From a virus, in IMG/VR virus record IMGVR_UViG_3300007554_000511, positions 48,631 through 112,630 of that record: a DNA stretch of 64,000 nucleotides; one strand, 5' to 3'. Both the position numbers and the translations under genes were made by a program. This document shows, one piece after another, positions 1-64,000 of the stretch. A model generated the notes under the pieces. It saw only the letters and a list, made by a program, of their open reading frames with translations. It ran no database searches and had not been told where the DNA came from. Each line of letters begins with the position of its first letter. Position 1 is the first letter of the stretch.

Positions 1-23
1 ATAGGGTGGTCGAACCACCCTAT
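1..23 (-). terminator. Hairpin, probable rho-independent terminator
   Basis: A 10-bp perfect inverted repeat with a 3-base loop lies just downstream of the phasin-like gene that ends at 38. The window starts at base 1, so the U tract that should follow on the minus strand cannot be seen. Confidence 0.6.
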
Positions 24-37
24 AGTATTTATTGTTA

Positions 38-394
38 TTATTTTTTACCGTTTACAAAGTTGTAGAACTTCTCTGCTGCGTCTAGAACAGCCTCAGTTCC
101 TGGGACGGTTGGCATTGCAACTTTAGTTACAACTTCGCCACCTTCTTTTTTAACTGATGCTTCGTACTCGCCAACTTTAGCATGATAATCTTGCCATAGT
201 TGTGATTGTGCCATTTCTAGCATCTGTGCGCGAATTTCATAACCATTCTTGTTGAATGATACTTTTGGCATTTCTGGTGCTTTTGGCATCATCTTAGTGA
301 ATGCTTCTGCAAATGCTTCCGGTTGAACACCAGTCGTTGTGTATAGTTCTGCAAATTTCTCTGCCATTTCTGTCATTTGTTTTACATCAAACAT
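38..394 (-). CDS. Conserved hypothetical, phasin-like small protein
   Basis: 118-residue, alanine- and methionine-rich, mostly helical protein with no signal peptide or membrane segment. The N-terminal half carries a proline-rich patch (MMPKAPEMPKV). The C-terminal half (YEIRAQMLEMAQ, then VPGTEAVLDAAEKFYNFVN) resembles phasin-type and marine-phage hypothetical proteins from memory. A good ribosome site (AGGAG) precedes the start. It is the last gene before the hairpin at the window edge. Phasins coat polyhydroxyalkanoate granules, but that role is only a guess here; a virion or host-interaction role is equally possible. Confidence 0.55.
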   Translation of the reverse strand: MFDVKQMTEMAEKFAELYTTTGVQPEAFAEAFTKMMPKAPEMPKVSFNKNGYEIRAQMLEMAQSQLWQDYHAKVGEYEASVKKEGGEVVTKVAMPTVPGTEAVLDAAEKFYNFVNGKK

Positions 395-419
395 TATATT
401 TCTCCTGTGTATGTGTGTA

Positions 420-1145
420 TTAATAGTTCTCAGTTGAACTAATCAACTTTAGAACGTTTTCCCATGTTTTGGGAACATTCACTATCAAGTGAATTGAGTT
501 ATCCATCCAACTAGATGTTCTATGTGTTTTTCGTGTATCAACATAGTACGCTCTGCCCGGAACGATATTCATTTTGCGACCTTCCATTTCCCACTCGTAT
601 GATTCATGAGTAGTATTATCTGAAAGAAATGCGACAATTCTAAATGTCTCTCTTGTAAGACTTGGGTTATCTCTATGTGGCGGGAACCAACCTCCAGCGT
701 TTGATTTGATTAGCATTGTTCTACCGAGAGGAGAAAAGTAATCTAACATATCATGCAATACTGGCAAATCATTATATAGTGCAGTCGGCGCATTGAAGTC
801 TGTTTCTTTTAATTTCCGTTTTGCACGGAACACCGCTTCTGGCATGCTCAAACTGTCGTTGGGGTTGTCACCTTCAAGACCCACAAGACATAGACCTTCA
901 CGATTATTGCTCCACCCTTCGCGCTGTAAGTACGGAACCCAACTATTATTCCAAGGTTCAATTTCTCGTTTAAATTGATTAATATCGAATTTCCACATCA
1001 AAGGTTCAAACGAACCAATTGCGCCAAGTTGCATTTCGCATTTTAAATCTTCTTCGGTAGGCTCATACTTCTTGCCTTTAGATTTAGACCATGCCTCGTA
1101 ATAGTTCGCTTGGCTTCTGCGATTGGCTTTACCCATCAATTCCAT
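420..1145 (-). CDS. 2OG-Fe(II) oxygenase family protein
   Basis: 241 residues. The central part shows an oxygenase jelly-roll signature: an HxD pair in PPHRDNP (about residue 155), an EWEMEGRKM strand, and a distal His in TRKTHRTSS (about residue 207), consistent with the His-Asp-His iron site of 2-oxoglutarate dioxygenases, closest in style to aspartyl/asparaginyl hydroxylases. The substrate cannot be told. It follows the rhodanese gene by one base, so the two are probably co-transcribed. Such oxygenases are common in marine T4-like phages and are often proposed to modify protein or nucleic acid. Confidence 0.75.
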   Translation of the reverse strand: MELMGKANRRSQANYYEAWSKSKGKKYEPTEEDLKCEMQLGAIGSFEPLMWKFDINQFKREIEPWNNSWVPYLQREGWSNNREGLCLVGLEGDNPNDSLSMPEAVFRAKRKLKETDFNAPTALYNDLPVLHDMLDYFSPLGRTMLIKSNAGGWFPPHRDNPSLTRETFRIVAFLSDNTTHESYEWEMEGRKMNIVPGRAYYVDTRKTHRTSSWMDNSIHLIVNVPKTWENVLKLISSTENY

Positions 1146-1146
1146 A

Positions 1147-1479
1147 TTACGATACTAACTCCGGTACTTCCTCAAAGAGTGCGGCAGAACCACCAATATA
1201 GTAGCGAAGAAGTTGAACATCATCATCTTGACTACGATATGTTTCTACCCATTTACGTGCAACCTCGCCGGTTTCACAAATGATAACACAGTTTGCAGTT
1301 CTAAAGTACATCGGTACCGCAGAAACGTGATTTGGAAGATCGTATTCTTCTATTTCGAACGCATCTTTAATGCGTCCTTGGGCATCAACATTATCCTCGT
1401 CGCGAATATCAACGATGATCAAAATACCACCAATTAGACCTCTAAGTTCATCTGGACCAATACCAAATTCTTCTGACAT
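1147..1479 (-). CDS. Rhodanese-like domain protein
   Basis: 110 residues forming a single rhodanese fold. An N-terminal VDIRDE strand and turn is followed by the active-site loop CETGEVARKW (Cys about residue 69), which matches the CxxGxxA pattern of sulfurtransferases, and then by an IGGSAALFEE end typical of the family. It may carry persulfide sulfur or act as a redox sensor. The gene has a clear ribosome site (CGGAG) and starts just after the coding piece of the tmRNA. Enzymatic activity is inferred only from the retained cysteine. Confidence 0.75.
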   Translation of the reverse strand: MSEEFGIGPDELRGLIGGILIIVDIRDEDNVDAQGRIKDAFEIEEYDLPNHVSAVPMYFRTANCVIICETGEVARKWVETYRSQDDDVQLLRYYIGGSAALFEEVPELVS

Positions 1480-1504
1480 ATATAAACTCCGTTAAGTTGC
1501 AACT

Positions 1505-1671
1505 TTTCTGTTGCTAGGTAAGTTGCCAACCCCCACGTGCTATTAAGCCGCTAGTTTTGCCATTGCTGGCGCTGCGTTTGTGTTTGCAGTTATAAAGTTT
1601 GACCGAATAACGTAGGTCACCACGGTTAACTCCACTCTATCTTCACACCTGTCGATTCCTAATTCAGCCCC
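1505..1671 (-). ncRNA. ssrA: tmRNA coding piece (permuted, two-piece ssrA)
   Basis: On the minus strand the RNA begins GGGGCTGAATTAGGAATCGA, the canonical 5' end of tmRNA. The GGGGCUG pairs with CAGCUCC of the acceptor piece, keeping the diagnostic G3-U pair for alanine charging. A tag reading frame starts at a GCA resume codon (1585-1587) and encodes ANTNAAPAMAKLAA, with stop codon TAA at 1543-1545 followed by TAG. Downstream, GCAACTT pairs with AAGTTGC, probably a pseudoknot or terminal hairpin. The exact 3' end is not certain. SmpB is not seen in this window. Confidence 0.9.
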
Positions 1672-1788
1672 ATCAAAAACACACTTTACAGGATTTGAAC
1701 CTGTAATCGTACTAGGGTTCCTCATCGTACTACCGTTCCTAGACCACCTTGCTTTTGCTGTATAACATACGCTTTCAAAGTGTGTTTG
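1672..1788 (-). other. Intervening transcribed spacer of the permuted tmRNA, with a tRNA-like T arm
   Basis: This 117-nt spacer joins the CCA end of the acceptor piece to the 5' G of the coding piece. Its ends form an 11-bp perfect helix (AAACACACTTT with AAAGTGTGTTT). Inside is an exact T arm: ACAGG, TTCAAAT loop, CCTGT. A 9-base direct repeat (TAGTACGAT) and a CTAGG/CCTAG helix occupy the middle. No good D arm or 7-base anticodon loop was found and the element is about 104 nt, too long for an ordinary tRNA. It is either a decayed tRNA or a processing domain for RNase P or tRNase Z. Confidence 0.65.
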
Positions 1789-1848
1789 TGGTGGAGCTGT
1801 CGGGATTCGCACCCGAGTCCAGTATGTGTCCACGTTGCTTCAACGCTA
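1789..1848 (-). ncRNA. ssrA: tmRNA acceptor piece (permuted, two-piece ssrA)
   Basis: About 60 nt ending in GACAGCTCCACCA, with a T arm (CGGGT, GCGAATC, CCCGA) and an encoded CCA at 1789-1791. A CGTTG/CAACG hairpin lies in its 5' half. It precedes the coding piece in the transcript, which is the circularly permuted order known from Alphaproteobacteria. The 5' end near 1848 is inferred from the late promoter box at 1855-1862. Confidence 0.9.
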
Positions 1849-1854
1849 ACAGTT

Positions 1855-1862
1855 TATTTATA
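1855..1862 (-). promoter_or_regulatory. T4-type late promoter for tmRNA
   Basis: The box reads TATAAATA on the minus strand, identical to the T4 late consensus, and ends about seven bases before the inferred acceptor-piece 5' end. The tmRNA is therefore probably made late in infection. Confidence 0.65.
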
Positions 1863-1890
1863 GCATATAAAGTATTAGATGTCAATAAAA

Positions 1891-1910
1891 AAGTGCGCCG
1901 AAGCGCACTT
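1891..1910 (-). terminator. Rho-independent terminator of the porin gene
   Basis: AAGTGCGC, loop TTCG, GCGCACTT followed by TTTTATTG on the minus strand. It separates the porin transcript from the late tmRNA unit. Confidence 0.9.
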
Positions 1911-1939
1911 TGATATCTGTTTTTATCTTTAACGATAAA

Positions 1940-2692
1940 TTAGAATGCGAATGAAACGCCTACTGCGATAGTGTTCGCATCGGTGTTCAGATCACGTGCA
2001 CCTTCTACATACGCAGATGCATTTGCTGATAGTTCAAGATCATAGCCAACGCCTAGAGCATCAAAGCCAGTTGTATCTACGGTTGTGAAACCGTTTACAG
2101 TACCACCGAGTGTCGCATATGACGCGTTTAGTTCTACTGCTACGTCAGTGTCATAAGTAATGATACCGCCGATTGAAAGGTCTTCTGCTACTAGCTGTGC
2201 ATATGATGCAGCTAGAATGTAATCTTTCGTATCAACGTCATAGTCCACGCCCACAACAACGCCAGCGTATTGTGCTGTCGCTTGGATGTTTTGTACGTCT
2301 GTGCCAGTGTCTAGACCTACTGATACGCCGAAACCGTAAAGACCATCTACAGTTAGAGTACGGTCAGAAGTTGATGCAGTTGCTAGAATTGAACCACCTA
2401 CAGTGTTTAGACCACCGCCGAATGAGAATACACCGTCTTGGTCGCCATATGTTAGCACTGCTTCGCCTACGTGCGCGCCTACATACCAACCAGTTAGGTC
2501 TTGTGTTTCTACATCTGCTTTTACGCCTGCTACGAAACGATCAACGTTACCGTCTACTGATGCAGTTACGGAAGTTGAAGATACACCACCGGTTGTTGAA
2601 TAATCTGTTTCAATACCAAATGAAAGAGGTGCTGCTGATGCTGCGCCTGCTGCGAGTGCGAATGCTGATGCGGTAATTAGTGTTTTAATCAT
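1940..2692 (-). CDS. Phage-encoded outer-membrane porin-like beta-barrel
   Basis: 250 residues. A textbook signal peptide (MIKTLITASAFALAAGAASA, with cleavage expected after AxA) is followed by alternating polar and hydrophobic strands rich in G, T, V, Y and D with no long hydrophobic helix. The protein ends VGVSFAF; a C-terminal phenylalanine in this pattern is the signal recognised by the BAM complex. It resembles small general porins of Alphaproteobacteria. It has its own sigma70 promoter and terminator, so it is an independent, probably early unit. It may replace or alter the host porin to change uptake or to mask a phage receptor. Confidence 0.85.
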   Translation of the reverse strand: MIKTLITASAFALAAGAASAAPLSFGIETDYSTTGGVSSTSVTASVDGNVDRFVAGVKADVETQDLTGWYVGAHVGEAVLTYGDQDGVFSFGGGLNTVGGSILATASTSDRTLTVDGLYGFGVSVGLDTGTDVQNIQATAQYAGVVVGVDYDVDTKDYILAASYAQLVAEDLSIGGIITYDTDVAVELNASYATLGGTVNGFTTVDTTGFDALGVGYDLELSANASAYVEGARDLNTDANTIAVGVSFAF

Positions 2693-2720
2693 TATATTTC
2701 CTTTAATATTACATGATAAA

Positions 2721-2740
2721 GAGAAGCCTTTCGGCTTCTC
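2721..2740 (-). terminator. Strong hairpin with GAAA loop in the porin 5' leader
   Basis: GAGAAGCC, GAAA, GGCTTCTC then TTTATC on the minus strand. It lies between the porin promoter (2770-2798) and the porin start. A second hairpin (GAAGATA/TATCTTC, 2743-2760) sits just upstream. Together they may terminate upstream transcription, attenuate porin, or stabilise its mRNA as the 5' stem-loops of ompA do. Confidence 0.55.
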
Positions 2741-2769
2741 TAGAAGATATACTTATCTTCATTAATATT

Positions 2770-2798
2770 AATATAATACACTATAGCCTATATTTCAA
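2770..2798 (-). promoter_or_regulatory. Sigma70-type promoter of the porin gene
   Basis: TTGAAA (-35), a 17-bp spacer and TATATT (-10) on the minus strand. The two hexamers and spacer length are identical to the promoter of the DUF1127 cassette at 7528-7556. Confidence 0.7.
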
Positions 2799-2855
2799 TG
2801 ATTTGTTTACAAAAATAAGATTTATAAGTTATTGTGTTGTATAAATGTAACAGAT

Positions 2856-3023
2856 TTACCACTTACCGATGTTCAGCAAATTCTTTTGACTGTGTACTGC
2901 TGACAGTAACCGTCTGATCTTTTCTGCGTTCTTTGGATATGTTTCCAGTAGTTCTCGGTGTAATAGTTTGTCTAGGTACTCTAGTTCCTCTACGCTCAGA
3001 TTGTTTATTTTGCTTGATACCAT
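2856..3023 (-). CDS. Small leucine/glutamate-rich protein overlapping the upstream gene
   Basis: About 55 residues starting MVSSKINNLSVEELEYLD, preceded by GGGAG eight bases upstream of the ATG. It lies entirely in the +1 frame of the 3' half of the gene at 2863-3207. Its composition (amphipathic Leu/Glu/Lys helices) looks more protein-like than the overlapping tail of that gene. Either this is a nested gene, or it is the true C-terminus reached by a frameshift. Function unknown. Confidence 0.5.
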   Translation of the reverse strand: MVSSKINNLSVEELEYLDKLLHRELLETYPKNAEKIRRLLSAVHSQKNLLNIGKW

Positions 3024-3207
3024 AACGTTTCTCCCAGGCCTCTTCGAACCCTTCTTCATTTACATATGCTTCCTCGTTATGCCACAATCTTGCGAAATAA
3101 CTTCTAAGCACAGATTCAATATCGTTTTCGCTATATTCTTTTGGTATTAGATGGCCTTTGACTATCCACATTAGTCTGTTTGCTTCTTTGAATTCTTCTG
3201 GTGACAT
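2863..3207 (-). CDS. Hypothetical protein with doubtful C-terminal half
   Basis: 114 residues. The first 65 (MSPEEFKEANRLMWIVKGHL to about KRYGIKQNK) look like a real soluble helical protein. The remainder is rich in Arg, Thr, Ser and Gln and lies opposite a better-looking reading frame (2856-3023), so it may be translated only fortuitously. The start has an upstream GGAGGTGAAC ribosome site. No family recognised. Confidence 0.5.
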   Translation of the reverse strand: MSPEEFKEANRLMWIVKGHLIPKEYSENDIESVLRSYFARLWHNEEAYVNEEGFEEAWEKRYGIKQNKQSERRGTRVPRQTITPRTTGNISKERRKDQTVTVSSTQSKEFAEHR

Positions 3208-3233
3208 TGTTCACCTCCGTTTAACAAAGATAT

Positions 3234-3461
3234 TTACTTAGACTTCTGTTTGTTTGCGCGAACATGGCTCTTTTTTGGTGCTTCTTTTTTATCAACTTTT
3301 TTGCTGAACCAGTCATATCTGACCAATAGTGGATCCACTGCAACTTCTGCTTGTCGCTGTGTCCAACTGAACTTCTTTTTTATGTCTGCATACAACTTAT
3401 CTTTGTCAGTATGCAATGACATATAGTTAAGGATAATACGATCTATTTCTAACCAATTCAT
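3234..3461 (-). CDS. Hypothetical small basic protein
   Basis: 75 residues starting MNWLEIDRIILNY; a longer frame upstream is only antiframe of the neighbouring membrane gene. Its ATG overlaps the stop of that gene (ATGA), so translation is probably coupled. The C-terminus is strongly basic (KKVDKKEAPKKSHVRANKQ), suggesting nucleic-acid or virion contact. No family recognised. Confidence 0.6.
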   Translation of the reverse strand: MNWLEIDRIILNYMSLHTDKDKLYADIKKKFSWTQRQAEVAVDPLLVRYDWFSKKVDKKEAPKKSHVRANKQKSK

Positions 3462-3664
3462 CCCTGACGCCACATTGTGTATGCACCGTACGCAATAGCA
3501 CAATATGCAATAGCACAATATGCAATAGCACAATATGCAAGAATTTTCGTTAGTGGACCAAAGACGATAATCGCTGCACCTACTGCAACCATTACTGCAC
3601 CGTAAAAAGTTGAACGCTCTGCTAGGCGCTCTTTTATCCAATTAGTAATCAATGATGTAATCAT
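3458..3664 (-). CDS. Small membrane protein with AYCAI repeats, holin-like
   Basis: 68 residues. An amphipathic N-terminus (NWIKERLAERS) precedes a hydrophobic segment (FYGAVMVAVGAAIIVFG) and then a second hydrophobic stretch made of three identical AYCAI pentapeptides encoded by three exact 15-bp repeats. Size and layout fit a small phage holin or another inner-membrane effector; neither is proven. It overlaps its upstream neighbour by 4 bases (ATGA). Confidence 0.65.
   Translation of the reverse strand: MITSLITNWIKERLAERSTFYGAVMVAVGAAIIVFGPLTKILAYCAIAYCAIAYCAIAYGAYTMWRQG
3492..3540 (+). repeat. 15-bp tandem repeat, three copies plus a partial
   Basis: The unit GCAATAGCACAATAT occurs at 3492-3506, 3507-3521 and 3522-3536, followed by GCAA. 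The copies are identical and in frame, so copy-number change would lengthen or shorten a transmembrane segment by five residues. Confidence 0.95.
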
Positions 3665-3915
3665 CGTTTCTCTCCGTTTAATAGCATTTGAACCTGTCGT
3701 TCCAACTGCTGAATTTTTTTATCTTGCTCACGTAGCTTTGATTCCAGGCCTCGGACATAGTTCATTGACGGTAACTTTTGTTCGCTGCCATCTTCTGCTA
3801 CCATCGTCAGTGATTCGGTACCACTACCACGTAGCCCACCCAACACTCTGTTTGGGTTTTTTTCTTTTACTGCTTTTTTTGCGTATGCCGCATACTGTGC
3901 GTAAATATGGTTCAT
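3661..3915 (-). CDS. Hypothetical protein with C-terminal coiled coil
   Basis: 84 residues. A variable N-terminal half contains a Gly-rich turn (RVLGGLRGSG); residues 50-82 (GLESKLREQDKKIQQLERQV) form a clear heptad coiled coil. It overlaps the downstream membrane gene by 4 bases and starts nine bases after the SGNH hydrolase stop. Conserved-looking in marine phages, function unknown. Confidence 0.65.
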   Translation of the reverse strand: MNHIYAQYAAYAKKAVKEKNPNRVLGGLRGSGTESLTMVAEDGSEQKLPSMNYVRGLESKLREQDKKIQQLERQVQMLLNGEKR

Positions 3916-3923
3916 TCTGTCTC

Positions 3924-4823
3924 CTAAGAGTAATCGTATAAATTCATACGTTCACATATTATATTTGCTGCAAGTTCATGTCCTAACTCATTCCAATGAC
4001 CGTCAGGTACAGTGTATTTAGACACAAAATCATCTCCGGATTGCAATGCATAATCGAACATGTAATACAAATAATTATATATACCCGGTTTGTCTGGTAG
4101 TGTGTATTTGAAACAATCGTAATATTTAAAATCACCTCGCTGTAGCATATCACTAAATGTATTCAACAAAGTATCACGATCATGTTGATACTTATGATAT
4201 GAATTCGAAGGCAGGCTGTGATTTTTATATTTTTCTATATAGTCATGTTCGCCGAAGTCATTCATCAGGTCAAACATATAATATTTTAATCCCCTAGATT
4301 CTAACAGAACTTTTATAGACATTACAGTTTGTACGTATGTATATAACATGGCAAGTTTGTCAAATAAAATTTCAGATATTGTAAATGAATCATTCTTCGA
4401 CAATGATATACGATTATCACCAATTTTTGATAATTGATGAAATCCTTGCAAAAATGCGGTCTGTGTAAAATCTGCATAATAGTGGTTATCATCATACTGG
4501 TGCCCCACCATTGTTCTTGTCAATGGATATGTAAGTGCAATAAGAACAAAACTGTTATCGGCTGATACCGAAGGAGTGTTATACACAAATCTTAACAGTT
4601 CTTGATACGTCCGTTGGTTCGAACCTGCAGGTATTCCAAAATTATAAGCAGCTTTAAAGCCAAGTTTGTTTTTCAACTTGTTGGTATAAGCAAGTTTATG
4701 AGTTTCTGCCGCATAATCATCAAATTCAGAAAAACCACTGTTAATAAATTTTTCGGCAACTAACCCCTGACCAAATGTAAAACTATCCCCAAAACTATAA
4801 AGTGTATAATCGTCCCAATTCAT
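3924..4823 (-). CDS. SGNH/GDSL-family hydrolase-like protein
   Basis: 299 residues. Block I is FGDSFTFGQG with the catalytic Ser at about residue 14. An oxyanion-type FGIPAGSNQ segment (Asn) follows at about residue 65. The C-terminal block DGHWNELGH (about residue 275) supplies the Asp and His. These fit an esterase or acyl hydrolase acting on lipid, glycan acetyl groups or peptidoglycan. It overlaps the deformylase gene by 4 bases and is part of the yggX-epimerase-CDF-PDF unit. A second, more diverged member lies at 41122-41856. Confidence 0.75.
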   Translation of the reverse strand: MNWDDYTLYSFGDSFTFGQGLVAEKFINSGFSEFDDYAAETHKLAYTNKLKNKLGFKAAYNFGIPAGSNQRTYQELLRFVYNTPSVSADNSFVLIALTYPLTRTMVGHQYDDNHYYADFTQTAFLQGFHQLSKIGDNRISLSKNDSFTISEILFDKLAMLYTYVQTVMSIKVLLESRGLKYYMFDLMNDFGEHDYIEKYKNHSLPSNSYHKYQHDRDTLLNTFSDMLQRGDFKYYDCFKYTLPDKPGIYNYLYYMFDYALQSGDDFVSKYTVPDGHWNELGHELAANIICERMNLYDYS

Positions 4824-5332
4824 TTTTTTGATTTTCTTCCAATTCGCTTCAACTTTTCTCTGCGTTTAGATTTTGCAATAGAAAGTGCAGTAGAACCCGC
4901 ACGTTCATCGAATGTGACTCCTTCAAGATGATCATACTCATGTTGGATTGCCTGTGCCCATACACCTACAAACTCAGAAGTCTTTCTAACACCGTTAACG
5001 TCTGTAAACTCACAACGCACTTTGTTATGACGCTTTACTTTCATCTGCAAATGTGGAAAACTCAAACACCCTTCGAGGAATAGTTCTTCCTCACTGTCTT
5101 CGGTTGGTTCCCACTTTGGATTTATACATACAACATAACCAGTGTCACGATGACCAATAACGAATACGCGTTCTGCTACACCAACTTGTGGTGCCGCTAG
5201 ACCGATTCCATCGTGTTCTTGCATAGTAACAATCATACTGTAAACTAAATCCTTAGTTTCTTCTGAAATAATATGCTCTTGACATTTCTGCTTCAATATT
5301 GGATCTGTTTCTTTTACTAACTCATACGTCAT
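4820..5332 (-). CDS. def: Peptide deformylase
   Basis: 170 residues with all three deformylase motifs: GIGLAAPQVG (about 42-51), EGCLSFP with the metal Cys (about 86-92), and QHEYDHLEG with the two metal His and catalytic Glu (about 128-136). It removes the N-formyl group from nascent peptides; native enzymes use Fe(II). The start at 5332 is preferred because GAGGA lies just upstream; it overlaps the CDF transporter stop by 11 bases. Deformylases are well known in marine phages, where they are thought to help new protein mature. Confidence 0.95.
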   Translation of the reverse strand: MTYELVKETDPILKQKCQEHIISEETKDLVYSMIVTMQEHDGIGLAAPQVGVAERVFVIGHRDTGYVVCINPKWEPTEDSEEELFLEGCLSFPHLQMKVKRHNKVRCEFTDVNGVRKTSEFVGVWAQAIQHEYDHLEGVTFDERAGSTALSIAKSKRREKLKRIGRKSKK

Positions 5333-6227
5333 AAAATAATTCCTCGTCTGGGCAATTTCCATGCTCCGCTTGAATAGTTGCATGTACTATTCCAAATTCT
5401 TTATGTAATGTTTTCTTTGCATTATAAATTGCATCATTGCAGCTACCACCATCAATTAGCGATATGTGTAGTGTTGCCGCAACCTGACCACTTGATATTT
5501 CCCATATATGTATATGATGAACATCGATAACATCGTCTACGTATGTCATTAATGTTTCTTTGAGTTTTTTAATATCTATGTTATCCGGTTTGCGTTCCAT
5601 AAGAATGTTTACACTGTCGCGTAATAATTCCCAACCACTACGTAAAATAATACCTGCTAGTATGACAGACATGATAGGATCAGCATAATACCAATCTGTA
5701 AAATATATAATTATACCTGCAACAATAGCTGCAACACTTCCGAATATATCCATGAGAACATGTAATATTGCTCCACGCATGTTTATATTGTCATGCGAAT
5801 GCCCGGCATGTAGTAATTTAAATACTACAATATTTGCTAGTAGACCAATAACCGCAATGCCAATCATCGGTAGAGGATCAACTGCCTCAACATGGACTAT
5901 TCGCCGTATTGATTCATATATAATAAACCCGAATAGAACAAACCACGCTATGGCATTAAAGAGTGCAGCGAGTACTTCACTACGTCTGTACCCATAAGAA
6001 TATTCGTCGGTTGGTTTCCTCTTGCCTACATAGAAGCCGAAGAGAGTAACACACAAGGCAAGTACATCTGTTGCCAAATGCCCAGCATCTCCTAGTAGGG
6101 CAAGTGAGTTTGTGATGACCCAGCCCCACACTTCTATTATTATGAATATTGAAAGTAGTACAATCGACCACTTCAATACGGTTTCTGATTTATGTTTTTC
6201 TCTAGTGTGATATGTTGCATGTTTCAT
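5322..6227 (-). CDS. Cation diffusion facilitator (CDF) metal efflux transporter
   Basis: 301 residues with six transmembrane segments and a C-terminal cytoplasmic domain. The metal-site pairs HxxxD are present in TM2 (GDAGHLATD) and TM5 (HVLMDIFGS). A His-rich loop (HAGHSHDN) between TM4 and TM5 is typical of the zinc CzcD/ZitB branch, and the C-terminal domain has DVHHIHIWE. It should export Zn2+ or a related divalent ion by proton antiport across the inner membrane. It is full length and looks functional. It starts four bases inside the epimerase 3' end and overlaps the deformylase. Confidence 0.95.
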   Translation of the reverse strand: MKHATYHTREKHKSETVLKWSIVLLSIFIIIEVWGWVITNSLALLGDAGHLATDVLALCVTLFGFYVGKRKPTDEYSYGYRRSEVLAALFNAIAWFVLFGFIIYESIRRIVHVEAVDPLPMIGIAVIGLLANIVVFKLLHAGHSHDNINMRGAILHVLMDIFGSVAAIVAGIIIYFTDWYYADPIMSVILAGIILRSGWELLRDSVNILMERKPDNIDIKKLKETLMTYVDDVIDVHHIHIWEISSGQVAATLHISLIDGGSCNDAIYNAKKTLHKEFGIVHATIQAEHGNCPDEELFYDV

Positions 6228-7138
6228 TGTAATAGATTCTTAAAAGTCCTGTCTATTCCGTCTGCGATTGAAACAGTCGGATGCCAATCTAGTAGTTTTT
6301 TAATTTTTGATATGTCTGCTAAAGTCTCTTTAGCATACCCTTTTGGGTTATCTATATTTATAGTCTCTAGATTAGGCGCATACTTTCGAAGAATTTCTAC
6401 AACAGCATTCACTGATATATTCGTACCAGTACCAACGTTGAAAATTTCACTCTTTACTTTGCTTTCCATACTTGCAATACACGCACGTGCAACATCGGTC
6501 ACGTGTACGTAATCTCGCATGTAATCCCCTTCACCATGAATTGTTAGAGGCTCACCCTCTTTTGCTAGTCGAGCAAACTTACCAATCATCAAACCACCTT
6601 CATTTGTGTTGGGCTGATCTTCTGAATATACGGTAAAGAAACGAAGCACATTGTAGTTCAAATCGAACATATTCTTGTACTGTTTACAAAGATGCTCCCC
6701 AAACAACTTGGTCATAGCATAATAATTCAATGGGTCAGGTTTGTGGTACGGTTTGTGCGGGGCGGGATTGTTACCGTATACACTTGAACTACTCGCATAA
6801 ACAAACTTTCGCACACCAACTGCGGCTGCGGCAGTTAGCATATTTTTCGTACCAGTCACGTTATTGTCGTAATAATCATCTGGGTTGATGAAACTTTCAG
6901 GGATACGAGGCTTTGCGGCTAAGTGTATAACATAGTCTTGGCCGGCACAAGCCATAACGCATTTTGCTGCATTTTGTATATCGCCTTTGATATACTTGAT
7001 ATGCTCCCATCCTTGCGGTTTTTCTTTTTTATCAAGAACCGAAACTTGATATCCATCTCTTATTAACTGTGACACTAACTCCGTACCGATATACCCGGCG
7101 CCGCCTGTCACTAGTACTTTACCTTTTAGCTGCATCAA
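6224..7138 (-). CDS. NAD-dependent epimerase/dehydratase (GalE-like extended SDR)
   Basis: 304 residues. The Rossmann motif VTGGAGYIGTEL is at about 9-20, a SSSSVYGNN segment carries the catalytic Ser/Thr, and YAMTK provides the Tyr-Lys pair at about 142-146. GDYMRDYVHVTD near residue 208 is typical of UDP-sugar 4-epimerases and related dehydratases. It would modify a nucleotide sugar for host envelope, virion glycan or DNA glycosylation. It follows yggX with no gap and overlaps the CDF gene. Confidence 0.9.
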   Translation of the reverse strand: MMQLKGKVLVTGGAGYIGTELVSQLIRDGYQVSVLDKKEKPQGWEHIKYIKGDIQNAAKCVMACAGQDYVIHLAAKPRIPESFINPDDYYDNNVTGTKNMLTAAAAVGVRKFVYASSSSVYGNNPAPHKPYHKPDPLNYYAMTKLFGEHLCKQYKNMFDLNYNVLRFFTVYSEDQPNTNEGGLMIGKFARLAKEGEPLTIHGEGDYMRDYVHVTDVARACIASMESKVKSEIFNVGTGTNISVNAVVEILRKYAPNLETINIDNPKGYAKETLADISKIKKLLDWHPTVSIADGIDRTFKNLLQ

Positions 7139-7423
7139 TTACCTCAAATTTGGAATGTTAGGATCAACAAAATCTTCTGGTGTTTCTAATTCAACATCTT
7201 CATAGAAAAACTTGTACCGTAATTCCGTCAAAAACGCACGTGCGTTGGGATCCATCATATTAAGACGTTCTTCGTTGATCACCATTGTTTGAAATGATAG
7301 CCATTCATTCCATGCTTTCTCTGAAATTGTATTCAGAATTTCCACTCCTGCCGCACCTGGGAACGGCGCCTTTGATTGCGCGGGGAGTTCTTGCTTGTAC
7401 TTTGCGCAAAATACTGTAGTCAT
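7139..7423 (-). CDS. yggX: YggX-family Fe(2+)-trafficking/oxidative damage protection protein
   Basis: 94 residues, the normal length of the family. The N-terminal VFCAKYKQE keeps the conserved Cys; FPGAAGVEILNTISEKAWNE and QTMVINEERLNMMDP match the YggX fold closely. In bacteria YggX supplies or protects iron for Fe-S clusters and limits superoxide damage. The start at 7423 was chosen because GGAGG lies seven bases upstream. It is the first gene of a leftward unit with its own TATAAT promoter, so it is probably expressed early. Confidence 0.9.
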   Translation of the reverse strand: MTTVFCAKYKQELPAQSKAPFPGAAGVEILNTISEKAWNEWLSFQTMVINEERLNMMDPNARAFLTELRYKFFYEDVELETPEDFVDPNIPNLR

Positions 7424-7447
7424 GTCTACCTCCATAATAATAGAAAC

Positions 7448-7476
7448 ATTATATCATAACACTACACGTATTACAA
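7448..7476 (-). promoter_or_regulatory. Sigma70-type promoter of the yggX unit
   Basis: TTGTAA, 17-bp spacer, TATAAT on the minus strand, ending about 25 bases upstream of the yggX start. The -10 is a perfect consensus. Confidence 0.75.
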
Positions 7477-7527
7477 GTACTAATTGTGCTATGCATTTCT
7501 CGCATGGCGGCATTGCGCTAACAACAG

Positions 7528-7556
7528 TTGAAAATTGAGTTTTGGAGTGCTATATT
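7528..7556 (+). promoter_or_regulatory. Sigma70-type promoter of the DUF1127 cassette
   Basis: TTGAAA, 17-bp spacer, TATATT on the plus strand, with the start codon about 70 bases downstream. It is divergent from the yggX promoter; the 191-base region 7436-7626 therefore holds two back-to-back promoters. Confidence 0.75.
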
Positions 7557-7626
7557 GTAATAAATAATAGTAGACGCTGCGATGCAGCATACGTTATTTA
7601 CACACACATATATATAGGAAGAAAAA

Positions 7627-7845
7627 ATGACACAATTCGTTACAGCAATGGTAGCAATTCTTGATCTGGGTTCAGTGTTCGACCCAATCATATCCTCATA
7701 CAAGTCACTACGCGACAAAATTATCACAGACCGTGCAACTGCTATCGCTATTAAAGAACTAAACAAACTAACAGACCGTGAACTTGCAGATATTGGCATT
7801 TCACGCAGTATGATCCGTTCAGTAGCAATGGAGGCATACAAATGA
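7627..7845 (+). CDS. DUF1127 domain small protein
   Basis: 72 residues on the plus strand. The C-terminal half (ELNKLTDRELADIGISRSMIRSVA) is a clear DUF1127 (YjiS-like) domain, common in Alphaproteobacteria, where members influence RNA turnover and phosphate or carbon responses. The N-terminal half (LDLGSVFDPIISSYKSLR) is phage-specific or diverged. A GGAAG ribosome site precedes the ATG. It leads a five-gene cassette and overlaps the next gene by ATGA. Confidence 0.85.
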   Translation: MTQFVTAMVAILDLGSVFDPIISSYKSLRDKIITDRATAIAIKELNKLTDRELADIGISRSMIRSVAMEAYK

Positions 7846-8018
7846 TTAAAAGATTTTTCTCAAGACTGTTTACAGCCCGTGATTATTATAAAGATATAAA
7901 AGAAGCATATTTGGCAGAATCGACAGACCTAGTTGATCTTGAACGCCGTGTGCGTCAGATGGATCGTGGACAAGCCCCATGGCAACAACAAAATAAAAAT
8001 TTAAACGGGTGGGTATAA
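7842..8018 (+). CDS. DUF3563-like microprotein
   Basis: 58 residues. A basic, aromatic N-terminus (MIKRFFSRLFTARDYY) is followed by AYLAESTDLVDLERRVRQMD, which resembles the YLAxSxDxxDLERRxR core of the DUF3563 family of small bacterial proteins. It is translationally coupled to genes on both sides (ATGA upstream, a one-base stop/start overlap downstream). Function unknown; its position beside DUF1127 mirrors the small-protein repertoire of alphaproteobacterial hosts. Confidence 0.75.
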   Translation: MIKRFFSRLFTARDYYKDIKEAYLAESTDLVDLERRVRQMDRGQAPWQQQNKNLNGWV

Positions 8019-8176
8019 TGATGTTTAAAAAGTTTTTGAGTTTTATTAGAGAAGACCGTAAAATGCGTGAACATCAATTGATGAATCTTGCTAAAGTAGA
8101 ATATGGTAAAGATTGGCAGTATGCTTACTACCAACTAATCAATGGTAAACAACCAGTATCTGGAGTAAAACTATGA
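8018..8176 (+). CDS. Hypothetical microprotein of the DUF1127 cassette
   Basis: 52 residues (starts MMFKKFLSFIRED; the second ATG is also possible). Basic amphipathic N-terminus similar in style to its neighbour, then HQLMNLAKVEYGKDWQYAYY. Start and stop overlap both flanking genes. No family recognised. Confidence 0.65.
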   Translation: MMFKKFLSFIREDRKMREHQLMNLAKVEYGKDWQYAYYQLINGKQPVSGVKL

Positions 8177-8328
8177 CATCTATTTCCAATAAGCCATCAT
8201 TTTGGCATAGAGTAAAGATTGCATTTGAAATTCTAGGATACGCACGTGCAGCACGTGAGCTAACCCGTCTAGGATATCATGCAGAAGCAAAAAACTGCAT
8301 GATGCAAGTTAAAAGTTTGAGAGACTAA
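8173..8328 (+). CDS. Hypothetical microprotein of the DUF1127 cassette
   Basis: 51 residues, mostly helical (FWHRVKIAFEILGYARAARE, then LTRLGYHAEAKNC). The RAARELTRLGYHAEA stretch resembles small alphaproteobacterial host proteins found near DUF1127 genes, but I cannot assign a family. ATGA overlap with the gene before and a one-base stop/start overlap with the gene after indicate coupled translation. Confidence 0.65.
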   Translation: MTSISNKPSFWHRVKIAFEILGYARAARELTRLGYHAEAKNCMMQVKSLRD

Positions 8329-8447
8329 TGTGGCCTTATAATGATGAAGAATGGGATTTTATTTCATTACCAAATAAAAAACCTTGGTTGTTCGCCATAC
8401 CAGTACTAGAACATAATTTTTGGATAAAAATAAAAGCCGCTCTTTGA
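8328..8447 (+). CDS. Tryptophan-rich microprotein closing the DUF1127 cassette
   Basis: 39 residues, beginning MWPYNDEEWDFISLPNKKPW, with a hydrophobic centre (WLFAIPVLEHNFW). The stop lies inside the loop of the terminator hairpin. No family recognised. It is accepted because it is tightly coupled to the preceding gene, and remains the least certain of the five. Confidence 0.5.
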   Translation: MWPYNDEEWDFISLPNKKPWLFAIPVLEHNFWIKIKAAL

Positions 8448-8457
8448 AGCGGCTTTT
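8432..8457. terminator. Bidirectional terminator between convergent units
   Basis: AAAAGCCGCT and AGCGGCTTTT form a 10-bp stem; T-rich sequence follows on both strands. It ends the plus-strand microprotein cassette and the minus-strand prkA-yeaH-spoVR operon. Confidence 0.9.
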
Positions 8458-8461
8458 ATTA

Positions 8462-9961
8462 TTATTTTATGAGACGTTTACATTCATATACATCTAACGT
8501 TTCATCGTTGTACATACTGTACAATCTAACATCGTATCCCCACAGCTTTTGAATATTGATAAGAACTTGATCTGCATCTTTCTTATTCAATCTGCGACCT
8601 TGATAACTGTGGTGAGTAAGTGTCAACTCACGTGTTTCTGTGATATCTGCTTCCGTGACCTGAATATCTGGAATCATCGCTGCTGTTTCGTACTGTGCGC
8701 TAAGACTCTTACGAACATCACGATATCCTTTTTCATTGTGAATACTTGTAACAACATAGTTGTCAAAATATTCTTCATCGTGCAGAGTGAACAATTTCCA
8801 ATCACGAATTACTTTTGGACCTAAGAATTGACGAATTGCACTTTCGTCACGATAATTCGCAACAATGTCACGAATAGTTTCGCGCCAATCAGTTCCGACA
8901 ATATGTGGGAACCATTCTTCATCTTCTTTGTCAGGTGTCTCACATGCACGTTGTACATCTTTTAGAATTGCAAATCCAAGAGCATATGGATTGAATCCAC
9001 TGTAATGCTTTGAATTGAAGTTTGGTTGATACAACACCGCACTGTGCAATTTGAAGAATTCAATCATCGCACCATCGTCAACTTTTCCTTGATTATAAAG
9101 TTCATTGAAGATGTAGTGATGCGTGAAACTTGCAAAACCTTCGTTCATAACTTTTGTTTGATATTGCGGATAGAAGTATTGTGCAATACGTCTAACAATG
9201 CGACAAATCTCACGTTGCCATGGACGAAGTACCGGAGAATGCTTTTCTAAGAAGTAAAGTAGATTTTCTTCTGGTTCACTTGGCCATACTCGTTTTTCTG
9301 CTTTCTTATCTTCTTCTTTCTTTGGTACTGTTCTCCAAAGGTCATTCACCTGCGATTGTAGATATTGACTACGTTCACGTTGTTTTTCTGCTTCAAGTTT
9401 TGCGTTCAACTTCGTAGGACGCTTATACTTGTTAATACTCTGATATTGAATTGCGTGGCAAGCATCAAGAGTTTCCTCAACGAGTGCTTCACCGTAACGT
9501 TCTTCGCATTCACGAATATAATTTTTAGCAAATACAAGATAATCTACAATGGCATCAGGCGATGTCCACTGCTTGAACAAATAGTTGTTCTTAAAGAAGT
9601 GATTGTGACCGAATGCAGCATGTGCAATAACAAGTGCCTGCGTAGTCATAGAGTTTTCTTCCATCAAATAGTTGATGCAAGGATTACTATTAATAACAAG
9701 TTCGTATGCAAGGCCCATGTGGCCTTTGCGATACTGTTGCATGTTTCCGATGAAACTCTTACCAAAACTCCAATGATTATACATTAGCGGCATGCCAACA
9801 CTGCTGTAAGCATCAAGCATCTGTTCTACTGTGATAATTTCAATTTGGTTTGGGAAGCAATCTAGTCCCATATCGTTGACTGCGATTTCTTCACACGCAT
9901 CCATGACGCTATAAAGTTTGTCGAAGTCCCAATGTGTACCGGTGTATAGTAGATTACTCAT
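8462..9961 (-). CDS. spoVR: SpoVR family protein (YcgB-like)
   Basis: 499 residues, full length for the SpoVR/YcgB family. Recognisable blocks are MPLMYNHWSFGKSF (about 57-70), YELVINSNPCINYLMEE (about 86-102) and ALVIAHAAFGHNHFFKNNYLF (about 108-128), then a C-terminal MNEGFASFTHH segment. In E. coli the homologue is co-regulated with the YeaG kinase and YeaH in stress; its biochemical role is poorly known. Here it is the third gene of a PrkA-YeaH-SpoVR operon and overlaps yeaH by 4 bases. Confidence 0.95.
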   Translation of the reverse strand: MSNLLYTGTHWDFDKLYSVMDACEEIAVNDMGLDCFPNQIEIITVEQMLDAYSSVGMPLMYNHWSFGKSFIGNMQQYRKGHMGLAYELVINSNPCINYLMEENSMTTQALVIAHAAFGHNHFFKNNYLFKQWTSPDAIVDYLVFAKNYIRECEERYGEALVEETLDACHAIQYQSINKYKRPTKLNAKLEAEKQRERSQYLQSQVNDLWRTVPKKEEDKKAEKRVWPSEPEENLLYFLEKHSPVLRPWQREICRIVRRIAQYFYPQYQTKVMNEGFASFTHHYIFNELYNQGKVDDGAMIEFFKLHSAVLYQPNFNSKHYSGFNPYALGFAILKDVQRACETPDKEDEEWFPHIVGTDWRETIRDIVANYRDESAIRQFLGPKVIRDWKLFTLHDEEYFDNYVVTSIHNEKGYRDVRKSLSAQYETAAMIPDIQVTEADITETRELTLTHHSYQGRRLNKKDADQVLINIQKLWGYDVRLYSMYNDETLDVYECKRLIK

Positions 9962-11247
9962 TTAGCTTTTGCGTCCTGTTTCTTAAATATTTCTCGGAAT
10001 ACTGGATAGATGTCTGATCTATTCTCAATATACTTAGATATGAGATTTTTGTGTGTGCTTTCTAGCTTCTTGTATTCGTCAATTAGGTTACCAGACGCGT
10101 AATAGCTACCTTTACGCATTTCACCAACCTGAATATAACTAAAATACTGTGTGATTGGTAGAATATCTTTTGACAGAATATTCTTCAATTTTTCGTTGTC
10201 TTCACTCCAGTTGTCACCATCGCTTGCTTGTGCGAAATAGATGTTCCACTCATTTGGCGAATACCTATCTTTAAGAATATCTTTCGCAAGTTCAAATGCA
10301 CTACTTACGGTTGTACCACCGTTTTCCCTGAGATTGAAGAATTCTTCTTCGGAACATTCACGTGCAGTAATGTGGTGCCTAATGAACACACATTCTACTC
10401 GCTTATACTTGCGAGAAATAAACAAGTTCAATAGCATGAAATAGCGTTTTGCAAGTTCTTTATGAAACTCTGTCATAGACGCAGAAACGTCCATAACAAA
10501 AAACACAACAGCTTGTGAAGTAGGTCTAGGTTTCTTGGAAAAGTTATTGTAACGTAAATCTACTGGATCAACGAATGCTACCGAATTTGCACGAATTCGT
10601 AGTTTACGAATTTCTTCTTCAAGTTCTAAACGCTTATCTTCGTCTTCCTCAGTTTCAAGTATCGCTTCAAGTTCACGTATCTTACGTAGCTTTGGCGTTT
10701 TCAATGCGATCTTACGACCCATTGAATTAATCATACTCTGTTCTAGATTTAGCTGTGCGGGGTTACCTTCATTGGTATAGCCACTGCGAGACATTTCAAA
10801 ACGTTCTACTGTTTTGTTCTCTTTGCTAATCATGTGAGGAAGTTCTAGGTCTTCGAAAAGTATATTGATAAATTCGTCATTGCTGAGAGCAAAACCAAAT
10901 TCGTCTTCGCCTTCGCCCTCATTGCTTGCTTTCCCTTCACCAGAGCCTCCACCAGAGCCTCCACCTTTTGGTTTCTGTAGCAAGTCCCCTTCTACGAAAT
11001 CTTCGTTTCCTGGGAGAACAATATCACGTGAACCGCTATCGCTCTTGTGATTGAATTGCGGTTCACTTATACCTTTACGAGTAATGACCACTTCTTGATC
11101 GTCCCCCGAACCTTTGATGCTGCGTTTGCCTAAAGACTCGTGGATGCTTTTTCTAATTTCATCTTTAGTTCTTTTAATGAACTTTTGACGATTACCTGAA
11201 CTTTTTCCGCCAGGATTTTTTCTTCGATCAATGATAGTGTTTGCCAT
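9958..11247 (-). CDS. yeaH: YeaH/YhbH family (DUF444) VWA-domain protein
   Basis: 429 residues, the usual length. The N-terminus is basic (RRKNPGGKSSGNRQKFIKR) and followed by a Gly/Ser-rich linker near 90-115 (KPKGGGSGGGSGEG). The C-terminal half is a von Willebrand A domain with the metal site DVSASM (about 254) and GGTT (about 309). Family members are partners of the PrkA/YeaG kinase. It lies directly between prkA and spoVR with a 4-base overlap downstream and a 9-base gap upstream. Confidence 0.95.
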   Translation of the reverse strand: MANTIIDRRKNPGGKSSGNRQKFIKRTKDEIRKSIHESLGKRSIKGSGDDQEVVITRKGISEPQFNHKSDSGSRDIVLPGNEDFVEGDLLQKPKGGGSGGGSGEGKASNEGEGEDEFGFALSNDEFINILFEDLELPHMISKENKTVERFEMSRSGYTNEGNPAQLNLEQSMINSMGRKIALKTPKLRKIRELEAILETEEDEDKRLELEEEIRKLRIRANSVAFVDPVDLRYNNFSKKPRPTSQAVVFFVMDVSASMTEFHKELAKRYFMLLNLFISRKYKRVECVFIRHHITARECSEEEFFNLRENGGTTVSSAFELAKDILKDRYSPNEWNIYFAQASDGDNWSEDNEKLKNILSKDILPITQYFSYIQVGEMRKGSYYASGNLIDEYKKLESTHKNLISKYIENRSDIYPVFREIFKKQDAKAK

Positions 11248-11256
11248 TATAAGTCC

Positions 11257-13191
11257 TTAGTTAGACTTTTGTACGCGCATATACCATTCTACTAGTCGTT
11301 TTACCTGACGCCCGGTATAACCCTTTTCGATCATGCGTGAAACAAAGTCGTTGTGCTTCTGTTCTTCTTCTTTTGACTTTTTGCTGCCGAAAGAAATAAC
11401 TGGAAGTAGTTCTTCTGTTCCTGCGAACATCTTGTTTTCGATAACTTCACGCATCTTTTCGTATGCAGTCCAAGGTGGGTTGTTACCGTCATATTTAACT
11501 CGCGCACGAAGAACCCAATTAACGACTTCATTACGGAAGTCTTTTGGATTTGCGATGCCAGCTGGTTTTTCAATCTTTTCAAGTTCTTCATTTAGAATTG
11601 AACGATCAAAGAGGTTACCGGTATCGGGATCTTTGTAATCAATATTTTGAATCCAGTGATCCGCATAATCTAGATAACGATCAAACAAGTTCTGTCCATA
11701 TTCGTTATAACTTTCTAGATATGCTTTCTGAATTTCATTACCTACTTGCTCTGCATAACGAACACTTAGATAGTCTTTGATGTATGAAAGAAGACGTTGC
11801 TCCGTTTCTTCTGGGAATTGTTCACGCTTGATTGCGGTTTCTAGAACATACATCAAGTGTACTGGGTCTGCACTAACTTCATTTGTGTCAAAGTTGAATG
11901 TCTGTGACAGAATTTTGAAAGCGAAACGAGTAGAAATACCACTCATACCTTCATCAACACCTGCAACATCTTTATATTCTTGCATCGTCTTTGCTCTTGG
12001 GTCAACATCTTGTAGATTTTCGCCATTGTACACTCGCATCTTCGCTGGAAGATTTGAGTTTGTGTGTTCTTTCAAACGTGACAGAACTGTGAACTGTGCA
12101 AGCATTTCAAGTGTGTGAGGTGCGCACTTCGAATTGTCTAGACCAGAAGACTGTAGCATCTTTGCATAGATGTGTGTTTCTTCATCTGTGCGCAAGCAGT
12201 ATGGAACTTTAACAATGTAAACACGATCCAAGAACGCTTCGTTGTTCTTGTTGTTGCGGAATGCTTCCCATTCGCTTTCGTTAGAGTGTGCAACTACTAC
12301 ACCGTTGAATGGAATAGCTGAAATGCCTTCTGTCCCCATGTAGTTGCCTTCCTGCGTTGCAGTAAGTAGTGGGTGAAGCACTTTAATTGGTGCTTTGAAC
12401 ATTTCAACGAACTCCATCATACCTTGGTTGCCTCGGCAGAGACCACCGGAGAATGCGTATGAGTCCGGATCGTTTTGTGAGAAATATTCTAGTTTACGAA
12501 TATCAGTCTTGCCTACTAGTGATGAAATGTCTTGGTTGTTATCATCACCGGGTTCAGTTTTCATGATGCCAATTTGCTTCAACTTACTTGGGTACATCTT
12601 GACTACTGAGAACTTTGTAATATCACCACTAAATTCATCAAGACGCTTTACTGCCCACGGTGAAAGTAGACCGTTGATATAACGCTTTGAGATACCATAT
12701 TCTTCTTCTAGGTCTGCTGCGAACTGCTTTGGTTCAAACAATCCTAGAGGAGTTTCAAATATTGGCGATAGTTCGTCGCCTGCTTTTAGTACATAGATTG
12801 GATGTACTTCCATTAGTTCTTTTAAACGCTCTGCGAGTGATGATTTACCACCACCAACTGGACCAAGAAGATAAAGTACTTGTTTCTTTTCTTCTAGACC
12901 TTGTGCAGAATGTCGGAAATAAGCGACCAGGCGCTCAATTGTTTCTTCCATTCCAAAGAAATCTTTGAATGCTGGATAAACTTTAATAGTACGGTTTAAG
13001 AAGATACGGCTTAGTCGTGGATCTGAACTTGTGTCAACAATTTCAGGTTCACCGATTGCTTGTAGCATACGCTCCGCCGCTGTAGCATATGCAAGCCGAT
13101 CTGTCTTACAAAGTTCTAAGTATTCAGCAATTGACATTTCATCTTCTTGCTTACTAGCATAAACTTTGGTAAACTTTTCTAGAACGCCCAT
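11257..13191 (-). CDS. prkA: PrkA/YeaG serine protein kinase (AAA+)
   Basis: 644 residues, full length for the family. An AAA+ N-terminal domain carries Walker A GPVGGGKSS (about 110), and the family blocks GLCRGNQGMMEFVEMFK and ATQEGNYMGTEGISAIPFNG follow, ending in HSNESEW and a DRVYIVKVPY block. The C-terminal kinase-like domain is present. PrkA/YeaG phosphorylates or remodels proteins during starvation and stress. This copy is intact and leads a three-gene operon from a TTGACA-type promoter at 13225-13253. Confidence 0.96.
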   Translation of the reverse strand: MGVLEKFTKVYASKQEDEMSIAEYLELCKTDRLAYATAAERMLQAIGEPEIVDTSSDPRLSRIFLNRTIKVYPAFKDFFGMEETIERLVAYFRHSAQGLEEKKQVLYLLGPVGGGKSSLAERLKELMEVHPIYVLKAGDELSPIFETPLGLFEPKQFAADLEEEYGISKRYINGLLSPWAVKRLDEFSGDITKFSVVKMYPSKLKQIGIMKTEPGDDNNQDISSLVGKTDIRKLEYFSQNDPDSYAFSGGLCRGNQGMMEFVEMFKAPIKVLHPLLTATQEGNYMGTEGISAIPFNGVVVAHSNESEWEAFRNNKNNEAFLDRVYIVKVPYCLRTDEETHIYAKMLQSSGLDNSKCAPHTLEMLAQFTVLSRLKEHTNSNLPAKMRVYNGENLQDVDPRAKTMQEYKDVAGVDEGMSGISTRFAFKILSQTFNFDTNEVSADPVHLMYVLETAIKREQFPEETEQRLLSYIKDYLSVRYAEQVGNEIQKAYLESYNEYGQNLFDRYLDYADHWIQNIDYKDPDTGNLFDRSILNEELEKIEKPAGIANPKDFRNEVVNWVLRARVKYDGNNPPWTAYEKMREVIENKMFAGTEELLPVISFGSKKSKEEEQKHNDFVSRMIEKGYTGRQVKRLVEWYMRVQKSN

Positions 13192-13224
13192 ATAATATAT
13201 TCTCCGCTTTTCTATGATGTTTTA

Positions 13225-13253
13225 ATAATACTTGTATTTGCGATTCGTGTCAA
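13225..13253 (-). promoter_or_regulatory. Sigma70-type promoter of the prkA operon
   Basis: TTGACA, 17-bp spacer, TATTAT on the minus strand. It overlaps the stop of the glycosyltransferase gene. The spacer begins with CGAATC, the same hexamer seen in five other promoters, although here it touches the -35 box instead of lying 4 bases from the -10. Confidence 0.75.
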
Positions 13254-14095
13254 CTCAAATCAGTATCATCAGAAGATAGAAAAATCTTACTGACATTACC
13301 GTTAAAAGTGTAATGACCAACGTGATCTAGTTTCACTAGTGGATCTAACCATACTTCACCGCCGATTTTTTGCCAACGACGACAAAACGCATAGTCTTCC
13401 GAGAGATAACGCTTGGTGTCTTGTTCGTGCATACAATCGAAAAATAGATATGTCCACTTTGCAAATTCTGCATCTAAGTTCAAGTCGTTATTGAAGTATA
13501 GTTCTGGGTACGCTTCAATCATTCTGTCGAATACACTACGCTTGATTAACATAAAACCAGTAGCTGCGTCTTTCAGCTTGACTAGTCCGTTTTCAATCTT
13601 TAGATTTCGAGTATTATCTTCTTTGAAATTCCATTCAAAGTTCAATGCATAGTTTGCACCTGCATCTTTTAGTTCATCACCATTTTTAATTCCCATATCT
13701 GCACGTTTATAGATATTTCGCCAATCCAATTCTTTCTTTGGGTATGCACCGACAATAATATCTTTATCGTGTTGTAGCATATGCAAAATGTCCAAAGCAT
13801 CAAAATTGATGTCCGCATCGATGAACATCAAGTGTGTTGCTTTTGGATTTGCTAGGAAATATGCAACCATGTGACAACGAGCCCTTGAAATAAGAGACTC
13901 GTTGGCACTAGTTGTTACTGAGTATGGAATGTTGTATTTTGTGTACATCATATGGGCGCGGCTCCACGAACGGAAGAATGGCTCTGTAACTTGTCCACCA
14001 TAACATGGTGTGCAGTAATGTACATGTGTGTTCTTTATAAAATCTAGATCGATTTCCTTACGATAAGACGCAAGTTGATCCATTAAATTTGTCAT
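13250..14095 (-). CDS. Glycosyltransferase-like protein (GT-A fold)
   Basis: 281 residues, no signal peptide. An N-terminal Rossmann-like part is followed by FIDADINFD (about 91-99), the DxD sugar-nucleotide/metal site of GT-A enzymes. YLSEDYAFCRRW (about 236) holds an ED pair that could be the acceptor-side base. Homologous proteins occur in many marine T4-like phages. The target (DNA, virion or host glycan) is unknown. It ends within the prkA promoter. Confidence 0.75.
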   Translation of the reverse strand: MTNLMDQLASYRKEIDLDFIKNTHVHYCTPCYGGQVTEPFFRSWSRAHMMYTKYNIPYSVTTSANESLISRARCHMVAYFLANPKATHLMFIDADINFDALDILHMLQHDKDIIVGAYPKKELDWRNIYKRADMGIKNGDELKDAGANYALNFEWNFKEDNTRNLKIENGLVKLKDAATGFMLIKRSVFDRMIEAYPELYFNNDLNLDAEFAKWTYLFFDCMHEQDTKRYLSEDYAFCRRWQKIGGEVWLDPLVKLDHVGHYTFNGNVSKIFLSSDDTDLS

Positions 14096-14106
14096 GTTCT
14101 ACCCTG

Positions 14107-14415
14107 TTAATATTTGAAAACGTCCCTAAATGACGGTTTCGATTTTTTCTTGAACACATTGGCAAGTTCTTTAACACCATCACCAATGAACCCAATACTG
14201 TCTTCGCTATCTTTATTATATTGACGAACATTCTTTGTCATGCCCATCTTTTTAAATTCTTCTTTAACGTTATTTACAAACGTTTTATCTTTTGTTAGTT
14301 TGAATGGCCATTGTTTGTTATAACCAATTGGATTAACTACTATGACAATACCATCAACTTCAAAATCGCAATTCCAAGTTTTACCTTTTGAATCTGTAAC
14401 TTTAATTGTCGCCAT
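14107..14415 (-). CDS. Hypothetical small protein
   Basis: 102 residues starting MATIKVTDSKGK after an AAGGAG site. The N-terminal 50 residues look like a small beta fold (ATIKVTDSKG, CDFEVDGIVIVVNP); the C-terminus is basic and helical. It precedes the glycosyltransferase gene by 11 bases. No family recognised. Confidence 0.65.
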   Translation of the reverse strand: MATIKVTDSKGKTWNCDFEVDGIVIVVNPIGYNKQWPFKLTKDKTFVNNVKEEFKKMGMTKNVRQYNKDSEDSIGFIGDGVKELANVFKKKSKPSFRDVFKY

Positions 14416-14438
14416 CGTTTTCTCCTTCACTCTATATA

Positions 14439-14467
14439 AGAATACGATATTTTGTTAAGAAAGTCAA
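14439..14467 (-). promoter_or_regulatory. Sigma70-type promoter upstream of the 14107-14415 gene
   Basis: TTGACT, 17-bp spacer, TATTCT on the minus strand, about 24 bases upstream of the start codon. It lies at the 3' end of the P-loop kinase gene. Confidence 0.55.
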
Positions 14468-15145
14468 TTATCTTTTTTGTGATTGTATCCACTGTTTTGC
14501 AGCTGGCATTTTTGGAGGAGTTGATAAGAATCTATTGATTGATTTATCAACATTCATGAAGTTTTGTTTGCGATCTGGATCTTCCAGACCACCTGAGTTA
14601 TCCACAACGTGGAAGTTTGCAGCACCAAAGACTTGCTGGAATTTCATAAGGTTCTGTTGAACCGCATTCCACATCTTTGCTACCATTTCTTTTGGGATTG
14701 ATCTTGCGCGTTGAAGATTGCGCTCTTGTGCTACTTCTTCGCTTGTGTTTACAAATAGCATCATTGTATCGTAGCCAAGTTCTTTTAGCTTTTCATTTGC
14801 TTTTGAAACTTTTGCTACATCTTTACCAGTACCGTCGATGATTAATCCTAGACGAACATCAAGATAATGATTTTCACGCTTCTTTGTAAGTTCTTTTGCA
14901 CGATTACGTGTTTCTTGACCTTTTGGACTTGCAATTGTCTCTGGATCAAGTGGCATGTCTGCTTTTTGCATTAGCCATTCATAAATTTCATCACTGTTTA
15001 CAGTTTTTAGACCTGTGCCGACAAGTAGTTTGCTGGCAATAAAAGATTTACCAGAGCCGGGACCACCAGCCATGAATACTGCTTTAAAAATGTGGGGATC
15101 ATTTACACCTTCTTCTACGGGTGATAAGATTTCTTCGATACGCAT
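14468..15145 (-). CDS. P-loop kinase (AAA_33/zeta-toxin-like)
   Basis: 225 residues. Walker A AGGPGSGKSF lies at about 26-35, followed by VNSDEIYEWLM and a GLIIDGTGKD block (about 101-110) typical of polynucleotide-kinase and zeta-toxin-like P-loop proteins. The N-terminal RIEEILSPVEEGVNDPH resembles the leader of other phage structural proteins, so it may be packaged. Substrate unknown: nucleic-acid end, nucleotide or sugar. A late promoter box lies about 25 bases upstream. Confidence 0.8.
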   Translation of the reverse strand: MRIEEILSPVEEGVNDPHIFKAVFMAGGPGSGKSFIASKLLVGTGLKTVNSDEIYEWLMQKADMPLDPETIASPKGQETRNRAKELTKKRENHYLDVRLGLIIDGTGKDVAKVSKANEKLKELGYDTMMLFVNTSEEVAQERNLQRARSIPKEMVAKMWNAVQQNLMKFQQVFGAANFHVVDNSGGLEDPDRKQNFMNVDKSINRFLSTPPKMPAAKQWIQSQKR

Positions 15146-15169
15146 TTGTTATTACTCCCAATGTTATAT

Positions 15170-15178
15170 GTATTTATC
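15170..15178 (-). promoter_or_regulatory. Late promoter box, P-loop kinase gene
   Basis: GATAAATAC on the minus strand, about 25 bases upstream of the start codon. Confidence 0.6.
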
Positions 15179-15204
15179 ATTGGGAGTAATTATTTTATTT
15201 TGCG

Positions 15205-16923
15205 TTATACACCTTTAAGACCATTCCATGTCGCTGTGGTATTAGATAACAACTGTGCCGAACGTGCAACTGTAGCCGTTGCGTTTGGTTTGATACGTGC
15301 ATTGTATATTTCTTTGCACTTAGATTCTTTTGTTTCGTCTTTGTTTGCGTTACTAGGTGCTGTATAAATTAAGTTTTCACGTGCATAAGACAATTGATTT
15401 GTTATCGTTGTTTCTTCATTCTGCAAAGATTCCATCAATACCTGTACGTCTCTATAATTTTCTTCACGCACGTTGTTAATGCCAGAAGACATTTCAAGTC
15501 TAAGAGTTTTTAATTTATTTCTACTAGAAAGCAAATCGTTCAAGAATACAATTTCAAAATCTCTATATGCCGCACTTTCTACTTTTGCGTTGGTGACAAC
15601 CGATGATTTTCCAGATGTAGATGTGCTACTTCCAGTCACTCCGCTAAGTGCGCCACCGATGATATTTCCGATATTGAGATTTGATTGTAAATCACCAAGC
15701 GCATTATTCAAGAATCCAGAAACTTCTGCTGCGGCGGCGTGTAAGTATGCACTCATAGGTTGATATAATTTTGCCGCTGCGGTCATTGGAGATTGTGGTA
15801 CGCCAGGTGCTGCAAATGCTGCTCTGCCTGCGGCAGCAACAGTTGACATGACTGTCGATGGATCTGCACGGCTATCAGTGCTTGTAGGTACTGCCGGTCG
15901 AGGGGATGACAGTGGTGTTAGTAACGTATTCAACGCACCCGTGATATTAGAATTACCGGTAGCCAATAGTACCGCTAGTTGGCATGGGTCAAATGCAGAC
16001 GCAGCCATAATCAATGCTTGTGCTTTTGCAAGTAGATCATTTGCAAGATTGAGCAATCCCGACAATTCACCTAAAATTTGATCTGTAATCCCTTTTACTA
16101 ATCCTGCAATTTGTCCAGCTATGTTTCCAATAGTTGCCATAATCTTGTCAAACATGGCTTTTACTGGTGCAAGAATAGCATCAATCGCACCTGCAACCGC
16201 AGATGCAAGTTGATTCAGTACATCGGTAATTGGCGCAAGTAAATCTTTAATTACTTTGGTGATATCATTAAGAAAGTCAAATGATATATTAAACTTACCC
16301 GCTAGAATGCCCAATATCTGATTAAACAAATCACAACTGTTACCTGCACCTTGTTCACTAAACTGCTTATTCATGTTTGCTAAGTTTGTTGCATCTTGCA
16401 TTATCTTTGGAAGATCGGCAATTTGTGCATCAGTGTGAGTTCTTAGCTGATTGTACATTGCAATCGTAGGATCTGGCTGTTCTAACAAATAATAAGCACC
16501 GTGTTCACTTGGAGTGAATGAACCATCAGTGCTTACTGTTGGGTGCAGAACATCAAGTCTACCCAATGACTGCAAATTAGCAGTTGCATCTGACAACGCG
16601 ATATAACCCGGATCAGATTGCAGTGTAGTGTAGTTTGCAATGCCCACGGTTGAAACAGAAATGTACGGATTAGTGAATGCAGTCGCACCACTACCAGAAG
16701 ATGCTGCTGCTAATTCTGCTGCGATTGTATTCAACGCCTGCTGTCTATTAAATTGTTCTTGTGCCGCTTCTAGCTGTGCGACCTGCTCAGGAGTTAAATC
16801 GCTCTCGCTAGTGAGATTGTAGTACTCTGCTGGCGTCATACTTGCGCCATCAAATGTATACGTACCACCGTTTCTTAAAACAAATTCCTGATATAATCGT
16901 TCATATTCTGCTTCGCTTGCCAT
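15205..16923 (-). CDS. Large baseplate-associated structural protein (candidate)
   Basis: 572 residues. The N-terminal 100 residues are Ala/Glu-rich helices. The centre (about 220-320) is a run of amphipathic, hydrophobic heptads (DVLNQLASAVAGAIDAILA, IGNIAGQIAGLVKGI) reminiscent of tape-measure or membrane-contact segments. A low-complexity Ser/Ala linker and a coiled-coil C-terminus follow. It is immediately downstream of the PAAR gene, and similar proteins accompany PAAR and baseplate genes in T4-like marine phages. A role in the tail tip or host membrane contact is inferred. Confidence 0.6.
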   Translation of the reverse strand: MASEAEYERLYQEFVLRNGGTYTFDGASMTPAEYYNLTSESDLTPEQVAQLEAAQEQFNRQQALNTIAAELAAASSGSGATAFTNPYISVSTVGIANYTTLQSDPGYIALSDATANLQSLGRLDVLHPTVSTDGSFTPSEHGAYYLLEQPDPTIAMYNQLRTHTDAQIADLPKIMQDATNLANMNKQFSEQGAGNSCDLFNQILGILAGKFNISFDFLNDITKVIKDLLAPITDVLNQLASAVAGAIDAILAPVKAMFDKIMATIGNIAGQIAGLVKGITDQILGELSGLLNLANDLLAKAQALIMAASAFDPCQLAVLLATGNSNITGALNTLLTPLSSPRPAVPTSTDSRADPSTVMSTVAAAGRAAFAAPGVPQSPMTAAAKLYQPMSAYLHAAAAEVSGFLNNALGDLQSNLNIGNIIGGALSGVTGSSTSTSGKSSVVTNAKVESAAYRDFEIVFLNDLLSSRNKLKTLRLEMSSGINNVREENYRDVQVLMESLQNEETTITNQLSYARENLIYTAPSNANKDETKESKCKEIYNARIKPNATATVARSAQLLSNTTATWNGLKGV

Positions 16924-16925
16924 TT

Positions 16926-17237
16926 TTAACCTACTATTACCTTAGACGCACCTGCCGTGATAGAGGCGCCGCAGCCGTGTGCATCTCCAACTCTACCTAG
17001 AGCCTTGCCGCCGACGAAAACCTTAGACGACCCAGCTACTAGAGTGCTTGTGTGCGGTCGGCATGATGTACCAAATGCAGCTGGCTCTGGAAAATCGTGT
17101 GGGAACGTAGTATCTCCCACACAATATGCCATTTTGTTTTCAATAAAAACAGTTGGGGAGCCAACACCACATTGGCCAGGACCGCAAGGTGAGTGTGCGG
17201 AGATTGGATCTGTTGTTCGTGCTGCTGGCTTGCCCAT
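16926..17237 (-). CDS. PAAR-repeat tail-spike tip protein (gp5.4-like)
   Basis: 103 residues with the PAAR signature: KPAARTTDPISAHSPC at the start and repeated VFIxxKxAxxVGD-type hairpins, with Cys and His residues for a bound metal. PAAR proteins cap the membrane-piercing spike of contractile tails; T4 has gp5.4. It overlaps the upstream gene by one base and lies in a baseplate-type operon read from the late promoter at 18810-18818. Confidence 0.93.
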   Translation of the reverse strand: MGKPAARTTDPISAHSPCGPGQCGVGSPTVFIENKMAYCVGDTTFPHDFPEPAAFGTSCRPHTSTLVAGSSKVFVGGKALGRVGDAHGCGASITAGASKVIVG

Positions 17238-17548
17238 TAGAGAATTAATCCTTGTTGTTCTGGTACTACTAGACCTGATGTTGCACCGGAATATGCAGTT
17301 GCAACGTCACTGCGCGATTTTAATACCGAAACCACGGTAGTAATACGAACTGATACTTCGTTATCACTGTCACCTGTCATTGTGAATGGCTGGAATGCTG
17401 CGCCCTGAGGGCCTACTATCAATGATAGTGGCTTTTTGACTTTTATTTCTTTTTCGTTTTCGCTTACAAACTTACCAATAAGTTCTTGCCCTGTAATTAG
17501 TGCAACTGTAACTATATCGTTTGCTTTATATTTTGTTTCTGTTAACAT
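17237..17548 (-). CDS. Small beta-rich protein, possible Sm-like fold
   Basis: 103 residues. DIVTVALITGQELIGKFVSE and KEIKVKKPLSL form a strand pattern like the Sm1 motif of Lsm/Hfq proteins, which also occurs in phage proteins annotated Lsm-like. The C-terminal part is Ser/Val-rich and flexible. It lies between a conserved hypothetical and the PAAR gene, so a baseplate role is as likely as RNA binding. Confidence 0.55.
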   Translation of the reverse strand: MLTETKYKANDIVTVALITGQELIGKFVSENEKEIKVKKPLSLIVGPQGAAFQPFTMTGDSDNEVSVRITTVVSVLKSRSDVATAYSGATSGLVVPEQQGLIL

Positions 17549-17994
17549 TATTCGCCTCTGCTGTATTTTAATTCTGTTATTACTTCGTCTTTTGTGTGCT
17601 TTGCTAAAATGTTTAGGTCACTTTTTACATCTTCTAGCTTTTCAACCTTACCACTCGTACGGTTTAGTACATATCCGTCAACTACTGCGATAAGATACAT
17701 ATCAGTGTTTAGCAAATCGTGTATTGCCCATATTTCTACGTCTTTCGTTTCATCTGCATGTAAAACAGTGTAGAACATACCGAGTCCGTTTCCCGATACA
17801 GTATAGAACCCTTCCGTTATATATTCCCAAACATCAGGCCAAGTGTCCAAGTGATCAAAGTCGAAGCCGTGTGCGCGAGGATTTAACGCATTCCACCAAT
17901 CCATCGCATTCTGTAAGTTTTCTTCATTAAAATTATCTTTTAATTTTAGTCTGTGTTGCCGCCATTCATACAATAGAGTAGCAGTATCTTTCAT
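17548..17994 (-). CDS. Conserved hypothetical, baseplate operon
   Basis: 148 residues, Trp-rich N-terminus (LLYEWRQHRLKL, AMDWWNALNPRAHGF) then mixed alpha/beta. No recognised domain. It shares a base with the downstream gene and lies 9 bases from the upstream tail-fibre-type gene, so it is co-transcribed with PAAR. Confidence 0.65.
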   Translation of the reverse strand: MKDTATLLYEWRQHRLKLKDNFNEENLQNAMDWWNALNPRAHGFDFDHLDTWPDVWEYITEGFYTVSGNGLGMFYTVLHADETKDVEIWAIHDLLNTDMYLIAVVDGYVLNRTSGKVEKLEDVKSDLNILAKHTKDEVITELKYSRGE

Positions 17995-18003
17995 TTGGTT
18001 TCC

Positions 18004-18786
18004 TTACATTGACCAGCGTTTAATTGTATAGCTAATTTCTGTTGTAAAATCAGCATCCTGTGTATAACTTACATACATGTTGTCAGCATCAAGTGTCGCA
18101 AAGAATGAAATGTTAGAAAATTCGTCTGCCTCTGCGATACCGTCACTATCATCTTGCCAAATTTCAGTGTTGTTGTCTGTTAATTTGACTTGTTCTATTC
18201 CATGAGGTGCACCATTGATTATCTGTAACGTACCCACACGAACATATGTAACTACACCATCTGTTTGCTTTAGTGAATAGTCCACAAAATATGTAGTGCA
18301 TATGTCTCTATCATATGTTAGAAATGTTCCAGCGGTCGTGTCTAGAGTTTTCATGTAAAGACTAGGGCGGCGACCTGTAATTGCGTCACGTGATGTCAAA
18401 TGCTGTTCTGTAAACAATTGTGTATAGGAGTTTTCAGTTAAGACTTCAACGTGTTTTCTAGGTCTGCCATATTCCGACACGTTAAACGGACCAGTTTCGA
18501 ACATCGCAAGCAACAGTGCATCAACGTCTTCTACGTTTCTGATAACTAGGTCCTCTTCAATAAACAGACCCGGCTCTGGGTTATCCGGTGAATCCAACCA
18601 AGACTGTACAACCGCATGTGCATTAGCAAATGGATCAAATATGATTTCATCAATCGCATTTTCTGTACCAACATACACTTGGTTTGTATCGGATGTAACG
18701 CCCATTTCTGATGGGTCTAATGCTGCACTTGTTAGTTCTGACCGCAATCCGCGTCTTAGTAGAATTTTTACGTTTTCTGTTGCCAT
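18004..18786 (-). CDS. Virion protein with phage fibre-type N-terminal domain
   Basis: 260 residues. The start VKILLRRGLRSELTSAALDP then EMGVTSDTNQVYVGT is the short repeat-like module found at the N-terminus of many tail fibres, where it fixes the fibre to the virion. The rest is beta-rich and ends TEISYTIKRWSM. Probably a short fibre or baseplate decoration protein. Driven by the late box at 18810-18818. Confidence 0.7.
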   Translation of the reverse strand: MATENVKILLRRGLRSELTSAALDPSEMGVTSDTNQVYVGTENAIDEIIFDPFANAHAVVQSWLDSPDNPEPGLFIEEDLVIRNVEDVDALLLAMFETGPFNVSEYGRPRKHVEVLTENSYTQLFTEQHLTSRDAITGRRPSLYMKTLDTTAGTFLTYDRDICTTYFVDYSLKQTDGVVTYVRVGTLQIINGAPHGIEQVKLTDNNTEIWQDDSDGIAEADEFSNISFFATLDADNMYVSYTQDADFTTEISYTIKRWSM

Positions 18787-18803
18787 TTCATGTAACTCCT
18801 GAA

Positions 18804-19493
18804 TTACATGTATTTATCAAAGTACGCTTGAACTTTTAATGCCCACTCACGGGAATAGTGTTCAAATTCGTCACCTTCTACAACAAATTCTTGATAATTT
18901 CCTAGATTATCTGCTTCCGCGTCCCACCCAATCATCATGATAACAATTGTCTTAATATCAGTACCATATACTTCATTGTGGGCTGCCGCATATGCTGCGC
19001 CTTGAAGAAAATAGTCTTCGATCCATTCGCGTTTCTTGGGTTTACGCGTAGTCTTAAAGTCAATAATCGCTTGTTTACCCTTCCATACACCAACACAGTC
19101 AGTTGTACCAGCATATAGACCGGGATAATATAGCGGAACTTCTGTCCCCCACATTTCGTTTACATTGGAAAGTCCTTCATTAATAACAATGTCTGACAAC
19201 TCTTTCGCCATTTCATGAATAAGGTTCGACCCAGATGGACGATTTTCTTCAAGAATGTATTTTTCAATGTGTAAGTGAACTTGCGTACCAATGTTTGTCG
19301 CAAGTTTAGTTATGCGGGCGGCTTCTTCGTCGCCAACACGTTTTTTCCATTCAAGTAGTGCAGTTTTATCTTTAAGCGCATCTAGAATTGTAGTGACGCT
19401 TGGTAATGGTTGACCCCCCGGTGTCTGGTAGTGTCGGCTTCCGTCGATTACTACTCTACTCAGGGGGTCGTATTTGTAAACATTTTTTAGCAT
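18804..19493 (-). CDS. PD-(D/E)XK exonuclease (RecB/Cas4-like)
   Basis: 229 residues. The family pattern is visible in order: PSVTTILDA, NIGTQVHLHIE (motif with His, about 70), LYAGTTDCVG with the Asp (about 130), and QAIIDFKTTRK (the DxK core, about 145), then the helix YFLQGAAYAAAH. Proteins of this type are common in T4-like cyanophages and are called exonucleases. It should digest DNA ends during replication or recombination. It has its own TATACT promoter. Confidence 0.85.
   Translation of the reverse strand: MLKNVYKYDPLSRVVIDGSRHYQTPGGQPLPSVTTILDALKDKTALLEWKKRVGDEEAARITKLATNIGTQVHLHIEKYILEENRPSGSNLIHEMAKELSDIVINEGLSNVNEMWGTEVPLYYPGLYAGTTDCVGVWKGKQAIIDFKTTRKPKKREWIEDYFLQGAAYAAAHNEVYGTDIKTIVIMMIGWDAEADNLGNYQEFVVEGDEFEHYSREWALKVQAYFDKYM
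18810..18818 (-). promoter_or_regulatory. Late promoter box, fibre/PAAR operon
   Basis: GATAAATAC on the minus strand inside the last codons of the exonuclease gene, 24 bases upstream of the 18004-18786 start. Confidence 0.65.
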
Positions 19494-19499
19494 ACGTAA

Positions 19500-19528
19500 A
19501 GTATACTATAAATGAAAGAATATTACAA
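19500..19528 (-). promoter_or_regulatory. Sigma70-type promoter of the exonuclease gene
   Basis: TTGTAA, 17-bp spacer, TATACT on the minus strand, seven bases upstream of the start codon, so the mRNA would have a very short leader or none. Confidence 0.55.
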
Positions 19529-19921
19529 GTGATTTTTTAGTTCTTCGATCAAAGATGCTTTTAACTTTCTAAGATCAAGCACTAATCCAAGATTTTCTTC
19601 TGCCCACGTACCGATCTGTGCTTTTGTCATCGTTTCGAATTCTGGTAGTGCAACGCGCGGCATGTCAGAAAGTGAAAATTTTACAATTTCTTGATTTGCA
19701 ACTGTTACGATTTCGCTTGTTGCAATAGTTTCTACTTCGTTCTTTGCAACGCGCTCCATGAATTCTCTGTGACGCTTTGCGGCTTGAATTTCTTTTCGTA
19801 TTTCTTTTTGAGATTCAGAAAGTCCTTCAAGTGGATCCTTTTTGTCATTCTCAATTGCTAACTTTTCTTCCATTTCTTTTTTTGAAATAATGTTAGTTTG
19901 ACCTTTGACAATCAGTGGCAT
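19523..19921 (-). CDS. Hypothetical protein sharing its N-terminus with the next gene
   Basis: 132 residues. It begins MPLIVKGQTNIISKKEMEEK, nearly identical to the first 16 residues of the 45-residue protein upstream, then becomes a charged helical protein (ESQKEIRKEIQAAKRHREF). No known domain. The duplicated N-terminus may be a virion-targeting or scaffold-docking tag. Confidence 0.65.
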   Translation of the reverse strand: MPLIVKGQTNIISKKEMEEKLAIENDKKDPLEGLSESQKEIRKEIQAAKRHREFMERVAKNEVETIATSEIVTVANQEIVKFSLSDMPRVALPEFETMTKAQIGTWAEENLGLVLDLRKLKASLIEELKNHL

Positions 19922-19922
19922 A

Positions 19923-20060
19923 TTATTTTCCTCTTGGTTTAGCTGCTGCTTTTGCGTTTGCTTCTTTTGTTGCTAGTGCTTTTGCTGCACGTTCTGCATC
20001 TGCTTTACGCATATCTTTTTTAGAGATAATGTTTGTTTGACCTTTAACGACTAGTGCCAT
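19923..20060 (-). CDS. 45-residue protein with shared N-terminal tag
   Basis: Reads MALVVKGQTNIISKKDMRKA and then an Ala/Lys-rich helix ending KPRGK. The start overlaps nothing and is two bases from the downstream gene. The first 16 residues match the downstream protein with conservative changes, which strongly supports that both are real and paralogous. Confidence 0.75.
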   Translation of the reverse strand: MALVVKGQTNIISKKDMRKADAERAAKALATKEANAKAAAKPRGK

Positions 20061-20387
20061 TTATTTCATCCTATTTTTTGCTGTCTTAACAGCGAGCTTT
20101 CTAACTTGCTCTTTGCCCTTCTCCGCATCTTGGCCTTGCGAGTTTGGGGCTCCTGCAAGGTCAATTGTGTCTATTGTAACTTTTTGAATGTATTTACTAT
20201 TAGCCAAAATGTCAACTAAAGATTCTGGGGTAACACTGTACCCCATATCTTCTAGTTCACGTGTAATTATCTCGGTATCAATTGATGGGATACCGTTCGC
20301 CTTTAAGCGAACAAGATACGCATTTATGTCATTGCGTAACTGCGCATCATAGTTTGAGTTTTCGCTTAAAAGTGTTTTAATTTTCAT
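20061..20387 (-). CDS. Conserved hypothetical
   Basis: 108 residues, helical. SIDTEIITRELEDMGYSVTPESLVDIL looks like a small helix-turn-helix or EF-hand-like pair, but no family can be named. The C-terminus is basic. It lies two bases downstream of the large head-type protein and may be part of the same late unit. Confidence 0.6.
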   Translation of the reverse strand: MKIKTLLSENSNYDAQLRNDINAYLVRLKANGIPSIDTEIITRELEDMGYSVTPESLVDILANSKYIQKVTIDTIDLAGAPNSQGQDAEKGKEQVRKLAVKTAKNRMK

Positions 20388-20389
20388 GA

Positions 20390-21631
20390 TTATCTCTTTG
20401 CACGACCTAGTGGGTCATCAACTGGACCTGATGTTGCTTCATCGCCGCCCATTGCATCAACTTCGATATCTGATTCAAAATCATCGCCCATGTCGCCACC
20501 TAGTTCAGGCTCACCCGCTGTCATGTCTGTTGCTGGTGCTTGACCGTTTAGAACTAGTACTGCGTTGTTTACTTCGTCTTTTGTTTGACGCGCTGTATCA
20601 AGTAGTGTTGAGATTGCTGCATCAGTTGACGCTTTGAACGCATCTGCCTGTTCAGGACCGTGTGTATAGCTCATTTCATCTGCTAGAGGACCAAGTTGAT
20701 CGTTTTGAATTTTACCTAGCTTTTCGATGATGTCTTGTAGTTCGTCTACGATACCACGCGCTGCCATTATGATTTCTGCTTCCGCTGCATCACCTTCTAG
20801 AAGCGCATTTAGTTGTGCTAGTAGACCTTCTTCTAGTTTTGTCTTTTTCATCTTATATTCCTTTGGTGCTTTATAAGAATTTTCATAATTCTTCTTATTT
20901 GTATCAACCTTAGGCTGTACTGATTCAGTTGCAGTATGCTTAACATCTGCTAGGTGAGCATCGATACCTGCTGTTGATTTTAGACCCCATGCTTTAGCTG
21001 CTTTCTTTGCTGCTTCGTATGATGATCCTGCTGTGCAGCTATGTTTACCTTTTTTAGCATGTACGCAAACATAAGGACGTTCCGCTGCTTCTGATACATT
21101 TTCTTCTGTGATGCCGTGCTTTTTCATAAGTGCAGCTTTTTGAGCTTTCAGATCCTTGATTTTCTGAGGTGCTTTCATATCATTTGGATTGCCAGCACTC
21201 TTATTTTTCCAACGTCTTGTCCAATCACGAATTGACAAGTCAATGTTGGCCAACTGATCTTTAACTGCATTTGAAACTTCATCAAGTTTTGTGCCTTCTT
21301 CGACTTTATCTTCTACTTTGCCTGCATCTAGCGGACCTTTTTTCTTACCTTTTTTCTTATCTTGGTAAGCCTTAAGTCCTGGCGGCAGTTCACCTTCAGC
21401 AACATGCGCTTTAAGTAATGATTTTATTGTTTCAAGCATTAGCATGTTTTCGACATACGCACGATCCTGATGATCTGCTCTCATGTCACGCTTCTGTGCT
21501 TCTAGACTCGCTTTCGCTTCACGTAGGGAAGCGAGGTCGCCTTCGATTTCATAACCGAAGTTATTCTTTAGATACTCATTCATACGTGATGAAATCATAA
21601 CTGTGTTTGTTTTAAAAAATGAATTTTTCAT
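20390..21631 (-). CDS. Head-associated structural protein (candidate)
   Basis: 413 residues in modules: an N-terminal helical part (1-80), a Lys-rich linker, a central segment with YVCVHAKKGKHSC and SSYEAAKKAAKAWGLKS (about 190-220) that recurs in marine phage proteins, and a C-terminal helical domain (AEIIMAARGIVDELQDIIEK onwards) like cyanophage virion or prohead-core proteins, ending in an acidic tail. Function is inferred from resemblance and from the late promoter at 21664-21672. Confidence 0.55.
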   Translation of the reverse strand: MKNSFFKTNTVMISSRMNEYLKNNFGYEIEGDLASLREAKASLEAQKRDMRADHQDRAYVENMLMLETIKSLLKAHVAEGELPPGLKAYQDKKKGKKKGPLDAGKVEDKVEEGTKLDEVSNAVKDQLANIDLSIRDWTRRWKNKSAGNPNDMKAPQKIKDLKAQKAALMKKHGITEENVSEAAERPYVCVHAKKGKHSCTAGSSYEAAKKAAKAWGLKSTAGIDAHLADVKHTATESVQPKVDTNKKNYENSYKAPKEYKMKKTKLEEGLLAQLNALLEGDAAEAEIIMAARGIVDELQDIIEKLGKIQNDQLGPLADEMSYTHGPEQADAFKASTDAAISTLLDTARQTKDEVNNAVLVLNGQAPATDMTAGEPELGGDMGDDFESDIEVDAMGGDEATSGPVDDPLGRAKR

Positions 21632-21663
21632 GGTATTAGCCCCAATACATAAATTTATATTAT

Positions 21664-21672
21664 GTATTTATC
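21664..21672 (-). promoter_or_regulatory. Late promoter box
   Basis: GATAAATAC on the minus strand, 33 bases upstream of the 20390-21631 start. Confidence 0.65.
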
Positions 21673-21685
21673 TTTTTGTTAATTA

Positions 21686-22315
21686 TTACTTGTTTAGGGA
21701 TTCGTATATTGACTTAATATGACGCTTTGTGATTGAAGCATCTTGTTTTGCTTTGTCAAATCTTGCTTCTGCAATATCCATCTTTGCAAAATCGCCACGC
21801 GTTTTTGCAGTATTGTATGTACGCTTGTGTTGTATCGCATCATGATAATATTGCTCAAAAATCGCATTAGAAGAAATTATTTTCGTGATTTCAGGCGAAT
21901 TGATTTTTTTACCTTCATTGAGGTGTTTTGCAAGTATGAAAGCAGTTTCATATAGACGTACATCTTCAAACAAGGTATCGTTAGTACGATTATCACGTAT
22001 GTCGTAATATTCATCGGCATTTTTCTCCACTGAGTATAGTCCGATATCTACGCCTGTTTGAGTTCTCTTTGACTCGTTTATTGTTGTTGCTACTTTACTT
22101 GCTACGTTCTGTGACGCGCCGTGAAAACTCTTTAGAATGTTTTCCATAGCTTTAATGTCCGTAGCACCTATGCCCGGAGTTAGATCAATTTCACCAGATG
22201 CCGCTTGTGCAGAACGGGTTGCTTCTGCTTCTGCTTTGACACCTGAAGAATTACCATTAAGCGCCTTCAGAATGTTTGCCATTGCATCTACGTCTTTTCT
22301 GCTTGGTGCAGTCAT
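21686..22315 (-). CDS. Conserved hypothetical with an internal N-terminal repeat
   Basis: 209 residues. Two copies of a short helix occur: VDAMANILKALNG (about 9-21) and IKAMENILKSFHG (about 54-66). The C-terminal 120 residues are helical and charged. Ribosome site GAGGAAAC. No recognised family beyond other marine phages. Confidence 0.65.
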   Translation of the reverse strand: MTAPSRKDVDAMANILKALNGNSSGVKAEAEATRSAQAASGEIDLTPGIGATDIKAMENILKSFHGASQNVASKVATTINESKRTQTGVDIGLYSVEKNADEYYDIRDNRTNDTLFEDVRLYETAFILAKHLNEGKKINSPEITKIISSNAIFEQYYHDAIQHKRTYNTAKTRGDFAKMDIAEARFDKAKQDASITKRHIKSIYESLNK

Positions 22316-22330
22316 TTTGTTTCCTCTTCG

Positions 22331-22525
22331 TTAGTTTATTCTGAACCCACGTAGTGTAGGTACAAGAACACCCTTGCGCACAAGGCTGTCCGCTAATAGA
22401 GCTTCGCGCTCTGACAGTTGTGATTCATTCACATATTCGTTTTCAGCGAAGAATTTAACAACTAGGTCGTTTTCTTCTTCTGTGATCATAACATATAGAC
22501 CACCTAAAACTTCTGTTAGTCGCAT
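22331..22525 (-). CDS. Conserved small hypothetical
   Basis: 64 residues, starts MRLTEVLGGLYVMITEEEND. Acidic, alpha/beta, ending VLVPTLRGFRIN. The layout resembles a small winged-helix, but this is not certain. AGGAG precedes the start. Confidence 0.65.
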   Translation of the reverse strand: MRLTEVLGGLYVMITEEENDLVVKFFAENEYVNESQLSEREALLADSLVRKGVLVPTLRGFRIN

Positions 22526-22542
22526 TAAATAGGACTCCTAAG

Positions 22543-23076
22543 TTAACGATTTAACTTGTTTAACAAATTTCTAAATTGCTGTGCAGTACGTGGGTCGCTT
22601 GCAAGTGCGTCCATGTTTGCTGCTTGTGCTGCCATCGCCTTACGTTGAATTGGGGTAAGTGCTTTTCCTTGTTGTGCTTGGTCAACTGCTGCCGCTGCTT
22701 GCTGTGCAGTTGAACCTCCCAAGTTTTTACGACCTAAACGTTGCATTGCCATTGTTTTCTTTTGTTTACTTAGCATCGAAGATTCTTCGTCTTCTGCATC
22801 CGCTTGTTGCTGTTGGCGCATCTGACCTGGTGCTACTGTTCCACCCATGTTGTATGCTTCTTCAACATCATCACTCATGCCCATGATTTGTTTCGCAGTG
22901 TATTCGTCTTGGTCGCGCAATGCTCTCATAAGATCAACATACTCTTTGAACCCCAATTCTTTCATTCGAGCCTGAGTTGTTTGAATGTCTGCACCGATTA
23001 GTTCCGCAATACTTTCAATGCGGGTGCCCTTCATTTCAACAAACATACTTTTTTCAATATCTTTTCTCAAACTCAT
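22543..23076 (-). CDS. Hypothetical Gln/Ala-rich protein
   Basis: 177 residues. The N-terminal 70 residues form a compact helical domain (SIAELIGADIQTTQARMKELG) with a helix-turn-helix look; the rest is Gln/Met/Ala-rich (QMRQQQQADAEDEE) and probably extended. It could be a scaffold or DNA-contact protein of the head. No family recognised. Confidence 0.6.
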   Translation of the reverse strand: MSLRKDIEKSMFVEMKGTRIESIAELIGADIQTTQARMKELGFKEYVDLMRALRDQDEYTAKQIMGMSDDVEEAYNMGGTVAPGQMRQQQQADAEDEESSMLSKQKKTMAMQRLGRKNLGGSTAQQAAAAVDQAQQGKALTPIQRKAMAAQAANMDALASDPRTAQQFRNLLNKLNR

Positions 23077-23084
23077 TTTTTATC

Positions 23085-23366
23085 TCACTTGTTTAGACTC
23101 TTTAGTCTTCTACTTGCTGGGTTCATCTTTCGTGTCATCTTTGACTTTCTTGCAATACGTGAACCCATTTTCGCTTTTGTACGTGCAAGTGTAAAACGTT
23201 TCTTAATATCAACTGGCTTAAAACATGCTGTCGGAGTTGCAACTGTCTTACCTTTTAATCTACCAGCAGAACAACGGTACTTACGAACAATTGTTTTACC
23301 CTTACGTGCATAAACAAGTTTCGCTTCCTCTAGTTCTTCTTCTGATATGATTTCTTCTATAAGCAT
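23085..23366 (-). CDS. Highly basic conserved protein
   Basis: 93 residues, more than a quarter Lys/Arg. After an acidic start (LIEEIISEEELEEAKL) comes YARKGKTIVRKYRCSAGRLK, FKPVDIKKRFTLARTKAK and a tail NPASRRLKSLNK. Such proteins are conserved in T4-like marine phages. Charge suggests nucleic-acid binding, perhaps as an internal head protein. It shares a base with the XhlA-like gene. Confidence 0.7.
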   Translation of the reverse strand: MLIEEIISEEELEEAKLVYARKGKTIVRKYRCSAGRLKGKTVATPTACFKPVDIKKRFTLARTKAKMGSRIARKSKMTRKMNPASRRLKSLNK

Positions 23367-23611
23367 TAGATTACCTTAAATACTGATGTTAGTAGTGCGA
23401 TTAGAAGTGTACCAAACAATGTTGATGCTGACCATACTACAATTTTCTTTAATTCGTTAAACTGTTCTTTTGTGTCACTCGCAAGTTTTTCAACTGAATG
23501 TTCTACACGAACAATACTTGCATCCAGTGCTTTGAAACGTTCATGGTTTACTGCTACATGCGTTTCTAGACTTTCTGTTTCCAACTGCGCTAGTCTTGGG
23601 TCGATATCCAT
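23366..23611 (-). CDS. XhlA-like membrane-anchored coiled-coil protein
   Basis: 81 residues starting MDIDPRLAQLETE after GGAG. A coiled-coil region (about 10-55) is followed by one C-terminal transmembrane helix (VVWSASTLFGTLLIALLTSVF). This is the layout of haemolysin XhlA-type proteins that accompany holins in lysis modules. No endolysin was found next to it, so a lysis role is provisional. Confidence 0.65.
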   Translation of the reverse strand: MDIDPRLAQLETESLETHVAVNHERFKALDASIVRVEHSVEKLASDTKEQFNELKKIVVWSASTLFGTLLIALLTSVFKVI

Positions 23612-23653
23612 TATATACTCCGAAGGCACTTAATTTAACTGTTGCCGATACTT

Positions 23654-23662
23654 GTATTTATC
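23654..23662 (-). promoter_or_regulatory. Late promoter box, XhlA-like gene
   Basis: GATAAATAC on the minus strand, about 43 bases upstream of the start codon. Confidence 0.6.
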
Positions 23663-23675
23663 ATTTAGAACGTGT

Positions 23676-23684
23676 CTATTTATC
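23676..23684 (-). promoter_or_regulatory. Second late-type box
   Basis: GATAAATAG on the minus strand, 22 bases upstream of the better box at 23654-23662. It may be a tandem promoter or a relic. Confidence 0.4.
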
Positions 23685-23700
23685 TTCGCACAAAATAAAG

Positions 23701-23724
23701 CCCAGAAGCCCGTAGGCCTCTGGG
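23701..23724 (-). terminator. Terminator of the 23784-24179 gene
   Basis: A ten-position stem with one mismatch (CCCAGAGGCC with GGCTTCTGGG) around a 4-base loop, followed by CTTTATTTTG on the minus strand. Confidence 0.85.
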
Positions 23725-23783
23725 GGGCATTATTGATTTAGCTTACTATTAAAAAGGGAGTTATTCCACAATAACGCGTGGCA

Positions 23784-24179
23784 TTATAGTAGGTCTGACA
23801 TTGCAAATTCGATATTTGTCACAATTGATAGCAGAATACCATCAATTGTGACACCATCAAATAGCTCACCCAGTACTGCAACCGGGTCGCCATTACGTTC
23901 AAAGATACGACCGTGTTCAACTGCAAACTTGAAGATGAAACCCGGACCTACTAGTGAAGGTGCTATACCAGTCAAATCTACACCGATTGGGTTATTCATA
24001 ATCACCGGCTGTGCTACTAGATTGATTAAGTTAATAACGTCATCAAAGTTTTGCTGTGTTTGATCTGCAATGCTGCCTGTCGCAGTGATATCCAGACCAC
24101 CGTTTACGTAAAGTGTATAAAAATTAATATTACCTGAAAGATTTTCGCCTGCGCGGGCTGCGCCATGAATTCTTGCCAT
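23784..24179 (-). CDS. Small virion-type protein, monocistronic
   Basis: 131 residues starting MARIHGAARAGENLSGNINF, then a beta-rich body (FFT-type strands, GPGFIFKFAVEHGRIF). No signal peptide. It has its own late box and its own terminator, as does its neighbour, which suggests high late expression and a structural role such as capsid decoration. Role inferred from context only. Confidence 0.65.
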   Translation of the reverse strand: MARIHGAARAGENLSGNINFYTLYVNGGLDITATGSIADQTQQNFDDVINLINLVAQPVIMNNPIGVDLTGIAPSLVGPGFIFKFAVEHGRIFERNGDPVAVLGELFDGVTIDGILLSIVTNIEFAMSDLL

Positions 24180-24206
24180 GATAGTTCTCCATGATCTTAT
24201 ATAGAA

Positions 24207-24215
24207 GTATTTATA
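24207..24215 (-). promoter_or_regulatory. Late promoter box
   Basis: TATAAATAC on the minus strand, containing the exact T4 late octamer, 28 bases upstream of the 23784-24179 start. Confidence 0.7.
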
Positions 24216-24231
24216 CGTTAATTACAAAAGG

Positions 24232-24257
24232 AAAGACCCAGCAATTGCTGGGTCTTT
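24232..24257. terminator. Perfect 26-bp palindrome, terminator
   Basis: AAAGACCCAGCAA meets TTGCTGGGTCTTT with no mismatch. On the minus strand it ends the 24281-24547 gene, followed by CCTTTTG. Confidence 0.85.
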
Positions 24258-24280
24258 TTAATCTAGCTTTCGCTAAAAGA

Positions 24281-24547
24281 TTAGTATGCGAAGTCTGTTA
24301 CTGTCCAGTCTGCACCTAGTGCTGCTTCTAGACCTGCTGCATCCCATGCGCCGTTGTTTTCAACTGCGATACGTGCGCCGTCTGCGCCTAGGATTACAAC
24401 AGTTGCACGTGTACCAACTGTTTCAACTAGTGTTTTCATGTTTACTGTTGTGTCACCTGCACCATCGTCATATGCGATACCGAAGTGAACTAGTGAACCT
24501 GTTAGGAACTGACCTGCGTCGAATGATTCGTGTACTTTTGCTACCAT
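24281..24547 (-). CDS. Small virion-type protein, monocistronic
   Basis: 88 residues starting MVAKVHESFDAGQFLTGSLV. Beta-rich, no Cys, no signal peptide; ends DWTVTDFAY. It sits between a late box and a strong terminator, like the 23784-24179 gene. Its size and isolation suggest an abundant head or tail decoration protein. No family recognised with certainty. Confidence 0.65.
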   Translation of the reverse strand: MVAKVHESFDAGQFLTGSLVHFGIAYDDGAGDTTVNMKTLVETVGTRATVVILGADGARIAVENNGAWDAAGLEAALGADWTVTDFAY

Positions 24548-24592
24548 TTTATTTCTCCATAATGTCTGTTGAGATATTGTATCTCTATACTT

Positions 24593-24601
24593 TTATTTAT
24601 C
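24593..24601 (-). promoter_or_regulatory. Late promoter box
   Basis: GATAAATAA on the minus strand, 46 bases upstream of the 24281-24547 start. Confidence 0.55.
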
Positions 24602-24620
24602 TTTTTTGTACCCTAAAGGG

Positions 24621-25409
24621 TTATTTTGGTTTATTACTTTTATCTGTTGCGCCAAATCTATGAGCAAGACCTGTACGCTGTGTTTTGTATGTGGATTTTG
24701 CTAATTGCTTACCCAATTTACCTGCACCATAAATCGCGCCGGCTGCCGCCGCTGCTTTCACAATCGGCTTGTCCCACAAACTCTTTTTAGTATCTGCGCT
24801 GTCGTCTACAATATAATTTCCGCGCTTTTGAAACTTTAATAGAGGCTGCATCATTTCACTGCGCATTGCTTTACTACGTGTGTACTGTGTTAAGCGTGTT
24901 ACAACTAGCGCACGTTGATGTTGATTTAGATTATCCCAATCACCTACTAGTCTACGAATTGACTTTAGCATTGCATCTTGAATATTAAGTCCTTTTTGAA
25001 AACGTAAAAGCATACGTTGTTCAAACGCAGGATCAACACTATTCGTTGCAATATGCTGTAGATATTTTTTAAGTTCCTGCTGTGACACTTTAATTCTGTC
25101 TATAGCAACCTTGTCTTTGTCATTATCATACGATTGATCAGTACCTAGAAGTCTGTTCAATGCAATATACAAATCTGTACCACTAGTTCTGAAAGTATTG
25201 AAGTTACCAAATGCGGCTGTACGTGCTGCATACTCTTTTGCAAGAGGAGCAAAATCATAGTCTTTATTCCACATATTCAGTGTCATCAAATATACAAACG
25301 CTAATTCTGCCGCGTCATCTACGTTTACTTCACTTGCGATATTTTTGTTTCTAAACAATCTACTCTCTGTTAGAGTATTGATCAATTGTAGCTTTTTATT
25401 TTCTTCCAT
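24621..25409 (-). CDS. Hypothetical protein with a C-terminal Ala/Gly hydrophobic segment
   Basis: 262 residues. Mostly helical and basic; VKAAAAAGAIYGAGKLGKQL (about 218-237) could be a membrane-interacting or flexible segment. It overlaps the DUF6356-like gene by 14 bases. No domain recognised; related proteins occur in marine phages. Confidence 0.6.
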   Translation of the reverse strand: MEENKKLQLINTLTESRLFRNKNIASEVNVDDAAELAFVYLMTLNMWNKDYDFAPLAKEYAARTAAFGNFNTFRTSGTDLYIALNRLLGTDQSYDNDKDKVAIDRIKVSQQELKKYLQHIATNSVDPAFEQRMLLRFQKGLNIQDAMLKSIRRLVGDWDNLNQHQRALVVTRLTQYTRSKAMRSEMMQPLLKFQKRGNYIVDDSADTKKSLWDKPIVKAAAAAGAIYGAGKLGKQLAKSTYKTQRTGLAHRFGATDKSNKPK

Positions 25410-25608
25410 TATGATTCTCCAACAGTTTTGCTAATTCTTTAACTTTGTCACTCGCATATGTTTGAAAGTACTGTGGTGCAAACGAATGTATAAACAACGC
25501 CAGTTCCGCTTTCTTTAATTGAATTAAGAACCACCATGCAAAACGAAAATGTTCCCAGCATGTCATGTTGTTATCTTTATAATGTTGTCTACACTTTTTA
25601 CTAAACAT
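25396..25608 (-). CDS. DUF6356-like small protein
   Basis: 70 residues. TCWEHFRFAWWFLIQLKKAE, then LFIHSFAPQYFQTYASDKV matches the short DUF6356 pattern (hydrophobic helix, HSFxPxxFxTxAS, C-terminal helix), seen in marine bacteria and phages. Probably peripheral at or in the inner membrane. Function unknown. Confidence 0.75.
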   Translation of the reverse strand: MFSKKCRQHYKDNNMTCWEHFRFAWWFLIQLKKAELALFIHSFAPQYFQTYASDKVKELAKLLENHNGRK

Positions 25609-25609
25609 A

Positions 25610-26968
25610 TTAATCTCTCGGCGCGAAGTTTGCTGCGCTAAATTCTAATCTATCTACAATCTTAATTGCACGACCTAGATGATCTACAATTACAAATCCC
25701 TCAGGATCAGTAACTTTGAATGAGCCATCTGGCTGTTCAATGAAACTATCAATCGCTTTGATGTGCTTCATTTGACGCTGGAACATCATTTTGATTGCTT
25801 CTGTTTTAATATATGCACGATACATTTGTGCAATGTTTTGTTTATTTTGTTCTAGGAAATCTAGTGTTTGCTGCTTTGCTGCTAGTTTCGCTTGTCCAGC
25901 TTTACCTTCAGGACCAGTTTTCAGTTTAGCAACATCTGCGTCAAACTTGTCACCCAAACGCTGTATAAAATCTGCTGCAAATTTATCTGCATCAGGTTCT
26001 AGTGCTTGGCCAGAACGAATTGGCAAGTTTGCGTGTGCTTTTAGTTCTTGTACTAGATTAATTGGAAGTTGATTGTCTAGAATTTTGAATGCTTTTGCAT
26101 CAACTGACATACTTGCCAAATCTTTAATTGCTGCGCGAATTGCTGCACTTTCTTGTTTTGAAAGATTTACTTGACCCGATACGTCTTTAATTCTAGCATC
26201 TGTAAACCACACTTTTGGGTTTTTACGCAGAGAACTTGCATCGAAGCCAAAAGTCGCTTCCATGTCCTCAATGCTGTCACCGTTATATGCTGTGTGGAAT
26301 ACAATACCCATATCTGCCGCAAGCATTTCTCTTGCAGTCTGACTATTTGCAGGTACCATGTATGTAATAGTGTTTGGCTTAAATGCGATATACTTTTCGC
26401 CATCAACTGTTACTTGCTTTAGATCACCTTTAGTAAACAGTAGATCGCCTTGTAGCACACCCTTGATACCTAGATTTTTTAAATTTTCAAGTGACACACT
26501 TAGCTTATCACGCAGGCCTTGCTTACTTACTGCTTCACCTTTATTTGTGGTGTCAGGGTGATTTCGTTCGATATCGTCTTGTGTCTTGTTTAGCTTTGCA
26601 TTCTTTGCGAATACGCCCTTTGTACCAACAAAGAATTGTCCATCTGCCGGATCAGTGCCAGCAAACACCGCAGGTGAACCATCCCACTTTGTAGTAACAG
26701 CATCGCCACCACCTGCACCATCAAGAGAATCTAGTAAGCCCGCAAACGTTGTAACAACACGCTTGATACCATCAGTACCATACATGAATACAAGTTCTTC
26801 GGCATGATCTAGGTGTGTGTTCTTGCCATCTGCTTCGTTTAAGTCTGCGTCTAATAGACCTTTTGCTTTCAATCTACTGTGAAAGCCTACTTGCTTTAGG
26901 CGAGGCTTACGTGGGCCTCTAAATCTACGCTCTAATCCTGCACCTAGTATAATTTCGCTAATCTTCAT
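25610..26968 (-). CDS. KxDG nucleotidyltransferase/ligase-like protein (DUF6267 type)
   Basis: 452 residues. TKWDGSPAVFAG (about 92-103) contains KWDG, the lysine motif of covalent nucleotidyltransferases (DNA/RNA ligases and capping enzymes). FFVGTKG, GVLQGDLLF and KYIAFKPNTITY follow with the right order and spacing for later ligase motifs. The C-terminal part is helical. Related uncharacterised proteins are widespread in T4-like cyanophages. Catalytic activity is inferred, not known. Confidence 0.7.
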   Translation of the reverse strand: MKISEIILGAGLERRFRGPRKPRLKQVGFHSRLKAKGLLDADLNEADGKNTHLDHAEELVFMYGTDGIKRVVTTFAGLLDSLDGAGGGDAVTTKWDGSPAVFAGTDPADGQFFVGTKGVFAKNAKLNKTQDDIERNHPDTTNKGEAVSKQGLRDKLSVSLENLKNLGIKGVLQGDLLFTKGDLKQVTVDGEKYIAFKPNTITYMVPANSQTAREMLAADMGIVFHTAYNGDSIEDMEATFGFDASSLRKNPKVWFTDARIKDVSGQVNLSKQESAAIRAAIKDLASMSVDAKAFKILDNQLPINLVQELKAHANLPIRSGQALEPDADKFAADFIQRLGDKFDADVAKLKTGPEGKAGQAKLAAKQQTLDFLEQNKQNIAQMYRAYIKTEAIKMMFQRQMKHIKAIDSFIEQPDGSFKVTDPEGFVIVDHLGRAIKIVDRLEFSAANFAPRD

Positions 26969-27183
26969 TTTTTCTTCCCATATGGATCTTCACCCGTCAT
27001 TGTTGGACGAGCGAACCACAGTTTAAACCATTCCGGAGTTCCAGGCTGAATATTATGCTTACGCTGATACTCGCCTTTTTCCATACCAGTATCAGACATA
27101 TTTTCTTGTGTATTATCAATCTTATATGGTTGATAAATTCCAGCTAGTACTTTAAGTTTCTTTAACTGTTCTGCAAAATCCAT
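26965..27183 (-). CDS. Conserved small hypothetical
   Basis: 72 residues. The conserved end PGTPEWFKLWFARPTMTGE recurs in small proteins of marine T4-like phages. Overlaps the KxDG gene start by 4 bases (coupled). Function unknown. Confidence 0.7.
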   Translation of the reverse strand: MDFAEQLKKLKVLAGIYQPYKIDNTQENMSDTGMEKGEYQRKHNIQPGTPEWFKLWFARPTMTGEDPYGKKK

Positions 27184-27184
27184 A

Positions 27185-27427
27185 TCATTTCTTCAAACTG
27201 CCACAACCGCGTTTAAACTTGCGTGGGTCTTGTGATTTAATACTATTGACTAAACGCTTCACAAGGTCATTCGCAGTTTCCTCGTCATATTCACGTTGAA
27301 TATATTCGATAAGGTTGATTGCGCCAGTGATGATATGTTCACCTTTTTGTTCAATAAGACGATCCTTCTCGCCTGTCATAGCCAGCGAGTTTAGTTCTTC
27401 AAAAAGGCTCTTTCTGTTTCTAGTCAT
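27185..27427 (-). CDS. Conserved small hypothetical
   Basis: 80 residues starting MTRNRKSLFEELN after CGGAG. Helical, with EEYDEETANDLVKRLVNSI-type amphipathic helix and a basic end DPRKFKRGCGSLKK. A late box lies 20 bases upstream. Function unknown; similar proteins occur in marine T4-like phages. Confidence 0.65.
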   Translation of the reverse strand: MTRNRKSLFEELNSLAMTGEKDRLIEQKGEHIITGAINLIEYIQREYDEETANDLVKRLVNSIKSQDPRKFKRGCGSLKK

Positions 27428-27446
27428 AAGAAAAATCTCCGTTAAT

Positions 27447-27455
27447 GTATTTATC
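27447..27455 (-). promoter_or_regulatory. Late promoter box
   Basis: GATAAATAC on the minus strand, overlapping the stop of the gp41 gene and 20 bases upstream of the 27185-27427 start. It marks the switch from replication to virion-type genes. Confidence 0.65.
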
Positions 27456-28860
27456 AAATCTCGTCAAATGCAGAACGCGTTTTTGACTTTAACATTGCAC
27501 GAAGACTTGCGGCAGAGTCATTTTTCTCTGCTGGTTCTTCTGACTTTTCAGTTTTGTTCACAATAGTTTTCTTTCTAAGTGTATCTACTACACTCATAGT
27601 AGTTGCGCTAGAATCTACACTACCGTCTTCGGAAGTGTCATCCATAATTTTAAGACTGTCACGATTGAAAATTAGATTTACTTTTGATCCAACACCACTT
27701 GATGAACGTGTCTTTAGTAGCTGTAGCTGATATTGACCACGCTCACGCATTGCGTTTGATGTAAAGATACCGATCACGTTATCCGCAGTCTGAATCTTAG
27801 AAATACCACCTGCGATGTGAGAGTGATCGAATTCGATTTCTTCGACTGCGCTACGGTTCAACTGTGACGCAGTAACAACCACTGTTTGCATTTCCATTGC
27901 AAAGTTGCGAACTTCTTCTGTCACAAATTTGTCTTTGATGAACAAGTCGCTTGCTGGTACTTTCTTTGTTGCTGGCATAAGAAGGTCGAGATAGTCGATA
28001 CACATACAATCGACCTTCTTACCTGTTTGAATTTGCAATTCTTTTAGATACGAACGCAAATCGTTGATTGTTGAACCAGAAGGGAGATATTTAACCCTTA
28101 GCATACCAGATTTTTTGCCTTTTGTTTTAACTTCTAGTTCAACATCATCCAACTCCTTGAAAATGCGTTTTGTACTACGATCTGTTAACATCGCATCCAT
28201 ACGCATCGCAGAGAGTTCTTCCGAAAGTTCTAGTGTAAAATAGACGCAGTTCAGGCCCAACTGTGCCCAGTTCAGTGACATATTCTGCATGAATAGAGAT
28301 TTACCTGCGCCGGAACCACCTGCAAAAATCGTGATCTCCCCACGATTGATGCCCCCATACAATTTGTCGTCTAGACCTTTCCAGCCAGTGCTGATCTGAC
28401 CGTTTCCGTCCTTTAGCTTTTCAAGCCGCGACCTCGGATCTTCAAAGTAGTCAGTACCCAATGATCTCGCTAGACCAATCTGTACTGCTTCTTTGATCCT
28501 CAACTCCACTTCGCCGTATTTTCCAACTTCCAGAAGATCGGCACTTTCGATGATAGCCTTCTCAAGTGCTTTATGTCTACAAAAAGATTCAAACTCGTCC
28601 ACAAACCAATCGCTATGTTGGGCCGTATTTGCCAGTAGTTCAACTGTCTGCCCGGTCTCGGCCTTGATCATTTCAATCGTAGGGAGTGTAGCATACTTTT
28701 CACTATGCTCAACAAGCATTGTAACAACGTTACGAATACCTCTATCAAAATATTCTGGTTTTACAATGCCCCGAACCCTTGTATAGAGTTCGGGATCAGT
28801 TAACATAAACTGTACGAACAGTCTTTGGACATCAATGTTATAATCTTTTATTTCGGACAT
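27454..28860 (-). CDS. 41: Replicative DNA helicase (T4 gp41, DnaB family)
   Basis: 468 residues. An N-terminal DnaB-type domain precedes a RecA-fold core: Walker A GGSGAGKS (about 185), Walker B CIDYLDLL, and the DnaB block TASQLNRSA followed by AGGISKIQTADN. It forms a hexamer that unwinds DNA at the fork with the primase encoded next to it. The C-terminal 60 residues are acidic and variable. TTGACA-TATAGT promoter upstream. Confidence 0.95.
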   Translation of the reverse strand: MSEIKDYNIDVQRLFVQFMLTDPELYTRVRGIVKPEYFDRGIRNVVTMLVEHSEKYATLPTIEMIKAETGQTVELLANTAQHSDWFVDEFESFCRHKALEKAIIESADLLEVGKYGEVELRIKEAVQIGLARSLGTDYFEDPRSRLEKLKDGNGQISTGWKGLDDKLYGGINRGEITIFAGGSGAGKSLFMQNMSLNWAQLGLNCVYFTLELSEELSAMRMDAMLTDRSTKRIFKELDDVELEVKTKGKKSGMLRVKYLPSGSTINDLRSYLKELQIQTGKKVDCMCIDYLDLLMPATKKVPASDLFIKDKFVTEEVRNFAMEMQTVVVTASQLNRSAVEEIEFDHSHIAGGISKIQTADNVIGIFTSNAMRERGQYQLQLLKTRSSSGVGSKVNLIFNRDSLKIMDDTSEDGSVDSSATTMSVVDTLRKKTIVNKTEKSEEPAEKNDSAASLRAMLKSKTRSAFDEI

Positions 28861-28866
28861 TCTTAT

Positions 28867-28895
28867 ACTATATCAAAATTGTTGATGATTGTCAA
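28867..28895 (-). promoter_or_regulatory. Sigma70-type promoter of gene 41
   Basis: TTGACA, 17-bp spacer, TATAGT on the minus strand. The -10 lies only seven bases upstream of the ATG, so the message may be nearly leaderless. Confidence 0.7.
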
Positions 28896-29576
28896 TTAGT
28901 AAGTTTGGATGATGTGATCTACTACACCATGCTTGACTGCTTCTTCTGGTGATAGCCAAACATCTTCTGCTGGTAGTAGATTTTTGCGAATGTATTCTTC
29001 GCTCTTACCAGTGCATTTTTTGTAATGCTCAACCATGTTCTTTGATGTTTGTTCAAAACTCTTAACACGTGCATATAGATCAAATTCTTTACCACCAGAA
29101 CCCGCACTATAAACGTGTGACATGACTGTTGTGTTTTGCGTTACATAACGGTGACCTTTTTCGCCACTCATTAGTAGTAGACAACCACATGATGCTGCCA
29201 TACCCATCGCATAAGTGTATACTGGGATTTTTGATTGCTTAATAGTATCAATCAAATGCCACGCACTTGCTACGTAGCCGCCCGGTGAGTTGATATACAA
29301 GTGAATGATTTCTGGACGCTTGTCTTCTGGCATCAAGTTCCATTCTAGGATCATCTTTACCAGTGGCATACAGTTTTCTTGATTGAATTCTTTGTCCATG
29401 AACAGGACACCGTTATCACGTAGATACTCACCCGGTTGCTTTGGTGGGCTTGGTGGCATCATCTGCGGTGGGGGTGGGGGAGGAGTCGGAGTTTCGCGCG
29501 GTGTTGGGATAACACTTGGCGTTACTTTTGGCTCTTCCTTCTTTTCTACTTTTTTCTTCTTAGTCTCTTTAGCCAT
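28896..29576 (-). CDS. clpP: ClpP-like serine protease with a proline-rich N-terminus
   Basis: 226 residues. The catalytic Ser lies in GMAASCGCLLL (about 135), His in MSHVYSAGSG (about 159), Asp in LLPAEDVWLS (about 206), so the triad is complete. The first 50 residues are unusual: a Lys/Glu-rich start then TPTPPPPPPQMMPPSPP. ClpP forms a barrel peptidase loaded by ClpX or ClpA; no partner ATPase is seen here, so it may use host Clp or act in head maturation. Start chosen after AAGGA. Confidence 0.9.
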   Translation of the reverse strand: MAKETKKKKVEKKEEPKVTPSVIPTPRETPTPPPPPPQMMPPSPPKQPGEYLRDNGVLFMDKEFNQENCMPLVKMILEWNLMPEDKRPEIIHLYINSPGGYVASAWHLIDTIKQSKIPVYTYAMGMAASCGCLLLMSGEKGHRYVTQNTTVMSHVYSAGSGGKEFDLYARVKSFEQTSKNMVEHYKKCTGKSEEYIRKNLLPAEDVWLSPEEAVKHGVVDHIIQTY

Positions 29577-29586
29577 TTTCATGTCC

Positions 29587-30585
29587 TTATTTTAAGCGCA
29601 TCTTTACGCTGATTTTTGTATTATTACTTATTCTTCCGTCAATAATACTTTTCAAAGTATACAACTTTCCATAACGCTGTACTGCATCTGCCGCGTCTTT
29701 CAAGTCGCTTTCCCAATTTGGGAATGATACACTCCAGCCATTTTCCTGTGCTTGCTTTACTAGTTTCTCGCCCGGCTTATCTCTATCTGGGCAAACGATC
29801 ACTTCTCCCTTGAATTGATTGATATAATCAATTTGGTCCTGTGACGCTTCGTTAGTTAGTACCCCAACTGCATCCAATGCTGCCGCTTCAATAACACCTT
29901 CAACTACAATTAGATATGCAGTGTTTTCTTTTATTCTATCAATATTGTATATAAACCCAGCATTGACTTTCATCATATATTTGGATTCGGCTTTGTTAGT
30001 GTAATCACGTGCGCTGTATCCAACTATACGATCACCTTGCCAGAATGGAAAAATAACTCGATTCCTGAATCCAATCTGCGGACTCCAATACGCATCAGTG
30101 TAATCATATACCCCGCGCTCTATAAGATAGTGTGCTGCTAAGATTGCACCTTCTGGTGGCTCCTTTTGTCGGATTAATTCTTCTAACGGAAGTGCGTTTT
30201 CTGGTAATTCAATATCTTTAAAACTCGGAATACGGGTTGTCTGTGCGCGAGATATGAATAGTTGAGGTCCTAGAGCAAGTTCTTTTTCTCGAATTGCATC
30301 AATCTGCATACGCTTAATGTCACTTTCAGTAACACCAAGATATCGCATCAATTTGACGAATTTTTTATTGATAGTTCGCCCATGGCGGTGAGACGCAGTG
30401 AAACCGCAGTTGAAACAATGATACGATATTGTATCACCATCGCTGCGTATTCCACCGCGCATCCTAGTATCTGACCTAGATTCACCTTCGTAAACACAAC
30501 ACGGGCAGTTGAAACTCAACCAACCGCCCGAACTTTGTCGTGACTTACCGGGTACGTGCGAATATACTACTTGCTCTAAGTTCAT
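29587..30585 (-). CDS. 61: DNA primase (T4 gp61, DnaG-type)
   Basis: 332 residues. The N-terminal zinc ribbon is CPCCVYEG then CFNCGF; the TOPRIM core shows VVEGVIEAA (Glu, about 222) and CPDRDKPG (DxD, about 260). It makes RNA primers at the fork for the gp41 helicase. Only the ClpP gene separates it from gene 41. Confidence 0.93.
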   Translation of the reverse strand: MNLEQVVYSHVPGKSRQSSGGWLSFNCPCCVYEGESRSDTRMRGGIRSDGDTISYHCFNCGFTASHRHGRTINKKFVKLMRYLGVTESDIKRMQIDAIREKELALGPQLFISRAQTTRIPSFKDIELPENALPLEELIRQKEPPEGAILAAHYLIERGVYDYTDAYWSPQIGFRNRVIFPFWQGDRIVGYSARDYTNKAESKYMMKVNAGFIYNIDRIKENTAYLIVVEGVIEAAALDAVGVLTNEASQDQIDYINQFKGEVIVCPDRDKPGEKLVKQAQENGWSVSFPNWESDLKDAADAVQRYGKLYTLKSIIDGRISNNTKISVKMRLK

Positions 30586-30591
30586 AACAAC

Positions 30592-30620
30592 ATTATATCA
30601 TTAAACAAGTTCGTATTCAA
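30592..30620 (-). promoter_or_regulatory. Sigma70-type promoter of the primase gene
   Basis: TTGAAT, 17-bp spacer, TATAAT on the minus strand. The -35 lies inside the last codons of the upstream gene; the -10 ends seven bases before the primase start. Confidence 0.6.
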
Positions 30621-32199
30621 GCCCATAATCTTCCGCTTCGGACAATGTCATTTCGCGGGTACCTGACTTTGTTTTCGCAATTACCATTTGAATGTCGTCT
30701 TCTGCGTCAATCAATGCAACATAGTCCATTTCTTTTGCAAGTTCTTTTGCCACGAATCCCCAATACTTTGCCTTGAATTCAAATCGGTGTTCACTTGCCT
30801 CCCAATTTGTCCCATTTGGGAACAACGACAGAATTTGATAATCGCTTAGTTGTGTATTGCCCAATTTGTTCAACTGATCGCCTATAGACATGTGCATTAG
30901 AGCCATAGCAAACTGAACCGAAATCATGTCATGATTGGTTCCAATGCTTGAAAGAAATGAGCTATCCTCGTCACTACCTTGCATATTCAAAATCGAACGC
31001 ATTTTTCCTGCTGCGTCTTTTGATTTACTGAAACTGGTATCAAAGATACGTGCTAGTGTAACGGCACAGTTCGTTGAAAGTATATCGCGCTGTTTTTCAC
31101 TCAAGGTAGACAATTTGATTTGGTATTGAGTTTGAATAAATCGGGTCATCATATGCGCAATGTTCATATCGTTGATGTTCATATCGCCATAAAACGTCGA
31201 ACTTGCCATTTTTTGATACAGTTTTGCAATGATCTTGGAACCGAATGCAAGCTCATCCCTACCAAAACGATTGACTACTTTTTCAAAAATGTCAGATGTA
31301 CTTGCAACTGTGTTGCCATGCAAATTGTCGGTATCATTTTTCTCAACAATCTGGATATCTGCCATACGCAGTGTATCGTCTACGATATCTGCAATTTCAC
31401 GCATTGTAGTTTGCGGCAGACCTGAACGATATCCACGATGCTTGATTGCATTTTCAATTTCAGATGCAAACTCTTGCGCGCCGAATGCTTTGGCAAAACT
31501 AGACACGACCACATCCGGTGACTTCCCACGTGCATCAATTTTTACGCTGAATGCAACAAACATCTGATTCAATTGTTCATCGACCGTGATCGACCTAGAT
31601 GAAATTCCACCAAGAGACGCCAAGAAACGAATTGACATACTTTGCAATCCGTCCGTTGCACTTACTACTAGAGATTTCGCATCATCCCAGCAGTCAGAAA
31701 AAACAACTTCAATTGGTTTGGTTAGGTCTTCATCCCAGACGCGTACAAATTCTTGATCTGACGCCCATGCGGTCGGCGAAGCCAGGCATGAGAGGTTTGC
31801 CGCTACCACTGGGGTCCGCTGTTCTACTGGAATTTCAATCACACTAGCCAGTGCGAACCCGCTACGAGACAAATCGTGATACCACACACCTGGTGCAATT
31901 TCTTCATATTCACCACGTTGTCGCGCCTGTAGGCCTCGCTTCAAATATAGCGTCTCGACACTATCGCTTAGTTCTTGCATTTTTACATCTGTAATGAGTT
32001 CCATATTTGTCTTGGAAAAGAGGTTCATTGCATTTGATGCATAATATTTTGCAATAGTAGAAAACTTACAACCGCGTTCTCCTAGTTCAAATCGCAAATT
32101 TGGAGGCATATACATACCTGTGCTTTTGCGAACTTCTTTTAGTGACTTGAGAGCAACGCTCAGTCGTGATGTAAGGTCTTCAAAATTTTCGTTGCGCAT
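30601..32199 (-). CDS. Unrecognised 532-residue protein in the replication region
   Basis: The start ATG overlaps the upstream stop (TGATG). Mostly helical with no clear Walker or zinc motifs. Blocks such as GVWYHDLSRSGFALASVIE, SVKIDARGKSP and ALMHMSIGDQLNKLG do not match a family I know. It sits between a Cys-rich protein and primase in an early-type unit, so a replication or host-takeover role is plausible. Confidence 0.65.
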   Translation of the reverse strand: MRNENFEDLTSRLSVALKSLKEVRKSTGMYMPPNLRFELGERGCKFSTIAKYYASNAMNLFSKTNMELITDVKMQELSDSVETLYLKRGLQARQRGEYEEIAPGVWYHDLSRSGFALASVIEIPVEQRTPVVAANLSCLASPTAWASDQEFVRVWDEDLTKPIEVVFSDCWDDAKSLVVSATDGLQSMSIRFLASLGGISSRSITVDEQLNQMFVAFSVKIDARGKSPDVVVSSFAKAFGAQEFASEIENAIKHRGYRSGLPQTTMREIADIVDDTLRMADIQIVEKNDTDNLHGNTVASTSDIFEKVVNRFGRDELAFGSKIIAKLYQKMASSTFYGDMNINDMNIAHMMTRFIQTQYQIKLSTLSEKQRDILSTNCAVTLARIFDTSFSKSKDAAGKMRSILNMQGSDEDSSFLSSIGTNHDMISVQFAMALMHMSIGDQLNKLGNTQLSDYQILSLFPNGTNWEASEHRFEFKAKYWGFVAKELAKEMDYVALIDAEDDIQMVIAKTKSGTREMTLSEAEDYGLEYELV

Positions 32200-32867
32200 C
32201 AATTTTTGTCTCCTCTGATTGCGTTCAGTGCTTCACTCATTGTCCAACTTTCAACTAGCATCTTATCTGACAAAATCGAATCTGTCAAGTTATTTTTTAT
32301 GTTAGTGAATGTAGTCAACTTAACTTTTTCGCTATGTGCTTGGTTGTCTTCAAATTCCTCAGTTTTGATACTAGCACAATTGTTGCATACACAAACCGTA
32401 TATTGTTCACCGTATTGTTTGGATCCAAATATATGTTCATTTGTGAAACGTATGTTTAGTTTTTTTGCTTTCTTTAATGCTTCTGCCGGCGACCCGTAAT
32501 GAATAAGTTCTTGTAACTTTTCAAGTTGCACATCCATATAATCTTTGGTATGGTTGCAATTTAGCTCAGACGGGTCAAGCCCCATAGCCTCATAAAAAAT
32601 CGGCATACGGCACCATAATCCGTCTCGCTTCTTGTTTGAACTCCATTTGTGTTTACCCTTCACAGTATAGTCATATACTATAGTATGCGCAGGGCAAAAT
32701 GCCTTATATAACTGCTTACCCGCCTGAACTCCAACTTTATCCTTATACGATTTTGGCAGCGGATCTGGTTTACAGTTACAACTCGGAACAGCGCACACAA
32801 TTTCATCGTTGTGTGCGTAGCGTCTACGAGGAGGATCGTAAAAGTTTTCTACATATGTACTTTGCAT
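32199..32867 (-). CDS. Cys-rich, probable zinc-binding protein
   Basis: 222 residues with Cys/His clusters: CAVPSCNCKP (about 25-34), FCPAH (about 58), CNHTKDY (about 104) and CVCNNCASIKTEEF (about 157-170). The pattern suggests two zinc sites and is reminiscent of HNH-type nucleases, but the HNH core is not clear. It is the first gene of a unit read from a CGAATC-type promoter. Confidence 0.6.
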   Translation of the reverse strand: MQSTYVENFYDPPRRRYAHNDEIVCAVPSCNCKPDPLPKSYKDKVGVQAGKQLYKAFCPAHTIVYDYTVKGKHKWSSNKKRDGLWCRMPIFYEAMGLDPSELNCNHTKDYMDVQLEKLQELIHYGSPAEALKKAKKLNIRFTNEHIFGSKQYGEQYTVCVCNNCASIKTEEFEDNQAHSEKVKLTTFTNIKNNLTDSILSDKMLVESWTMSEALNAIRGDKN

Positions 32868-32895
32868 TATAAGGTTCTCATTCGATTACATATTA

Positions 32896-32924
32896 TGTAT
32901 ATAGAGATTCGTTTAATATGTCAA
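32896..32924 (-). promoter_or_regulatory. CGAATC-class sigma70-type promoter
   Basis: TTGACA, 17-bp spacer, TATACA on the minus strand, with CGAATC in the spacer 4 bases upstream of the -10. The leader contains TATGTAATC, shared with the promoters at 42949 and 43194. Confidence 0.75.
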
Positions 32925-32930
32925 GAAAAA

Positions 32931-32954
32931 ATCCCGACTATTTCTAGCCGGGAT
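32931..32954 (-). terminator. Terminator of the 32980-33780 gene
   Basis: An 8-bp stem (ATCCCGGC with GTCGGGAT) then TTTTTTCTTG on the minus strand. Confidence 0.9.
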
Positions 32955-32979
32955 CACATTTTTTAATATTTTATATAAA

Positions 32980-33780
32980 TTAGTTTCTAAGAAGAACTTT
33001 TGTAATTGAACCTGCTGTTGCAGTGTATTGAATTCTAATCCAGTTTACGTTTGCTTGAATAACGTAGCCCTGAACACCAGTTTCGTTATTGATTGTAATG
33101 TCACTATCATACATCAGTCTTGGTGTCAAGTCAAACCAATCGTCTTCTGCTGAACTTGGTTGCACACTCAAATCGCCCTGAATATGAACTACACCAGTGA
33201 AGTTGTCAAAGTAAAGAGCGAATGTATGCACTGATTTTGATTTTACTGTGTTACCAGAACCATCAAGAACACTTGATGTATAATTCGTACCATCAAAATA
33301 GAAAACAGATGTTTCTTGTGAATCTTCGAATTCTGGATATACATCGTCAACTACTTCTACAACGCCATGTGCGTTGTCATATGTATCAGTATAAATGATC
33401 TGTTCTACACCATCTTCAACAGTGTACATAGCAAATTGATAGAAACCTTCAGGAAGCATAATTGTTTCTGCTGTGGTGATTGTCAGCGATGCCATACCCT
33501 TTGTTGCGTTGGTTACGACTGGATATCGGAATAGTACATTTTCTCTAGATTCACGATCATACATCTTCCAAATGACTGTTTTGTTTGTCAGGTCAATTGG
33601 TTTACGATCCGTATCTTTGATTTTAAATCTTAGAGTATTATCAATACCCTTATGTAGCTTGTGATGTCCGTCATACATTGGCATATTTCCTAGGTAGGTT
33701 GTCATAGTCTCAGTGTTGTCACCATCAACACAGACGACTTCAATTTCTCTATTATACTGAAACACGTTATAGTTTATCAT
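32980..33780 (-). CDS. Virion structural protein with BppU-like N-terminus
   Basis: 266 residues, beta-rich. The segment LHKGIDNTLRFKIKDTDRKP then LTNKTVIWKMYDRES and LPEGFYQFAMYTVEDG follows the Ig-like N-terminal domain of baseplate upper proteins (BppU type). The C-terminal half (VHTFALYFDNFTGVVHIQG onwards) is a second beta domain. Monocistronic, with a late box at 33785-33793 and its own terminator, so it is probably an abundant tail or fibre component. Confidence 0.65.
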   Translation of the reverse strand: MINYNVFQYNREIEVVCVDGDNTETMTTYLGNMPMYDGHHKLHKGIDNTLRFKIKDTDRKPIDLTNKTVIWKMYDRESRENVLFRYPVVTNATKGMASLTITTAETIMLPEGFYQFAMYTVEDGVEQIIYTDTYDNAHGVVEVVDDVYPEFEDSQETSVFYFDGTNYTSSVLDGSGNTVKSKSVHTFALYFDNFTGVVHIQGDLSVQPSSAEDDWFDLTPRLMYDSDITINNETGVQGYVIQANVNWIRIQYTATAGSITKVLLRN

Positions 33781-33784
33781 AGAT

Positions 33785-33793
33785 GTATTTATC
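33785..33793 (-). promoter_or_regulatory. Late promoter box
   Basis: GATAAATAC on the minus strand, only five bases upstream of the annotated ATG at 33780. This implies either a leaderless message or a start further in. Confidence 0.55.
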
Positions 33794-33816
33794 TCCCAGG
33801 AGAGCCATTTTTTCCC

Positions 33817-34224
33817 ATGCTAAATAACTGTACGATGATTGATGATGAAAAACAAAAGTGGATACAAGAGAACTATCCGTTCTTCTCGTATGTACGTTAT
33901 GGAAAAAAAGAGTATGACGACTATTTCGGTATTGTTATAAACACCGATCAAGTAATTACCTCAATATATAACTTCGAAGCAATACCGACACCAGAGTTGA
34001 GAAAAGCGTTCATAGAACTTGGAGAACAATGGTGGTGGGAATCAAATAGACTTATTCCAATTAATTTGTTCTTAGGACAGCAAATCAAACACTTCAAACC
34101 TTGGATCGTAAATATGAATTCCAAAGATGTTGAAATAGTTTGGGGACCAGAAACAAGTTTAAATAATATCGTTGCAAAACGTATTAAGCGCCGTTCGATC
34201 CAACTTGTTCGCAAAATAGATTAA
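33817..34224 (+). CDS. Conserved hypothetical on the plus strand
   Basis: 135 residues. A strong, protein-like sequence (EQWWWESNRLIPINLFLGQQ, SKDVEIVWGPETSLN and RIKRRSIQLVRK) similar to a conserved cyanophage/T4-like protein of unknown function. It is the only plus-strand gene outside the 7.6-8.4 kb cassette. Its 3' end overlaps the convergent DnaE-like gene by 41 bases. Start uncertain; a second ATG is at 33835. Confidence 0.75.
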   Translation: MLNNCTMIDDEKQKWIQENYPFFSYVRYGKKEYDDYFGIVINTDQVITSIYNFEAIPTPELRKAFIELGEQWWWESNRLIPINLFLGQQIKHFKPWIVNMNSKDVEIVWGPETSLNNIVAKRIKRRSIQLVRKID

Positions 34225-34777
34225 GTTGCACAACAATACTAATTGCGTAAGCAACGGCGTGGGCTTTCTTGAAGTAATATTGATCGTCTTCTGGCCTGAT
34301 CCACACCTCATTCATAACCGTAGTCCAATCTGAACCCAGCAAGTGTCTCTTGGCTGGGCGTATTATTGCCAGAACCGCTGCTAGTTGTTCTATCGATTTG
34401 GGCTTCATCGCTTTCACTACAGAATAATGATTATGAAGGTGTGCAAGCTGAGACACGACTTCTTCGTGTTCTAGAAGTTCCCAAATAGGTTCTTGTGATG
34501 CTAGAAAATCTAGATGTTCTGTATCTTTAACTCCATCATACAAACTGTTGTTCAGAAAGTCAAGTTTAAAGTATCCAAGTTCTTCTGCTTCTTTGTAATC
34601 TATACTTGCAAATCCAGTAATAGGATCTACTGGAATATCATTAAGATATACACCGCTGTTGTGCTTTTTATGACCCTTGTCACTAATGATACTGGCTGGA
34701 ATATGCGGGAAGAATTTTAAAACTTCGTCCCGATTAACAACGTCAATATCAATATCAGTGTTAACTTTCATTTCCAT
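34184..34777 (-). CDS. Minimal DnaE-like protein (Pol III alpha fragment)
   Basis: 197 residues. Four blocks match conserved DnaE segments in order: TDIDIDVVNRDE (like PDxDxDF..R with two catalytic Asp), GYFKLDFLNN (like GLxKxDFLGL with the third Asp), VLAIIRPAKRH (like ALxRPG), and FKKAHAVAYAI (like FxKSHAxAYA). The real enzyme is over 1000 residues, so this is either a drastically shortened palm-like protein or a relic with another job. Related short proteins occur in T4-like cyanophages. Confidence 0.7.
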   Translation of the reverse strand: MEMKVNTDIDIDVVNRDEVLKFFPHIPASIISDKGHKKHNSGVYLNDIPVDPITGFASIDYKEAEELGYFKLDFLNNSLYDGVKDTEHLDFLASQEPIWELLEHEEVVSQLAHLHNHYSVVKAMKPKSIEQLAAVLAIIRPAKRHLLGSDWTTVMNEVWIRPEDDQYYFKKAHAVAYAISIVVQLNLFCEQVGSNGA

Positions 34778-35070
34778 ACCATAATTAACAATGCCGCATC
34801 TTGCTCACTTTTGAAATAAAAGTCTCCGCGAAATGCAACGTAACTTTCTGTACAATTTTCATTGCACCAATCAATCAATTGTGTTAGTACACCTGCGCCG
34901 GGTATCATTTCGTTTTCGAATTTTAATGTCGAAACTTCAACCTTGTTCCATTGCATGAATTCATCATTGTCGAATTCTTTTGCAAATTTTCGCAGGTGTT
35001 CTACTTTGCCTTGTAACTTGCGTAATCGTTCAAGTCGCTCCTTGACATTACTATGTCGCAAAAGAGACAT
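34768..35070 (-). CDS. Hypothetical small protein
   Basis: 100 residues starting MSLLRHSNVKERLERLRKLQ. The N-terminal half is a coiled-coil helix; the C-terminal half (GVLTQLIDWCNENC, SYVAFRGDFYFKSEQDAAL) is mixed. It overlaps the DnaE-like gene by 10 bases and starts just after the phosphoribosyltransferase stop. Function unknown. Confidence 0.65.
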   Translation of the reverse strand: MSLLRHSNVKERLERLRKLQGKVEHLRKFAKEFDNDEFMQWNKVEVSTLKFENEMIPGAGVLTQLIDWCNENCTESYVAFRGDFYFKSEQDAALLIMVWK

Positions 35071-35072
35071 GT

Positions 35073-35621
35073 TTATGCTTCCCAAGGAAACTCAATCCAA
35101 AGATCATCTGTGCCTTCTGCAAATTCTTCATCGCAATAATCCATCGAAACTTTAGAATTCACGTTGTCGAGTAGTGCAGCAAACTTTACATTGCCATGCC
35201 AAACAGTATCCCAGTTTGGATTATCTGGTAGACACCCGCCTTGCCAATCTTGTTTGATCCATTTCATTGCATCGCCACCGCGATTGATATCATCAATGAT
35301 CAAGATATTCTTTTTGCGATCTGCATCGCTATAAATTTGAGGTATGGAACGTTCTTCTTCACTTACGTAACCAAACGCATCTTCTGCCATCCAGCAGTTA
35401 CTTTCCGTGTTTTCTTCCAAGTCTTCATTCGCAAGTTGAACGCACAACGTATGCATAGGAATTCCAGTCATATGCGAAAGTAGAACTGCTGGAACAAGCC
35501 CACCGCGAGTGATACCAACAATGTAGTCTGGCCGCCAATTGTCTTTATACATTTGCATTGCAATATTGCGTACTGCGTTTTCTACGTCTTGCCAAGTGTA
35601 AGTCTTAATTCTCTGAGTCAT
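35073..35621 (-). CDS. Phosphoribosyltransferase family protein
   Basis: 182 residues. YIVGITRGGLVPAVLLSHM near the start and ILIIDDINRGGDA (about 107) correspond to the PRPP-binding fold of type I phosphoribosyltransferases. The Asp-Asp pair is present but the usual DxxxTGxT loop reads DINRGGDA, so activity and base specificity are uncertain. Start chosen after GGAGAAG. It would serve purine or pyrimidine salvage. Confidence 0.8.
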   Translation of the reverse strand: MTQRIKTYTWQDVENAVRNIAMQMYKDNWRPDYIVGITRGGLVPAVLLSHMTGIPMHTLCVQLANEDLEENTESNCWMAEDAFGYVSEEERSIPQIYSDADRKKNILIIDDINRGGDAMKWIKQDWQGGCLPDNPNWDTVWHGNVKFAALLDNVNSKVSMDYCDEEFAEGTDDLWIEFPWEA

Positions 35622-36090
35622 CTTCTTCTCCATAAAGCAATGCTTCTGCCGCTTTGTACTGATCATACAAACTTTGTAGAAGTTCGTATTTTTCTAACAT
35701 TTTATCATCTGGTCGCAAAATTGTCAAGCGTTTTTCTATTGTATCCAAACGATCAAACATGTTACGGAAGCTGTATTCTTTTCCGTTTTCGTCGTGAATT
35801 CTAATATCAGTTGGGGTTGGATTGTTAGTTTTAAGAATAATACTACCACTTGAAATACTAGAACTAGATACACTCAATGATGAAACATCAATTGTATCAT
35901 CCGCCAACCAATCGTATGTTTTCTGCGTTATATCATCGTCTACTGTTTCTGTAGAAACTGTATCATCAAAATCATCCAACAGCCACCCATAATCGCCGCA
36001 TGAAGTTTCTACTCGTGTTCTAGATGTAGAACCACTTTCACGTTCATATACTGTCTTGCCGCCATCTGGCGATTCATAAATCTTTGTCAT
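35605..36090 (-). CDS. Conserved hypothetical with duplicated C-terminal tail
   Basis: 161 residues. A Ser/Thr/Asp-rich, low-complexity N-terminal half (SSLSVSSSSISSGS) joins a helical C-terminus RLTILRPDDKMLEKYELLQS then LYDQYKAAEALLYGEED. The same tail is in the protein at 36225-36653 and, more weakly, at 44548-44934. The tail is widespread in T4-like marine phages. Function unknown. Confidence 0.7.
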   Translation of the reverse strand: MTKIYESPDGGKTVYERESGSTSRTRVETSCGDYGWLLDDFDDTVSTETVDDDITQKTYDWLADDTIDVSSLSVSSSSISSGSIILKTNNPTPTDIRIHDENGKEYSFRNMFDRLDTIEKRLTILRPDDKMLEKYELLQSLYDQYKAAEALLYGEEDDSEN

Positions 36091-36250
36091 TGTCTACTTT
36101 CTGTATGGTCCAAGTGCCATCTGAATTTTCAATCCATTCAACAGTATCGCCAATTTCCCAACCAAGTTGTGCAATTGTTTCATCATCAAATTCAATAAAC
36201 AATTCACCAGTTACTGGATCTTCCTTAACTGTCGTCGTCTTCATTGCCAT
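36074..36250 (-). CDS. Small AbrB-like protein
   Basis: 58 residues starting MAMKTTTVKEDPVTGELFIE. The pattern ETIAQLGWEIGDTVEWIENS resembles the swapped-hairpin fold of AbrB/MazE proteins; a DNA-binding role is possible. Its start lies inside the paralogue upstream (26-base overlap) and its stop inside the paralogue downstream (17-base overlap), a tight three-gene arrangement. Confidence 0.65.
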   Translation of the reverse strand: MAMKTTTVKEDPVTGELFIEFDDETIAQLGWEIGDTVEWIENSDGTWTIQKVDNDKDL

Positions 36251-36653
36251 AAAGTAACGCCTCTGCCGCTTTGTATTGTTCATAAATGCTTTGAAGTAGT
36301 TCATACTTTTCTAGCATTTCTTTGTTTGGACGTAGAACAAGCAAACGATCTTCAACAAGTTTTTCTAGTTTTTCCAATCGTGTTACAAGTTCTTGGTGTC
36401 GGACTGTATTTGGACCAATCGAAGTTGTTGATGTAATATGCGTATCGTTCCAAATATAGTCTTTGTAGTCCCTGTAATCTTTATAATAATCCCAAGAACC
36501 ACCACTTAGTTTATTTGGGAAATAAGTTAAGTGACCACTAGTGTCTCCCGAATACTTTTCAGTTTTCGCAATTGATTCAATCTTGCCGTTATTATCTTCC
36601 ATCAACTTGTAGATTTGTTCAATCATCGCAGTGTAGTCTTTATCTTCTTCCAT
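36225..36653 (-). CDS. Conserved hypothetical, paralogue of 35605-36090
   Basis: 142 residues. Tyr/Asp-rich middle (DYYKDYRDYKDYIWND) and a C-terminus RLLVLRPNKEMLEKYELLQS then IYEQYKAAEALLYGNED, nearly identical to the tail at 35605-36090. The different N-terminal halves imply that the tail is a docking module with exchangeable partners. Confidence 0.7.
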   Translation of the reverse strand: MEEDKDYTAMIEQIYKLMEDNNGKIESIAKTEKYSGDTSGHLTYFPNKLSGGSWDYYKDYRDYKDYIWNDTHITSTTSIGPNTVRHQELVTRLEKLEKLVEDRLLVLRPNKEMLEKYELLQSIYEQYKAAEALLYGNEDDDS

Positions 36654-36654
36654 A

Positions 36655-37329
36655 TCAAAGTCCCGCCTGTGCTAATACTGTTTTTACGAAGTCTACATCT
36701 TCTGGTTGTTTTCTAAACTTCGTAGTCCAAAATGTAGGTTCGAGATATTCATTGATCATATTCAATTCATGGTCAGTCATTGATGCAATTGCTGCATCGC
36801 CGCTATCGCAATTAAAAATAATCCAAGGGCTAACGCGTCCGGATTTGATCCAATGTATAAGGCGCGGCCTACTAATTTCCCTAAAGAATACATTATACGG
36901 TCTATCATACTCTCTGCTCCATTGTTCCATCAAAAGAATACCACGTTCTAATGCACGTTCTGCGGTTTCTTTTTTATTCAATTCACGTATGTAGGTTTCA
37001 TACACCGAATCACTACACCACTTATCTAATGGTACACTATTGTTGATAACAAAGTCAATAAATCTTTCTGGATCAATCGCATTAATATTGATTATGTGTT
37101 TACCAAATTTGGTAAATCCAAGATAGTACTGACTTTTCATAAATTCTTCGTAAGTTTTTTCCTTTGAAGCATTTTGAGTAAGTTTATAGAATCGGTTATA
37201 AGCGAGAAGTGCAAGACGCGCATATTTTGCATCTTTATTAATCCATCTACGTTTTTGTTCGCATAGATGGACAGTAAGAGTTTTCTCCCTAGCAAATGAT
37301 TTTCCGCAAAACTTACATTCAAATTTCAT
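36655..37329 (-). CDS. C2H2 zinc-finger conserved phage protein
   Basis: 224 residues. The N-terminal CKFCGKSFAREKTLTVHLC (about 5-23) is a C2H-type finger with a terminal Cys, followed by EQKRRWINKDAKYARL and a helical body (YEEFMKSQYYLGFTKFGKHI). The layout is shared with a conserved protein of T4-like cyanophages. DNA binding is likely; role unknown, perhaps gene regulation or replication. Confidence 0.75.
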   Translation of the reverse strand: MKFECKFCGKSFAREKTLTVHLCEQKRRWINKDAKYARLALLAYNRFYKLTQNASKEKTYEEFMKSQYYLGFTKFGKHIININAIDPERFIDFVINNSVPLDKWCSDSVYETYIRELNKKETAERALERGILLMEQWSREYDRPYNVFFREISRPRLIHWIKSGRVSPWIIFNCDSGDAAIASMTDHELNMINEYLEPTFWTTKFRKQPEDVDFVKTVLAQAGL

Positions 37330-37817
37330 TTTTTCTTCTTTTTAGCCTTACCAAAAATTTCTTCAATTTCTTTTTCAAGCATACCCATGTCTTCTGCAAC
37401 GCGTCTCAAATCATCATCTGAATTCAGTTGGCGAAACAGTGAAATTTCATCACCCTTCATATGAGGATATAATTGTGAAACAAACTGTGAAACACTATCA
37501 GTTTTAGTTCTGGACGTTGGAGGTTTAATCCATTCATGAAACTGTTTCTTACCACTACCAGTGAGACACATTAACTTCCACATTAGTTCGTCATGCTTAT
37601 ACAAATCAGTATAGTACTTATTGACGAACTCGTTTGTGTTTAGTAGCGCATCATCCGCTCCAGAACCTTTTACACTACTTGCATATCGCAAAAACAACCA
37701 ACTGGACCATTTCTTTTTATCATCTACTGACAATGACGCATACCAATCGAAGTCTTTGCGATCAATCGCAGCAAGCACATCGTTTAATGGAAGTTTGTTA
37801 TCTTTAGAAGAAGTCAT
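37326..37817 (-). CDS. Possible clamp-loader small subunit (gp62-like)
   Basis: 163 residues, helical. The order FLRYASSVKGSG, LNTNEFVNKYYTDLYKHDEL and LTGSGKKQFHEWI loosely follows small T4-type gp62 subunits, including the KK..H.WI block. The C-terminus is Lys-rich. No gp44 gene lies beside it in this window, which weakens the call. It overlaps both neighbours by a few bases. Confidence 0.35.
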   Translation of the reverse strand: MTSSKDNKLPLNDVLAAIDRKDFDWYASLSVDDKKKWSSWLFLRYASSVKGSGADDALLNTNEFVNKYYTDLYKHDELMWKLMCLTGSGKKQFHEWIKPPTSRTKTDSVSQFVSQLYPHMKGDEISLFRQLNSDDDLRRVAEDMGMLEKEIEEIFGKAKKKKK

Positions 37818-38304
37818 AGCTGTTCAAGGTGTCTGGGATTCTATTCAAGTCTTTTACGAAATATGCACATCGAGGCTTTTCACCATGCTCTAGTGGAATA
37901 GCAAGAATGTGCCCATACTTTAGTTTTGGAAAGAACCATTTTACGTCTGCGAATACATTATTCACTGTAACAGGTTCCCAACCCATTGTAAAGCCCGCAA
38001 GTGGATTGGTTACAATTGTATCAAAATCTCGTTCATTGATACTAGTGAGTGGAACAAATTCGAGTTGTCCTAACTCACGATCACCGATCAAAATGTTCCA
38101 ATCAAGTGGCATTTCAATCTTATGCGGACCAATATTCATACTGATACTTGGTGCATTGAACGTTTCGATAAACACCAGTGGAATAAAGAAAAAGTCAGGT
38201 TCTGCTTTATCTGTAACATCCATTACACAATATCGAATATCTTCGATTTCTTCTGGTAACGAATTCATTTCGAAACATTTATTTTCGGGAGTTAGAATTT
38301 TCAT
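37804..38304 (-). CDS. Conserved hypothetical next to uvsW
   Basis: 166 residues. LDWNILIGDRELGQLEFVPL, FTMGWEPVTVNNVFADVKWF and FPKLKYGHILAIPLEHGEKP match a conserved protein that sits next to uvsW in marine T4-like phages. No signal or membrane segment. Function unknown. Confidence 0.75.
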   Translation of the reverse strand: MKILTPENKCFEMNSLPEEIEDIRYCVMDVTDKAEPDFFFIPLVFIETFNAPSISMNIGPHKIEMPLDWNILIGDRELGQLEFVPLTSINERDFDTIVTNPLAGFTMGWEPVTVNNVFADVKWFFPKLKYGHILAIPLEHGEKPRCAYFVKDLNRIPDTLNSYDFF

Positions 38305-39749
38305 TAGTAGTTTACCTTTTCTACACTGTATGGGTATTGTGCATCTTTATAATATTTTTTACGTTCTGCTAGATGTCGTTTAGAAAATTTACAACGACTA
38401 GTCACATCCCAGATTTGAACAAAGTCTTTATCCTTTGCTACACGAACACCTCGTCCTATTGACTGAATAACGCGCACAAATGATTTTCCAGGCTCAAGTA
38501 GAACCAAGTTAAAGATACGAGGAATGTTAATACCCACGGCAGCCACTCCGTAGGTTGCGATAGTAATTGTATTATTTGCTTCATTGATTTCATCGTATGC
38601 ATCCTTTCTGTCAGCGGTTTTCATTTCACCCTGAACAAACTTTGCATCGGGTATCAACTCTTGTAGAATTTTACCGTTGTTGATACGTCCGGTCAACACA
38701 AGAGTGTTACCAGATTTTGATAGTTCTTGTATAAGTCCTGCGAGGTATTTCATACGCGTCTTGTCTTCAAGTAGGAATTTCAATTCACTCTGATAACTTG
38801 TATACTCCGCAGTCTCTTGTGTTTGAATTACATTCACGTGGCATTGTGCGAGAACTCCTTGATCCTGTAGTTCTTTTGCTGCAAGACGATTAATCACTTC
38901 TCCAAGTGAACTACGTAATGACGCAAATTCCCAGTCACTCTTTGGAATAGTCCCAGTAAGACCCCAACGAATTGGACAGTTTGCAAACACACTTGTAAGC
39001 AAGTCTTTTAGAACGTCTGCTTTTGCTTGGTGAACTTCGTCAACCATGATACACACAACACCTTCGATGAAATCCATGATGTTGTCTGATCCTGCTTTAG
39101 TCTTCTTTAGCAGGGAATTGAGAGATTGCCATGTACAGATAGTGTGTGTTTTACCAATATCTTTACGATCACCAAAGTATACGCCAACATCCAAACCACA
39201 GTTAATGTAATCTCGTTCTGTCTGTGTTACCAAGTCCTTGTTTGGTACAATGACAATTGACCGACCATACTTTTCTACTATGCTTGATAGAGTCGCAGTC
39301 ATAATGGTCTTACCCGCACCAGTTGCAATCTCTTGCAATGCTTGCGGAGTTTCAATAAATTTATTGATCACTTCAACTTGATAGTCACGTAGACGAATTG
39401 GTTCACCTTCGAAAGGGTGTCCTTTGGGCCACACCGTGTCGCCCCAATAGTCCTCACCAATTTCATCAAACTGTAGTTCTGTAGTTTCACGGCGATCATC
39501 AATGTCAATATCATAACCTGTTTCCATAATGATAGGAAGAATGTCATCAAGCAGATTGAGGTATGTTCTGCCTCCGATATCACAGAAACGCACAGTACCA
39601 TCCCAACGTCCTAGTTTGTACGCTGGCATATGATACGCATGTGGTAAAAAGAACTTCAACTTGTCTGAACACTTTCTACGTGTTGCAGGGTCGAGTCCTT
39701 CAAGTTTGACGTTTACTTCGTCTTTAATAACGATTGTACATTTTTTCAT
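38304..39749 (-). CDS. uvsW: UvsW-type DNA/RNA helicase
   Basis: 481 residues. Motifs are QEIATGAGKTIM (Walker A, about 140), VDEVHQAK (DEVH box, about 240), WGLTGTIP (motif III), and the C-terminal IATYGVAAVGINIPR and QSIGRGVRVAKDKD (motif VI). UvsW resolves branched recombination intermediates and R-loops and helps the switch to recombination-driven replication. Start at the first ATG (39749). Confidence 0.93.
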   Translation of the reverse strand: MKKCTIVIKDEVNVKLEGLDPATRRKCSDKLKFFLPHAYHMPAYKLGRWDGTVRFCDIGGRTYLNLLDDILPIIMETGYDIDIDDRRETTELQFDEIGEDYWGDTVWPKGHPFEGEPIRLRDYQVEVINKFIETPQALQEIATGAGKTIMTATLSSIVEKYGRSIVIVPNKDLVTQTERDYINCGLDVGVYFGDRKDIGKTHTICTWQSLNSLLKKTKAGSDNIMDFIEGVVCIMVDEVHQAKADVLKDLLTSVFANCPIRWGLTGTIPKSDWEFASLRSSLGEVINRLAAKELQDQGVLAQCHVNVIQTQETAEYTSYQSELKFLLEDKTRMKYLAGLIQELSKSGNTLVLTGRINNGKILQELIPDAKFVQGEMKTADRKDAYDEINEANNTITIATYGVAAVGINIPRIFNLVLLEPGKSFVRVIQSIGRGVRVAKDKDFVQIWDVTSRCKFSKRHLAERKKYYKDAQYPYSVEKVNY

Positions 39750-39755
39750 TTTTAT

Positions 39756-39784
39756 AGTATAACAAATTTTCACCCCAAATGCAA
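39756..39784 (-). promoter_or_regulatory. Possible sigma70-type promoter of uvsW
   Basis: TTGCAT, 17-bp spacer, TATACT on the minus strand. The -10 is six bases before the ATG, so the transcript would start at or very near the start codon. Confidence 0.5.
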
Positions 39785-39792
39785 GATATAAA

Positions 39793-39829
39793 AAAGCGAC
39801 CGGGAGGAGTGAGAAAACCCGGTCGCTTT
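39793..39829 (-). terminator. Strong terminator of the AAA+ gene
   Basis: A 12-bp stem (AAAGCGACCGGG with CCCGGTCGCTTT) then TTTATATC on the minus strand. Confidence 0.93.
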
Positions 39830-39836
39830 GCGATGC

Positions 39837-40823
39837 TTATGCTACTCGGTTTTTCATACAAGTAGTTTCAGCAAGACGCATCCAACGATCACCGTTGGGA
39901 GACATTTTACGCAAGTCTGCAATCTTTTGTGCCATACGCAGTGAGATTTCCCGCAGACGCTTTTGGTTCTTGACCATGAAATCAATGATTTCCACTTCCT
40001 GATGCTTATCAAGACCTTTGGTATCAAACAACCCACCGTCACGTGCAATCTGCTTAATACGCAGGATCTTGTCGCGAGTAGAATCCATAGTCAAGTCAAG
40101 ATAGTGACAACGCGACATAATTGCTTCCAAGTGATCCTTAATCTTCGAAGACTTGACGTTATCAAATTTCAAGTTAGTGATGAAAATCACAGAACCTTTG
40201 AATTCGAATTGATCCGGAACACCTTCACGGCGCAGGAAGTGCGAGTCCGAGTTCCACGAAATCTTGCGCTTCTTACCGCTATCAAGTGCAGCCTTAAGAA
40301 TGTTCAGCGCATCCTCGTTGAACAGAATAGAGTCACAGTCATCCAGAACAACAATGTTCTTAGGGTCGCTATACTTGTAAAGAGTAGCATACAGACCAAT
40401 CGGAGACATTGTGCCTTTAACGAAAGTATGACGAAGTGGACGATCACCCATCACATCAAACAGCGAATCTTTTTCAAGAATTTGTTCAACGCCATACGTC
40501 TTACCAACACCCGGAGGGCCAGAGACGACCATGCCGCGCACAACGCCATCAATCGTTGCTTCGGTCATTTGATCAAGAATTGCAAAGCGTTCTGCAATGC
40601 GGTTCATTGCTTCTTCGTCAGATTCTTTAGTTGCACCTACTTCGGTGACACATTCAGGATTTACTTTGACGCGCATCTTATCACGCTCAAATTCGGTACC
40701 TGTACCATCTACAGTGATGAAGAACGTACCGTCTTTTGCCTCTTTCATCGGTGAAACAACGGGAAACACCCCGCTGACTTCTTGATTGCGATAGAAGCCA
40801 TTTTCGATTTGTACTACAGCCAT
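39837..40823 (-). CDS. AAA+ ATPase, unknown role
   Basis: 328 residues. The N-terminal 80 residues are beta-rich; Walker A SGPPGVGKTYG is at about 101, Walker B IVVLDDCDSILF at about 155, sensor 1 VIFITNLKFD at about 212. The C-terminal helical lid (RLREISLRMAQKIADLR) is present. Not close to gp44. Related single-domain AAA+ proteins occur in marine phages. It is monocistronic with a near-consensus promoter and strong terminator. Confidence 0.85.
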   Translation of the reverse strand: MAVVQIENGFYRNQEVSGVFPVVSPMKEAKDGTFFITVDGTGTEFERDKMRVKVNPECVTEVGATKESDEEAMNRIAERFAILDQMTEATIDGVVRGMVVSGPPGVGKTYGVEQILEKDSLFDVMGDRPLRHTFVKGTMSPIGLYATLYKYSDPKNIVVLDDCDSILFNEDALNILKAALDSGKKRKISWNSDSHFLRREGVPDQFEFKGSVIFITNLKFDNVKSSKIKDHLEAIMSRCHYLDLTMDSTRDKILRIKQIARDGGLFDTKGLDKHQEVEIIDFMVKNQKRLREISLRMAQKIADLRKMSPNGDRWMRLAETTCMKNRVA

Positions 40824-40865
40824 GAATCTCACTCCTTTGCTGTTATGTCATTAACTTACAGATTG

Positions 40866-40894
40866 TTTATAGCGCGATTCGCTACAATTGTCAA
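40866..40894 (-). promoter_or_regulatory. CGAATC-class sigma70-type promoter of the AAA+ gene
   Basis: TTGACA, 17-bp spacer, TATAAA on the minus strand, with CGAATC ending 4 bases upstream of the -10. Confidence 0.8.
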
Positions 40895-40897
40895 GAA

Positions 40898-41065
40898 TTA
40901 ATAATCGCGTTCGGTTTCAAGTAGAACGCCAAACACGAACATTAGCATAAGACCTGGGAATGCAAATGCTGCAACTACCCACAACGAAGTATCATCTGTT
41001 GCACTGACACCTACAACGAGCATCATCAAACCAACGAATACTAATACTGCACGAATCCAACCCAT
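40898..41065 (-). CDS. 55-residue two-helix membrane protein
   Basis: Starts MGWIRAVLVFVGLMMLVVGV (first transmembrane helix), a short SATDDTSLW loop, then VVAAFAFPGLMLMFVFGVLL (second helix) and a charged end ETERDY. The AGAGGA ribosome site and the CGAATC promoter upstream support it. Could be an early inner-membrane effector, for example superinfection exclusion; not proven. Confidence 0.75.
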   Translation of the reverse strand: MGWIRAVLVFVGLMMLVVGVSATDDTSLWVVAAFAFPGLMLMFVFGVLLETERDY

Positions 41066-41097
41066 GATTATTTCCTCTCTTTTCTGACTACTCTATT

Positions 41098-41125
41098 AAT
41101 ATAGCATGATTCGTCGCATTGTCAA
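41098..41125 (-). promoter_or_regulatory. CGAATC-class sigma70-type promoter
   Basis: TTGACA, 16-bp spacer, TATATT on the minus strand, with CGAATC 4 bases upstream of the -10. Drives the 55-residue membrane protein. Confidence 0.8.
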
Positions 41126-41856
41126 GAATTTAATCCGGCTTCCTCTGTATTTTCTGATGATGAATAATACTTTTCCACATCGTCCCCTAGTGTTGAATTT
41201 ACATCAAAACCATCAGTAATTGATAGTGCAATATATTTTGCAAATTCTGCGGTTTGAACCGACGACATATGGTTAAACCTACGGTGATGTATTTCTGAAT
41301 GTGTGCGGAATTTTTTGTAATCTATATCTGAAATATTGTACATGCCATAAGGGGTATAATGTGCAAATGCAGGTATAAGAGTGGTTTCCGGGTGCGTATG
41401 AATTATGTCCCGTTGCATCGCATAATATGTTAGATAATCAGATTCTGGAAATGTCGCCCATTCTTCCAATTTGTTGGAAAGTACGCGTTTAGTTGTACGA
41501 TCTGGATGCACTGCTGATATATGATGGGACACATCTAAATAGCCATCAAATGCACCAACAACCGAATTTGGTTCAAGGTGTGATATCTTTGACAGATGAT
41601 CAAGTCTAGGAAATATAGCGTCTTTGCACTTATAATCGAAGTATGTTTTTCTGTGTGGGTGACCGACGACAAAAATTATTTTATCAAACTTTTCATAATT
41701 TTTAAGGAAATGGTAATACGAGTAATCCAATCCCGTACCACCATGTGCGTAGTTGGTCACATCGTAACCATAATCGTACCGCAACACGTTTACCCAATAT
41801 GGGTCGGTGTCACACCAAGATACTGCAAAGCTATCACCAAAAACACCTAGCTTCAT
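41122..41856 (-). CDS. SGNH-hydrolase-like protein (second copy)
   Basis: 244 residues. LGVFGDSFAVSW (Ser about residue 9), AHGGTGLDYS (Gly/Asn-type block) and FNHMSSVQTAEFAKYI (His about residue 194) follow the SGNH order, but the terminal DxxH Asp is not clear, so activity is doubtful. It is diverged from the 3924-4823 copy. It shares one base with the upstream gene. Confidence 0.6.
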   Translation of the reverse strand: MKLGVFGDSFAVSWCDTDPYWVNVLRYDYGYDVTNYAHGGTGLDYSYYHFLKNYEKFDKIIFVVGHPHRKTYFDYKCKDAIFPRLDHLSKISHLEPNSVVGAFDGYLDVSHHISAVHPDRTTKRVLSNKLEEWATFPESDYLTYYAMQRDIIHTHPETTLIPAFAHYTPYGMYNISDIDYKKFRTHSEIHHRRFNHMSSVQTAEFAKYIALSITDGFDVNSTLGDDVEKYYSSSENTEEAGLNS

Positions 41857-42116
41857 CAGAGTCTCCGTTCAATCTCCTCGAGTTGTTTCAGGTGGCGGTC
41901 ATGTCGATCCCGGATGAAAACGTATCGACTCCATTCAGCATAGTTGTGTGTGTCCGGACCATAACGGTTACAACGATTTTCTGTATCAACTTGTGCCATT
42001 TTTTGACCAAATACAAACCAATTTACAATTTCTTTAGTGTCCTCTGCATAAACAACATACACATCATGGCCTTTATTAATCGCCGCTTCCATAGAGACAG
42101 TTTTAGCTACGTTCAT
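41856..42116 (-). CDS. Hypothetical small protein
   Basis: 86 residues starting MNVAKTVSMEAAINKGHD. The pattern VYVVYAEDTKEIVNWFVFGQ and a basic, Arg/His-rich end are visible, but no family is recognised. Ribosome site GGTGGA. Co-directional with the SGNH-like gene. Confidence 0.6.
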   Translation of the reverse strand: MNVAKTVSMEAAINKGHDVYVVYAEDTKEIVNWFVFGQKMAQVDTENRCNRYGPDTHNYAEWSRYVFIRDRHDRHLKQLEEIERRL

Positions 42117-42141
42117 TATGTTTTCCACCCAGTATTCTTAA

Positions 42142-42351
42142 TTAAGCGCAAAGTACTTTAGTACGTTTTTCGTTACACGCGTCTTGATACGCAGTCCAGC
42201 GTCGAAGAACGTATTGTGCTGCCTCAAGCCGTTCATTTTCTTCCGGAGTATTAAGTGCGCTAAACACTTTAAGTGCCACGACCATAGGACGCAAATCGCC
42301 GTCCTGTGTACGATTGATTCCAAGAATTTCTACAGCACGTTCCATATTCAT
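42142..42351 (-). CDS. Hypothetical small helical protein
   Basis: 69 residues starting MNMERAVEILGINRTQDGDL. An ERLEAAQYVLRRWTAYQDAC helix dominates the C-terminus. Begins 11 bases after the stop of the 41-residue gene upstream. Function unknown. Confidence 0.6.
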   Translation of the reverse strand: MNMERAVEILGINRTQDGDLRPMVVALKVFSALNTPEENERLEAAQYVLRRWTAYQDACNEKRTKVLCA

Positions 42352-42362
42352 TTTTATTTTCC

Positions 42363-42488
42363 TTACGCGATTTCGATTTTGTATTGTTTTTTATCTAAGC
42401 TACCTGCACTCACAAATGCTTCCGCATCTTCCTTTCGAGAACAAATAGCAACAGTTTCGTTAGTATCTTTTACTTTTACGATGTACAT
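42363..42488 (-). CDS. 41-residue hypothetical protein
   Basis: Starts MYIVKVKDTNETVAICSRKE and ends QYKIEIA; a beta-alpha-beta microprotein. Its ATG overlaps the stop of the upstream gene by one base (TAATG), indicating coupling. Confidence 0.6.
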   Translation of the reverse strand: MYIVKVKDTNETVAICSRKEDAEAFVSAGSLDKKQYKIEIA

Positions 42489-42919
42489 TATGCTGCATCC
42501 TTCAGAACATATTCACGATCCCAACGACCAACATTGATGTCAATGTAGAAGTCATGGTCAAAGTAATCGGTCATAATGTCGCTGTTGTTGTAGTAACCAG
42601 TCGATTTGATTGCTGCCAGCAACTCTTTGAAAAACTTTTTGATTTTCTTATCTACGGCATGTTCCTCACAGTAGTAAGGGTTGACAGAGTAGTTGCCTTT
42701 GACTTCGTAGAACTGCTGACCACGGCGCTCTGCGTATTCACGATTGAAAGCGTTTGCATCACCGATGAAGTCAATCGGACCAGCATTGATGTTGACAACG
42801 AGGGAAGAATGATGTTGAACACCAACAGTAATGTCACGACCTTTGAACCCGTACTTGGCAGCGACTTTCTTGATGTTTACAGCGATAACTTTTTTACGTT
42901 CCTGAGACATGTAAGCCAT
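42488..42919 (-). CDS. Conserved phage hypothetical (LPD29-like)
   Basis: 143 residues. RKKVIAVNIKKVAAKYGFKG, a YYCEEHAV segment and the C-terminal block YYNNSDIMTDYFDHDFYIDI then NVGRW form a compact domain found in many large phages and resembling the polyvalent-protein domain LPD29. Role unknown. First gene of a CGAATC-promoter unit. Confidence 0.65.
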   Translation of the reverse strand: MAYMSQERKKVIAVNIKKVAAKYGFKGRDITVGVQHHSSLVVNINAGPIDFIGDANAFNREYAERRGQQFYEVKGNYSVNPYYCEEHAVDKKIKKFFKELLAAIKSTGYYNNSDIMTDYFDHDFYIDINVGRWDREYVLKDAA

Positions 42920-42948
42920 TGTGTGTTCCTCTCTCTGATTACATAACT

Positions 42949-42977
42949 GTTATATAGTGATTCGTAGCAACTGTCAA
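42949..42977 (-). promoter_or_regulatory. CGAATC-class sigma70-type promoter
   Basis: TTGACA, 17-bp spacer, TATAAC on the minus strand, with CGAATC 4 bases upstream of the -10 and a TATGTAATCAGAGAG leader. Confidence 0.8.
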
Positions 42978-42983
42978 CCTTTT

Positions 42984-43166
42984 TTAATCAAAAAAGTTTC
43001 CTTCAATCCAAACATAAGTGGTTGGACCAGCTTCCATCCAAGTACCGTCTTTAAATTCTGGATTAGTCCAAAGAAGTTCTTTGTTTGCTTGTTCCATCAC
43101 ATCAAGGCCTTTTTCTGCTTTTGCCGTGAAAATAGAACCGTATGCTTTAAAAGTGAAGTAAGTCAT
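42984..43166 (-). CDS. 60-residue hypothetical protein
   Basis: Starts MTYFTFKAYGSIFTAKAEKG, ends TYVWIEGNFFD. Aromatic-rich, probably a small beta fold. AGAGGG ribosome site. Read from its own CGAATC-class promoter. No family recognised. Confidence 0.65.
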   Translation of the reverse strand: MTYFTFKAYGSIFTAKAEKGLDVMEQANKELLWTNPEFKDGTWMEAGPTTYVWIEGNFFD

Positions 43167-43193
43167 TTATTTCCCTCTCTTGATTACATACTT

Positions 43194-43221
43194 AATATAG
43201 CATGATTCGCTATATTGTCAA
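43194..43221 (-). promoter_or_regulatory. CGAATC-class sigma70-type promoter
   Basis: TTGACA, 16-bp spacer, TATATT on the minus strand, with CGAATC 4 bases upstream of the -10 and a TATGTAATCAAGAGAGG leader. Confidence 0.8.
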
Positions 43222-43634
43222 CATTTATTACACGTGTCACATGCGCGAATTTTTTTTCTCCGTGTCTGAATTTTTTCTTCCAGGTCGCACTTGTCATTAT
43301 GCTCAATAAAATCATCATACAATCTATGGGGATTTTTTGGTCTGGTCTTATGTTTCAATGGGCAAAAATAATACTCCAGACGTGCGGATATTTCAACTGA
43401 ATATTCTAGTAAACAATTTACGTACTCACAATATATACAATTTACCTTATGCACGAACGGCAAGTTTTTTAATTTGTGACGATTAAACTGAAAATAATCG
43501 CACCTTCTTACCGTTGGAATTCCATAAATAGGAAATGATACTTTTTGTGCCAATGTTATCAATACATCCAAAATAACAAGCGGTATAAGTACACTGTAAA
43601 TAAATGGAGCCGTAAGCCAATGTTTATATTTCAT
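43218..43634 (-). CDS. Membrane-anchored Cys-containing protein
   Basis: 138 residues. One strongly hydrophobic N-terminal segment (FIYSVLIPLVILDVLITLAQ) is followed by YGIPTVRRCDYFQFNRHKL, a CIYCEYVNC cluster and YYFCPLKHKTR. This is a known bacterial membrane protein pattern with conserved Cys pairs (metal or redox). It ends CDTCNKC. A host-acquired gene is likely. Confidence 0.75.
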   Translation of the reverse strand: MKYKHWLTAPFIYSVLIPLVILDVLITLAQKVSFPIYGIPTVRRCDYFQFNRHKLKNLPFVHKVNCIYCEYVNCLLEYSVEISARLEYYFCPLKHKTRPKNPHRLYDDFIEHNDKCDLEEKIQTRRKKIRACDTCNKC

Positions 43635-43658
43635 TTTATACTACCTGTTAACGTGGAC

Positions 43659-44546
43659 TTAGAACGAAAAAAGCGCATTTTTTTGTATGGCTGCTGTGTA
43701 AGGTATTTTTTGTATCTTAGCCATACCAGAACGATTTTGCTTCACGCTCTTATACCACTTTCCTCTGTCGTCCGGTAAGTTATATTTTTCTCTAATAATA
43801 TCGTCACCTTTACGCATTTCTTCTTTGCGAGTAGATTGTTCTCCGGCATGGGTTGAACCTGCTGTAAATTCTTTTAACATGATGTTTCTAAGAATGTATG
43901 TGTTGTATCCATTCATTGCCATAGCAATTGCAAATTCATCGTCTTCGCCTGGGATGATTTTTCCAGTACCATTGAAATTCGCATCCATCATTACCCGATC
44001 ATTGTTATTCTTTAGAAAGAAAAGTGTACCTTTCATGCTTCCAAACTTACGATCAAATCTAAGTTCTGAATTCCAATCAACGTCTTTGTAATCTGGATCC
44101 ACATTGTTATACTTGTCATAGAATGCACCATCACCAGGTCTGCCATCCCAATGCGGCCAGAACAAATCTATGTTGTCAAAATTTTCGGGATAACTCCGAA
44201 GAATGTCACATATATTAATGTGAGTGTGTTCAAAATTGGGGTGTAAATTGAGAATAGCATCTGAATCTGCAAATATTGCCCAGCGGTTATCTGTGTCATA
44301 GAAATGATTGAGTAATATGTTTCTGGCAGATGCAGGTGGCACAGGAGCATCAAGTCTATCGATATAGTGAATGCGAGGATGATTCCAATATTCACTCGGT
44401 TGATAATCTTGAGCAAGAATATATATGTTGATAAGTTCATCGTAGTTTAGCCACCAGTCTATTTGTTTATTATGATTATCTAGGCGTTTTTGTCTGACTT
44501 CTGGGTCAGACCCGTGATATGAGATTATATATAAAGAATTGCACAT
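43659..44546 (-). CDS. Glycosyltransferase-like protein (GT-A type)
   Basis: 295 residues. RWAIFADSDAIL (about 88-99) has the DxD metal site; PGEDDEFAIAMAMNGYN (about 200) supplies acidic residues, as in polypeptide and polysaccharide transferases. Related to proteins of marine T4-like phages. Substrate unknown. It lies one base downstream of the 44548-44934 gene. Confidence 0.7.
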   Translation of the reverse strand: MCNSLYIISYHGSDPEVRQKRLDNHNKQIDWWLNYDELINIYILAQDYQPSEYWNHPRIHYIDRLDAPVPPASARNILLNHFYDTDNRWAIFADSDAILNLHPNFEHTHINICDILRSYPENFDNIDLFWPHWDGRPGDGAFYDKYNNVDPDYKDVDWNSELRFDRKFGSMKGTLFFLKNNNDRVMMDANFNGTGKIIPGEDDEFAIAMAMNGYNTYILRNIMLKEFTAGSTHAGEQSTRKEEMRKGDDIIREKYNLPDDRGKWYKSVKQNRSGMAKIQKIPYTAAIQKNALFSF

Positions 44547-44547
44547 G

Positions 44548-44934
44548 TTATTTTACCAATGCCAATGCGGCTCTGTATTGTTCCCATGCACTTTGTAGCA
44601 TTGGGTATTGTTTTCTCAGTTGTGCTTCATTGTGTTCTGTATCCATGTGTTTGCGCATGTATTGAATGAAACGATTTTCGTCATATTGAATGGGTTCATG
44701 GCGAGAATCTTGTTCAAGCCAATCTAGATAGTCAAAAAACTTCTCTAAATCTCTTTCTCCCATCTTAATCACCCAAATGTGTTCTGTTTGATATTCTGGA
44801 AGTATCTTATCAAATTTAGATGCAGTAGAATAATCTAGTGGAATTTGACGCATGTGATATTTTCGCTCATGTGTCCGTTCTATCTTTGCGTCAAATCTCT
44901 GTCGCAGTCGTTGTTCTTGTCTGTCTTGCATCAT
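44548..44934 (-). CDS. Conserved hypothetical with diverged tail module
   Basis: 128 residues, charged and helical. The C-terminus AQLRKQYPMLQSAWEQYRAA then LALVK is a weak version of the tail in 35605-36090 and 36225-36653. First gene of a unit read from a TTGACT-TATAGT promoter. Function unknown. Confidence 0.65.
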   Translation of the reverse strand: MMQDRQEQRLRQRFDAKIERTHERKYHMRQIPLDYSTASKFDKILPEYQTEHIWVIKMGERDLEKFFDYLDWLEQDSRHEPIQYDENRFIQYMRKHMDTEHNEAQLRKQYPMLQSAWEQYRAALALVK

Positions 44935-44950
44935 TTACCTCATTTTTATA

Positions 44951-44979
44951 ACTATAACACGTTACAATATAAAAGTCAA
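44951..44979 (-). promoter_or_regulatory. Sigma70-type promoter of the 44548-44934 unit
   Basis: TTGACT, 17-bp spacer, TATAGT on the minus strand. CGAATC lies directly upstream of the -35 instead of in the spacer. Confidence 0.7.
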
Positions 44980-44993
44980 GATTCGCCAATAAA

Positions 44994-45015
44994 AAAGGCC
45001 TGCGAACAGACCTTT
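44994..45015 (-). terminator. Terminator of the methyltransferase gene
   Basis: AAAGGTCTG, TTCG loop, CAGGCCTTT then TTTATTGG on the minus strand. Confidence 0.92.
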
Positions 45016-45038
45016 TTGTTTTATTATTGTGTTTTGAA

Positions 45039-45671
45039 TTATTCTTCTTCGTCTTCTAATTCTGGAAGTTTAACATTCAATCGTTTTGCAACGATAAAGA
45101 AGTTATGTTTTTCACTAATATCACCCGAACTTAGTTCAAAATCAGACTGTTGTAGAATTTCGAAACCCGCACGTTGCAAAAATGTTCTGTAATTCTGCGC
45201 ACCTAGTGTCGTATACACTGCATGATCACCAGGTTCTGGAACTTCAATATATGCAAGTCCATTTAGACGCATAATTCTGTTCATTTCTAGAATAGTCAAG
45301 AAAGGAAATGGAGAGTATTGTAGAAACTGTCTAGCCCAAACCACGTTGAAGTAACCACTCATAATACCATTATTAGTGAAGTCCATAAGTGTTACATTAA
45401 GTTCTTTCAACTTGCATGTGGTGTGGTCCTCGCGATGCAAAGTAATACCTTGAACATGCTCAAACCCCAATTCCTTGAATTTTTCTAAAGCATAACCACT
45501 GCCGCAACCAAGATCGATAACATTTACTTTAGGTTTATCCTCTTCGGTTACCGCCGCGGCAAAATTCGGTAGATATACATCAATGACCTTTCGGTCTACA
45601 GGAGTCTCTGGTTGATATGAAATTTCATTTGTCATTGCAGAATGAAATCGTCTAAGAATGTTATCTGTCAT
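45039..45671 (-). CDS. SAM-dependent methyltransferase
   Basis: 210 residues. VIDLGCGSGYAL (about 50-61) is the SAM-binding loop; a later MRLNGLAYIEVPEPG is the typical motif post II. No DNA-methylase DPPY/NPPF motif is seen, so the target is more likely a small molecule, lipid, RNA or protein. The C-terminus is acidic. Transcribed with the nitroreductase gene upstream. Confidence 0.85.
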   Translation of the reverse strand: MTDNILRRFHSAMTNEISYQPETPVDRKVIDVYLPNFAAAVTEEDKPKVNVIDLGCGSGYALEKFKELGFEHVQGITLHREDHTTCKLKELNVTLMDFTNNGIMSGYFNVVWARQFLQYSPFPFLTILEMNRIMRLNGLAYIEVPEPGDHAVYTTLGAQNYRTFLQRAGFEILQQSDFELSSGDISEKHNFFIVAKRLNVKLPELEDEEE

Positions 45672-45683
45672 TGTTATCCTTGA

Positions 45684-46316
45684 TTATTTAATATAAGATA
45701 CTGAAATTGGCTCTTTAACTCGTCTAGTTACTTTTACACCTAGAGTATGGTGTTCGCGTCTTTCTCTGTTCGGATCTTTGTATCCAACACCCATTAATAG
45801 AATTGGTGCATTTTTTAAGCCCAATACCTCTTGTATTTTGTCAAATTGACCACATGCACAGCATCCAGTTTGATATCCTAACATAGAAGCAATTACGTTA
45901 ACATAACCAGCTGCTATACCAACTGCCATGTCTTTATCTTTATTGTATGTAAACTCTGAATCTGAATCCCTAGATTTTAGTTTATACTTATAAGCCTCTG
46001 ATACGTCTGCTTCTTCAAACACAATTAGCAGATTTGCTAATGTTTGAGAATTAGTAATGTCAGTACGAACGCCTGTTTTTGGATCAGTCACGCCCAAACC
46101 AGTAGTAAGTTCGTGCACCTGTTCAATAGTTTCTCTATTTGTGATTACGTGTACGTTGTAAAATGCAAAGTTTTGTTTACTAGGACATGTAGTTACGGCA
46201 TGCACCAACATATCAATGTCATCCTGTGGCATTTCTTTTGATAGGTCCCAGTTTCTCTGAGTGTGTTGGCTTCTAACTACCGCTTTTTTCATTTCTTCGT
46301 GTAAGTTCGGGATCAT
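45684..46316 (-). CDS. Nitroreductase-family flavoprotein
   Basis: 210 residues. QHTQRNWDLSKEMPQDDIDM and TTCPSKQNFAFYNVHVI match the FMN-binding start of nitroreductases; AAGYVNVIASMLGYQTGCCA is the central helix. Probably an FMN NAD(P)H oxidoreductase; known in cyanophages. It has a late-type box upstream, unlike the neighbouring nrd genes. Confidence 0.75.
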   Translation of the reverse strand: MIPNLHEEMKKAVVRSQHTQRNWDLSKEMPQDDIDMLVHAVTTCPSKQNFAFYNVHVITNRETIEQVHELTTGLGVTDPKTGVRTDITNSQTLANLLIVFEEADVSEAYKYKLKSRDSDSEFTYNKDKDMAVGIAAGYVNVIASMLGYQTGCCACGQFDKIQEVLGLKNAPILLMGVGYKDPNRERREHHTLGVKVTRRVKEPISVSYIK

Positions 46317-46348
46317 TGTGTATCTCCTTAATACTATATACTTATATT

Positions 46349-46357
46349 GTATTTATG
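46349..46357 (-). promoter_or_regulatory. Late-type promoter box
   Basis: CATAAATAC on the minus strand, 33 bases upstream of the nitroreductase start. Confidence 0.45.
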
Positions 46358-46361
46358 CTAT

Positions 46362-47492
46362 TTACAATGATAGCCCGCCAAACGTATCCTTACTTACGTC
46401 TTGTTTCACACCACCGATTACATATGAAGAAATCTCGGTTTCCTGCGGAGCGACTTGTACTTCTGCACCTGCAATCCACTTTTGAGTCCAAGGAAGTGGG
46501 TTTGCCTGTGGAACTTTGTAGGGGCATGGTAGATTTACAGCTTGCATACGCTTACAGCAAATCCATTCGATGTATTGACGTAGTAGTTCTGCGTTTAGAC
46601 CAATCATAGAACCATCTTTGAATAGGAATTCAGCCCATTTCTTCTCTTGTTCCACTGCATCAACAAACATCTTGATACATTCTTCTTCCGTCTCTTGTGC
46701 AATCTTGATGTAATCAGGATCATCCTTAGGAAGTAGCTTTAGTAACGTTTGTGTCGATGCAAGATGGAGATTTTCGTCACGTGCAATCAATTTGATAATC
46801 TTTGCGTTGCCCTCCATCTTCTTTAGTTCTGCAAAAGCCCATGAACATGCAAAAGAAACATAGAAACGTACACCTTCAAGGATGTTTACGCTCATTAGCG
46901 TCTTATAAAGTGACTTTTTGATTTCATATGGGTCTACAACAACCTCCTTACCATTAATTGTGTGCTTGCCCGCACCAAGAAGGTTGAAATATGCTGCTTG
47001 TTCAATCAATTCATCGTAGTTACGTGAAATATCGTCCGCACAATCCATAATTTCGTCAATGTCCATCATTTCATCGAATAATTTTGACGGATCCGCGTAA
47101 ACGTTGCGAATAATGTGCGTATAGGAGCGAGAATGGATAGTTTCAGAGAAGGTCCAAGTCTGAATCCACGCTTCTAGTTCAGGAATAGACACTAGAGGTG
47201 CAAAAGCCTCAGTTGGTGCGCGTCCCTGAACAGAATCAAGAAGAATTTGACGCTTTAGGTTAGATGTAAAGATGTGACGTTCATGGTCTGTTAGATTTTT
47301 GAAGTCGTTTGCATCTTTTGTAACGTCAACTTCTTCTGGGCGCCAGAAGAAGCCAAGTTGTTTATCTGTTAGCTTGTCAAACTGTTTGTATTTTAGCATA
47401 TCATAACGTTGGATGGTAACTCCACCGTTAGGATCTAGAAATGCTAGTGCTTTAGTATGATCGGACTTGTTCTCTGCGTTAAAAACTGACAT
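46362..47492 (-). CDS. nrdB: Class I ribonucleotide reductase beta subunit
   Basis: 376 residues. FFWRPEEVDV, an FSETIHSRSYTHIIR block with the helix carrying iron ligands, FACSWAFAEL and RDENLHLASTQ give the di-iron and radical-tyrosine fold of NrdB. It reduces ribonucleotides with NrdA to supply dNTPs. C-terminus (KDTFGGLSL) is the type that docks onto NrdA. Confidence 0.96.
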   Translation of the reverse strand: MSVFNAENKSDHTKALAFLDPNGGVTIQRYDMLKYKQFDKLTDKQLGFFWRPEEVDVTKDANDFKNLTDHERHIFTSNLKRQILLDSVQGRAPTEAFAPLVSIPELEAWIQTWTFSETIHSRSYTHIIRNVYADPSKLFDEMMDIDEIMDCADDISRNYDELIEQAAYFNLLGAGKHTINGKEVVVDPYEIKKSLYKTLMSVNILEGVRFYVSFACSWAFAELKKMEGNAKIIKLIARDENLHLASTQTLLKLLPKDDPDYIKIAQETEEECIKMFVDAVEQEKKWAEFLFKDGSMIGLNAELLRQYIEWICCKRMQAVNLPCPYKVPQANPLPWTQKWIAGAEVQVAPQETEISSYVIGGVKQDVSKDTFGGLSL

Positions 47493-47507
47493 ATTATACG
47501 TTCTTTC

Positions 47508-49805
47508 TTAAATTACACAGCTATCACATGCTGCATCATCATCTAGGTCTGATAGTGGGAGTTCTTCTGTAACCATTTTACTTACATCTAGTTCGCCTTG
47601 ACCATCAAACGTGTTAAAATAGTAAAGTTGCTTGCCGCCATATTTGTAGAACATGATCAAGTGTTGCAACATCACTGACATTGGAATCTTTTCGTCTTCA
47701 AAGAAGATTGGATTGTAACTAGTGTTTACAGAAATACCTTGGTCAATGTACTTTTGTAGAACTGCGACAATCTTTAGATAGCCTTCTGGTGATTTCTGAT
47801 CCCATAGTAATTCATATTTGTTCTTTAGCTTGTGGATTCCAGGAACAACTTGCTTTAGAACGCCATGCTTTGACTGTTTTACTGAAACATAGCTACGTGG
47901 CGGTTCAATACCGTTGGTTGAGTTTGAAATCTGCGCACTTGTCTCTGCTGGCATCAGGGCCATTAGTGTGGAATTTCGAATACCATATGTTTTTAGATCC
48001 TCACGTAGCCCAGCCCAATCTTGACGCTCTTTATACTCTACTAATTCATCAATGTCAAGTTTTCTTGTATCGATTGGTACAATACCCTGACCATATTTGG
48101 TTTCGTTTGAACCAGAACATGCTCCGATTTCTTTTGCAAGTTCAACTGATGCTTTGATTAGATAGAAACTCCATGCTTCTGCCCATTCATCAATTAGATC
48201 AAGATTTGGATTAGTGTAAGTCATATCATTCTTTGCCATCCAATATGCAAAGTTGATGATTCCAACACCAATAGGTCTGCGCTTCATTGTTGACAACTCC
48301 GCTGCAAGAACTGGATAACGTTGATAATCAAGTAACGCATCAATACCACGAACTGCGAGGCGTGCCGCACGTTCAAAGTCGGATACTGTTTTCATATTAC
48401 CCCAGTTGATAGCAGCAAGTGTACATAGAGAAATCTCGCCCTCTGGATCATTAAAGTCATTGAGTGGTTTTGTTGGTAGATTGATTTCTTGACATAGATT
48501 CGACTGGCGAATTGGTGCAACTTCTGGCAAGAACGAACCATGTGTGTTCGCATGGTCAACGTTTTGCAAATAGATACGACCAGTATTCTTGCGTTCATTC
48601 ATGAATGCTGAGAAAAGATCAATCGCATGAACAGACTTCTTACGAATTTTAGTGTTGCGCTCTGCTTTTTCATACAATTCTCTAAATTTATCCTGATCAG
48701 CAAAGAATGCATCATACAACCCAGGTACATCGTTAGGTGAGAACAGTGTAATGTCACCACTGGTCATTAGGCGCTCGTACATTAACTTGTTAAACTGCAC
48801 ACTGTAGTCTAGGTGGCGAACACGGTTGTCTTCTGTGCCTTTGTTGTTCTTTAGAACAAGTAGGTCTTCTACTTCTAAGTGCCAAATTGGATAGTGCAAT
48901 GTCGCTGCGCCGCCACGTACACCACCCTGTGAACATGACTTAACCGCTGACTGGAAATGCTTATAGAATGGAATAACACCAGTGTGTGATGCATCACCAT
49001 TGCGAATTGGAGAGTTGATTGCACGAATGCTACCAGCACCAATACCAATACCAGCCTTCTGTGACACGTATTTTACAATTGCACTCGCAGTTGCATTAAT
49101 AGAATCGAGAGAATCCGCTGTTTCAATAACAACACACGAACTGAACTGACGTTGCGGTGTACGAACACCAGCCATTACAGGTGTTGGTAGGGAAATATCA
49201 AAGTTACTTGCTGCATCGTAGTAATCTTTGACCCACTTCATACGTTCATCGCGAGGATACTGACTGAATAGTGTCGCTGCGATAAGAACATATGCCACCT
49301 GAGGTGTTTCGTACAACTGCTTCGTCACGCGGTTTTGAACCAGATACTTACCGCGGAATTGTTCCATACCCACATATGAAATATGGAAATCACGTTCATG
49401 TTTGATGAACCCATTAATTTTTTCCCATTCTTCTTCTGAATATGAATTAATAAGTTCGGGATCATAAAATCCCTGTTCAGTATTCTTCTTGACGATATCT
49501 AGGATATGCCAAGGTTCAAACTGACCATATACTTCTTTGCGTATATGATAATTGATTAGGTTACCAGCAGCCCACTGATAGTTAGGAGTGTCCTCGCTAA
49601 TTAGATCAGCCGATGCTTTGATAAGTGTTTCTTGAATTTCTGTGGTAGTAATACCATTAAAGAATTGAATTGATGATTTTATCTCCACTTCGCTTGGAGA
49701 AACGCCATTTACGCCATCACACGCAAAGAACACGACCTTGTGCATTTTTTCAAGATCAAGTGGTTCTTTTGTACCGTCTCTTTTAGTTACTTGAATTTGA
49801 TTCAT
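47508..49805 (-). CDS. nrdA: Class I ribonucleotide reductase alpha subunit
   Basis: 765 residues. An N-terminal ATP-cone is followed by the catalytic barrel: FSSCVVIET, NLCQEINLPT, the MPAETSAQISNSTNGIEP loop, and the redox tail DDDAACDSCVI with CxxC. Full length. With nrdB it forms a nucleotide-supply unit for phage DNA synthesis. Confidence 0.97.
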   Translation of the reverse strand: MNQIQVTKRDGTKEPLDLEKMHKVVFFACDGVNGVSPSEVEIKSSIQFFNGITTTEIQETLIKASADLISEDTPNYQWAAGNLINYHIRKEVYGQFEPWHILDIVKKNTEQGFYDPELINSYSEEEWEKINGFIKHERDFHISYVGMEQFRGKYLVQNRVTKQLYETPQVAYVLIAATLFSQYPRDERMKWVKDYYDAASNFDISLPTPVMAGVRTPQRQFSSCVVIETADSLDSINATASAIVKYVSQKAGIGIGAGSIRAINSPIRNGDASHTGVIPFYKHFQSAVKSCSQGGVRGGAATLHYPIWHLEVEDLLVLKNNKGTEDNRVRHLDYSVQFNKLMYERLMTSGDITLFSPNDVPGLYDAFFADQDKFRELYEKAERNTKIRKKSVHAIDLFSAFMNERKNTGRIYLQNVDHANTHGSFLPEVAPIRQSNLCQEINLPTKPLNDFNDPEGEISLCTLAAINWGNMKTVSDFERAARLAVRGIDALLDYQRYPVLAAELSTMKRRPIGVGIINFAYWMAKNDMTYTNPNLDLIDEWAEAWSFYLIKASVELAKEIGACSGSNETKYGQGIVPIDTRKLDIDELVEYKERQDWAGLREDLKTYGIRNSTLMALMPAETSAQISNSTNGIEPPRSYVSVKQSKHGVLKQVVPGIHKLKNKYELLWDQKSPEGYLKIVAVLQKYIDQGISVNTSYNPIFFEDEKIPMSVMLQHLIMFYKYGGKQLYYFNTFDGQGELDVSKMVTEELPLSDLDDDAACDSCVI

Positions 49806-49852
49806 TATTATTGCTCCGAAAACGCATTGTATTTACACAAGTGAGCGTCTAA

Positions 49853-50320
49853 TTAATATCTGTTGTTTATTTCAGCATCTTCCATGCCCGCAACTCTCAA
49901 CTTAATTATGTTTGAAAGTTGGAAGTGTTTTATTTCAAACCCTTTGGTGATGCCGAGGAATTGGTTTCTAACATAAGCAACTTGATTGATTAGTTCACTT
50001 ATTGCTACTACCTCTGCTTCGCCGTCAGAATACTTTTCAGCATCACGGCTGCTTAATGCTTTATTGTAATTTTCTAGGTACTTACGAAAATACTCACTGC
50101 GCTTCTTACGCAGTTGAATGTTAAGATGTTCTAGTATAGCTTCAATCTCCTGCAATTGTGCAAACCGAAGTTCTACATATGCAGGAAGATTTGTTGCACT
50201 CTTTTCGACATTACCTTGTATCTTTACTTCTGTTCTCGCCTCTGCAAGTTCTTTTTCGAAGTGTTCGACACAATCTGGGATTTTGCTCCAATCTTTGACG
50301 ATTGCACTATACCAATTCAT
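49853..50320 (-). CDS. uvsY: UvsY-type recombination mediator
   Basis: 155 residues starting MNWYSAIVKDWSKIPD. The acidic helical layout and the end FLGITKGFEIKHFQLSNIIK match UvsY, which loads UvsX onto gp32-covered ssDNA. Start ATG overlaps the upstream stop (TAATG). UvsX and gp32 are 1-3 kb upstream, which supports the call. Confidence 0.75.
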   Translation of the reverse strand: MNWYSAIVKDWSKIPDCVEHFEKELAEARTEVKIQGNVEKSATNLPAYVELRFAQLQEIEAILEHLNIQLRKKRSEYFRKYLENYNKALSSRDAEKYSDGEAEVVAISELINQVAYVRNQFLGITKGFEIKHFQLSNIIKLRVAGMEDAEINNRY

Positions 50321-50550
50321 TAATCCCAATCATCCTCGTCTTCTTCGTCTTCGTCGTCAAAGTAACGATCATATGCAGTTTGCATGATCTTATCACCGTC
50401 ACAAAGTTCTTCATAATCTTCTTTAGAAAAACCATATTCATCGAAAATTTTAATGAACGCTTCCGCTGCGCCCAAACGTTCTTTTGCTGGAATAACAGAT
50501 TTTGCAGTTTCCCACATTTCAACAACTAGATCCAAACTAAACGATGCCAT
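50320..50550 (-). CDS. Conserved small acidic-tailed protein
   Basis: 76 residues. LVVEMWETAKSVIPAKERLG and AAEAFIKIFDEYGFSKED form a helical core also seen in small alphaproteobacterial/phage proteins; the end is nearly all Asp/Glu (FDDEDEEDEDDWD). Coupled to uvsY. It may help recombination, but function is unknown. Confidence 0.7.
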   Translation of the reverse strand: MASFSLDLVVEMWETAKSVIPAKERLGAAEAFIKIFDEYGFSKEDYEELCDGDKIMQTAYDRYFDDEDEEDEDDWD

Positions 50551-50560
50551 TTATATTTCC

Positions 50561-51037
50561 TTATATTTCAAATTCGCCGTCTTCCCGATGCCCTTGTCGG
50601 TATGCCATGTTTGAATCTGTTTCACGAACTTCAACCCGGCTACACCAAACTCGTTCACCTTCACCATAACTCGGTAAGAAGATCGTATTTATGTATTCAT
50701 AAAGAAAATCTGCAATACCTTCGCATCCTGTTTTTTCTACCTCAGTAATCTTCGCAAGACCAAGATCACCTAGACGCTTGATTTCATCATACTGTGGATC
50801 ATCTTGGGCAAGAAGCAACGTATGATCAAACCATTCCTCAAGTTTGTCCTTTAGTGGACGTAAACCGCCATAGTCCATAACCCAATTACGTGCATCTAGA
50901 TCATCAGTTTCGAATTCAAAACCAAAACTAAATGCATATCCATGAATTAAATTACAATGCGAATTCGCGCGCCATTGACGATATGCACATGGTGCTATCT
51001 GTCTATATGATTTTGTTGATACGTACTTCTTGCCCAT
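50561..51037 (-). CDS. queD: 6-carboxytetrahydropterin synthase (QueD-like)
   Basis: 158 residues. SHCNLIHGYAFSFGFEFE holds the catalytic Cys and a zinc His, YGGLRPLKDKLEEWFDHTLLL the DxG..K and DHxxL block, and VEVRET the terminal Glu. It would make 6-carboxytetrahydropterin, the first precursor unique to 7-deazaguanines. QueC, QueE, FolE and a transglycosylase are not in this window, so modified phage DNA is only suggested. Confidence 0.85.
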   Translation of the reverse strand: MGKKYVSTKSYRQIAPCAYRQWRANSHCNLIHGYAFSFGFEFETDDLDARNWVMDYGGLRPLKDKLEEWFDHTLLLAQDDPQYDEIKRLGDLGLAKITEVEKTGCEGIADFLYEYINTIFLPSYGEGERVWCSRVEVRETDSNMAYRQGHREDGEFEI

Positions 51038-51040
51038 ATA

Positions 51041-52153
51041 TTATTCCTCCGTTTGTTCAATGTCAGCTTCGATGATGTCTCCATTAACATCAACTTCAAG
51101 TGCAGTCAACCCATGCTTTTCGCTATCTAGGTCTTCATTGTTCCATTCTTGCATGACGATATCTAGCTTTTCATCAGTCCAGTTTTTGCGAAACTCTAGC
51201 ATTTCTTCTCCGGACTTAGTAACATATTTTAAACGATTTCCTGATTTTGTCAAGAGTCCTTTTGCTTCAAAGAATTCAATCAAACCAGAATACGGCGACA
51301 TACCAGTTTCATAAGGAATTTCAACTTGTACGCTTTCGAATGGCTTCGCGTAACGTGTCTTCATAATCTTACATGCTGCACGAATACCGTGTACTTGTGA
51401 AGTTTTATTTCCGTCTGCGTCAACTTTTAGTTTTAGTTTACGCATTGCTACAACGATTGATGATGCATAAATGAAGCCTTGACCACCTGAGATTTTATCA
51501 TCTGGATCAAACATGTCCTGTGACGCATATGTGTGGTTAGTTGCAACCAGACCAACGTTAAAGTCACCGAACATATTAACACAGTTACGTACCAATGCAG
51601 CTAGTGCTTTTGGCTTACGACCCATGTCGCCTTTCATGTCACCGCGGTTGAACTGATCCACGTCAGTGGGAGTCAGCATCATACCGAGTGAATCCAGAAC
51701 GAAAAGTACTTTCGGGCGTTGATCTTCATCCATATCACCGTATTCTTTGCGGTAATCTGTCATGAATTCGGAAATAATCTTAGCTACTTCATCAATCATT
51801 GCTACGTTAAGTTTGAGAAGTTTATCGTCGTCTGTGCTTACACCTAACGCATGTAGCCACGCTTCATCTAGTGCGTTCTCTGAGTCAATAAGAACAACGA
51901 AAATACCTTGCTCTTGTGCGTTGCGCACAACATTGCCCGATGCAATATACGACTTACCCGCGCCGGATTCACCTGCGAAAACTGTAACCTTACCAAGAGG
52001 AATACCCTTTTTGAAGTCACCTGAAATTAACTTGTTTAGACAGTAGTTACCTGTTGAAATCCAAGTATTTGGGTCGCGAAAACCAACACTCATACCTGGA
52101 ACAGATTTTGTAATACTTTTGCGAAATTTACTCGCATCAAATGCTCTTGCCAT
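51041..52153 (-). CDS. uvsX: UvsX RecA-like recombinase
   Basis: 370 residues. Walker A AGESGAGKSYI (about 59-69), Walker B VLFVLDSLG, loop regions FNRGDMKGDMG and DDKISGGQGF, and the mobile MKTRYAKPFE block. It catalyses strand exchange for recombination-dependent replication. C-terminus is acidic. Confidence 0.96.
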   Translation of the reverse strand: MARAFDASKFRKSITKSVPGMSVGFRDPNTWISTGNYCLNKLISGDFKKGIPLGKVTVFAGESGAGKSYIASGNVVRNAQEQGIFVVLIDSENALDEAWLHALGVSTDDDKLLKLNVAMIDEVAKIISEFMTDYRKEYGDMDEDQRPKVLFVLDSLGMMLTPTDVDQFNRGDMKGDMGRKPKALAALVRNCVNMFGDFNVGLVATNHTYASQDMFDPDDKISGGQGFIYASSIVVAMRKLKLKVDADGNKTSQVHGIRAACKIMKTRYAKPFESVQVEIPYETGMSPYSGLIEFFEAKGLLTKSGNRLKYVTKSGEEMLEFRKNWTDEKLDIVMQEWNNEDLDSEKHGLTALEVDVNGDIIEADIEQTEE

Positions 52154-52180
52154 ATTCTACTCCAAATGTTGAAAAAAGGA

Positions 52181-52198
52181 GGGCGCAGGCATGCGCCC
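52181..52198 (-). terminator. Terminator of gene 32
   Basis: GGGCGCA, TGCC loop, TGCGCCC then TCCTTTTTTC on the minus strand. No promoter is visible between it and uvsX, so uvsX may depend on readthrough. Confidence 0.8.
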
Positions 52199-52218
52199 CC
52201 CCCTTGTCGTCGTTCTAA

Positions 52219-53253
52219 TTAGCTATCAGTTTTACGATTACGGATCATCGCAAGAATGTCGGACGCATCCTGAGCAGGTTTTGCTGGTGCCGAAACTGAC
52301 TCTTTTACTTGCTCACGTGCAACTTCCTCATTTGACTTGAATGGGATTTCATCGTCATATTTGTCTTCGTCTTCGTCACGTGGTGCAGGTTTTACCGAAA
52401 CTTTTGGTGCTGCTGGCTTTGGAGCAGGTGCTGCACCAGTAGTGTTGTTATATTGTTCGCCGAGGTCTACACCATATGGACGATAGAATTGCGCCCAACG
52501 TGCGGGATCATAAAGTTCACCATCAACCGATGCTTCGAACATTTCAACAATAGCTTGAAGTTCGTCTGTGCTTGGGCGCTTTGGCATAAAATCATTAAGA
52601 TCAAATAGACCAAATTGTTCAATCGCATCACGTTCTGCTTGATCAAGTGAACGCTCTTTGCGCGCCCAGTTTGATGTAGCGTAATCTGCATATTGTCCTT
52701 TTTGTGTTTTTACAAGACGGAAATCAGTACCAGCATCATAATCAGTTGGTAGATTTTCCATATCAGGATCCATCAATGCTGCTTTTAGTAGCTTGAAGAT
52801 TTGTGGACCAATCACGAAACGACGGATTGGGTTTTCAATTGGTTCCTCTGACATTGGGTTCTGTACTACAAAACCTTGGAATAGATAAGAACGCTTCTTC
52901 CAGTATGTGCTTGCAAGTTTCTCCATCGATGGGTCTTTGTACCATGGACGAATTTCTGCGTGAACTGGGCAAGGGTCGCCCCACATTTCAACGCAAGGAA
53001 CTTGAAGTGTCACCGGCTTGTTCTCTGCAATGCCTTTTACACCTGAAAATGGGATTTTGATGATTTGACGCTCACGCCAGAAGAATGTATTCGATGGGTC
53101 TGCGTCCGGTAGAAAGCGAATGACTGAGGTTGAGTCGTTTTCCATATTCCAGAATGGATAAATTGCGCTTGTGCTACGAGTTGAATTGGAATTGTCTGCT
53201 GCTTTGTTTTCTTGTGCCAGTAGCTTTGCACGGATTTCTGCTAGTGTTGCCAT
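52219..53253 (-). CDS. 32: Single-stranded DNA-binding protein (gp32)
   Basis: 344 residues. It has the gp32 layout: a basic N-terminal cooperativity segment (TLAEIRAKLLAQEN), an OB core (YWKKRSYLFQGFVVQN, FVIGPQIFKLLK) with metal-site Cys/His (CVEMWGDPCPVH), and a Pro/Ala/Asp-rich C-terminal tail for partner binding. It coats ssDNA in replication and recombination. It has its own promoter and a long leader (53254-53349). Confidence 0.95.
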   Translation of the reverse strand: MATLAEIRAKLLAQENKAADNSNSTRSTSAIYPFWNMENDSTSVIRFLPDADPSNTFFWRERQIIKIPFSGVKGIAENKPVTLQVPCVEMWGDPCPVHAEIRPWYKDPSMEKLASTYWKKRSYLFQGFVVQNPMSEEPIENPIRRFVIGPQIFKLLKAALMDPDMENLPTDYDAGTDFRLVKTQKGQYADYATSNWARKERSLDQAERDAIEQFGLFDLNDFMPKRPSTDELQAIVEMFEASVDGELYDPARWAQFYRPYGVDLGEQYNNTTGAAPAPKPAAPKVSVKPAPRDEDEDKYDDEIPFKSNEEVAREQVKESVSAPAKPAQDASDILAMIRNRKTDS

Positions 53254-53349
53254 AATGTTTTTCCTTTATTAGCCTATGTTAGATAGATATTAGCCTAGTT
53301 GTTTGTGCCTGAATGAATATCAACATCACCCTCTCTAGAGCATGTATTG
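53254..53349 (-). promoter_or_regulatory. Gene 32 leader with duplicated TAGGCTAATA
   Basis: The leader between the promoter and ATG has two exact copies of TAGGCTAATA (53267-53276 and 53288-53297), 21 bases apart, the second just before the ribosome site. T4 gp32 represses its own mRNA by binding its leader; these repeats are candidate operator sites here. Confidence 0.45.
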
Positions 53350-53378
53350 ATATTACATGTTTTATTTAGCAAAGTCAA
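53350..53378 (-). promoter_or_regulatory. Sigma70-type promoter of gene 32
   Basis: TTGACT, 17-bp spacer, TAATAT on the minus strand. Confidence 0.65.
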
Positions 53379-53405
53379 GCGAAAAGTTGGGTTTATGCAT
53401 CAAAA

Positions 53406-53430
53406 AAGGGACTACTGAATGTAGCCCCTT
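53406..53430 (-). terminator. Terminator of the 53456-54898 gene
   Basis: AAGGGGCTAC, 5-base loop, GTAGTCCCTT then TTTTG on the minus strand. Confidence 0.92.
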
Positions 53431-53455
53431 AATTGCTATAATGTCAAGATATAGT

Positions 53456-54898
53456 TTAGTCGAACTTGTTAAATGTTGAGAATGCTTCTGAAATCATCAT
53501 GTCAATTCGTTTTTCTGCTGAAACTCGTTCCGCAACATCTTCTTGTACTGGTTTCTTTGCAATCTGTACTAGATACGCAACAATCTGTGTATCTTCTTTT
53601 GCAACCGCTTTTGGATTTGTGCGAATCTTTTCAGCAACATCACCTAGGAACATTGCGATTTCCGCTGCGCGATCATGGCCTTTGTTCTTACGCTTTTTGT
53701 CATCAGATGAATCAACGATAACACGATCTGAAAGGTCTGCAATTTCTGCTGCAAACTTATCAAACTTTTGCTGTCGTGCTTCTGCATCATTCTTTGGATC
53801 ACGATATTGGTTTTTAATCTTATCCATGTCAAATGCTGTTGCAGTTTTTGGGAATGTGATTGTGTTTACTAGATTACCATCTTTGTCTTTCATTGTGATA
53901 ATTTTCTTAACACGATCTGCAAGACCTGCGCGGCGATTTTCGTATTCTTCTTCGTTCACACGATGTACTAGTGGAAGAATGTCTTTTAGAGTTTCTTCGA
54001 ATGTTGTCTTTGTGAATTTTGACACATAATCGTTTACTGTTTCTTCTGAAATTTCAACTTCTTCTGTATTTTCATTTAGAGCCATTGATTCAACGAACGC
54101 AGCATAACCTTTGTTTCCTTGAATACGTTTAATTGACTCTTTGATTGATTCCATCTTTAGCTTTACGTTTGAAACGATTGCGCGATTACTTTCGTTAACA
54201 AGATTTTGCTTGTTAACGATGTTCATAAACTCTTTTAGCTTTGATAGATTTGATGATAATTCTACGATTGCTTCGCCAACCATGTCACTTGGGACACCAC
54301 CATGCGCAACGTGTCTCGCCATAGCTCTTGCACCATTCAAATGAACGAATGGATACTTGAAACGTTCACCTTCTGCATTTTCAATAAAGATTGCAGAAAT
54401 GTTACGTGAACGTGCGCCACGCTGTTCTTCGTTTACAGGCTTGCGGTGCTTGACGATTAGTCTTGCGTTTTCTAGTGTTTGGCGACTTGTGCGTGATGAT
54501 CCTTCTAGTGAAGATAGTCCCTCTGACATAATATCACTCATAGTCTGCTCCTTGTTTTGTTCTACTTTGTATGCATAATTTTTTGGTTCGATATGCTTAC
54601 CGAATGTTCTGATATCGAAATCAATCATGTTTTCTTTTGACATTTGACGTAGGCTCTTGATCATTTTTTCAATCATTGGACGATCAATGTCTACATCCTC
54701 ACCAACATGGAATTTCAATTCGTTTGTATCATCATTTAAGAATACCATAAGATTTGGTTCTTCCACGTAGAAGTAACGTGCTTTGTACGGATCCGCAACA
54801 CTTTTACCATTTTCGTTATCAAACATTGTTAACTTCAAACCATTACCTTGAATGAAGCGCATAATCTTTTCTGCTAGGGTGTCAAAATTTACTGCCAT
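53456..54898 (-). CDS. Conserved structural-type protein
   Basis: 480 residues, helical and charged. The block RKPVNEEQRGARSRNISAIF then IENAEGERFKYPFVHLNGAR and AMARHVAHGG is strongly conserved in marine T4-like phages. A late box lies upstream and a terminator downstream, so it is a late, single-gene unit. Virion or head-assembly role inferred; no enzyme motif seen. Confidence 0.65.
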   Translation of the reverse strand: MAVNFDTLAEKIMRFIQGNGLKLTMFDNENGKSVADPYKARYFYVEEPNLMVFLNDDTNELKFHVGEDVDIDRPMIEKMIKSLRQMSKENMIDFDIRTFGKHIEPKNYAYKVEQNKEQTMSDIMSEGLSSLEGSSRTSRQTLENARLIVKHRKPVNEEQRGARSRNISAIFIENAEGERFKYPFVHLNGARAMARHVAHGGVPSDMVGEAIVELSSNLSKLKEFMNIVNKQNLVNESNRAIVSNVKLKMESIKESIKRIQGNKGYAAFVESMALNENTEEVEISEETVNDYVSKFTKTTFEETLKDILPLVHRVNEEEYENRRAGLADRVKKIITMKDKDGNLVNTITFPKTATAFDMDKIKNQYRDPKNDAEARQQKFDKFAAEIADLSDRVIVDSSDDKKRKNKGHDRAAEIAMFLGDVAEKIRTNPKAVAKEDTQIVAYLVQIAKKPVQEDVAERVSAEKRIDMMISEAFSTFNKFD

Positions 54899-54917
54899 GA
54901 TTTAGATTTCCTTTTTA

Positions 54918-54924
54918 GTATTTA

Positions 54925-54926
<2 letters not shown>
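54918..54926 (-). promoter_or_regulatory. Late promoter box
   Basis: GATAAATAC on the minus strand, overlapping the terminase stop, 20 bases upstream of the 53456-54898 start. Confidence 0.7.
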
Positions 54927-56552
<1,626 letters not shown>

Positions 56553-56572
56553 AAATTAAAAATTTCAATATA

Positions 56573-57532
56573 TTATGTCAATGGATATATGCGAAGTGCG
56601 TAGTCGTATCCTGTAGGAGAACCTGCATATGAGTATTTTGCAACAAGATAATTATCATTCATAATAATATACACAGTGCCAATAGTATTCATATCAGACA
56701 CATCAATTGTATATTTAACTTCCGATGTTGCTTTATCTGTGATAGTTACTGTCTGACCATCTGACACCGCAGTATAACTTGTGGACTCAGCAGTCAATGT
56801 TTGTGTACCATTAGGGAATGGAGGAGTTGATGAAATATTCGCCTGATATGCAGTAGTACCTTCTGCACTTAGTGAATACTGCACTCGTTCTGAGTTTAGT
56901 TGCCATACATACAGTGTAGAACCAGAAACCTCAACGTTTTGACCAATTAATTGGCTTAGAGAAGAACCTTTACGAACTTCCGTATTCATACCATCTGATA
57001 GTTGGTAAATTGCTACCGCACCAGAGTTACGTGTTGCATATGCTTCGGCCGCGCCGTATGCACCAACTGCTAAGTGTGTATCGTTCATACTGATTGAAAA
57101 GCCGTGATATGAAAAACTATCATATGCGCCTAGTGATGGTCTGACGATAGGTGTATATGATGTAACTGCGATAGGCCAAGCAGGTGCAGATGGAGTTGAG
57201 GTGGATGAACCAAGTGCATCTGCTTCTCCATAGTATGGACCAGCTACATCTGCGTATGCAAAGTCATGAGTAATTGTACCGTTGCCTTCTGTTACCAATC
57301 CCATATCCTGCGTATCAACTACAACGCGGTCTGTGATTGTACTTAAATCTGTACGTGTTCTAGTGGCTGATGTTGCACCCAGAGACCCTCGGTGCGCCGC
57401 ACCAGAAGTTGGTAGGTCACCAGAATCGTCTGTGATTAAACCCAGATCGCCAAGTTCTCTCAAATCAATAGAACGGCGAAGAATTACCTTTTTCATTGCC
57501 GTACCGATATTTTTTAAACCTCTGTATTTCAT
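56573..57532 (-). CDS. Beta-rich virion protein, putative fibre with FG-GAP-like repeat
   Basis: 319 residues. The N-terminal 80 residues (ELGDLGLITDDSGDLP, then RVVVDTQDMGLVTEGNGTI) look like a repeated attachment module. YHGFSISMNDTHLAVGAYGA then TRNSGAVAIYQLSDG resembles an FG-GAP/integrin-type blade. C-terminus beta-rich. Late monocistronic unit between terminase subunits. A short tail fibre or adhesin is likely; not proven. Confidence 0.6.
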   Translation of the reverse strand: MKYRGLKNIGTAMKKVILRRSIDLRELGDLGLITDDSGDLPTSGAAHRGSLGATSATRTRTDLSTITDRVVVDTQDMGLVTEGNGTITHDFAYADVAGPYYGEADALGSSTSTPSAPAWPIAVTSYTPIVRPSLGAYDSFSYHGFSISMNDTHLAVGAYGAAEAYATRNSGAVAIYQLSDGMNTEVRKGSSLSQLIGQNVEVSGSTLYVWQLNSERVQYSLSAEGTTAYQANISSTPPFPNGTQTLTAESTSYTAVSDGQTVTITDKATSEVKYTIDVSDMNTIGTVYIIMNDNYLVAKYSYAGSPTGYDYALRIYPLT

Positions 57533-57560
57533 ATAGGTCTCCTAAACTATTTCTATAACA

Positions 57561-57569
57561 GTATTTATC
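57561..57569 (-). promoter_or_regulatory. Late promoter box
   Basis: GATAAATAC on the minus strand, 29 bases upstream of the putative fibre start. Confidence 0.7.
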
Positions 57570-57588
57570 ATGATTATAGCATAAAGAA

Positions 57589-57612
57589 AAAGCAGTCTTT
57601 AAAGACTGCTTT
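57589..57612 (-). terminator. Terminator of the 57647-58018 gene
   Basis: A perfect palindrome, AAAGCAGTCTTT meeting AAAGACTGCTTT, followed by TTCTTTATGC on the minus strand. Confidence 0.88.
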
Positions 57613-57646
57613 CCTTGGCCAATCGTCTATACGCTAGGACGTATTT

Positions 57647-58018
57647 TTATTCGTTATCCCAATCACGCATAAGTGCTTCGTAAATTTCATCTTCGTTTAC
57701 TGAATATTCTAGCGGATTATCCCCTGCACTTGGTTGAATTTTTTTCTTCTGGCGTGAAATCGAATCTGCTGTCTTTTTTGAGAAATCATCAAGATCAAGT
57801 TTGTCATTTGCCGGTGTGGGAACATATTCTGCATCTTCTTCTACTCCACCGCAACCACATTCTGGTTCTACGATTTCAACAGGAGCATCTTCTGGTGCTG
57901 CCATACCTGCAAGAGCAAGAAGTCTTACAATTTCTTCTGGGTATTCTGTGCTTACGTTTGTAGTTGTAAGAGATTTACCATTATCTTCTGTAGTTGTTAG
58001 GTTGAAATGTTTCTTCAT
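57647..58018 (-). CDS. Conserved hypothetical
   Basis: 123 residues. Acidic, with EEIVRLLALAGMAAPEDAP, a CGCGG cluster and an end NPLEYSVNEDEIYEALMRDW; this is a conserved layout in marine T4-like phages. Overlaps the upstream gene by 4 bases. Function unknown; probably a head-assembly accessory. Confidence 0.65.
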   Translation of the reverse strand: MKKHFNLTTTEDNGKSLTTTNVSTEYPEEIVRLLALAGMAAPEDAPVEIVEPECGCGGVEEDAEYVPTPANDKLDLDDFSKKTADSISRQKKKIQPSAGDNPLEYSVNEDEIYEALMRDWDNE

Positions 58019-58587
58019 TCTTCGTCTCCTGAAATGACAGAATCGCTTGAACCTTCTTCAATAGACATTTGTTCACCCGATGCATCCCGCTTTGGCTTCA
58101 CACTTAGTTCGTTTTCAACGGTAACTTCATCGCGTTTTGACAATGACTTTAAGAAGTTGTCTACAAATGTACGACCATAATGCTTGCCGTTATCTGCTTC
58201 ATCTTCATAATCCGAGTCAAGTAGTGCTTTCTTTTCACCAGCTTCATCTGGCTCATCTAGTGGCTCCCAACCTTCTGGATGAACTGCAATAAACTTAATG
58301 TTCATTTCTAGAAGATCCGATAGTTGTTGACGCAGAATGTCCGCTGACATTGGATATCCAGTCACGATGTCAATTTTTGAAACGCGAGTGTTTGTTACAT
58401 CCTCTGCAAAGAAAATTGAATTCTTTGTAATAGGTGTAGTAGACACGCGTGAAATCGTTCTTAGGTCATACTTACCCAAGAAACGCTCAATACGATCAAC
58501 TGTTCCCTCGTCCAAGTCCGATGCAAAACGGATAGTTACTTTGTGTTCTTTTGTTGATTCTGATAGATACTGTTTAAAATTCTTCAT
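58015..58587 (-). CDS. Conserved hypothetical
   Basis: 190 residues starting MKNFKQYLSESTKEHKVTIR (GGAG upstream). An alpha/beta core of about 110 residues (VTIRFASDLDEGTVDRIERF, IDIVTGYPMSADILRQQL) then a charged linker. Conserved in marine T4-like phages beside the terminase genes. Function unknown. Confidence 0.65.
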   Translation of the reverse strand: MKNFKQYLSESTKEHKVTIRFASDLDEGTVDRIERFLGKYDLRTISRVSTTPITKNSIFFAEDVTNTRVSKIDIVTGYPMSADILRQQLSDLLEMNIKFIAVHPEGWEPLDEPDEAGEKKALLDSDYEDEADNGKHYGRTFVDNFLKSLSKRDEVTVENELSVKPKRDASGEQMSIEEGSSDSVISGDEE

Positions 58588-58607
58588 TGGTTTCTCCAAT
58601 ACTATTC

Positions 58608-58616
58608 TTATTTATC
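58608..58616 (-). promoter_or_regulatory. Late promoter box
   Basis: GATAAATAA on the minus strand at the end of gene 16, 21 bases upstream of the 58015-58587 start. Confidence 0.55.
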
Positions 58617-59135
58617 AGAATCGCTAATTTTTCTTGCTTCTGCGATTCTCTTTAGAAGTTCATTTCTATCAAGTATAAGGGCACCTTCAGTTTCAATATC
58701 AGCATCTTTACCGTTTTTAGATTCTTTTTCTGTTGCTAAATCGAGTTTTGCCTTTTGCAACTGTAGAGTAATCATCTTTAGTTTACGATCAACTTTACTA
58801 TCTTTTGCTTCCATCGCGGTCTTTAACATCTGAGTTGCGCCTTCAAAGAACTTAGAACCCGCATGTGCTTCTACATTCATACCAATGTCAACAAGTTTCT
58901 CAAATGTTTCCATTGCATGTTTGTGAATTTCATCCATATCAGTGTCATGTTCATTTAGATCACCAACCATAGGAAGTGCGGCATCAATCTTTTCAGTTGT
59001 TGCTAGTTCACTGTTTATCAAATGTATAAGTTCTTTGGATTGTTCGATTGATTGTGCTTCTTCTTCCACAATGTCTTCTTCCGTTTCAGGTTCAGACGGT
59101 GACATTCCGAAAACTTCTTCTAATCTTTTTGTCAT
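58608..59135 (-). CDS. 16: Terminase small subunit (gp16)
   Basis: 175 residues. The acidic N-terminus is followed by a long helical hairpin, DEIHKHAMETFEKLVDIGMN then AHAGSKFFEGATQMLKTAME, as in T4 gp16, which forms the ring that recognises DNA and regulates gp17. C-terminal region charged. Identification rests on size, helical pattern and position between gp4 and gp17. Confidence 0.7.
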   Translation of the reverse strand: MTKRLEEVFGMSPSEPETEEDIVEEEAQSIEQSKELIHLINSELATTEKIDAALPMVGDLNEHDTDMDEIHKHAMETFEKLVDIGMNVEAHAGSKFFEGATQMLKTAMEAKDSKVDRKLKMITLQLQKAKLDLATEKESKNGKDADIETEGALILDRNELLKRIAEARKISDSDK

Positions 59136-59587
59136 TTTTTAACTCTTTTTGGTTTTGGCTTCTTGGTGTTACTGTATATATCACCTTCGTTAATTACACG
59201 AAACGCCATACCTCTCTTTTTCGCCCATGCACTCGCTGCTTCCCATTTTGCATAGTTAACTGCTACTTGTGCTTGATCATTTCGCTTTCTAGCGAATTCT
59301 GGCTTACTCTGTGATGTGGGTTTTATTTCTATCAATTCTGCACGTTTTTGACCTTTTGCATCCATATAGACAATGATAAAATCAGGGACATAACTTGACA
59401 TTTTGCCAGTTAATGGATGTTGATAAGGTATACGTACAGGTTCACTTGCCCATGCCACTATATTACTATTTGTATCACAAAATTGCATAAATGTCAACTC
59501 CCAACTACTCCTGAAGGTTGGAGTACCCGAACCTGAGTATTTGGATTCATTTATGATTTGATATTTGCCTTGGTGAAATTTACTCAT
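59132..59587 (-). CDS. 4: Head completion protein gp4 (TnsA-like nuclease fold)
   Basis: 151 residues. YSGSGTPTFRSSWELTFMQF then CDTNSNIVAWASEPVRIPYQ, a VPDFIIVYMD Asp and ELIEIKPTSQ (the E-x-K of the TnsA/PD-(D/E)XK core) match T4 gp4. It finishes the packaged head before tail joining. C-terminus is Lys-rich. Overlaps gp16 by 4 bases. Confidence 0.93.
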   Translation of the reverse strand: MSKFHQGKYQIINESKYSGSGTPTFRSSWELTFMQFCDTNSNIVAWASEPVRIPYQHPLTGKMSSYVPDFIIVYMDAKGQKRAELIEIKPTSQSKPEFARKRNDQAQVAVNYAKWEAASAWAKKRGMAFRVINEGDIYSNTKKPKPKRVKK

Positions 59588-59847
59588 TCAATGATTGACC
59601 TTGCGACATATTTGTTCGGGGTTCTTCCCGAAATTCTACCTGTTTGATAGCCCTGTCGCACTGTATTATTCATTATGAATTCACCCAAATCATTCAATTT
59701 AAAGTCGGGCGAAATTTGATCTATCATAGAAAATATTTCTATACCATAGATTTTTGAATATTTTAATAATTCATTGGCATAAGATTTTGCTCTACTTTCA
59801 GTAAAGCCTTTTCTTACTAATTTTGCAACTACGATATCTATATTCAT
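59584..59847 (-). CDS. Conserved small hypothetical
   Basis: 87 residues. Helical, VVAKLVRKGFTESRAKSYAN and LGEFIMNNTVRQGYQTGRIS. It overlaps gp4 and the upstream tail protein by 4 bases each, so it belongs to the tail-neck unit. No T4 equivalent recognised. Confidence 0.65.
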   Translation of the reverse strand: MNIDIVVAKLVRKGFTESRAKSYANELLKYSKIYGIEIFSMIDQISPDFKLNDLGEFIMNNTVRQGYQTGRISGRTPNKYVARSIIE

Positions 59848-61331
59848 CTTAATTTATTCCTAGTCGCATTTCTAATAGTACCAATCTGACCTTGTGTTGT
59901 ATCTTTTGCAGATGCAGATATTGTTGTAGGACGCGATGATGGCTGTTGTGTAGGTGCAATATACTGAGAAATTGAATCTTTAAGCATGTCACCTGCAACA
60001 CCAAATCTACTTTGTGCAGTAGAATTTAGAGTACCGACACGACCAATGCCCGTGTTTCCGATCAACTGTTGCGCGACACGATCACCAACATTATTAAAAC
60101 TAAACTTAGTGCCATTGAAAAATGAATTTAACAATTCACTTGTAAGAATGTTACCCAAGTCTACATTACTAAATCCGCCGCCACCGTTGATTGCTTGTGT
60201 TCTGGTGTCAGCAAAATATGGAATGTCATTTGGTACTTTTGTAGATGATTGAATGTTTTTCACATCTCTGCTGGTGCTTGTACCAGTAATACCATTGCTA
60301 CCCGTATTAAAATCCCAATAATTTATTGCTGACGCTGGGATTGGTTGCGCATTGTTACGTGCTTCTAAAAATGCAGCCTGCGCTTGAACACGTTCTTCTG
60401 TCGTAGAGGATGCGCCTATAGCATTGTATAATCTAGTCAAGTTGTGAACTTGCTGTAGATTTTGAACCCACTGACCGTCTTCACCTAACATATAACCGAT
60501 TGATCTAGTATCTAGGTTAAGATTGTCAGAAGCGGTTGAGATTTCAGTACCAGTAATACCCTGTGATTTTACAAAACCAGCAGCTTCTAACTGAGAAATT
60601 TGATCATTGAATGCAGAACGAACTACACTACTTTCCGATAACAACGCCTCTGCCATACCTTCTGCGCCTTGCTGCATCCAATATGGGACATTAACATCCG
60701 AAACTGTATCTCGTATGATTATGTTTTCTGGCAATAGAGTTAATGTAATCGTTCTTGGTGCCGCATCTGAATAATCGCTCTGACTAAATGTCATATTAGT
60801 TACCAGTGGATTAACAAGATCAATCTTTTGAATCTTCGCAGAACTGGAATTGTTTCCGCCTGCAAAAACATGATAAATTGTAAAACGTTTAAAGAAATGA
60901 TTAAACTGTTGCGCGCCTGAGTTTTTATTGAACTTTAATCCAGAATTATTGTCTGCAATCGTACCGTTCAATGCACCTTCGTCTGTAGGCAATGAATTGT
61001 TTTTGAAGTATGTTTCATAAATTTGTTTCACAAGAGTGAACGTACTACCATCCACAATATCATATAAATCTATCTGTACTTCGGGAAAGTTTACACGCGT
61101 TGGTACGTGTATACGCTTACCATACTGATCAACTGACTGATACTCTGTGTTTATTGATATTGGTGATACAGACTTAACGTGGTGAGAATATTCCACCCGT
61201 CCGTTAGTCCCCATCATTTCAACAAACCACATATCAGATAATTTTGGCGCAGAGGTAATGGGAGAACCATGTTCCCCCATAAAACCAAATCGCGATCTAG
61301 CTCCAAAATTATCTGCTAGTATTCGTGCCAT
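59844..61331 (-). CDS. Tail-tube-like baseplate protein (gp54/gp48 type)
   Basis: 495 residues. The first 250 residues include VNPLVTNMTFSQSDYSDAAP and TITLTLLPENI, close to DYSQSDYSVSDP and IILTLQYDNAI of the tail tube protein encoded upstream; both share the same fold. A Ser/Asn/Gly-rich C-terminal half is added. In T4 the tube initiators gp48 and gp54 are tube-like, so this is probably a baseplate-tube junction protein. Confidence 0.7.
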   Translation of the reverse strand: MARILADNFGARSRFGFMGEHGSPITSAPKLSDMWFVEMMGTNGRVEYSHHVKSVSPISINTEYQSVDQYGKRIHVPTRVNFPEVQIDLYDIVDGSTFTLVKQIYETYFKNNSLPTDEGALNGTIADNNSGLKFNKNSGAQQFNHFFKRFTIYHVFAGGNNSSSAKIQKIDLVNPLVTNMTFSQSDYSDAAPRTITLTLLPENIIIRDTVSDVNVPYWMQQGAEGMAEALLSESSVVRSAFNDQISQLEAAGFVKSQGITGTEISTASDNLNLDTRSIGYMLGEDGQWVQNLQQVHNLTRLYNAIGASSTTEERVQAQAAFLEARNNAQPIPASAINYWDFNTGSNGITGTSTSRDVKNIQSSTKVPNDIPYFADTRTQAINGGGGFSNVDLGNILTSELLNSFFNGTKFSFNNVGDRVAQQLIGNTGIGRVGTLNSTAQSRFGVAGDMLKDSISQYIAPTQQPSSRPTTISASAKDTTQGQIGTIRNATRNKLR

Positions 61332-61343
61332 TGCGAACGCCTA

Positions 61344-61940
61344 TTAACCTAGAATACTTGAGTTATTTGAGAATAGGTTGTCACCTGGCATAATTTCGTT
61401 ATCAGTAAAGATTGCGTTATCATACTGTAGTGTTAGAATGATTTGTACTGGATCTGATACTGAATAATCTGACTGTGAGTAGTCAACGTTCTGTAGGAAG
61501 CAACCCTCAAGTTGAATTTGTTCGATTGGTGTACCATCGTTACCGTTTAGGATTTCAACTAGTGTTGTAAACTTGTAGTTTGTACCAGCAGCTGGACCAT
61601 TTTGATTTCTGTGGTTTAACTGTGTTTGTAGCTGGCGACCTACTAGCTTTGTTAGGTTGTTTGCAATGTCGTCACGTAGTGTAATTGTGATTGGTTCCCA
61701 TGTGTGTTTACCCATCATGTACATACGTGAGTTGTATGAATCTACTGGGATTGACTCGTGAGAAACTTTTGGACGTGTAACATTCATTACTTGGCGTGTA
61801 AATTCTTTACCTGTTGCGTCACCGCCGAAGCCAGCAACCTGCACTCTAAATCTATAGTTTAGTTTTGGCTGTAGGATACCGATTGCTTCGCCGCCTGCGC
61901 CTTCTGTAGGTACGCCGAAATTGTTTAGTGTTCTTGCCAT
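61344..61940 (-). CDS. 19: Tail tube protein (gp19)
   Basis: 198 residues starting MARTLNNFGVPTEGAGGEAI after AGGAG. NYRFRVQVAGFGG, a MYMMGKHTWEPITITLRDDI block and LEGCFLQNVDYSQSDYS are characteristic of T4-type tube subunits. It builds the rigid inner tube. A late box lies about 45 bases upstream. Confidence 0.93.
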   Translation of the reverse strand: MARTLNNFGVPTEGAGGEAIGILQPKLNYRFRVQVAGFGGDATGKEFTRQVMNVTRPKVSHESIPVDSYNSRMYMMGKHTWEPITITLRDDIANNLTKLVGRQLQTQLNHRNQNGPAAGTNYKFTTLVEILNGNDGTPIEQIQLEGCFLQNVDYSQSDYSVSDPVQIILTLQYDNAIFTDNEIMPGDNLFSNNSSILG

Positions 61941-61984
61941 AATTATGTCTCCTGTTATAGTTTGCAAACTATGTTATTATACAA

Positions 61985-61993
61985 GTATTTATC
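61985..61993 (-). promoter_or_regulatory. Late promoter box of gene 19
   Basis: GATAAATAC on the minus strand, between the sheath terminator and the tube start. Confidence 0.72.
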
Positions 61994-62036
61994 ATTTAAC
62001 GACATAATTAAATCTGCATTTATTTTTGGCAATAAA

Positions 62037-62058
62037 AAACCCCGCCGAAGCGGGGTTT
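62037..62058 (-). terminator. Terminator of the tail sheath gene
   Basis: AAACCCCGC, TTCG loop, GCGGGGTTT then TTTATTGCC on the minus strand. Confidence 0.95.
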
Positions 62059-62077
62059 CTTGTGTTATTCTAGAATA

Positions 62078-64000
62078 TTATGCTAGAGATTCACCTGTGT
62101 TGCGAATACGTAGTGGGATGTAGATGAATTCAACAGACTTAACTGGCTGAATTGCAACATCTACCCATAGTTCATTACGATCAATACGCGCCGGTGTGTT
62201 GTTTGATTCATCACAAACAACTAGGAAGTCGTATAGACCACGTTCTGTAACTAGGTTACCACAGAAACGTTCTACTGCATCACGGATGTTGTCACGTGTG
62301 ATCTTATCGTTCTGTTCGAACAAGAAGCCGCGCGAAACTTGATCTAGGTTGTGACGCATATAGTTTACTAGACGCACAACGTTAATGCGATCTAGTGCAG
62401 ATGCATAACCCTGTAGTGTCTTTTGACCATAAACTACTAGACCTGTGCCCGGTAGATCAGCGATTGGGTTCATACGTGCTGTATACATTACGTCACGCTG
62501 ACCTTCACTTAGACGAACACGAACAAACTCGTTTTCTGCATTTACATAACCAACAGCACTTGCGTTTGAAACAACACCACGTGTTAGACCTGCTGGAGCA
62601 AACCATGGGAATGACACTTGATCTGAGAATGCGATTGTACGTAGCGCGATTGCTGACGCTGGCATCACAACATCATTACCTGATAGGTCTGTTGATAGAC
62701 CGTGTGGATAGTAAACACCTGCATATGCATCTGCTGGTAGATTGTTGTCTGCCCAGTTTTTGATTGATGTAGTGTCTGATTTTAGTGTTAGTGGAGCATC
62801 ACCTACTACGAATGCGATTTCTTTTTTGTCTTTGTTTAGAGAAATCATTTCATCCATTAGTTCAGGATAACCAGGTGCTGCAATTAGATTGAAGTATGTA
62901 GCTTCTGCGCGAATACCATCATTACTTGCAACTGCTGCTTGCATTGATTCAACCACCATATTGCGAACTGCTTCTGAACCAAACTTACCTGAACCATCTG
63001 CATTAACACCTGATACCCACTCCCAAACGCCGTTTGTGTAACGCTTTACGTTTAGAGTTGTGTAATCCATGTTAATCATTAGGATGTTTTCTGGTAGAAG
63101 TTCTGGGTTTGCAGTGTTTTCGTGTGCAACACGGTTAATAACAAAACCGTCTTCATCCCATGGCGCATCCGCTGCATAGTTTGAGAAAATCAGACCGTTT
63201 GTTGAAGATTGATCAGCGCCATCTAGTTGTACCCACTGTGAGCCATTCCAGATTTTAACATTCGGGAATGTAGCAGCATTGCCGCTCACCCAAAGGTCAC
63301 CAACTTGTAAAGGTGACACACCATCTTTGCGTGTTGTAGGAGTCGCAGTACGTAGTTGTAGGTCTGCTTGACCTAGACCATATACATCTTCTGACCATGC
63401 GTACTTTGTCCATTCCATTTCCACACCATTGAACTCATTGCGCATGATTTCAATTCGTAGATCAGCATTGTACCATAGTGTACCTTCCGCGATGTCACCA
63501 GTAGGTGCAGTAGTTGAAGCAACATATTCAAGATCGTTCCAAACTGATGCCCAATATTCTGACTGTGAAAAACCTAAGTCTGTGTAACCTGATGTGAACG
63601 CGATAATCAGAAGCAGTCCGTCTGTTTTTGTAAAGCGTATTTTTGATGTCCCAACTTTTTCAACACGAACATTTGCTGCATTTAGGGATGCATCTGCTTG
63701 CATTGTACTTACTACTGTATCTAATGTAGCACCTGAGAATGTGAAGTCAACACCTGCAACTGTTACAACTGAATTGATATTGTTAACGTCTGGAACATTA
63801 GCCGATGTTGTAACTGCCGCTTGCGCTGCACTTCTTACACGGAAGCGAAGGTATCCAACGTAATTGTTATCACCATCTGTCGCAAGATATACATCGCCAG
63901 CATCGATAAGGTCTGCACTTGCAACGTCATCGTCTGCATATACTGGGGCTTGAACCGATGTCCATAGATCAGTACCTGAGTTGTATTTTGCTAGAGCATA
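62078..64000 (-). CDS. 18: Contractile tail sheath protein (gp18), 5' end beyond the window
   Basis: At least 640 residues in one open frame that runs through the right edge; the first internal ATG is at 63703 but the frame stays open to 64000. The C-terminal sheath domain is clear: YMRHNLDQVSRGFLFEQND, ERFCGNLVTERGLYDFLVVC and WVDVAIQPVKSVEFIYIPLR. Upstream repeats (DLWTSVQAPVYADDD, LEYVASTTAPTGDIAEGTLW and LQVGDLWVSG) are insertion domains typical of large sheaths. Contraction drives DNA delivery. Confidence 0.93.
   Translation of the reverse strand, partial: YALAKYNSGTDLWTSVQAPVYADDDVASADLIDAGDVYLATDGDNNYVGYLRFRVRSAAQAAVTTSANVPDVNNINSVVTVAGVDFTFSGATLDTVVSTMQADASLNAANVRVEKVGTSKIRFTKTDGLLLIIAFTSGYTDLGFSQSEYWASVWNDLEYVASTTAPTGDIAEGTLWYNADLRIEIMRNEFNGVEMEWTKYAWSEDVYGLGQADLQLRTATPTTRKDGVSPLQVGDLWVSGNAATFPNVKIWNGSQWVQLDGADQSSTNGLIFSNYAADAPWDEDGFVINRVAHENTANPELLPENILMINMDYTTLNVKRYTNGVWEWVSGVNADGSGKFGSEAVRNMVVESMQAAVASNDGIRAEATYFNLIAAPGYPELMDEMISLNKDKKEIAFVVGDAPLTLKSDTTSIKNWADNNLPADAYAGVYYPHGLSTDLSGNDVVMPASAIALRTIAFSDQVSFPWFAPAGLTRGVVSNASAVGYVNAENEFVRVRLSEGQRDVMYTARMNPIADLPGTGLVVYGQKTLQGYASALDRINVVRLVNYMRHNLDQVSRGFLFEQNDKITRDNIRDAVERFCGNLVTERGLYDFLVVCDESNNTPARIDRNELWVDVAIQPVKSVEFIYIPLRIRNTGESLA

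Follow-up and report, generated by a model that had tools for sequence, protein, structure and literature searches.

Why would a phage carry a complete set of bacterial stress genes, and what could it do with them? PrkA, YeaH and SpoVR are bacterial stress proteins that are widely kept. In the window, by which we mean the entire 64,000-nt stretch of viral DNA analysed, all three are encoded at full length and in the bacterial order on the minus strand (8462–13191) of a jumbo phage contig. The original prediction was that the phage uses this operon as a regulator of host stress or persistence, possibly to tune lysis timing or metabolism.

Gene content and phage origin of the locus

The following features of the window are used below.

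8429–8460, minus strand: intrinsic terminator-like hairpin with a 13-bp stem, after spoVR
8462–9961, minus strand: spoVR, 499 aa, ycgB-type
9958–11247, minus strand: yeaH, 429 aa, DUF444, VWA domain with MIDAS
11257–13191, minus strand: prkA, 644 aa, yeaG-type AAA+ protein and putative serine kinase
13225–13253, minus strand: sigma70-like promoter TTGACA-17-TATTAT, upstream of prkA
14468–15145: Zeta_toxin/AAA_33-like kinase gene, upstream of the operon
15205–16923: tape-measure-like gene
18004–18786: Mtd_N-like tail protein gene
20390–21631: virion protein gene

The three genes lie on a single strand with tight spacing (prkA and yeaH are 9 nt apart, and yeaH overlaps spoVR by 4 nt) and, with a candidate promoter and terminator, form a candidate operon whose predicted coordinates were all correct. 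The domains are full length: PrkA matches PF08298 (E 1.2e-175, profile positions 1–358 of 358) and PF06798 (1.9e-67, 3–255 of 255), YeaH matches PF04285 (5.7e-152, 2–418 of 418) and SpoVR matches PF04293 (7.2e-162) together with SpoVR_C (PF24755). An AlphaFold2 model of YeaH has the VWA fold (mean pLDDT 75.8; best Foldseek E 1.8e-6). The Walker A and VWA metal-site motifs are intact as predicted, with K116 and the MIDAS residues D253/S255/S257, T312 and D343 all present.

The metagenomic origin of the sequence and its 112,630-bp record (G000) leave room for an assembly or binning artefact fusing bacterial and phage DNA, which the original prediction had named as one way in which it could fail. 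No such join was found. Two other assemblies (L002 and L003) match the window at 100% identity along 21,932 bp that span the locus, L038 is 99.99% identical over 15,066 bp, and the flanks are 100% identical in viral contigs of 342 and 246 kb. The flanking phage genes are also common to diverged relatives, and a terminase was found in 11 of the 14 contigs of at least 100 kb among the 50, of 107 related IMG/VR contigs, that the terminase search covered. With the identical locus in other assemblies and flanking genes shared with diverged relatives, an artefact is refuted, and we leave it next to no probability. The window itself carries phage markers (terminase, tail sheath and helicase); the tail-sheath family PF04984 was rejected as a general marker, as it was found in 6 of the 50 contigs and not in the phage contigs of the window itself. 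The phage is a jumbo phage of the T4 type and its host probably an alphaproteobacterium.

The triad among viruses and bacteria

A search for viral homologues, proposed alongside the original prediction, recovered 107 IMG/VR contigs. All three genes occur in one order and strand in 89 of them, and the remaining 18 are truncated where their contig stops, with no other partial arrangement; presence here denotes a tblastn match at E 1e-8 rather than a full-length gene, and some spoVR matches reach the contig end. The operon on this phage is real but less singular than the original prediction implied: these 107 contigs, a few huge phages, several Thermus phages and a cultured jumbo phage of Ralstonia have it or a relative. 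Across 55 viral representatives PrkA and YeaH are each found in 55 and SpoVR in 51, a lower bound from a simple ORF caller, and the next most frequent family reaches 9; the triad stays intact, whereas most of its neighbours change from one viral lineage to the next. Viral distances of the three proteins co-vary (Spearman 0.80, 0.59 and 0.49, against maxima of at most 0.22 in 500 permutations), with six viral clusters lacking a row of three full-length genes: L037 and L039 are truncated, spoVR of L222 lies elsewhere, and L048, L051 and L223 carry inserts. Retention of the triad amid changing surroundings implies that the three genes act as one unit. None of 16 fragmentary contigs that hold a related terminase yielded PrkA; each is 26–71 kb long and so covers little of a ~340-kb genome; the scan took in 16 of 62 loci, the other 46 including the L002 and L003 contigs, which carry PrkA. 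This result shows little, yet it counts against ubiquity.

The residues that matter in bacteria are retained. Window PrkA keeps the Walker A lysine K116, R232 and K426 (numbered as in YeaG of record MN688132), and change at any one of the three is reported to abolish complementation by E. coli YeaG (PMC4664914). K116 and K426 are each present in 55/55 viral rows and R232 in 54/55, the YeaH MIDAS pattern D/S/S/T/D is found in 69/69 viral rows, and inactivating substitutions in the PrkA active site, the other route by which the original prediction could have failed, are absent at the tested sites. Among viral copies dN/dS is 0.02–0.14 for comparisons with finite dS, infinite-dS comparisons and the near-identical L006/L007 pair being left out and comparisons involving the window having dS of 1.8–2.2, near saturation. 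These alignments indicate that the viral copies are under purifying selection, and the phage triad is very probably a functional copy of the bacterial machine. Phages do acquire host genes, and bacterial PrkA proteins reach 69–71% identity to that of the window (among the best 80 of 206 scan matches and others), as might be expected of a recent, neutral or decaying passenger from the host. Against such a passenger stand the low dN/dS, an operon GC of about 0.38–0.40, in line with the remainder of the window, a deep set in the tree made up of viruses alone and the occurrence of all three genes in 89 of the contigs. This explanation is already refuted for the viral clade, and we consider it very improbable.

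Comparison with bacterial operons by phylogeny, also proposed at the outset, places the window sequences in viral sets of a tree whose named bacteria are Pseudomonadota, other phyla being unsampled. Phages appear to have captured the operon at least twice; bacteria are nested among viruses in the present tree, a placement that may change. The bacterial set comprised the best 80 of 206 scan matches, LAU1 and 30 loci of a single phylum, and thinning left 39 rows for the tree and 29 rows with the complete triad for distance co-variation; the SpoVR scan used the best 80 of 127. The Thermus phages and LR756511 are too diverged and stand outside the trees, and L056 and L216 are outside one tree. 'Enterobacter phage LAU1', the source of the E. 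coli YeaG numbering, has YeaG-YeaH at nucleotide 1 of a linear record and no spoVR; this pair is a probable host flank and was pooled with bacteria.

The bacterial operon (R. etli CH02817–CH02815; E. coli yeaGH) has the same families, order, strand and catalytic residues as the window, but the window copy is on a jumbo phage and its sequence falls in viral sets. Order and strand agree with the window in 78/80 bacterial loci (the best 80 of 206). Parts of the operon are already known on phages. For the lytic Ralstonia jumbo phage RsoM2USA, ORF30 is in print as PrkA and ORF28 as SpoVR, on one strand and ~1.36 kb apart with room for yeaH; the text of that report that we consulted does not mention ORF29 or discuss an operon (PMC8504454). 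The cultured Thermus phages phiYS40, TMA, phiLo, MN1 and Lalka encode relatives of the three families in the layout VWA – SpoVR – (x) – PrkA. They are ~23–36% identical, and in the four checked the order is VWA-SpoVR-PrkA, the position of K426 holds D and R232 is not retained in every one, so that these versions look like a diverged subfamily. Our literature search found no paper on the phiYS40 kinase. The huge phages LR745206, LR756502 and LR756504 have all three genes, with PrkA at 59–62% identity, and the PrkA tree places them apart from the viral set that holds the window; in LR756502 spoVR is ~240 kb away.

Transcription signals

The near-consensus sigma70 promoter that had been predicted is present upstream of prkA, matching at 11 of 12 positions, but close relatives have not retained it: among the eight nearest viral representatives there is one weak 10/12 site and otherwise 7–8/12 (upstream DNA of L206 and L216 was too short for this comparison). 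The site is particular to this phage and not a fixed feature of the operon, and because it is weak or missing in close relatives, early timing is weak for the family. Promoter-like sites of at least 9/12 are no commoner in the window (27) than in shuffles (24.2, sd 5.0), and sites of at least 11/12 lie within 100 nt upstream of 4 of 105 mechanically called minus-strand ORFs, versus 0.18% of in-gene control stretches. The predicted terminator also exists, just beyond the original 8462 boundary; it was detected as a plus-strand entry, and read on the minus strand it is the identical hairpin followed by a T-rich stretch.

The R. etli operon, confirmed as a three-gene unit by RT-PCR, is reported to depend on RpoN and (p)ppGpp (>27-fold for prkA; PMC3188799), in contrast to the sigma70-like promoter of this phage. 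Sigma54 sites scoring at least 9 were found upstream of 0/53 viral copies and 6/80 bacterial control copies; since so few of the controls have one, rewired control is not demonstrated by the viral count.

A rival explanation is that the AAA+/VWA pair has been re-tasked as a chaperone peculiar to the phage, serving virion assembly or DNA packaging and having no host-stress role. The operon lies close to structural genes (the three listed above from 15205 to 21631), Thermus phage Lalka8 has its VWA-SpoVR-PrkA block between portal/minor head genes and TerL, and two of the eight nearest representatives have a late-like motif at 8/9 upstream of prkA. In the window, however, prkA has the sigma70-type promoter in contrast to the exact late-type motif GATAAATAC, which precedes 8/105 ORFs (virion/tail genes in at least two cases) and is absent before prkA. 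Neighbours mostly differ between lineages, and 212/215 PrkA columns invariant in bacteria are kept, unlike what a re-tasked protein would show. We regard a chaperone role as unlikely.

Possible roles in the infected cell and the SpoVR fold

The bacterial counterpart is a starvation module, as the original prediction assumed: E. coli YeaGH has been described as a 'metabolic brake' (PMC10954441), and the R. etli operon responds to (p)ppGpp as above. That related giant viruses retain the three genes together suggests that viruses use the module to control host physiology. The explanation we favour, though its chances are only even, is a host-control cassette, a working copy that renders the infected cell quiescent or stress-adapted. 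Host RNA polymerase would transcribe the operon early, and the products would assemble as the bacterial machine does, with PrkA as AAA+ motor, YeaH as MIDAS/VWA adaptor and SpoVR as a metalloprotein-like effector. This machine could then make the cell quiescent and stress-adapted, as YeaGH does to E. coli starved of nitrogen, without depending on host starvation signals, and might keep the cell viable through a long jumbo-phage cycle. By analogy with bacteria, quiescence or stress adaptation may be the operon's benefit to the phage, a proposition that could go either way. The stress-regulator reading put forward originally is plausible by the same analogy; for a role in lysis timing we found no supporting evidence. 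Bacterial work gives a mixed background, as the R. etli prkA mutant is reported to grow normally on 384 nitrogen sources and to survive normally under the stresses tried (PMC3188799), and B. anthracis PrkA is described as having negligible kinase and protease activity, the assignment of PrkA as a kinase being disputed (PMC13001217).

The operon might instead counter or manipulate host defence or a toxin-antitoxin response, for example by holding mqsRA-type modules down. YeaG reportedly represses mqsRA and dinJ-yafQ in E. coli (PMC4664914), and the Zeta_toxin/AAA_33-like kinase gene lies upstream, but that gene recurs in the window clade only (9/55 representatives), and PADLOC matched the triad only through IetA on the PrkA ATPase region, with nothing on YeaH or SpoVR. 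This explanation we judge improbable. Membership of a defence system was itself rejected, the two PADLOC matches being weak (IetA, E 0.00096, on PrkA; VakA, 3.4e-5, on the adjoining kinase).

A further observation concerns SpoVR, whose predicted fold (pLDDT 84.7, pTM 0.84) resembles zinc metallopeptidases. In a VIA comparison, 3o0y was best (Z 12.8, 201 residues, 4.1 A), followed by LTA4H/M1, M32, M30, ACE and LasB at Z 8–10.5, values that helical models can reach by chance. H114, H119 and E274 are invariant across 64 sequences; the HExxH motif is absent, its place taken by HAAFGH, or by HxxGH in diverged members, with no Glu. Foldseek returned no match to the model below E 0.3, the SpoVR profile found nothing among PDB sequences up to E 10, and a comparison by hhalign with 25 M1 and 9 M32 sequences was negative. 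Of 59 SpoVR members, one matched Peptidase_M1 at E 0.025, a value that several unrelated families equalled or bettered, and 15 matched DUF4581 (best 0.00084). A sequence link to metallopeptidases was accordingly rejected, and the likeness rests on fold and conserved residues. Three viral SpoVR genes contain intein-like inserts beside E274, at the NEG motif. With the inserts considered, the chance that SpoVR is a metal-dependent effector falls just short of even, and it had been put slightly lower before them.

More tentatively, and on balance doubtfully as a whole, the AAA+ motor and MIDAS adaptor would drive a SpoVR effector with a diverged zinc-peptidase fold and an H-H-E site whose general base is changed or missing, inteins would sit beside this constrained site, and the operon, captured at least twice, would have been long kept since enforced quiescence would be a general part of the jumbo-phage life cycle. 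The phage set provides fast-evolving sequences for comparison and may give a phage handle on the module's effect on cell physiology, and the SpoVR fold, invariant H-H-E and inserts at the NEG motif mark a concrete testable site. In ETNP oxygen minimum zone viromes spoVR is reported as the most abundant sporulation-related gene and was interpreted there in terms of spore formation, with neither PrkA nor YeaG named in the main text (PMC8940887); the triad ties such 'sporulation genes' of marine viromes not to sporulation but to a complete module of the quiescence type. In LR756504, spoVR is one open frame with an intein-like insert.

The operon on a jumbo phage and its distribution among viruses

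As originally predicted from the sequence, the phage carries three full-length genes in the bacterial order with tight spacing: each is full length by Pfam, all lie on the minus strand, prkA and yeaH are separated by 9 nt, and yeaH and spoVR overlap by 4 nt.

Genes of the operon (window coordinates)
11257-13191, minus strand: prkA
9958-11247, minus strand: yeaH
8462-9961, minus strand: spoVR

The source virus record is 112,630 bp long. No join of phage and bacterial DNA by assembly was found, as L002 (342,181 bp) and L003 (245,963 bp), longer IMG/VR contigs whose sample ids differ, are 100% identical to the window over 21,932 bp spanning the operon. The phage genes found are those for terminase, tail sheath, tail tube, replicative helicase and ribonucleotide reductase, and the closest terminases are those of jumbo myoviruses (PA5oct, 55%; Atu_ph07, 52%; 121Q, 46%).

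Scanning viral contigs with PrkA gave 55 loci and with SpoVR 127, of which the best 80 were taken; together these represent at least 107 distinct viral contigs, 28 of them common to both scans. The triad is complete, on one strand and in the order prkA-yeaH-spoVR in 89 of the 107, and a contig end accounts for the missing piece in the remaining 18. Near-copies are frequent, and clustering at 93% PrkA identity leaves 55 viral clusters, including the window and three GenBank huge phages. Of the 107 contigs, 50 were searched for a terminase; 16 have one, 11 of the 14 that are at least 100 kb long being among these. The same gene order is seen in 78 of 80 bacterial loci, a spoVR match being absent from two (contig ends not considered). 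In the flanks, taken up to 10 kb to either side, gene sharing is largely confined to the window's own clade (8-9 representatives), with an epimerase and a deformylase gene also turning up in a few representatives outside it; across all 55 viral representatives only the triad recurs. PrkA, YeaH and SpoVR distances co-vary among the viruses, and in the huge phage LR756502 spoVR lies ~240 kb away from prkA-yeaH yet is retained.

We regard the operon as a new and well-supported example of a kind already known, the phage-borne host-physiology cassette. GenBank records of Thermus phages contain relatives of all three families. One paper lists PrkA and SpoVR among the genes of RsoM2USA, a cultured jumbo phage (PMC8504454), and another reports spoVR as a sporulation gene in marine viromes (PMC8940887). 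Among the open-access papers listed in literature searches, none was seen to treat the complete triad as a phage module (subscription papers and preprints lay outside the scope); added interest lies in the breadth of its phage distribution and its strict retention.

Conserved residues and evolutionary history

Phage PrkA has K116, R232 and K426 (numbering from Enterobacter YeaG, record MN688132), the positions at which the E. coli YeaG variants K116A, R232A and K426A failed to complement at protein levels of 64, 48 and 100% of wild type (PMC4664914). No inactivating substitution is thus present at these positions in the window, and viral representatives keep them in 55/55, 54/55 and 55/55 cases, respectively. 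The YeaH MIDAS residues D/S/S/T/D are without variation in 69/69 viral rows. In the window, the Walker A lysine K116 and the VWA metal site are both intact, as had been noted. Columns invariant in bacteria are likewise largely retained in the window: 212 of 215 for PrkA (40 bacterial rows), 66 of 71 for YeaH (80 rows) and 101 of 105 for SpoVR (76 rows). The PrkA changes are mostly conservative, those in YeaH and SpoVR less so (e.g. W389I, A135P, F375A). Pairwise comparisons with finite dS gave dN/dS of 0.02-0.14.

A 94-row tree of PrkA places the window within an all-viral set of 25 (SH-aLRT 95). In a concatenated tree of the three proteins (76 rows, 47 of them viral), a fully supported branch separates 36 viral rows, together with a clade of 10 alphaproteobacteria and the viral contig L199, from 10 viral rows, among them a 634-kb huge phage, plus 19 gamma- and betaproteobacteria. 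Topology tests reject uniting all 47 viral rows in one clade (p-AU 1.4e-7). In the best tree the 36 viral rows already form one side of a branch, but it has no support. A grouping of the 36 with L199 is also rejected (p 0.0014), so that L199 represents either one more capture or bacterial DNA mis-called as viral. These groupings and rejections, with sampling that covered the nearest bacteria and one phylum, suggest that phages captured the operon at least twice and that the window's lineage of it has long been viral.

Predicted SpoVR fold and a site marked by intein-like inserts

Foldseek found no significant match to the AlphaFold2 model of SpoVR (pLDDT 84.7, pTM 0.84). When Foldseek's 710 candidates were re-aligned to the model and ranked by Z, the top was occupied by zinc metallopeptidases of several families: 3o0y, a putative lipoprotein, was best (Z 12.8), followed by LTA4H/M1 (~10), M30 (9.7), M32 (9.7), ACE (~9) and LasB (8.5). 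Only 16 positions are invariant across 64 SpoVR proteins compared down to ~25% identity, and H114, H119, E274 and G275 are four of them. Diverged members read HxxGH ... (H/N)EG.A; these share the i, i+4 histidine spacing of the metallopeptidases but lack the catalytic Glu of HExxH. Sequence methods did not confirm the metallopeptidase link. SpoVR may thus work like a metalloprotein of zinc-metallopeptidase fold, but we do not file it as a metallopeptidase.

Checking rows without full-length spoVR brought to light intein-like inserts in 3 of 206 SpoVR frames. The frame is open throughout, and each insert lies directly behind the NEG/NEGWA motif that holds E274.

Viral spoVR genes with inserts (contig coordinates; length counted from NEG)
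L048, 13304-16054: insert of 408 aa
L051, 13020-15434: insert of 291 aa
L223 (GenBank huge phage LR756504), 14474-16375: insert of 129 aa

The longest insert matches LAGLIDADG_3 (6.9e-20) and also Intein_splicing (2.5e-6), the latter at a score under the curated threshold. Pfam gave nothing for the two shorter inserts, which by sequence reading terminate in HN-C or GN-C in intein fashion. Since inteins are known to occur in conserved active-site motifs, inserts adjoining NEG independently point to the E274 region as critical.

Predicted expression, proposed role and neighboring genes

Two promoter-like classes occur upstream of the window's 105 minus-strand ORFs, which were called mechanically. 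Exact GATAAATAC, which resembles the T4 late motif, precedes 8 of these versus 0.06% of in-gene controls and is a likely late-promoter motif of this jumbo phage.

ORFs with exact GATAAATAC upstream (minus strand) include
20390-21631: virion protein
18004-18786: Mtd_N-like tail protein
61344-61967, 56573-57532, 53456-54898 and 14468-15145: further ORFs

Sigma70-like sites scoring at least 11/12 precede four of the 105 ORFs versus 0.18% of in-gene controls, and prkA, for which a near-consensus sigma70 promoter had been predicted, falls in this class with the replicative helicase. Sites of at least 10/12 precede prkA in 7 of 52 viral representatives versus ~1.5% of controls. It is a fair guess that the operon is transcribed early in this phage; we do not extend the guess to the wider family, because the site is not conserved among the closest relatives, two of which carry a late-like motif (8/9) upstream of prkA. 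Many of the window's relatives among L012-L037 have a conserved, near-palindromic TAACTACTGTAGTAAGA-like element ~35-60 nt before the ATG of prkA, which was not found in the window.

In nitrogen-starved E. coli, YeaG and YeaH are described as jointly quiescing metabolism and slowing recovery, a 'metabolic brake' (PMC10954441). For the alphaproteobacterium R. etli, RT-PCR confirmed that the three genes form one operon, which depends on RpoN and (p)ppGpp (over 27-fold for prkA); a prkA mutant grew normally on 384 nitrogen sources and survived the stresses tried as well as the wild type (PMC3188799). The kinase status of PrkA is contested, B. anthracis PrkA having AAA+ features and negligible kinase and protease activity (PMC13001217); a structure of the PrkA family is available (9xip, E 6.9e-52). 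By analogy with bacterial function and given the intact residues, the operon would most likely serve as a phage-driven quiescence or stress-state switch. The original reading of a ready-made regulator of host stress thus stands in part: the operon is phage-borne with its residues intact, and its stress-state role is extrapolated from bacteria.

Other genes in the window
1495-1889, minus strand: permuted alphaproteobacterial-type tmRNA gene (RF01849, 91.7 bits; RF04321, 101.8 bits), tag ANTNAAPAMAKLAA
4820-7435, minus strand: host-like cluster past the operon, with peptide deformylase, cation-efflux transporter, NAD-dependent epimerase and YggX-type Fe(II)-trafficking protein
7627-7845, plus strand: DUF1127 protein, 72 aa (PF06568, 6.1e-10)
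45684-46316, minus strand: nitroreductase-family protein (PF00881, 1.2e-9)

A 110-base piece of the tmRNA gene matches Phaeobacter phages MD18 and DSS3_MAL1 at 76%, which hints at an alphaproteobacterial host. The DUF1127 gene lies on the strand opposite most large ORFs of the window.
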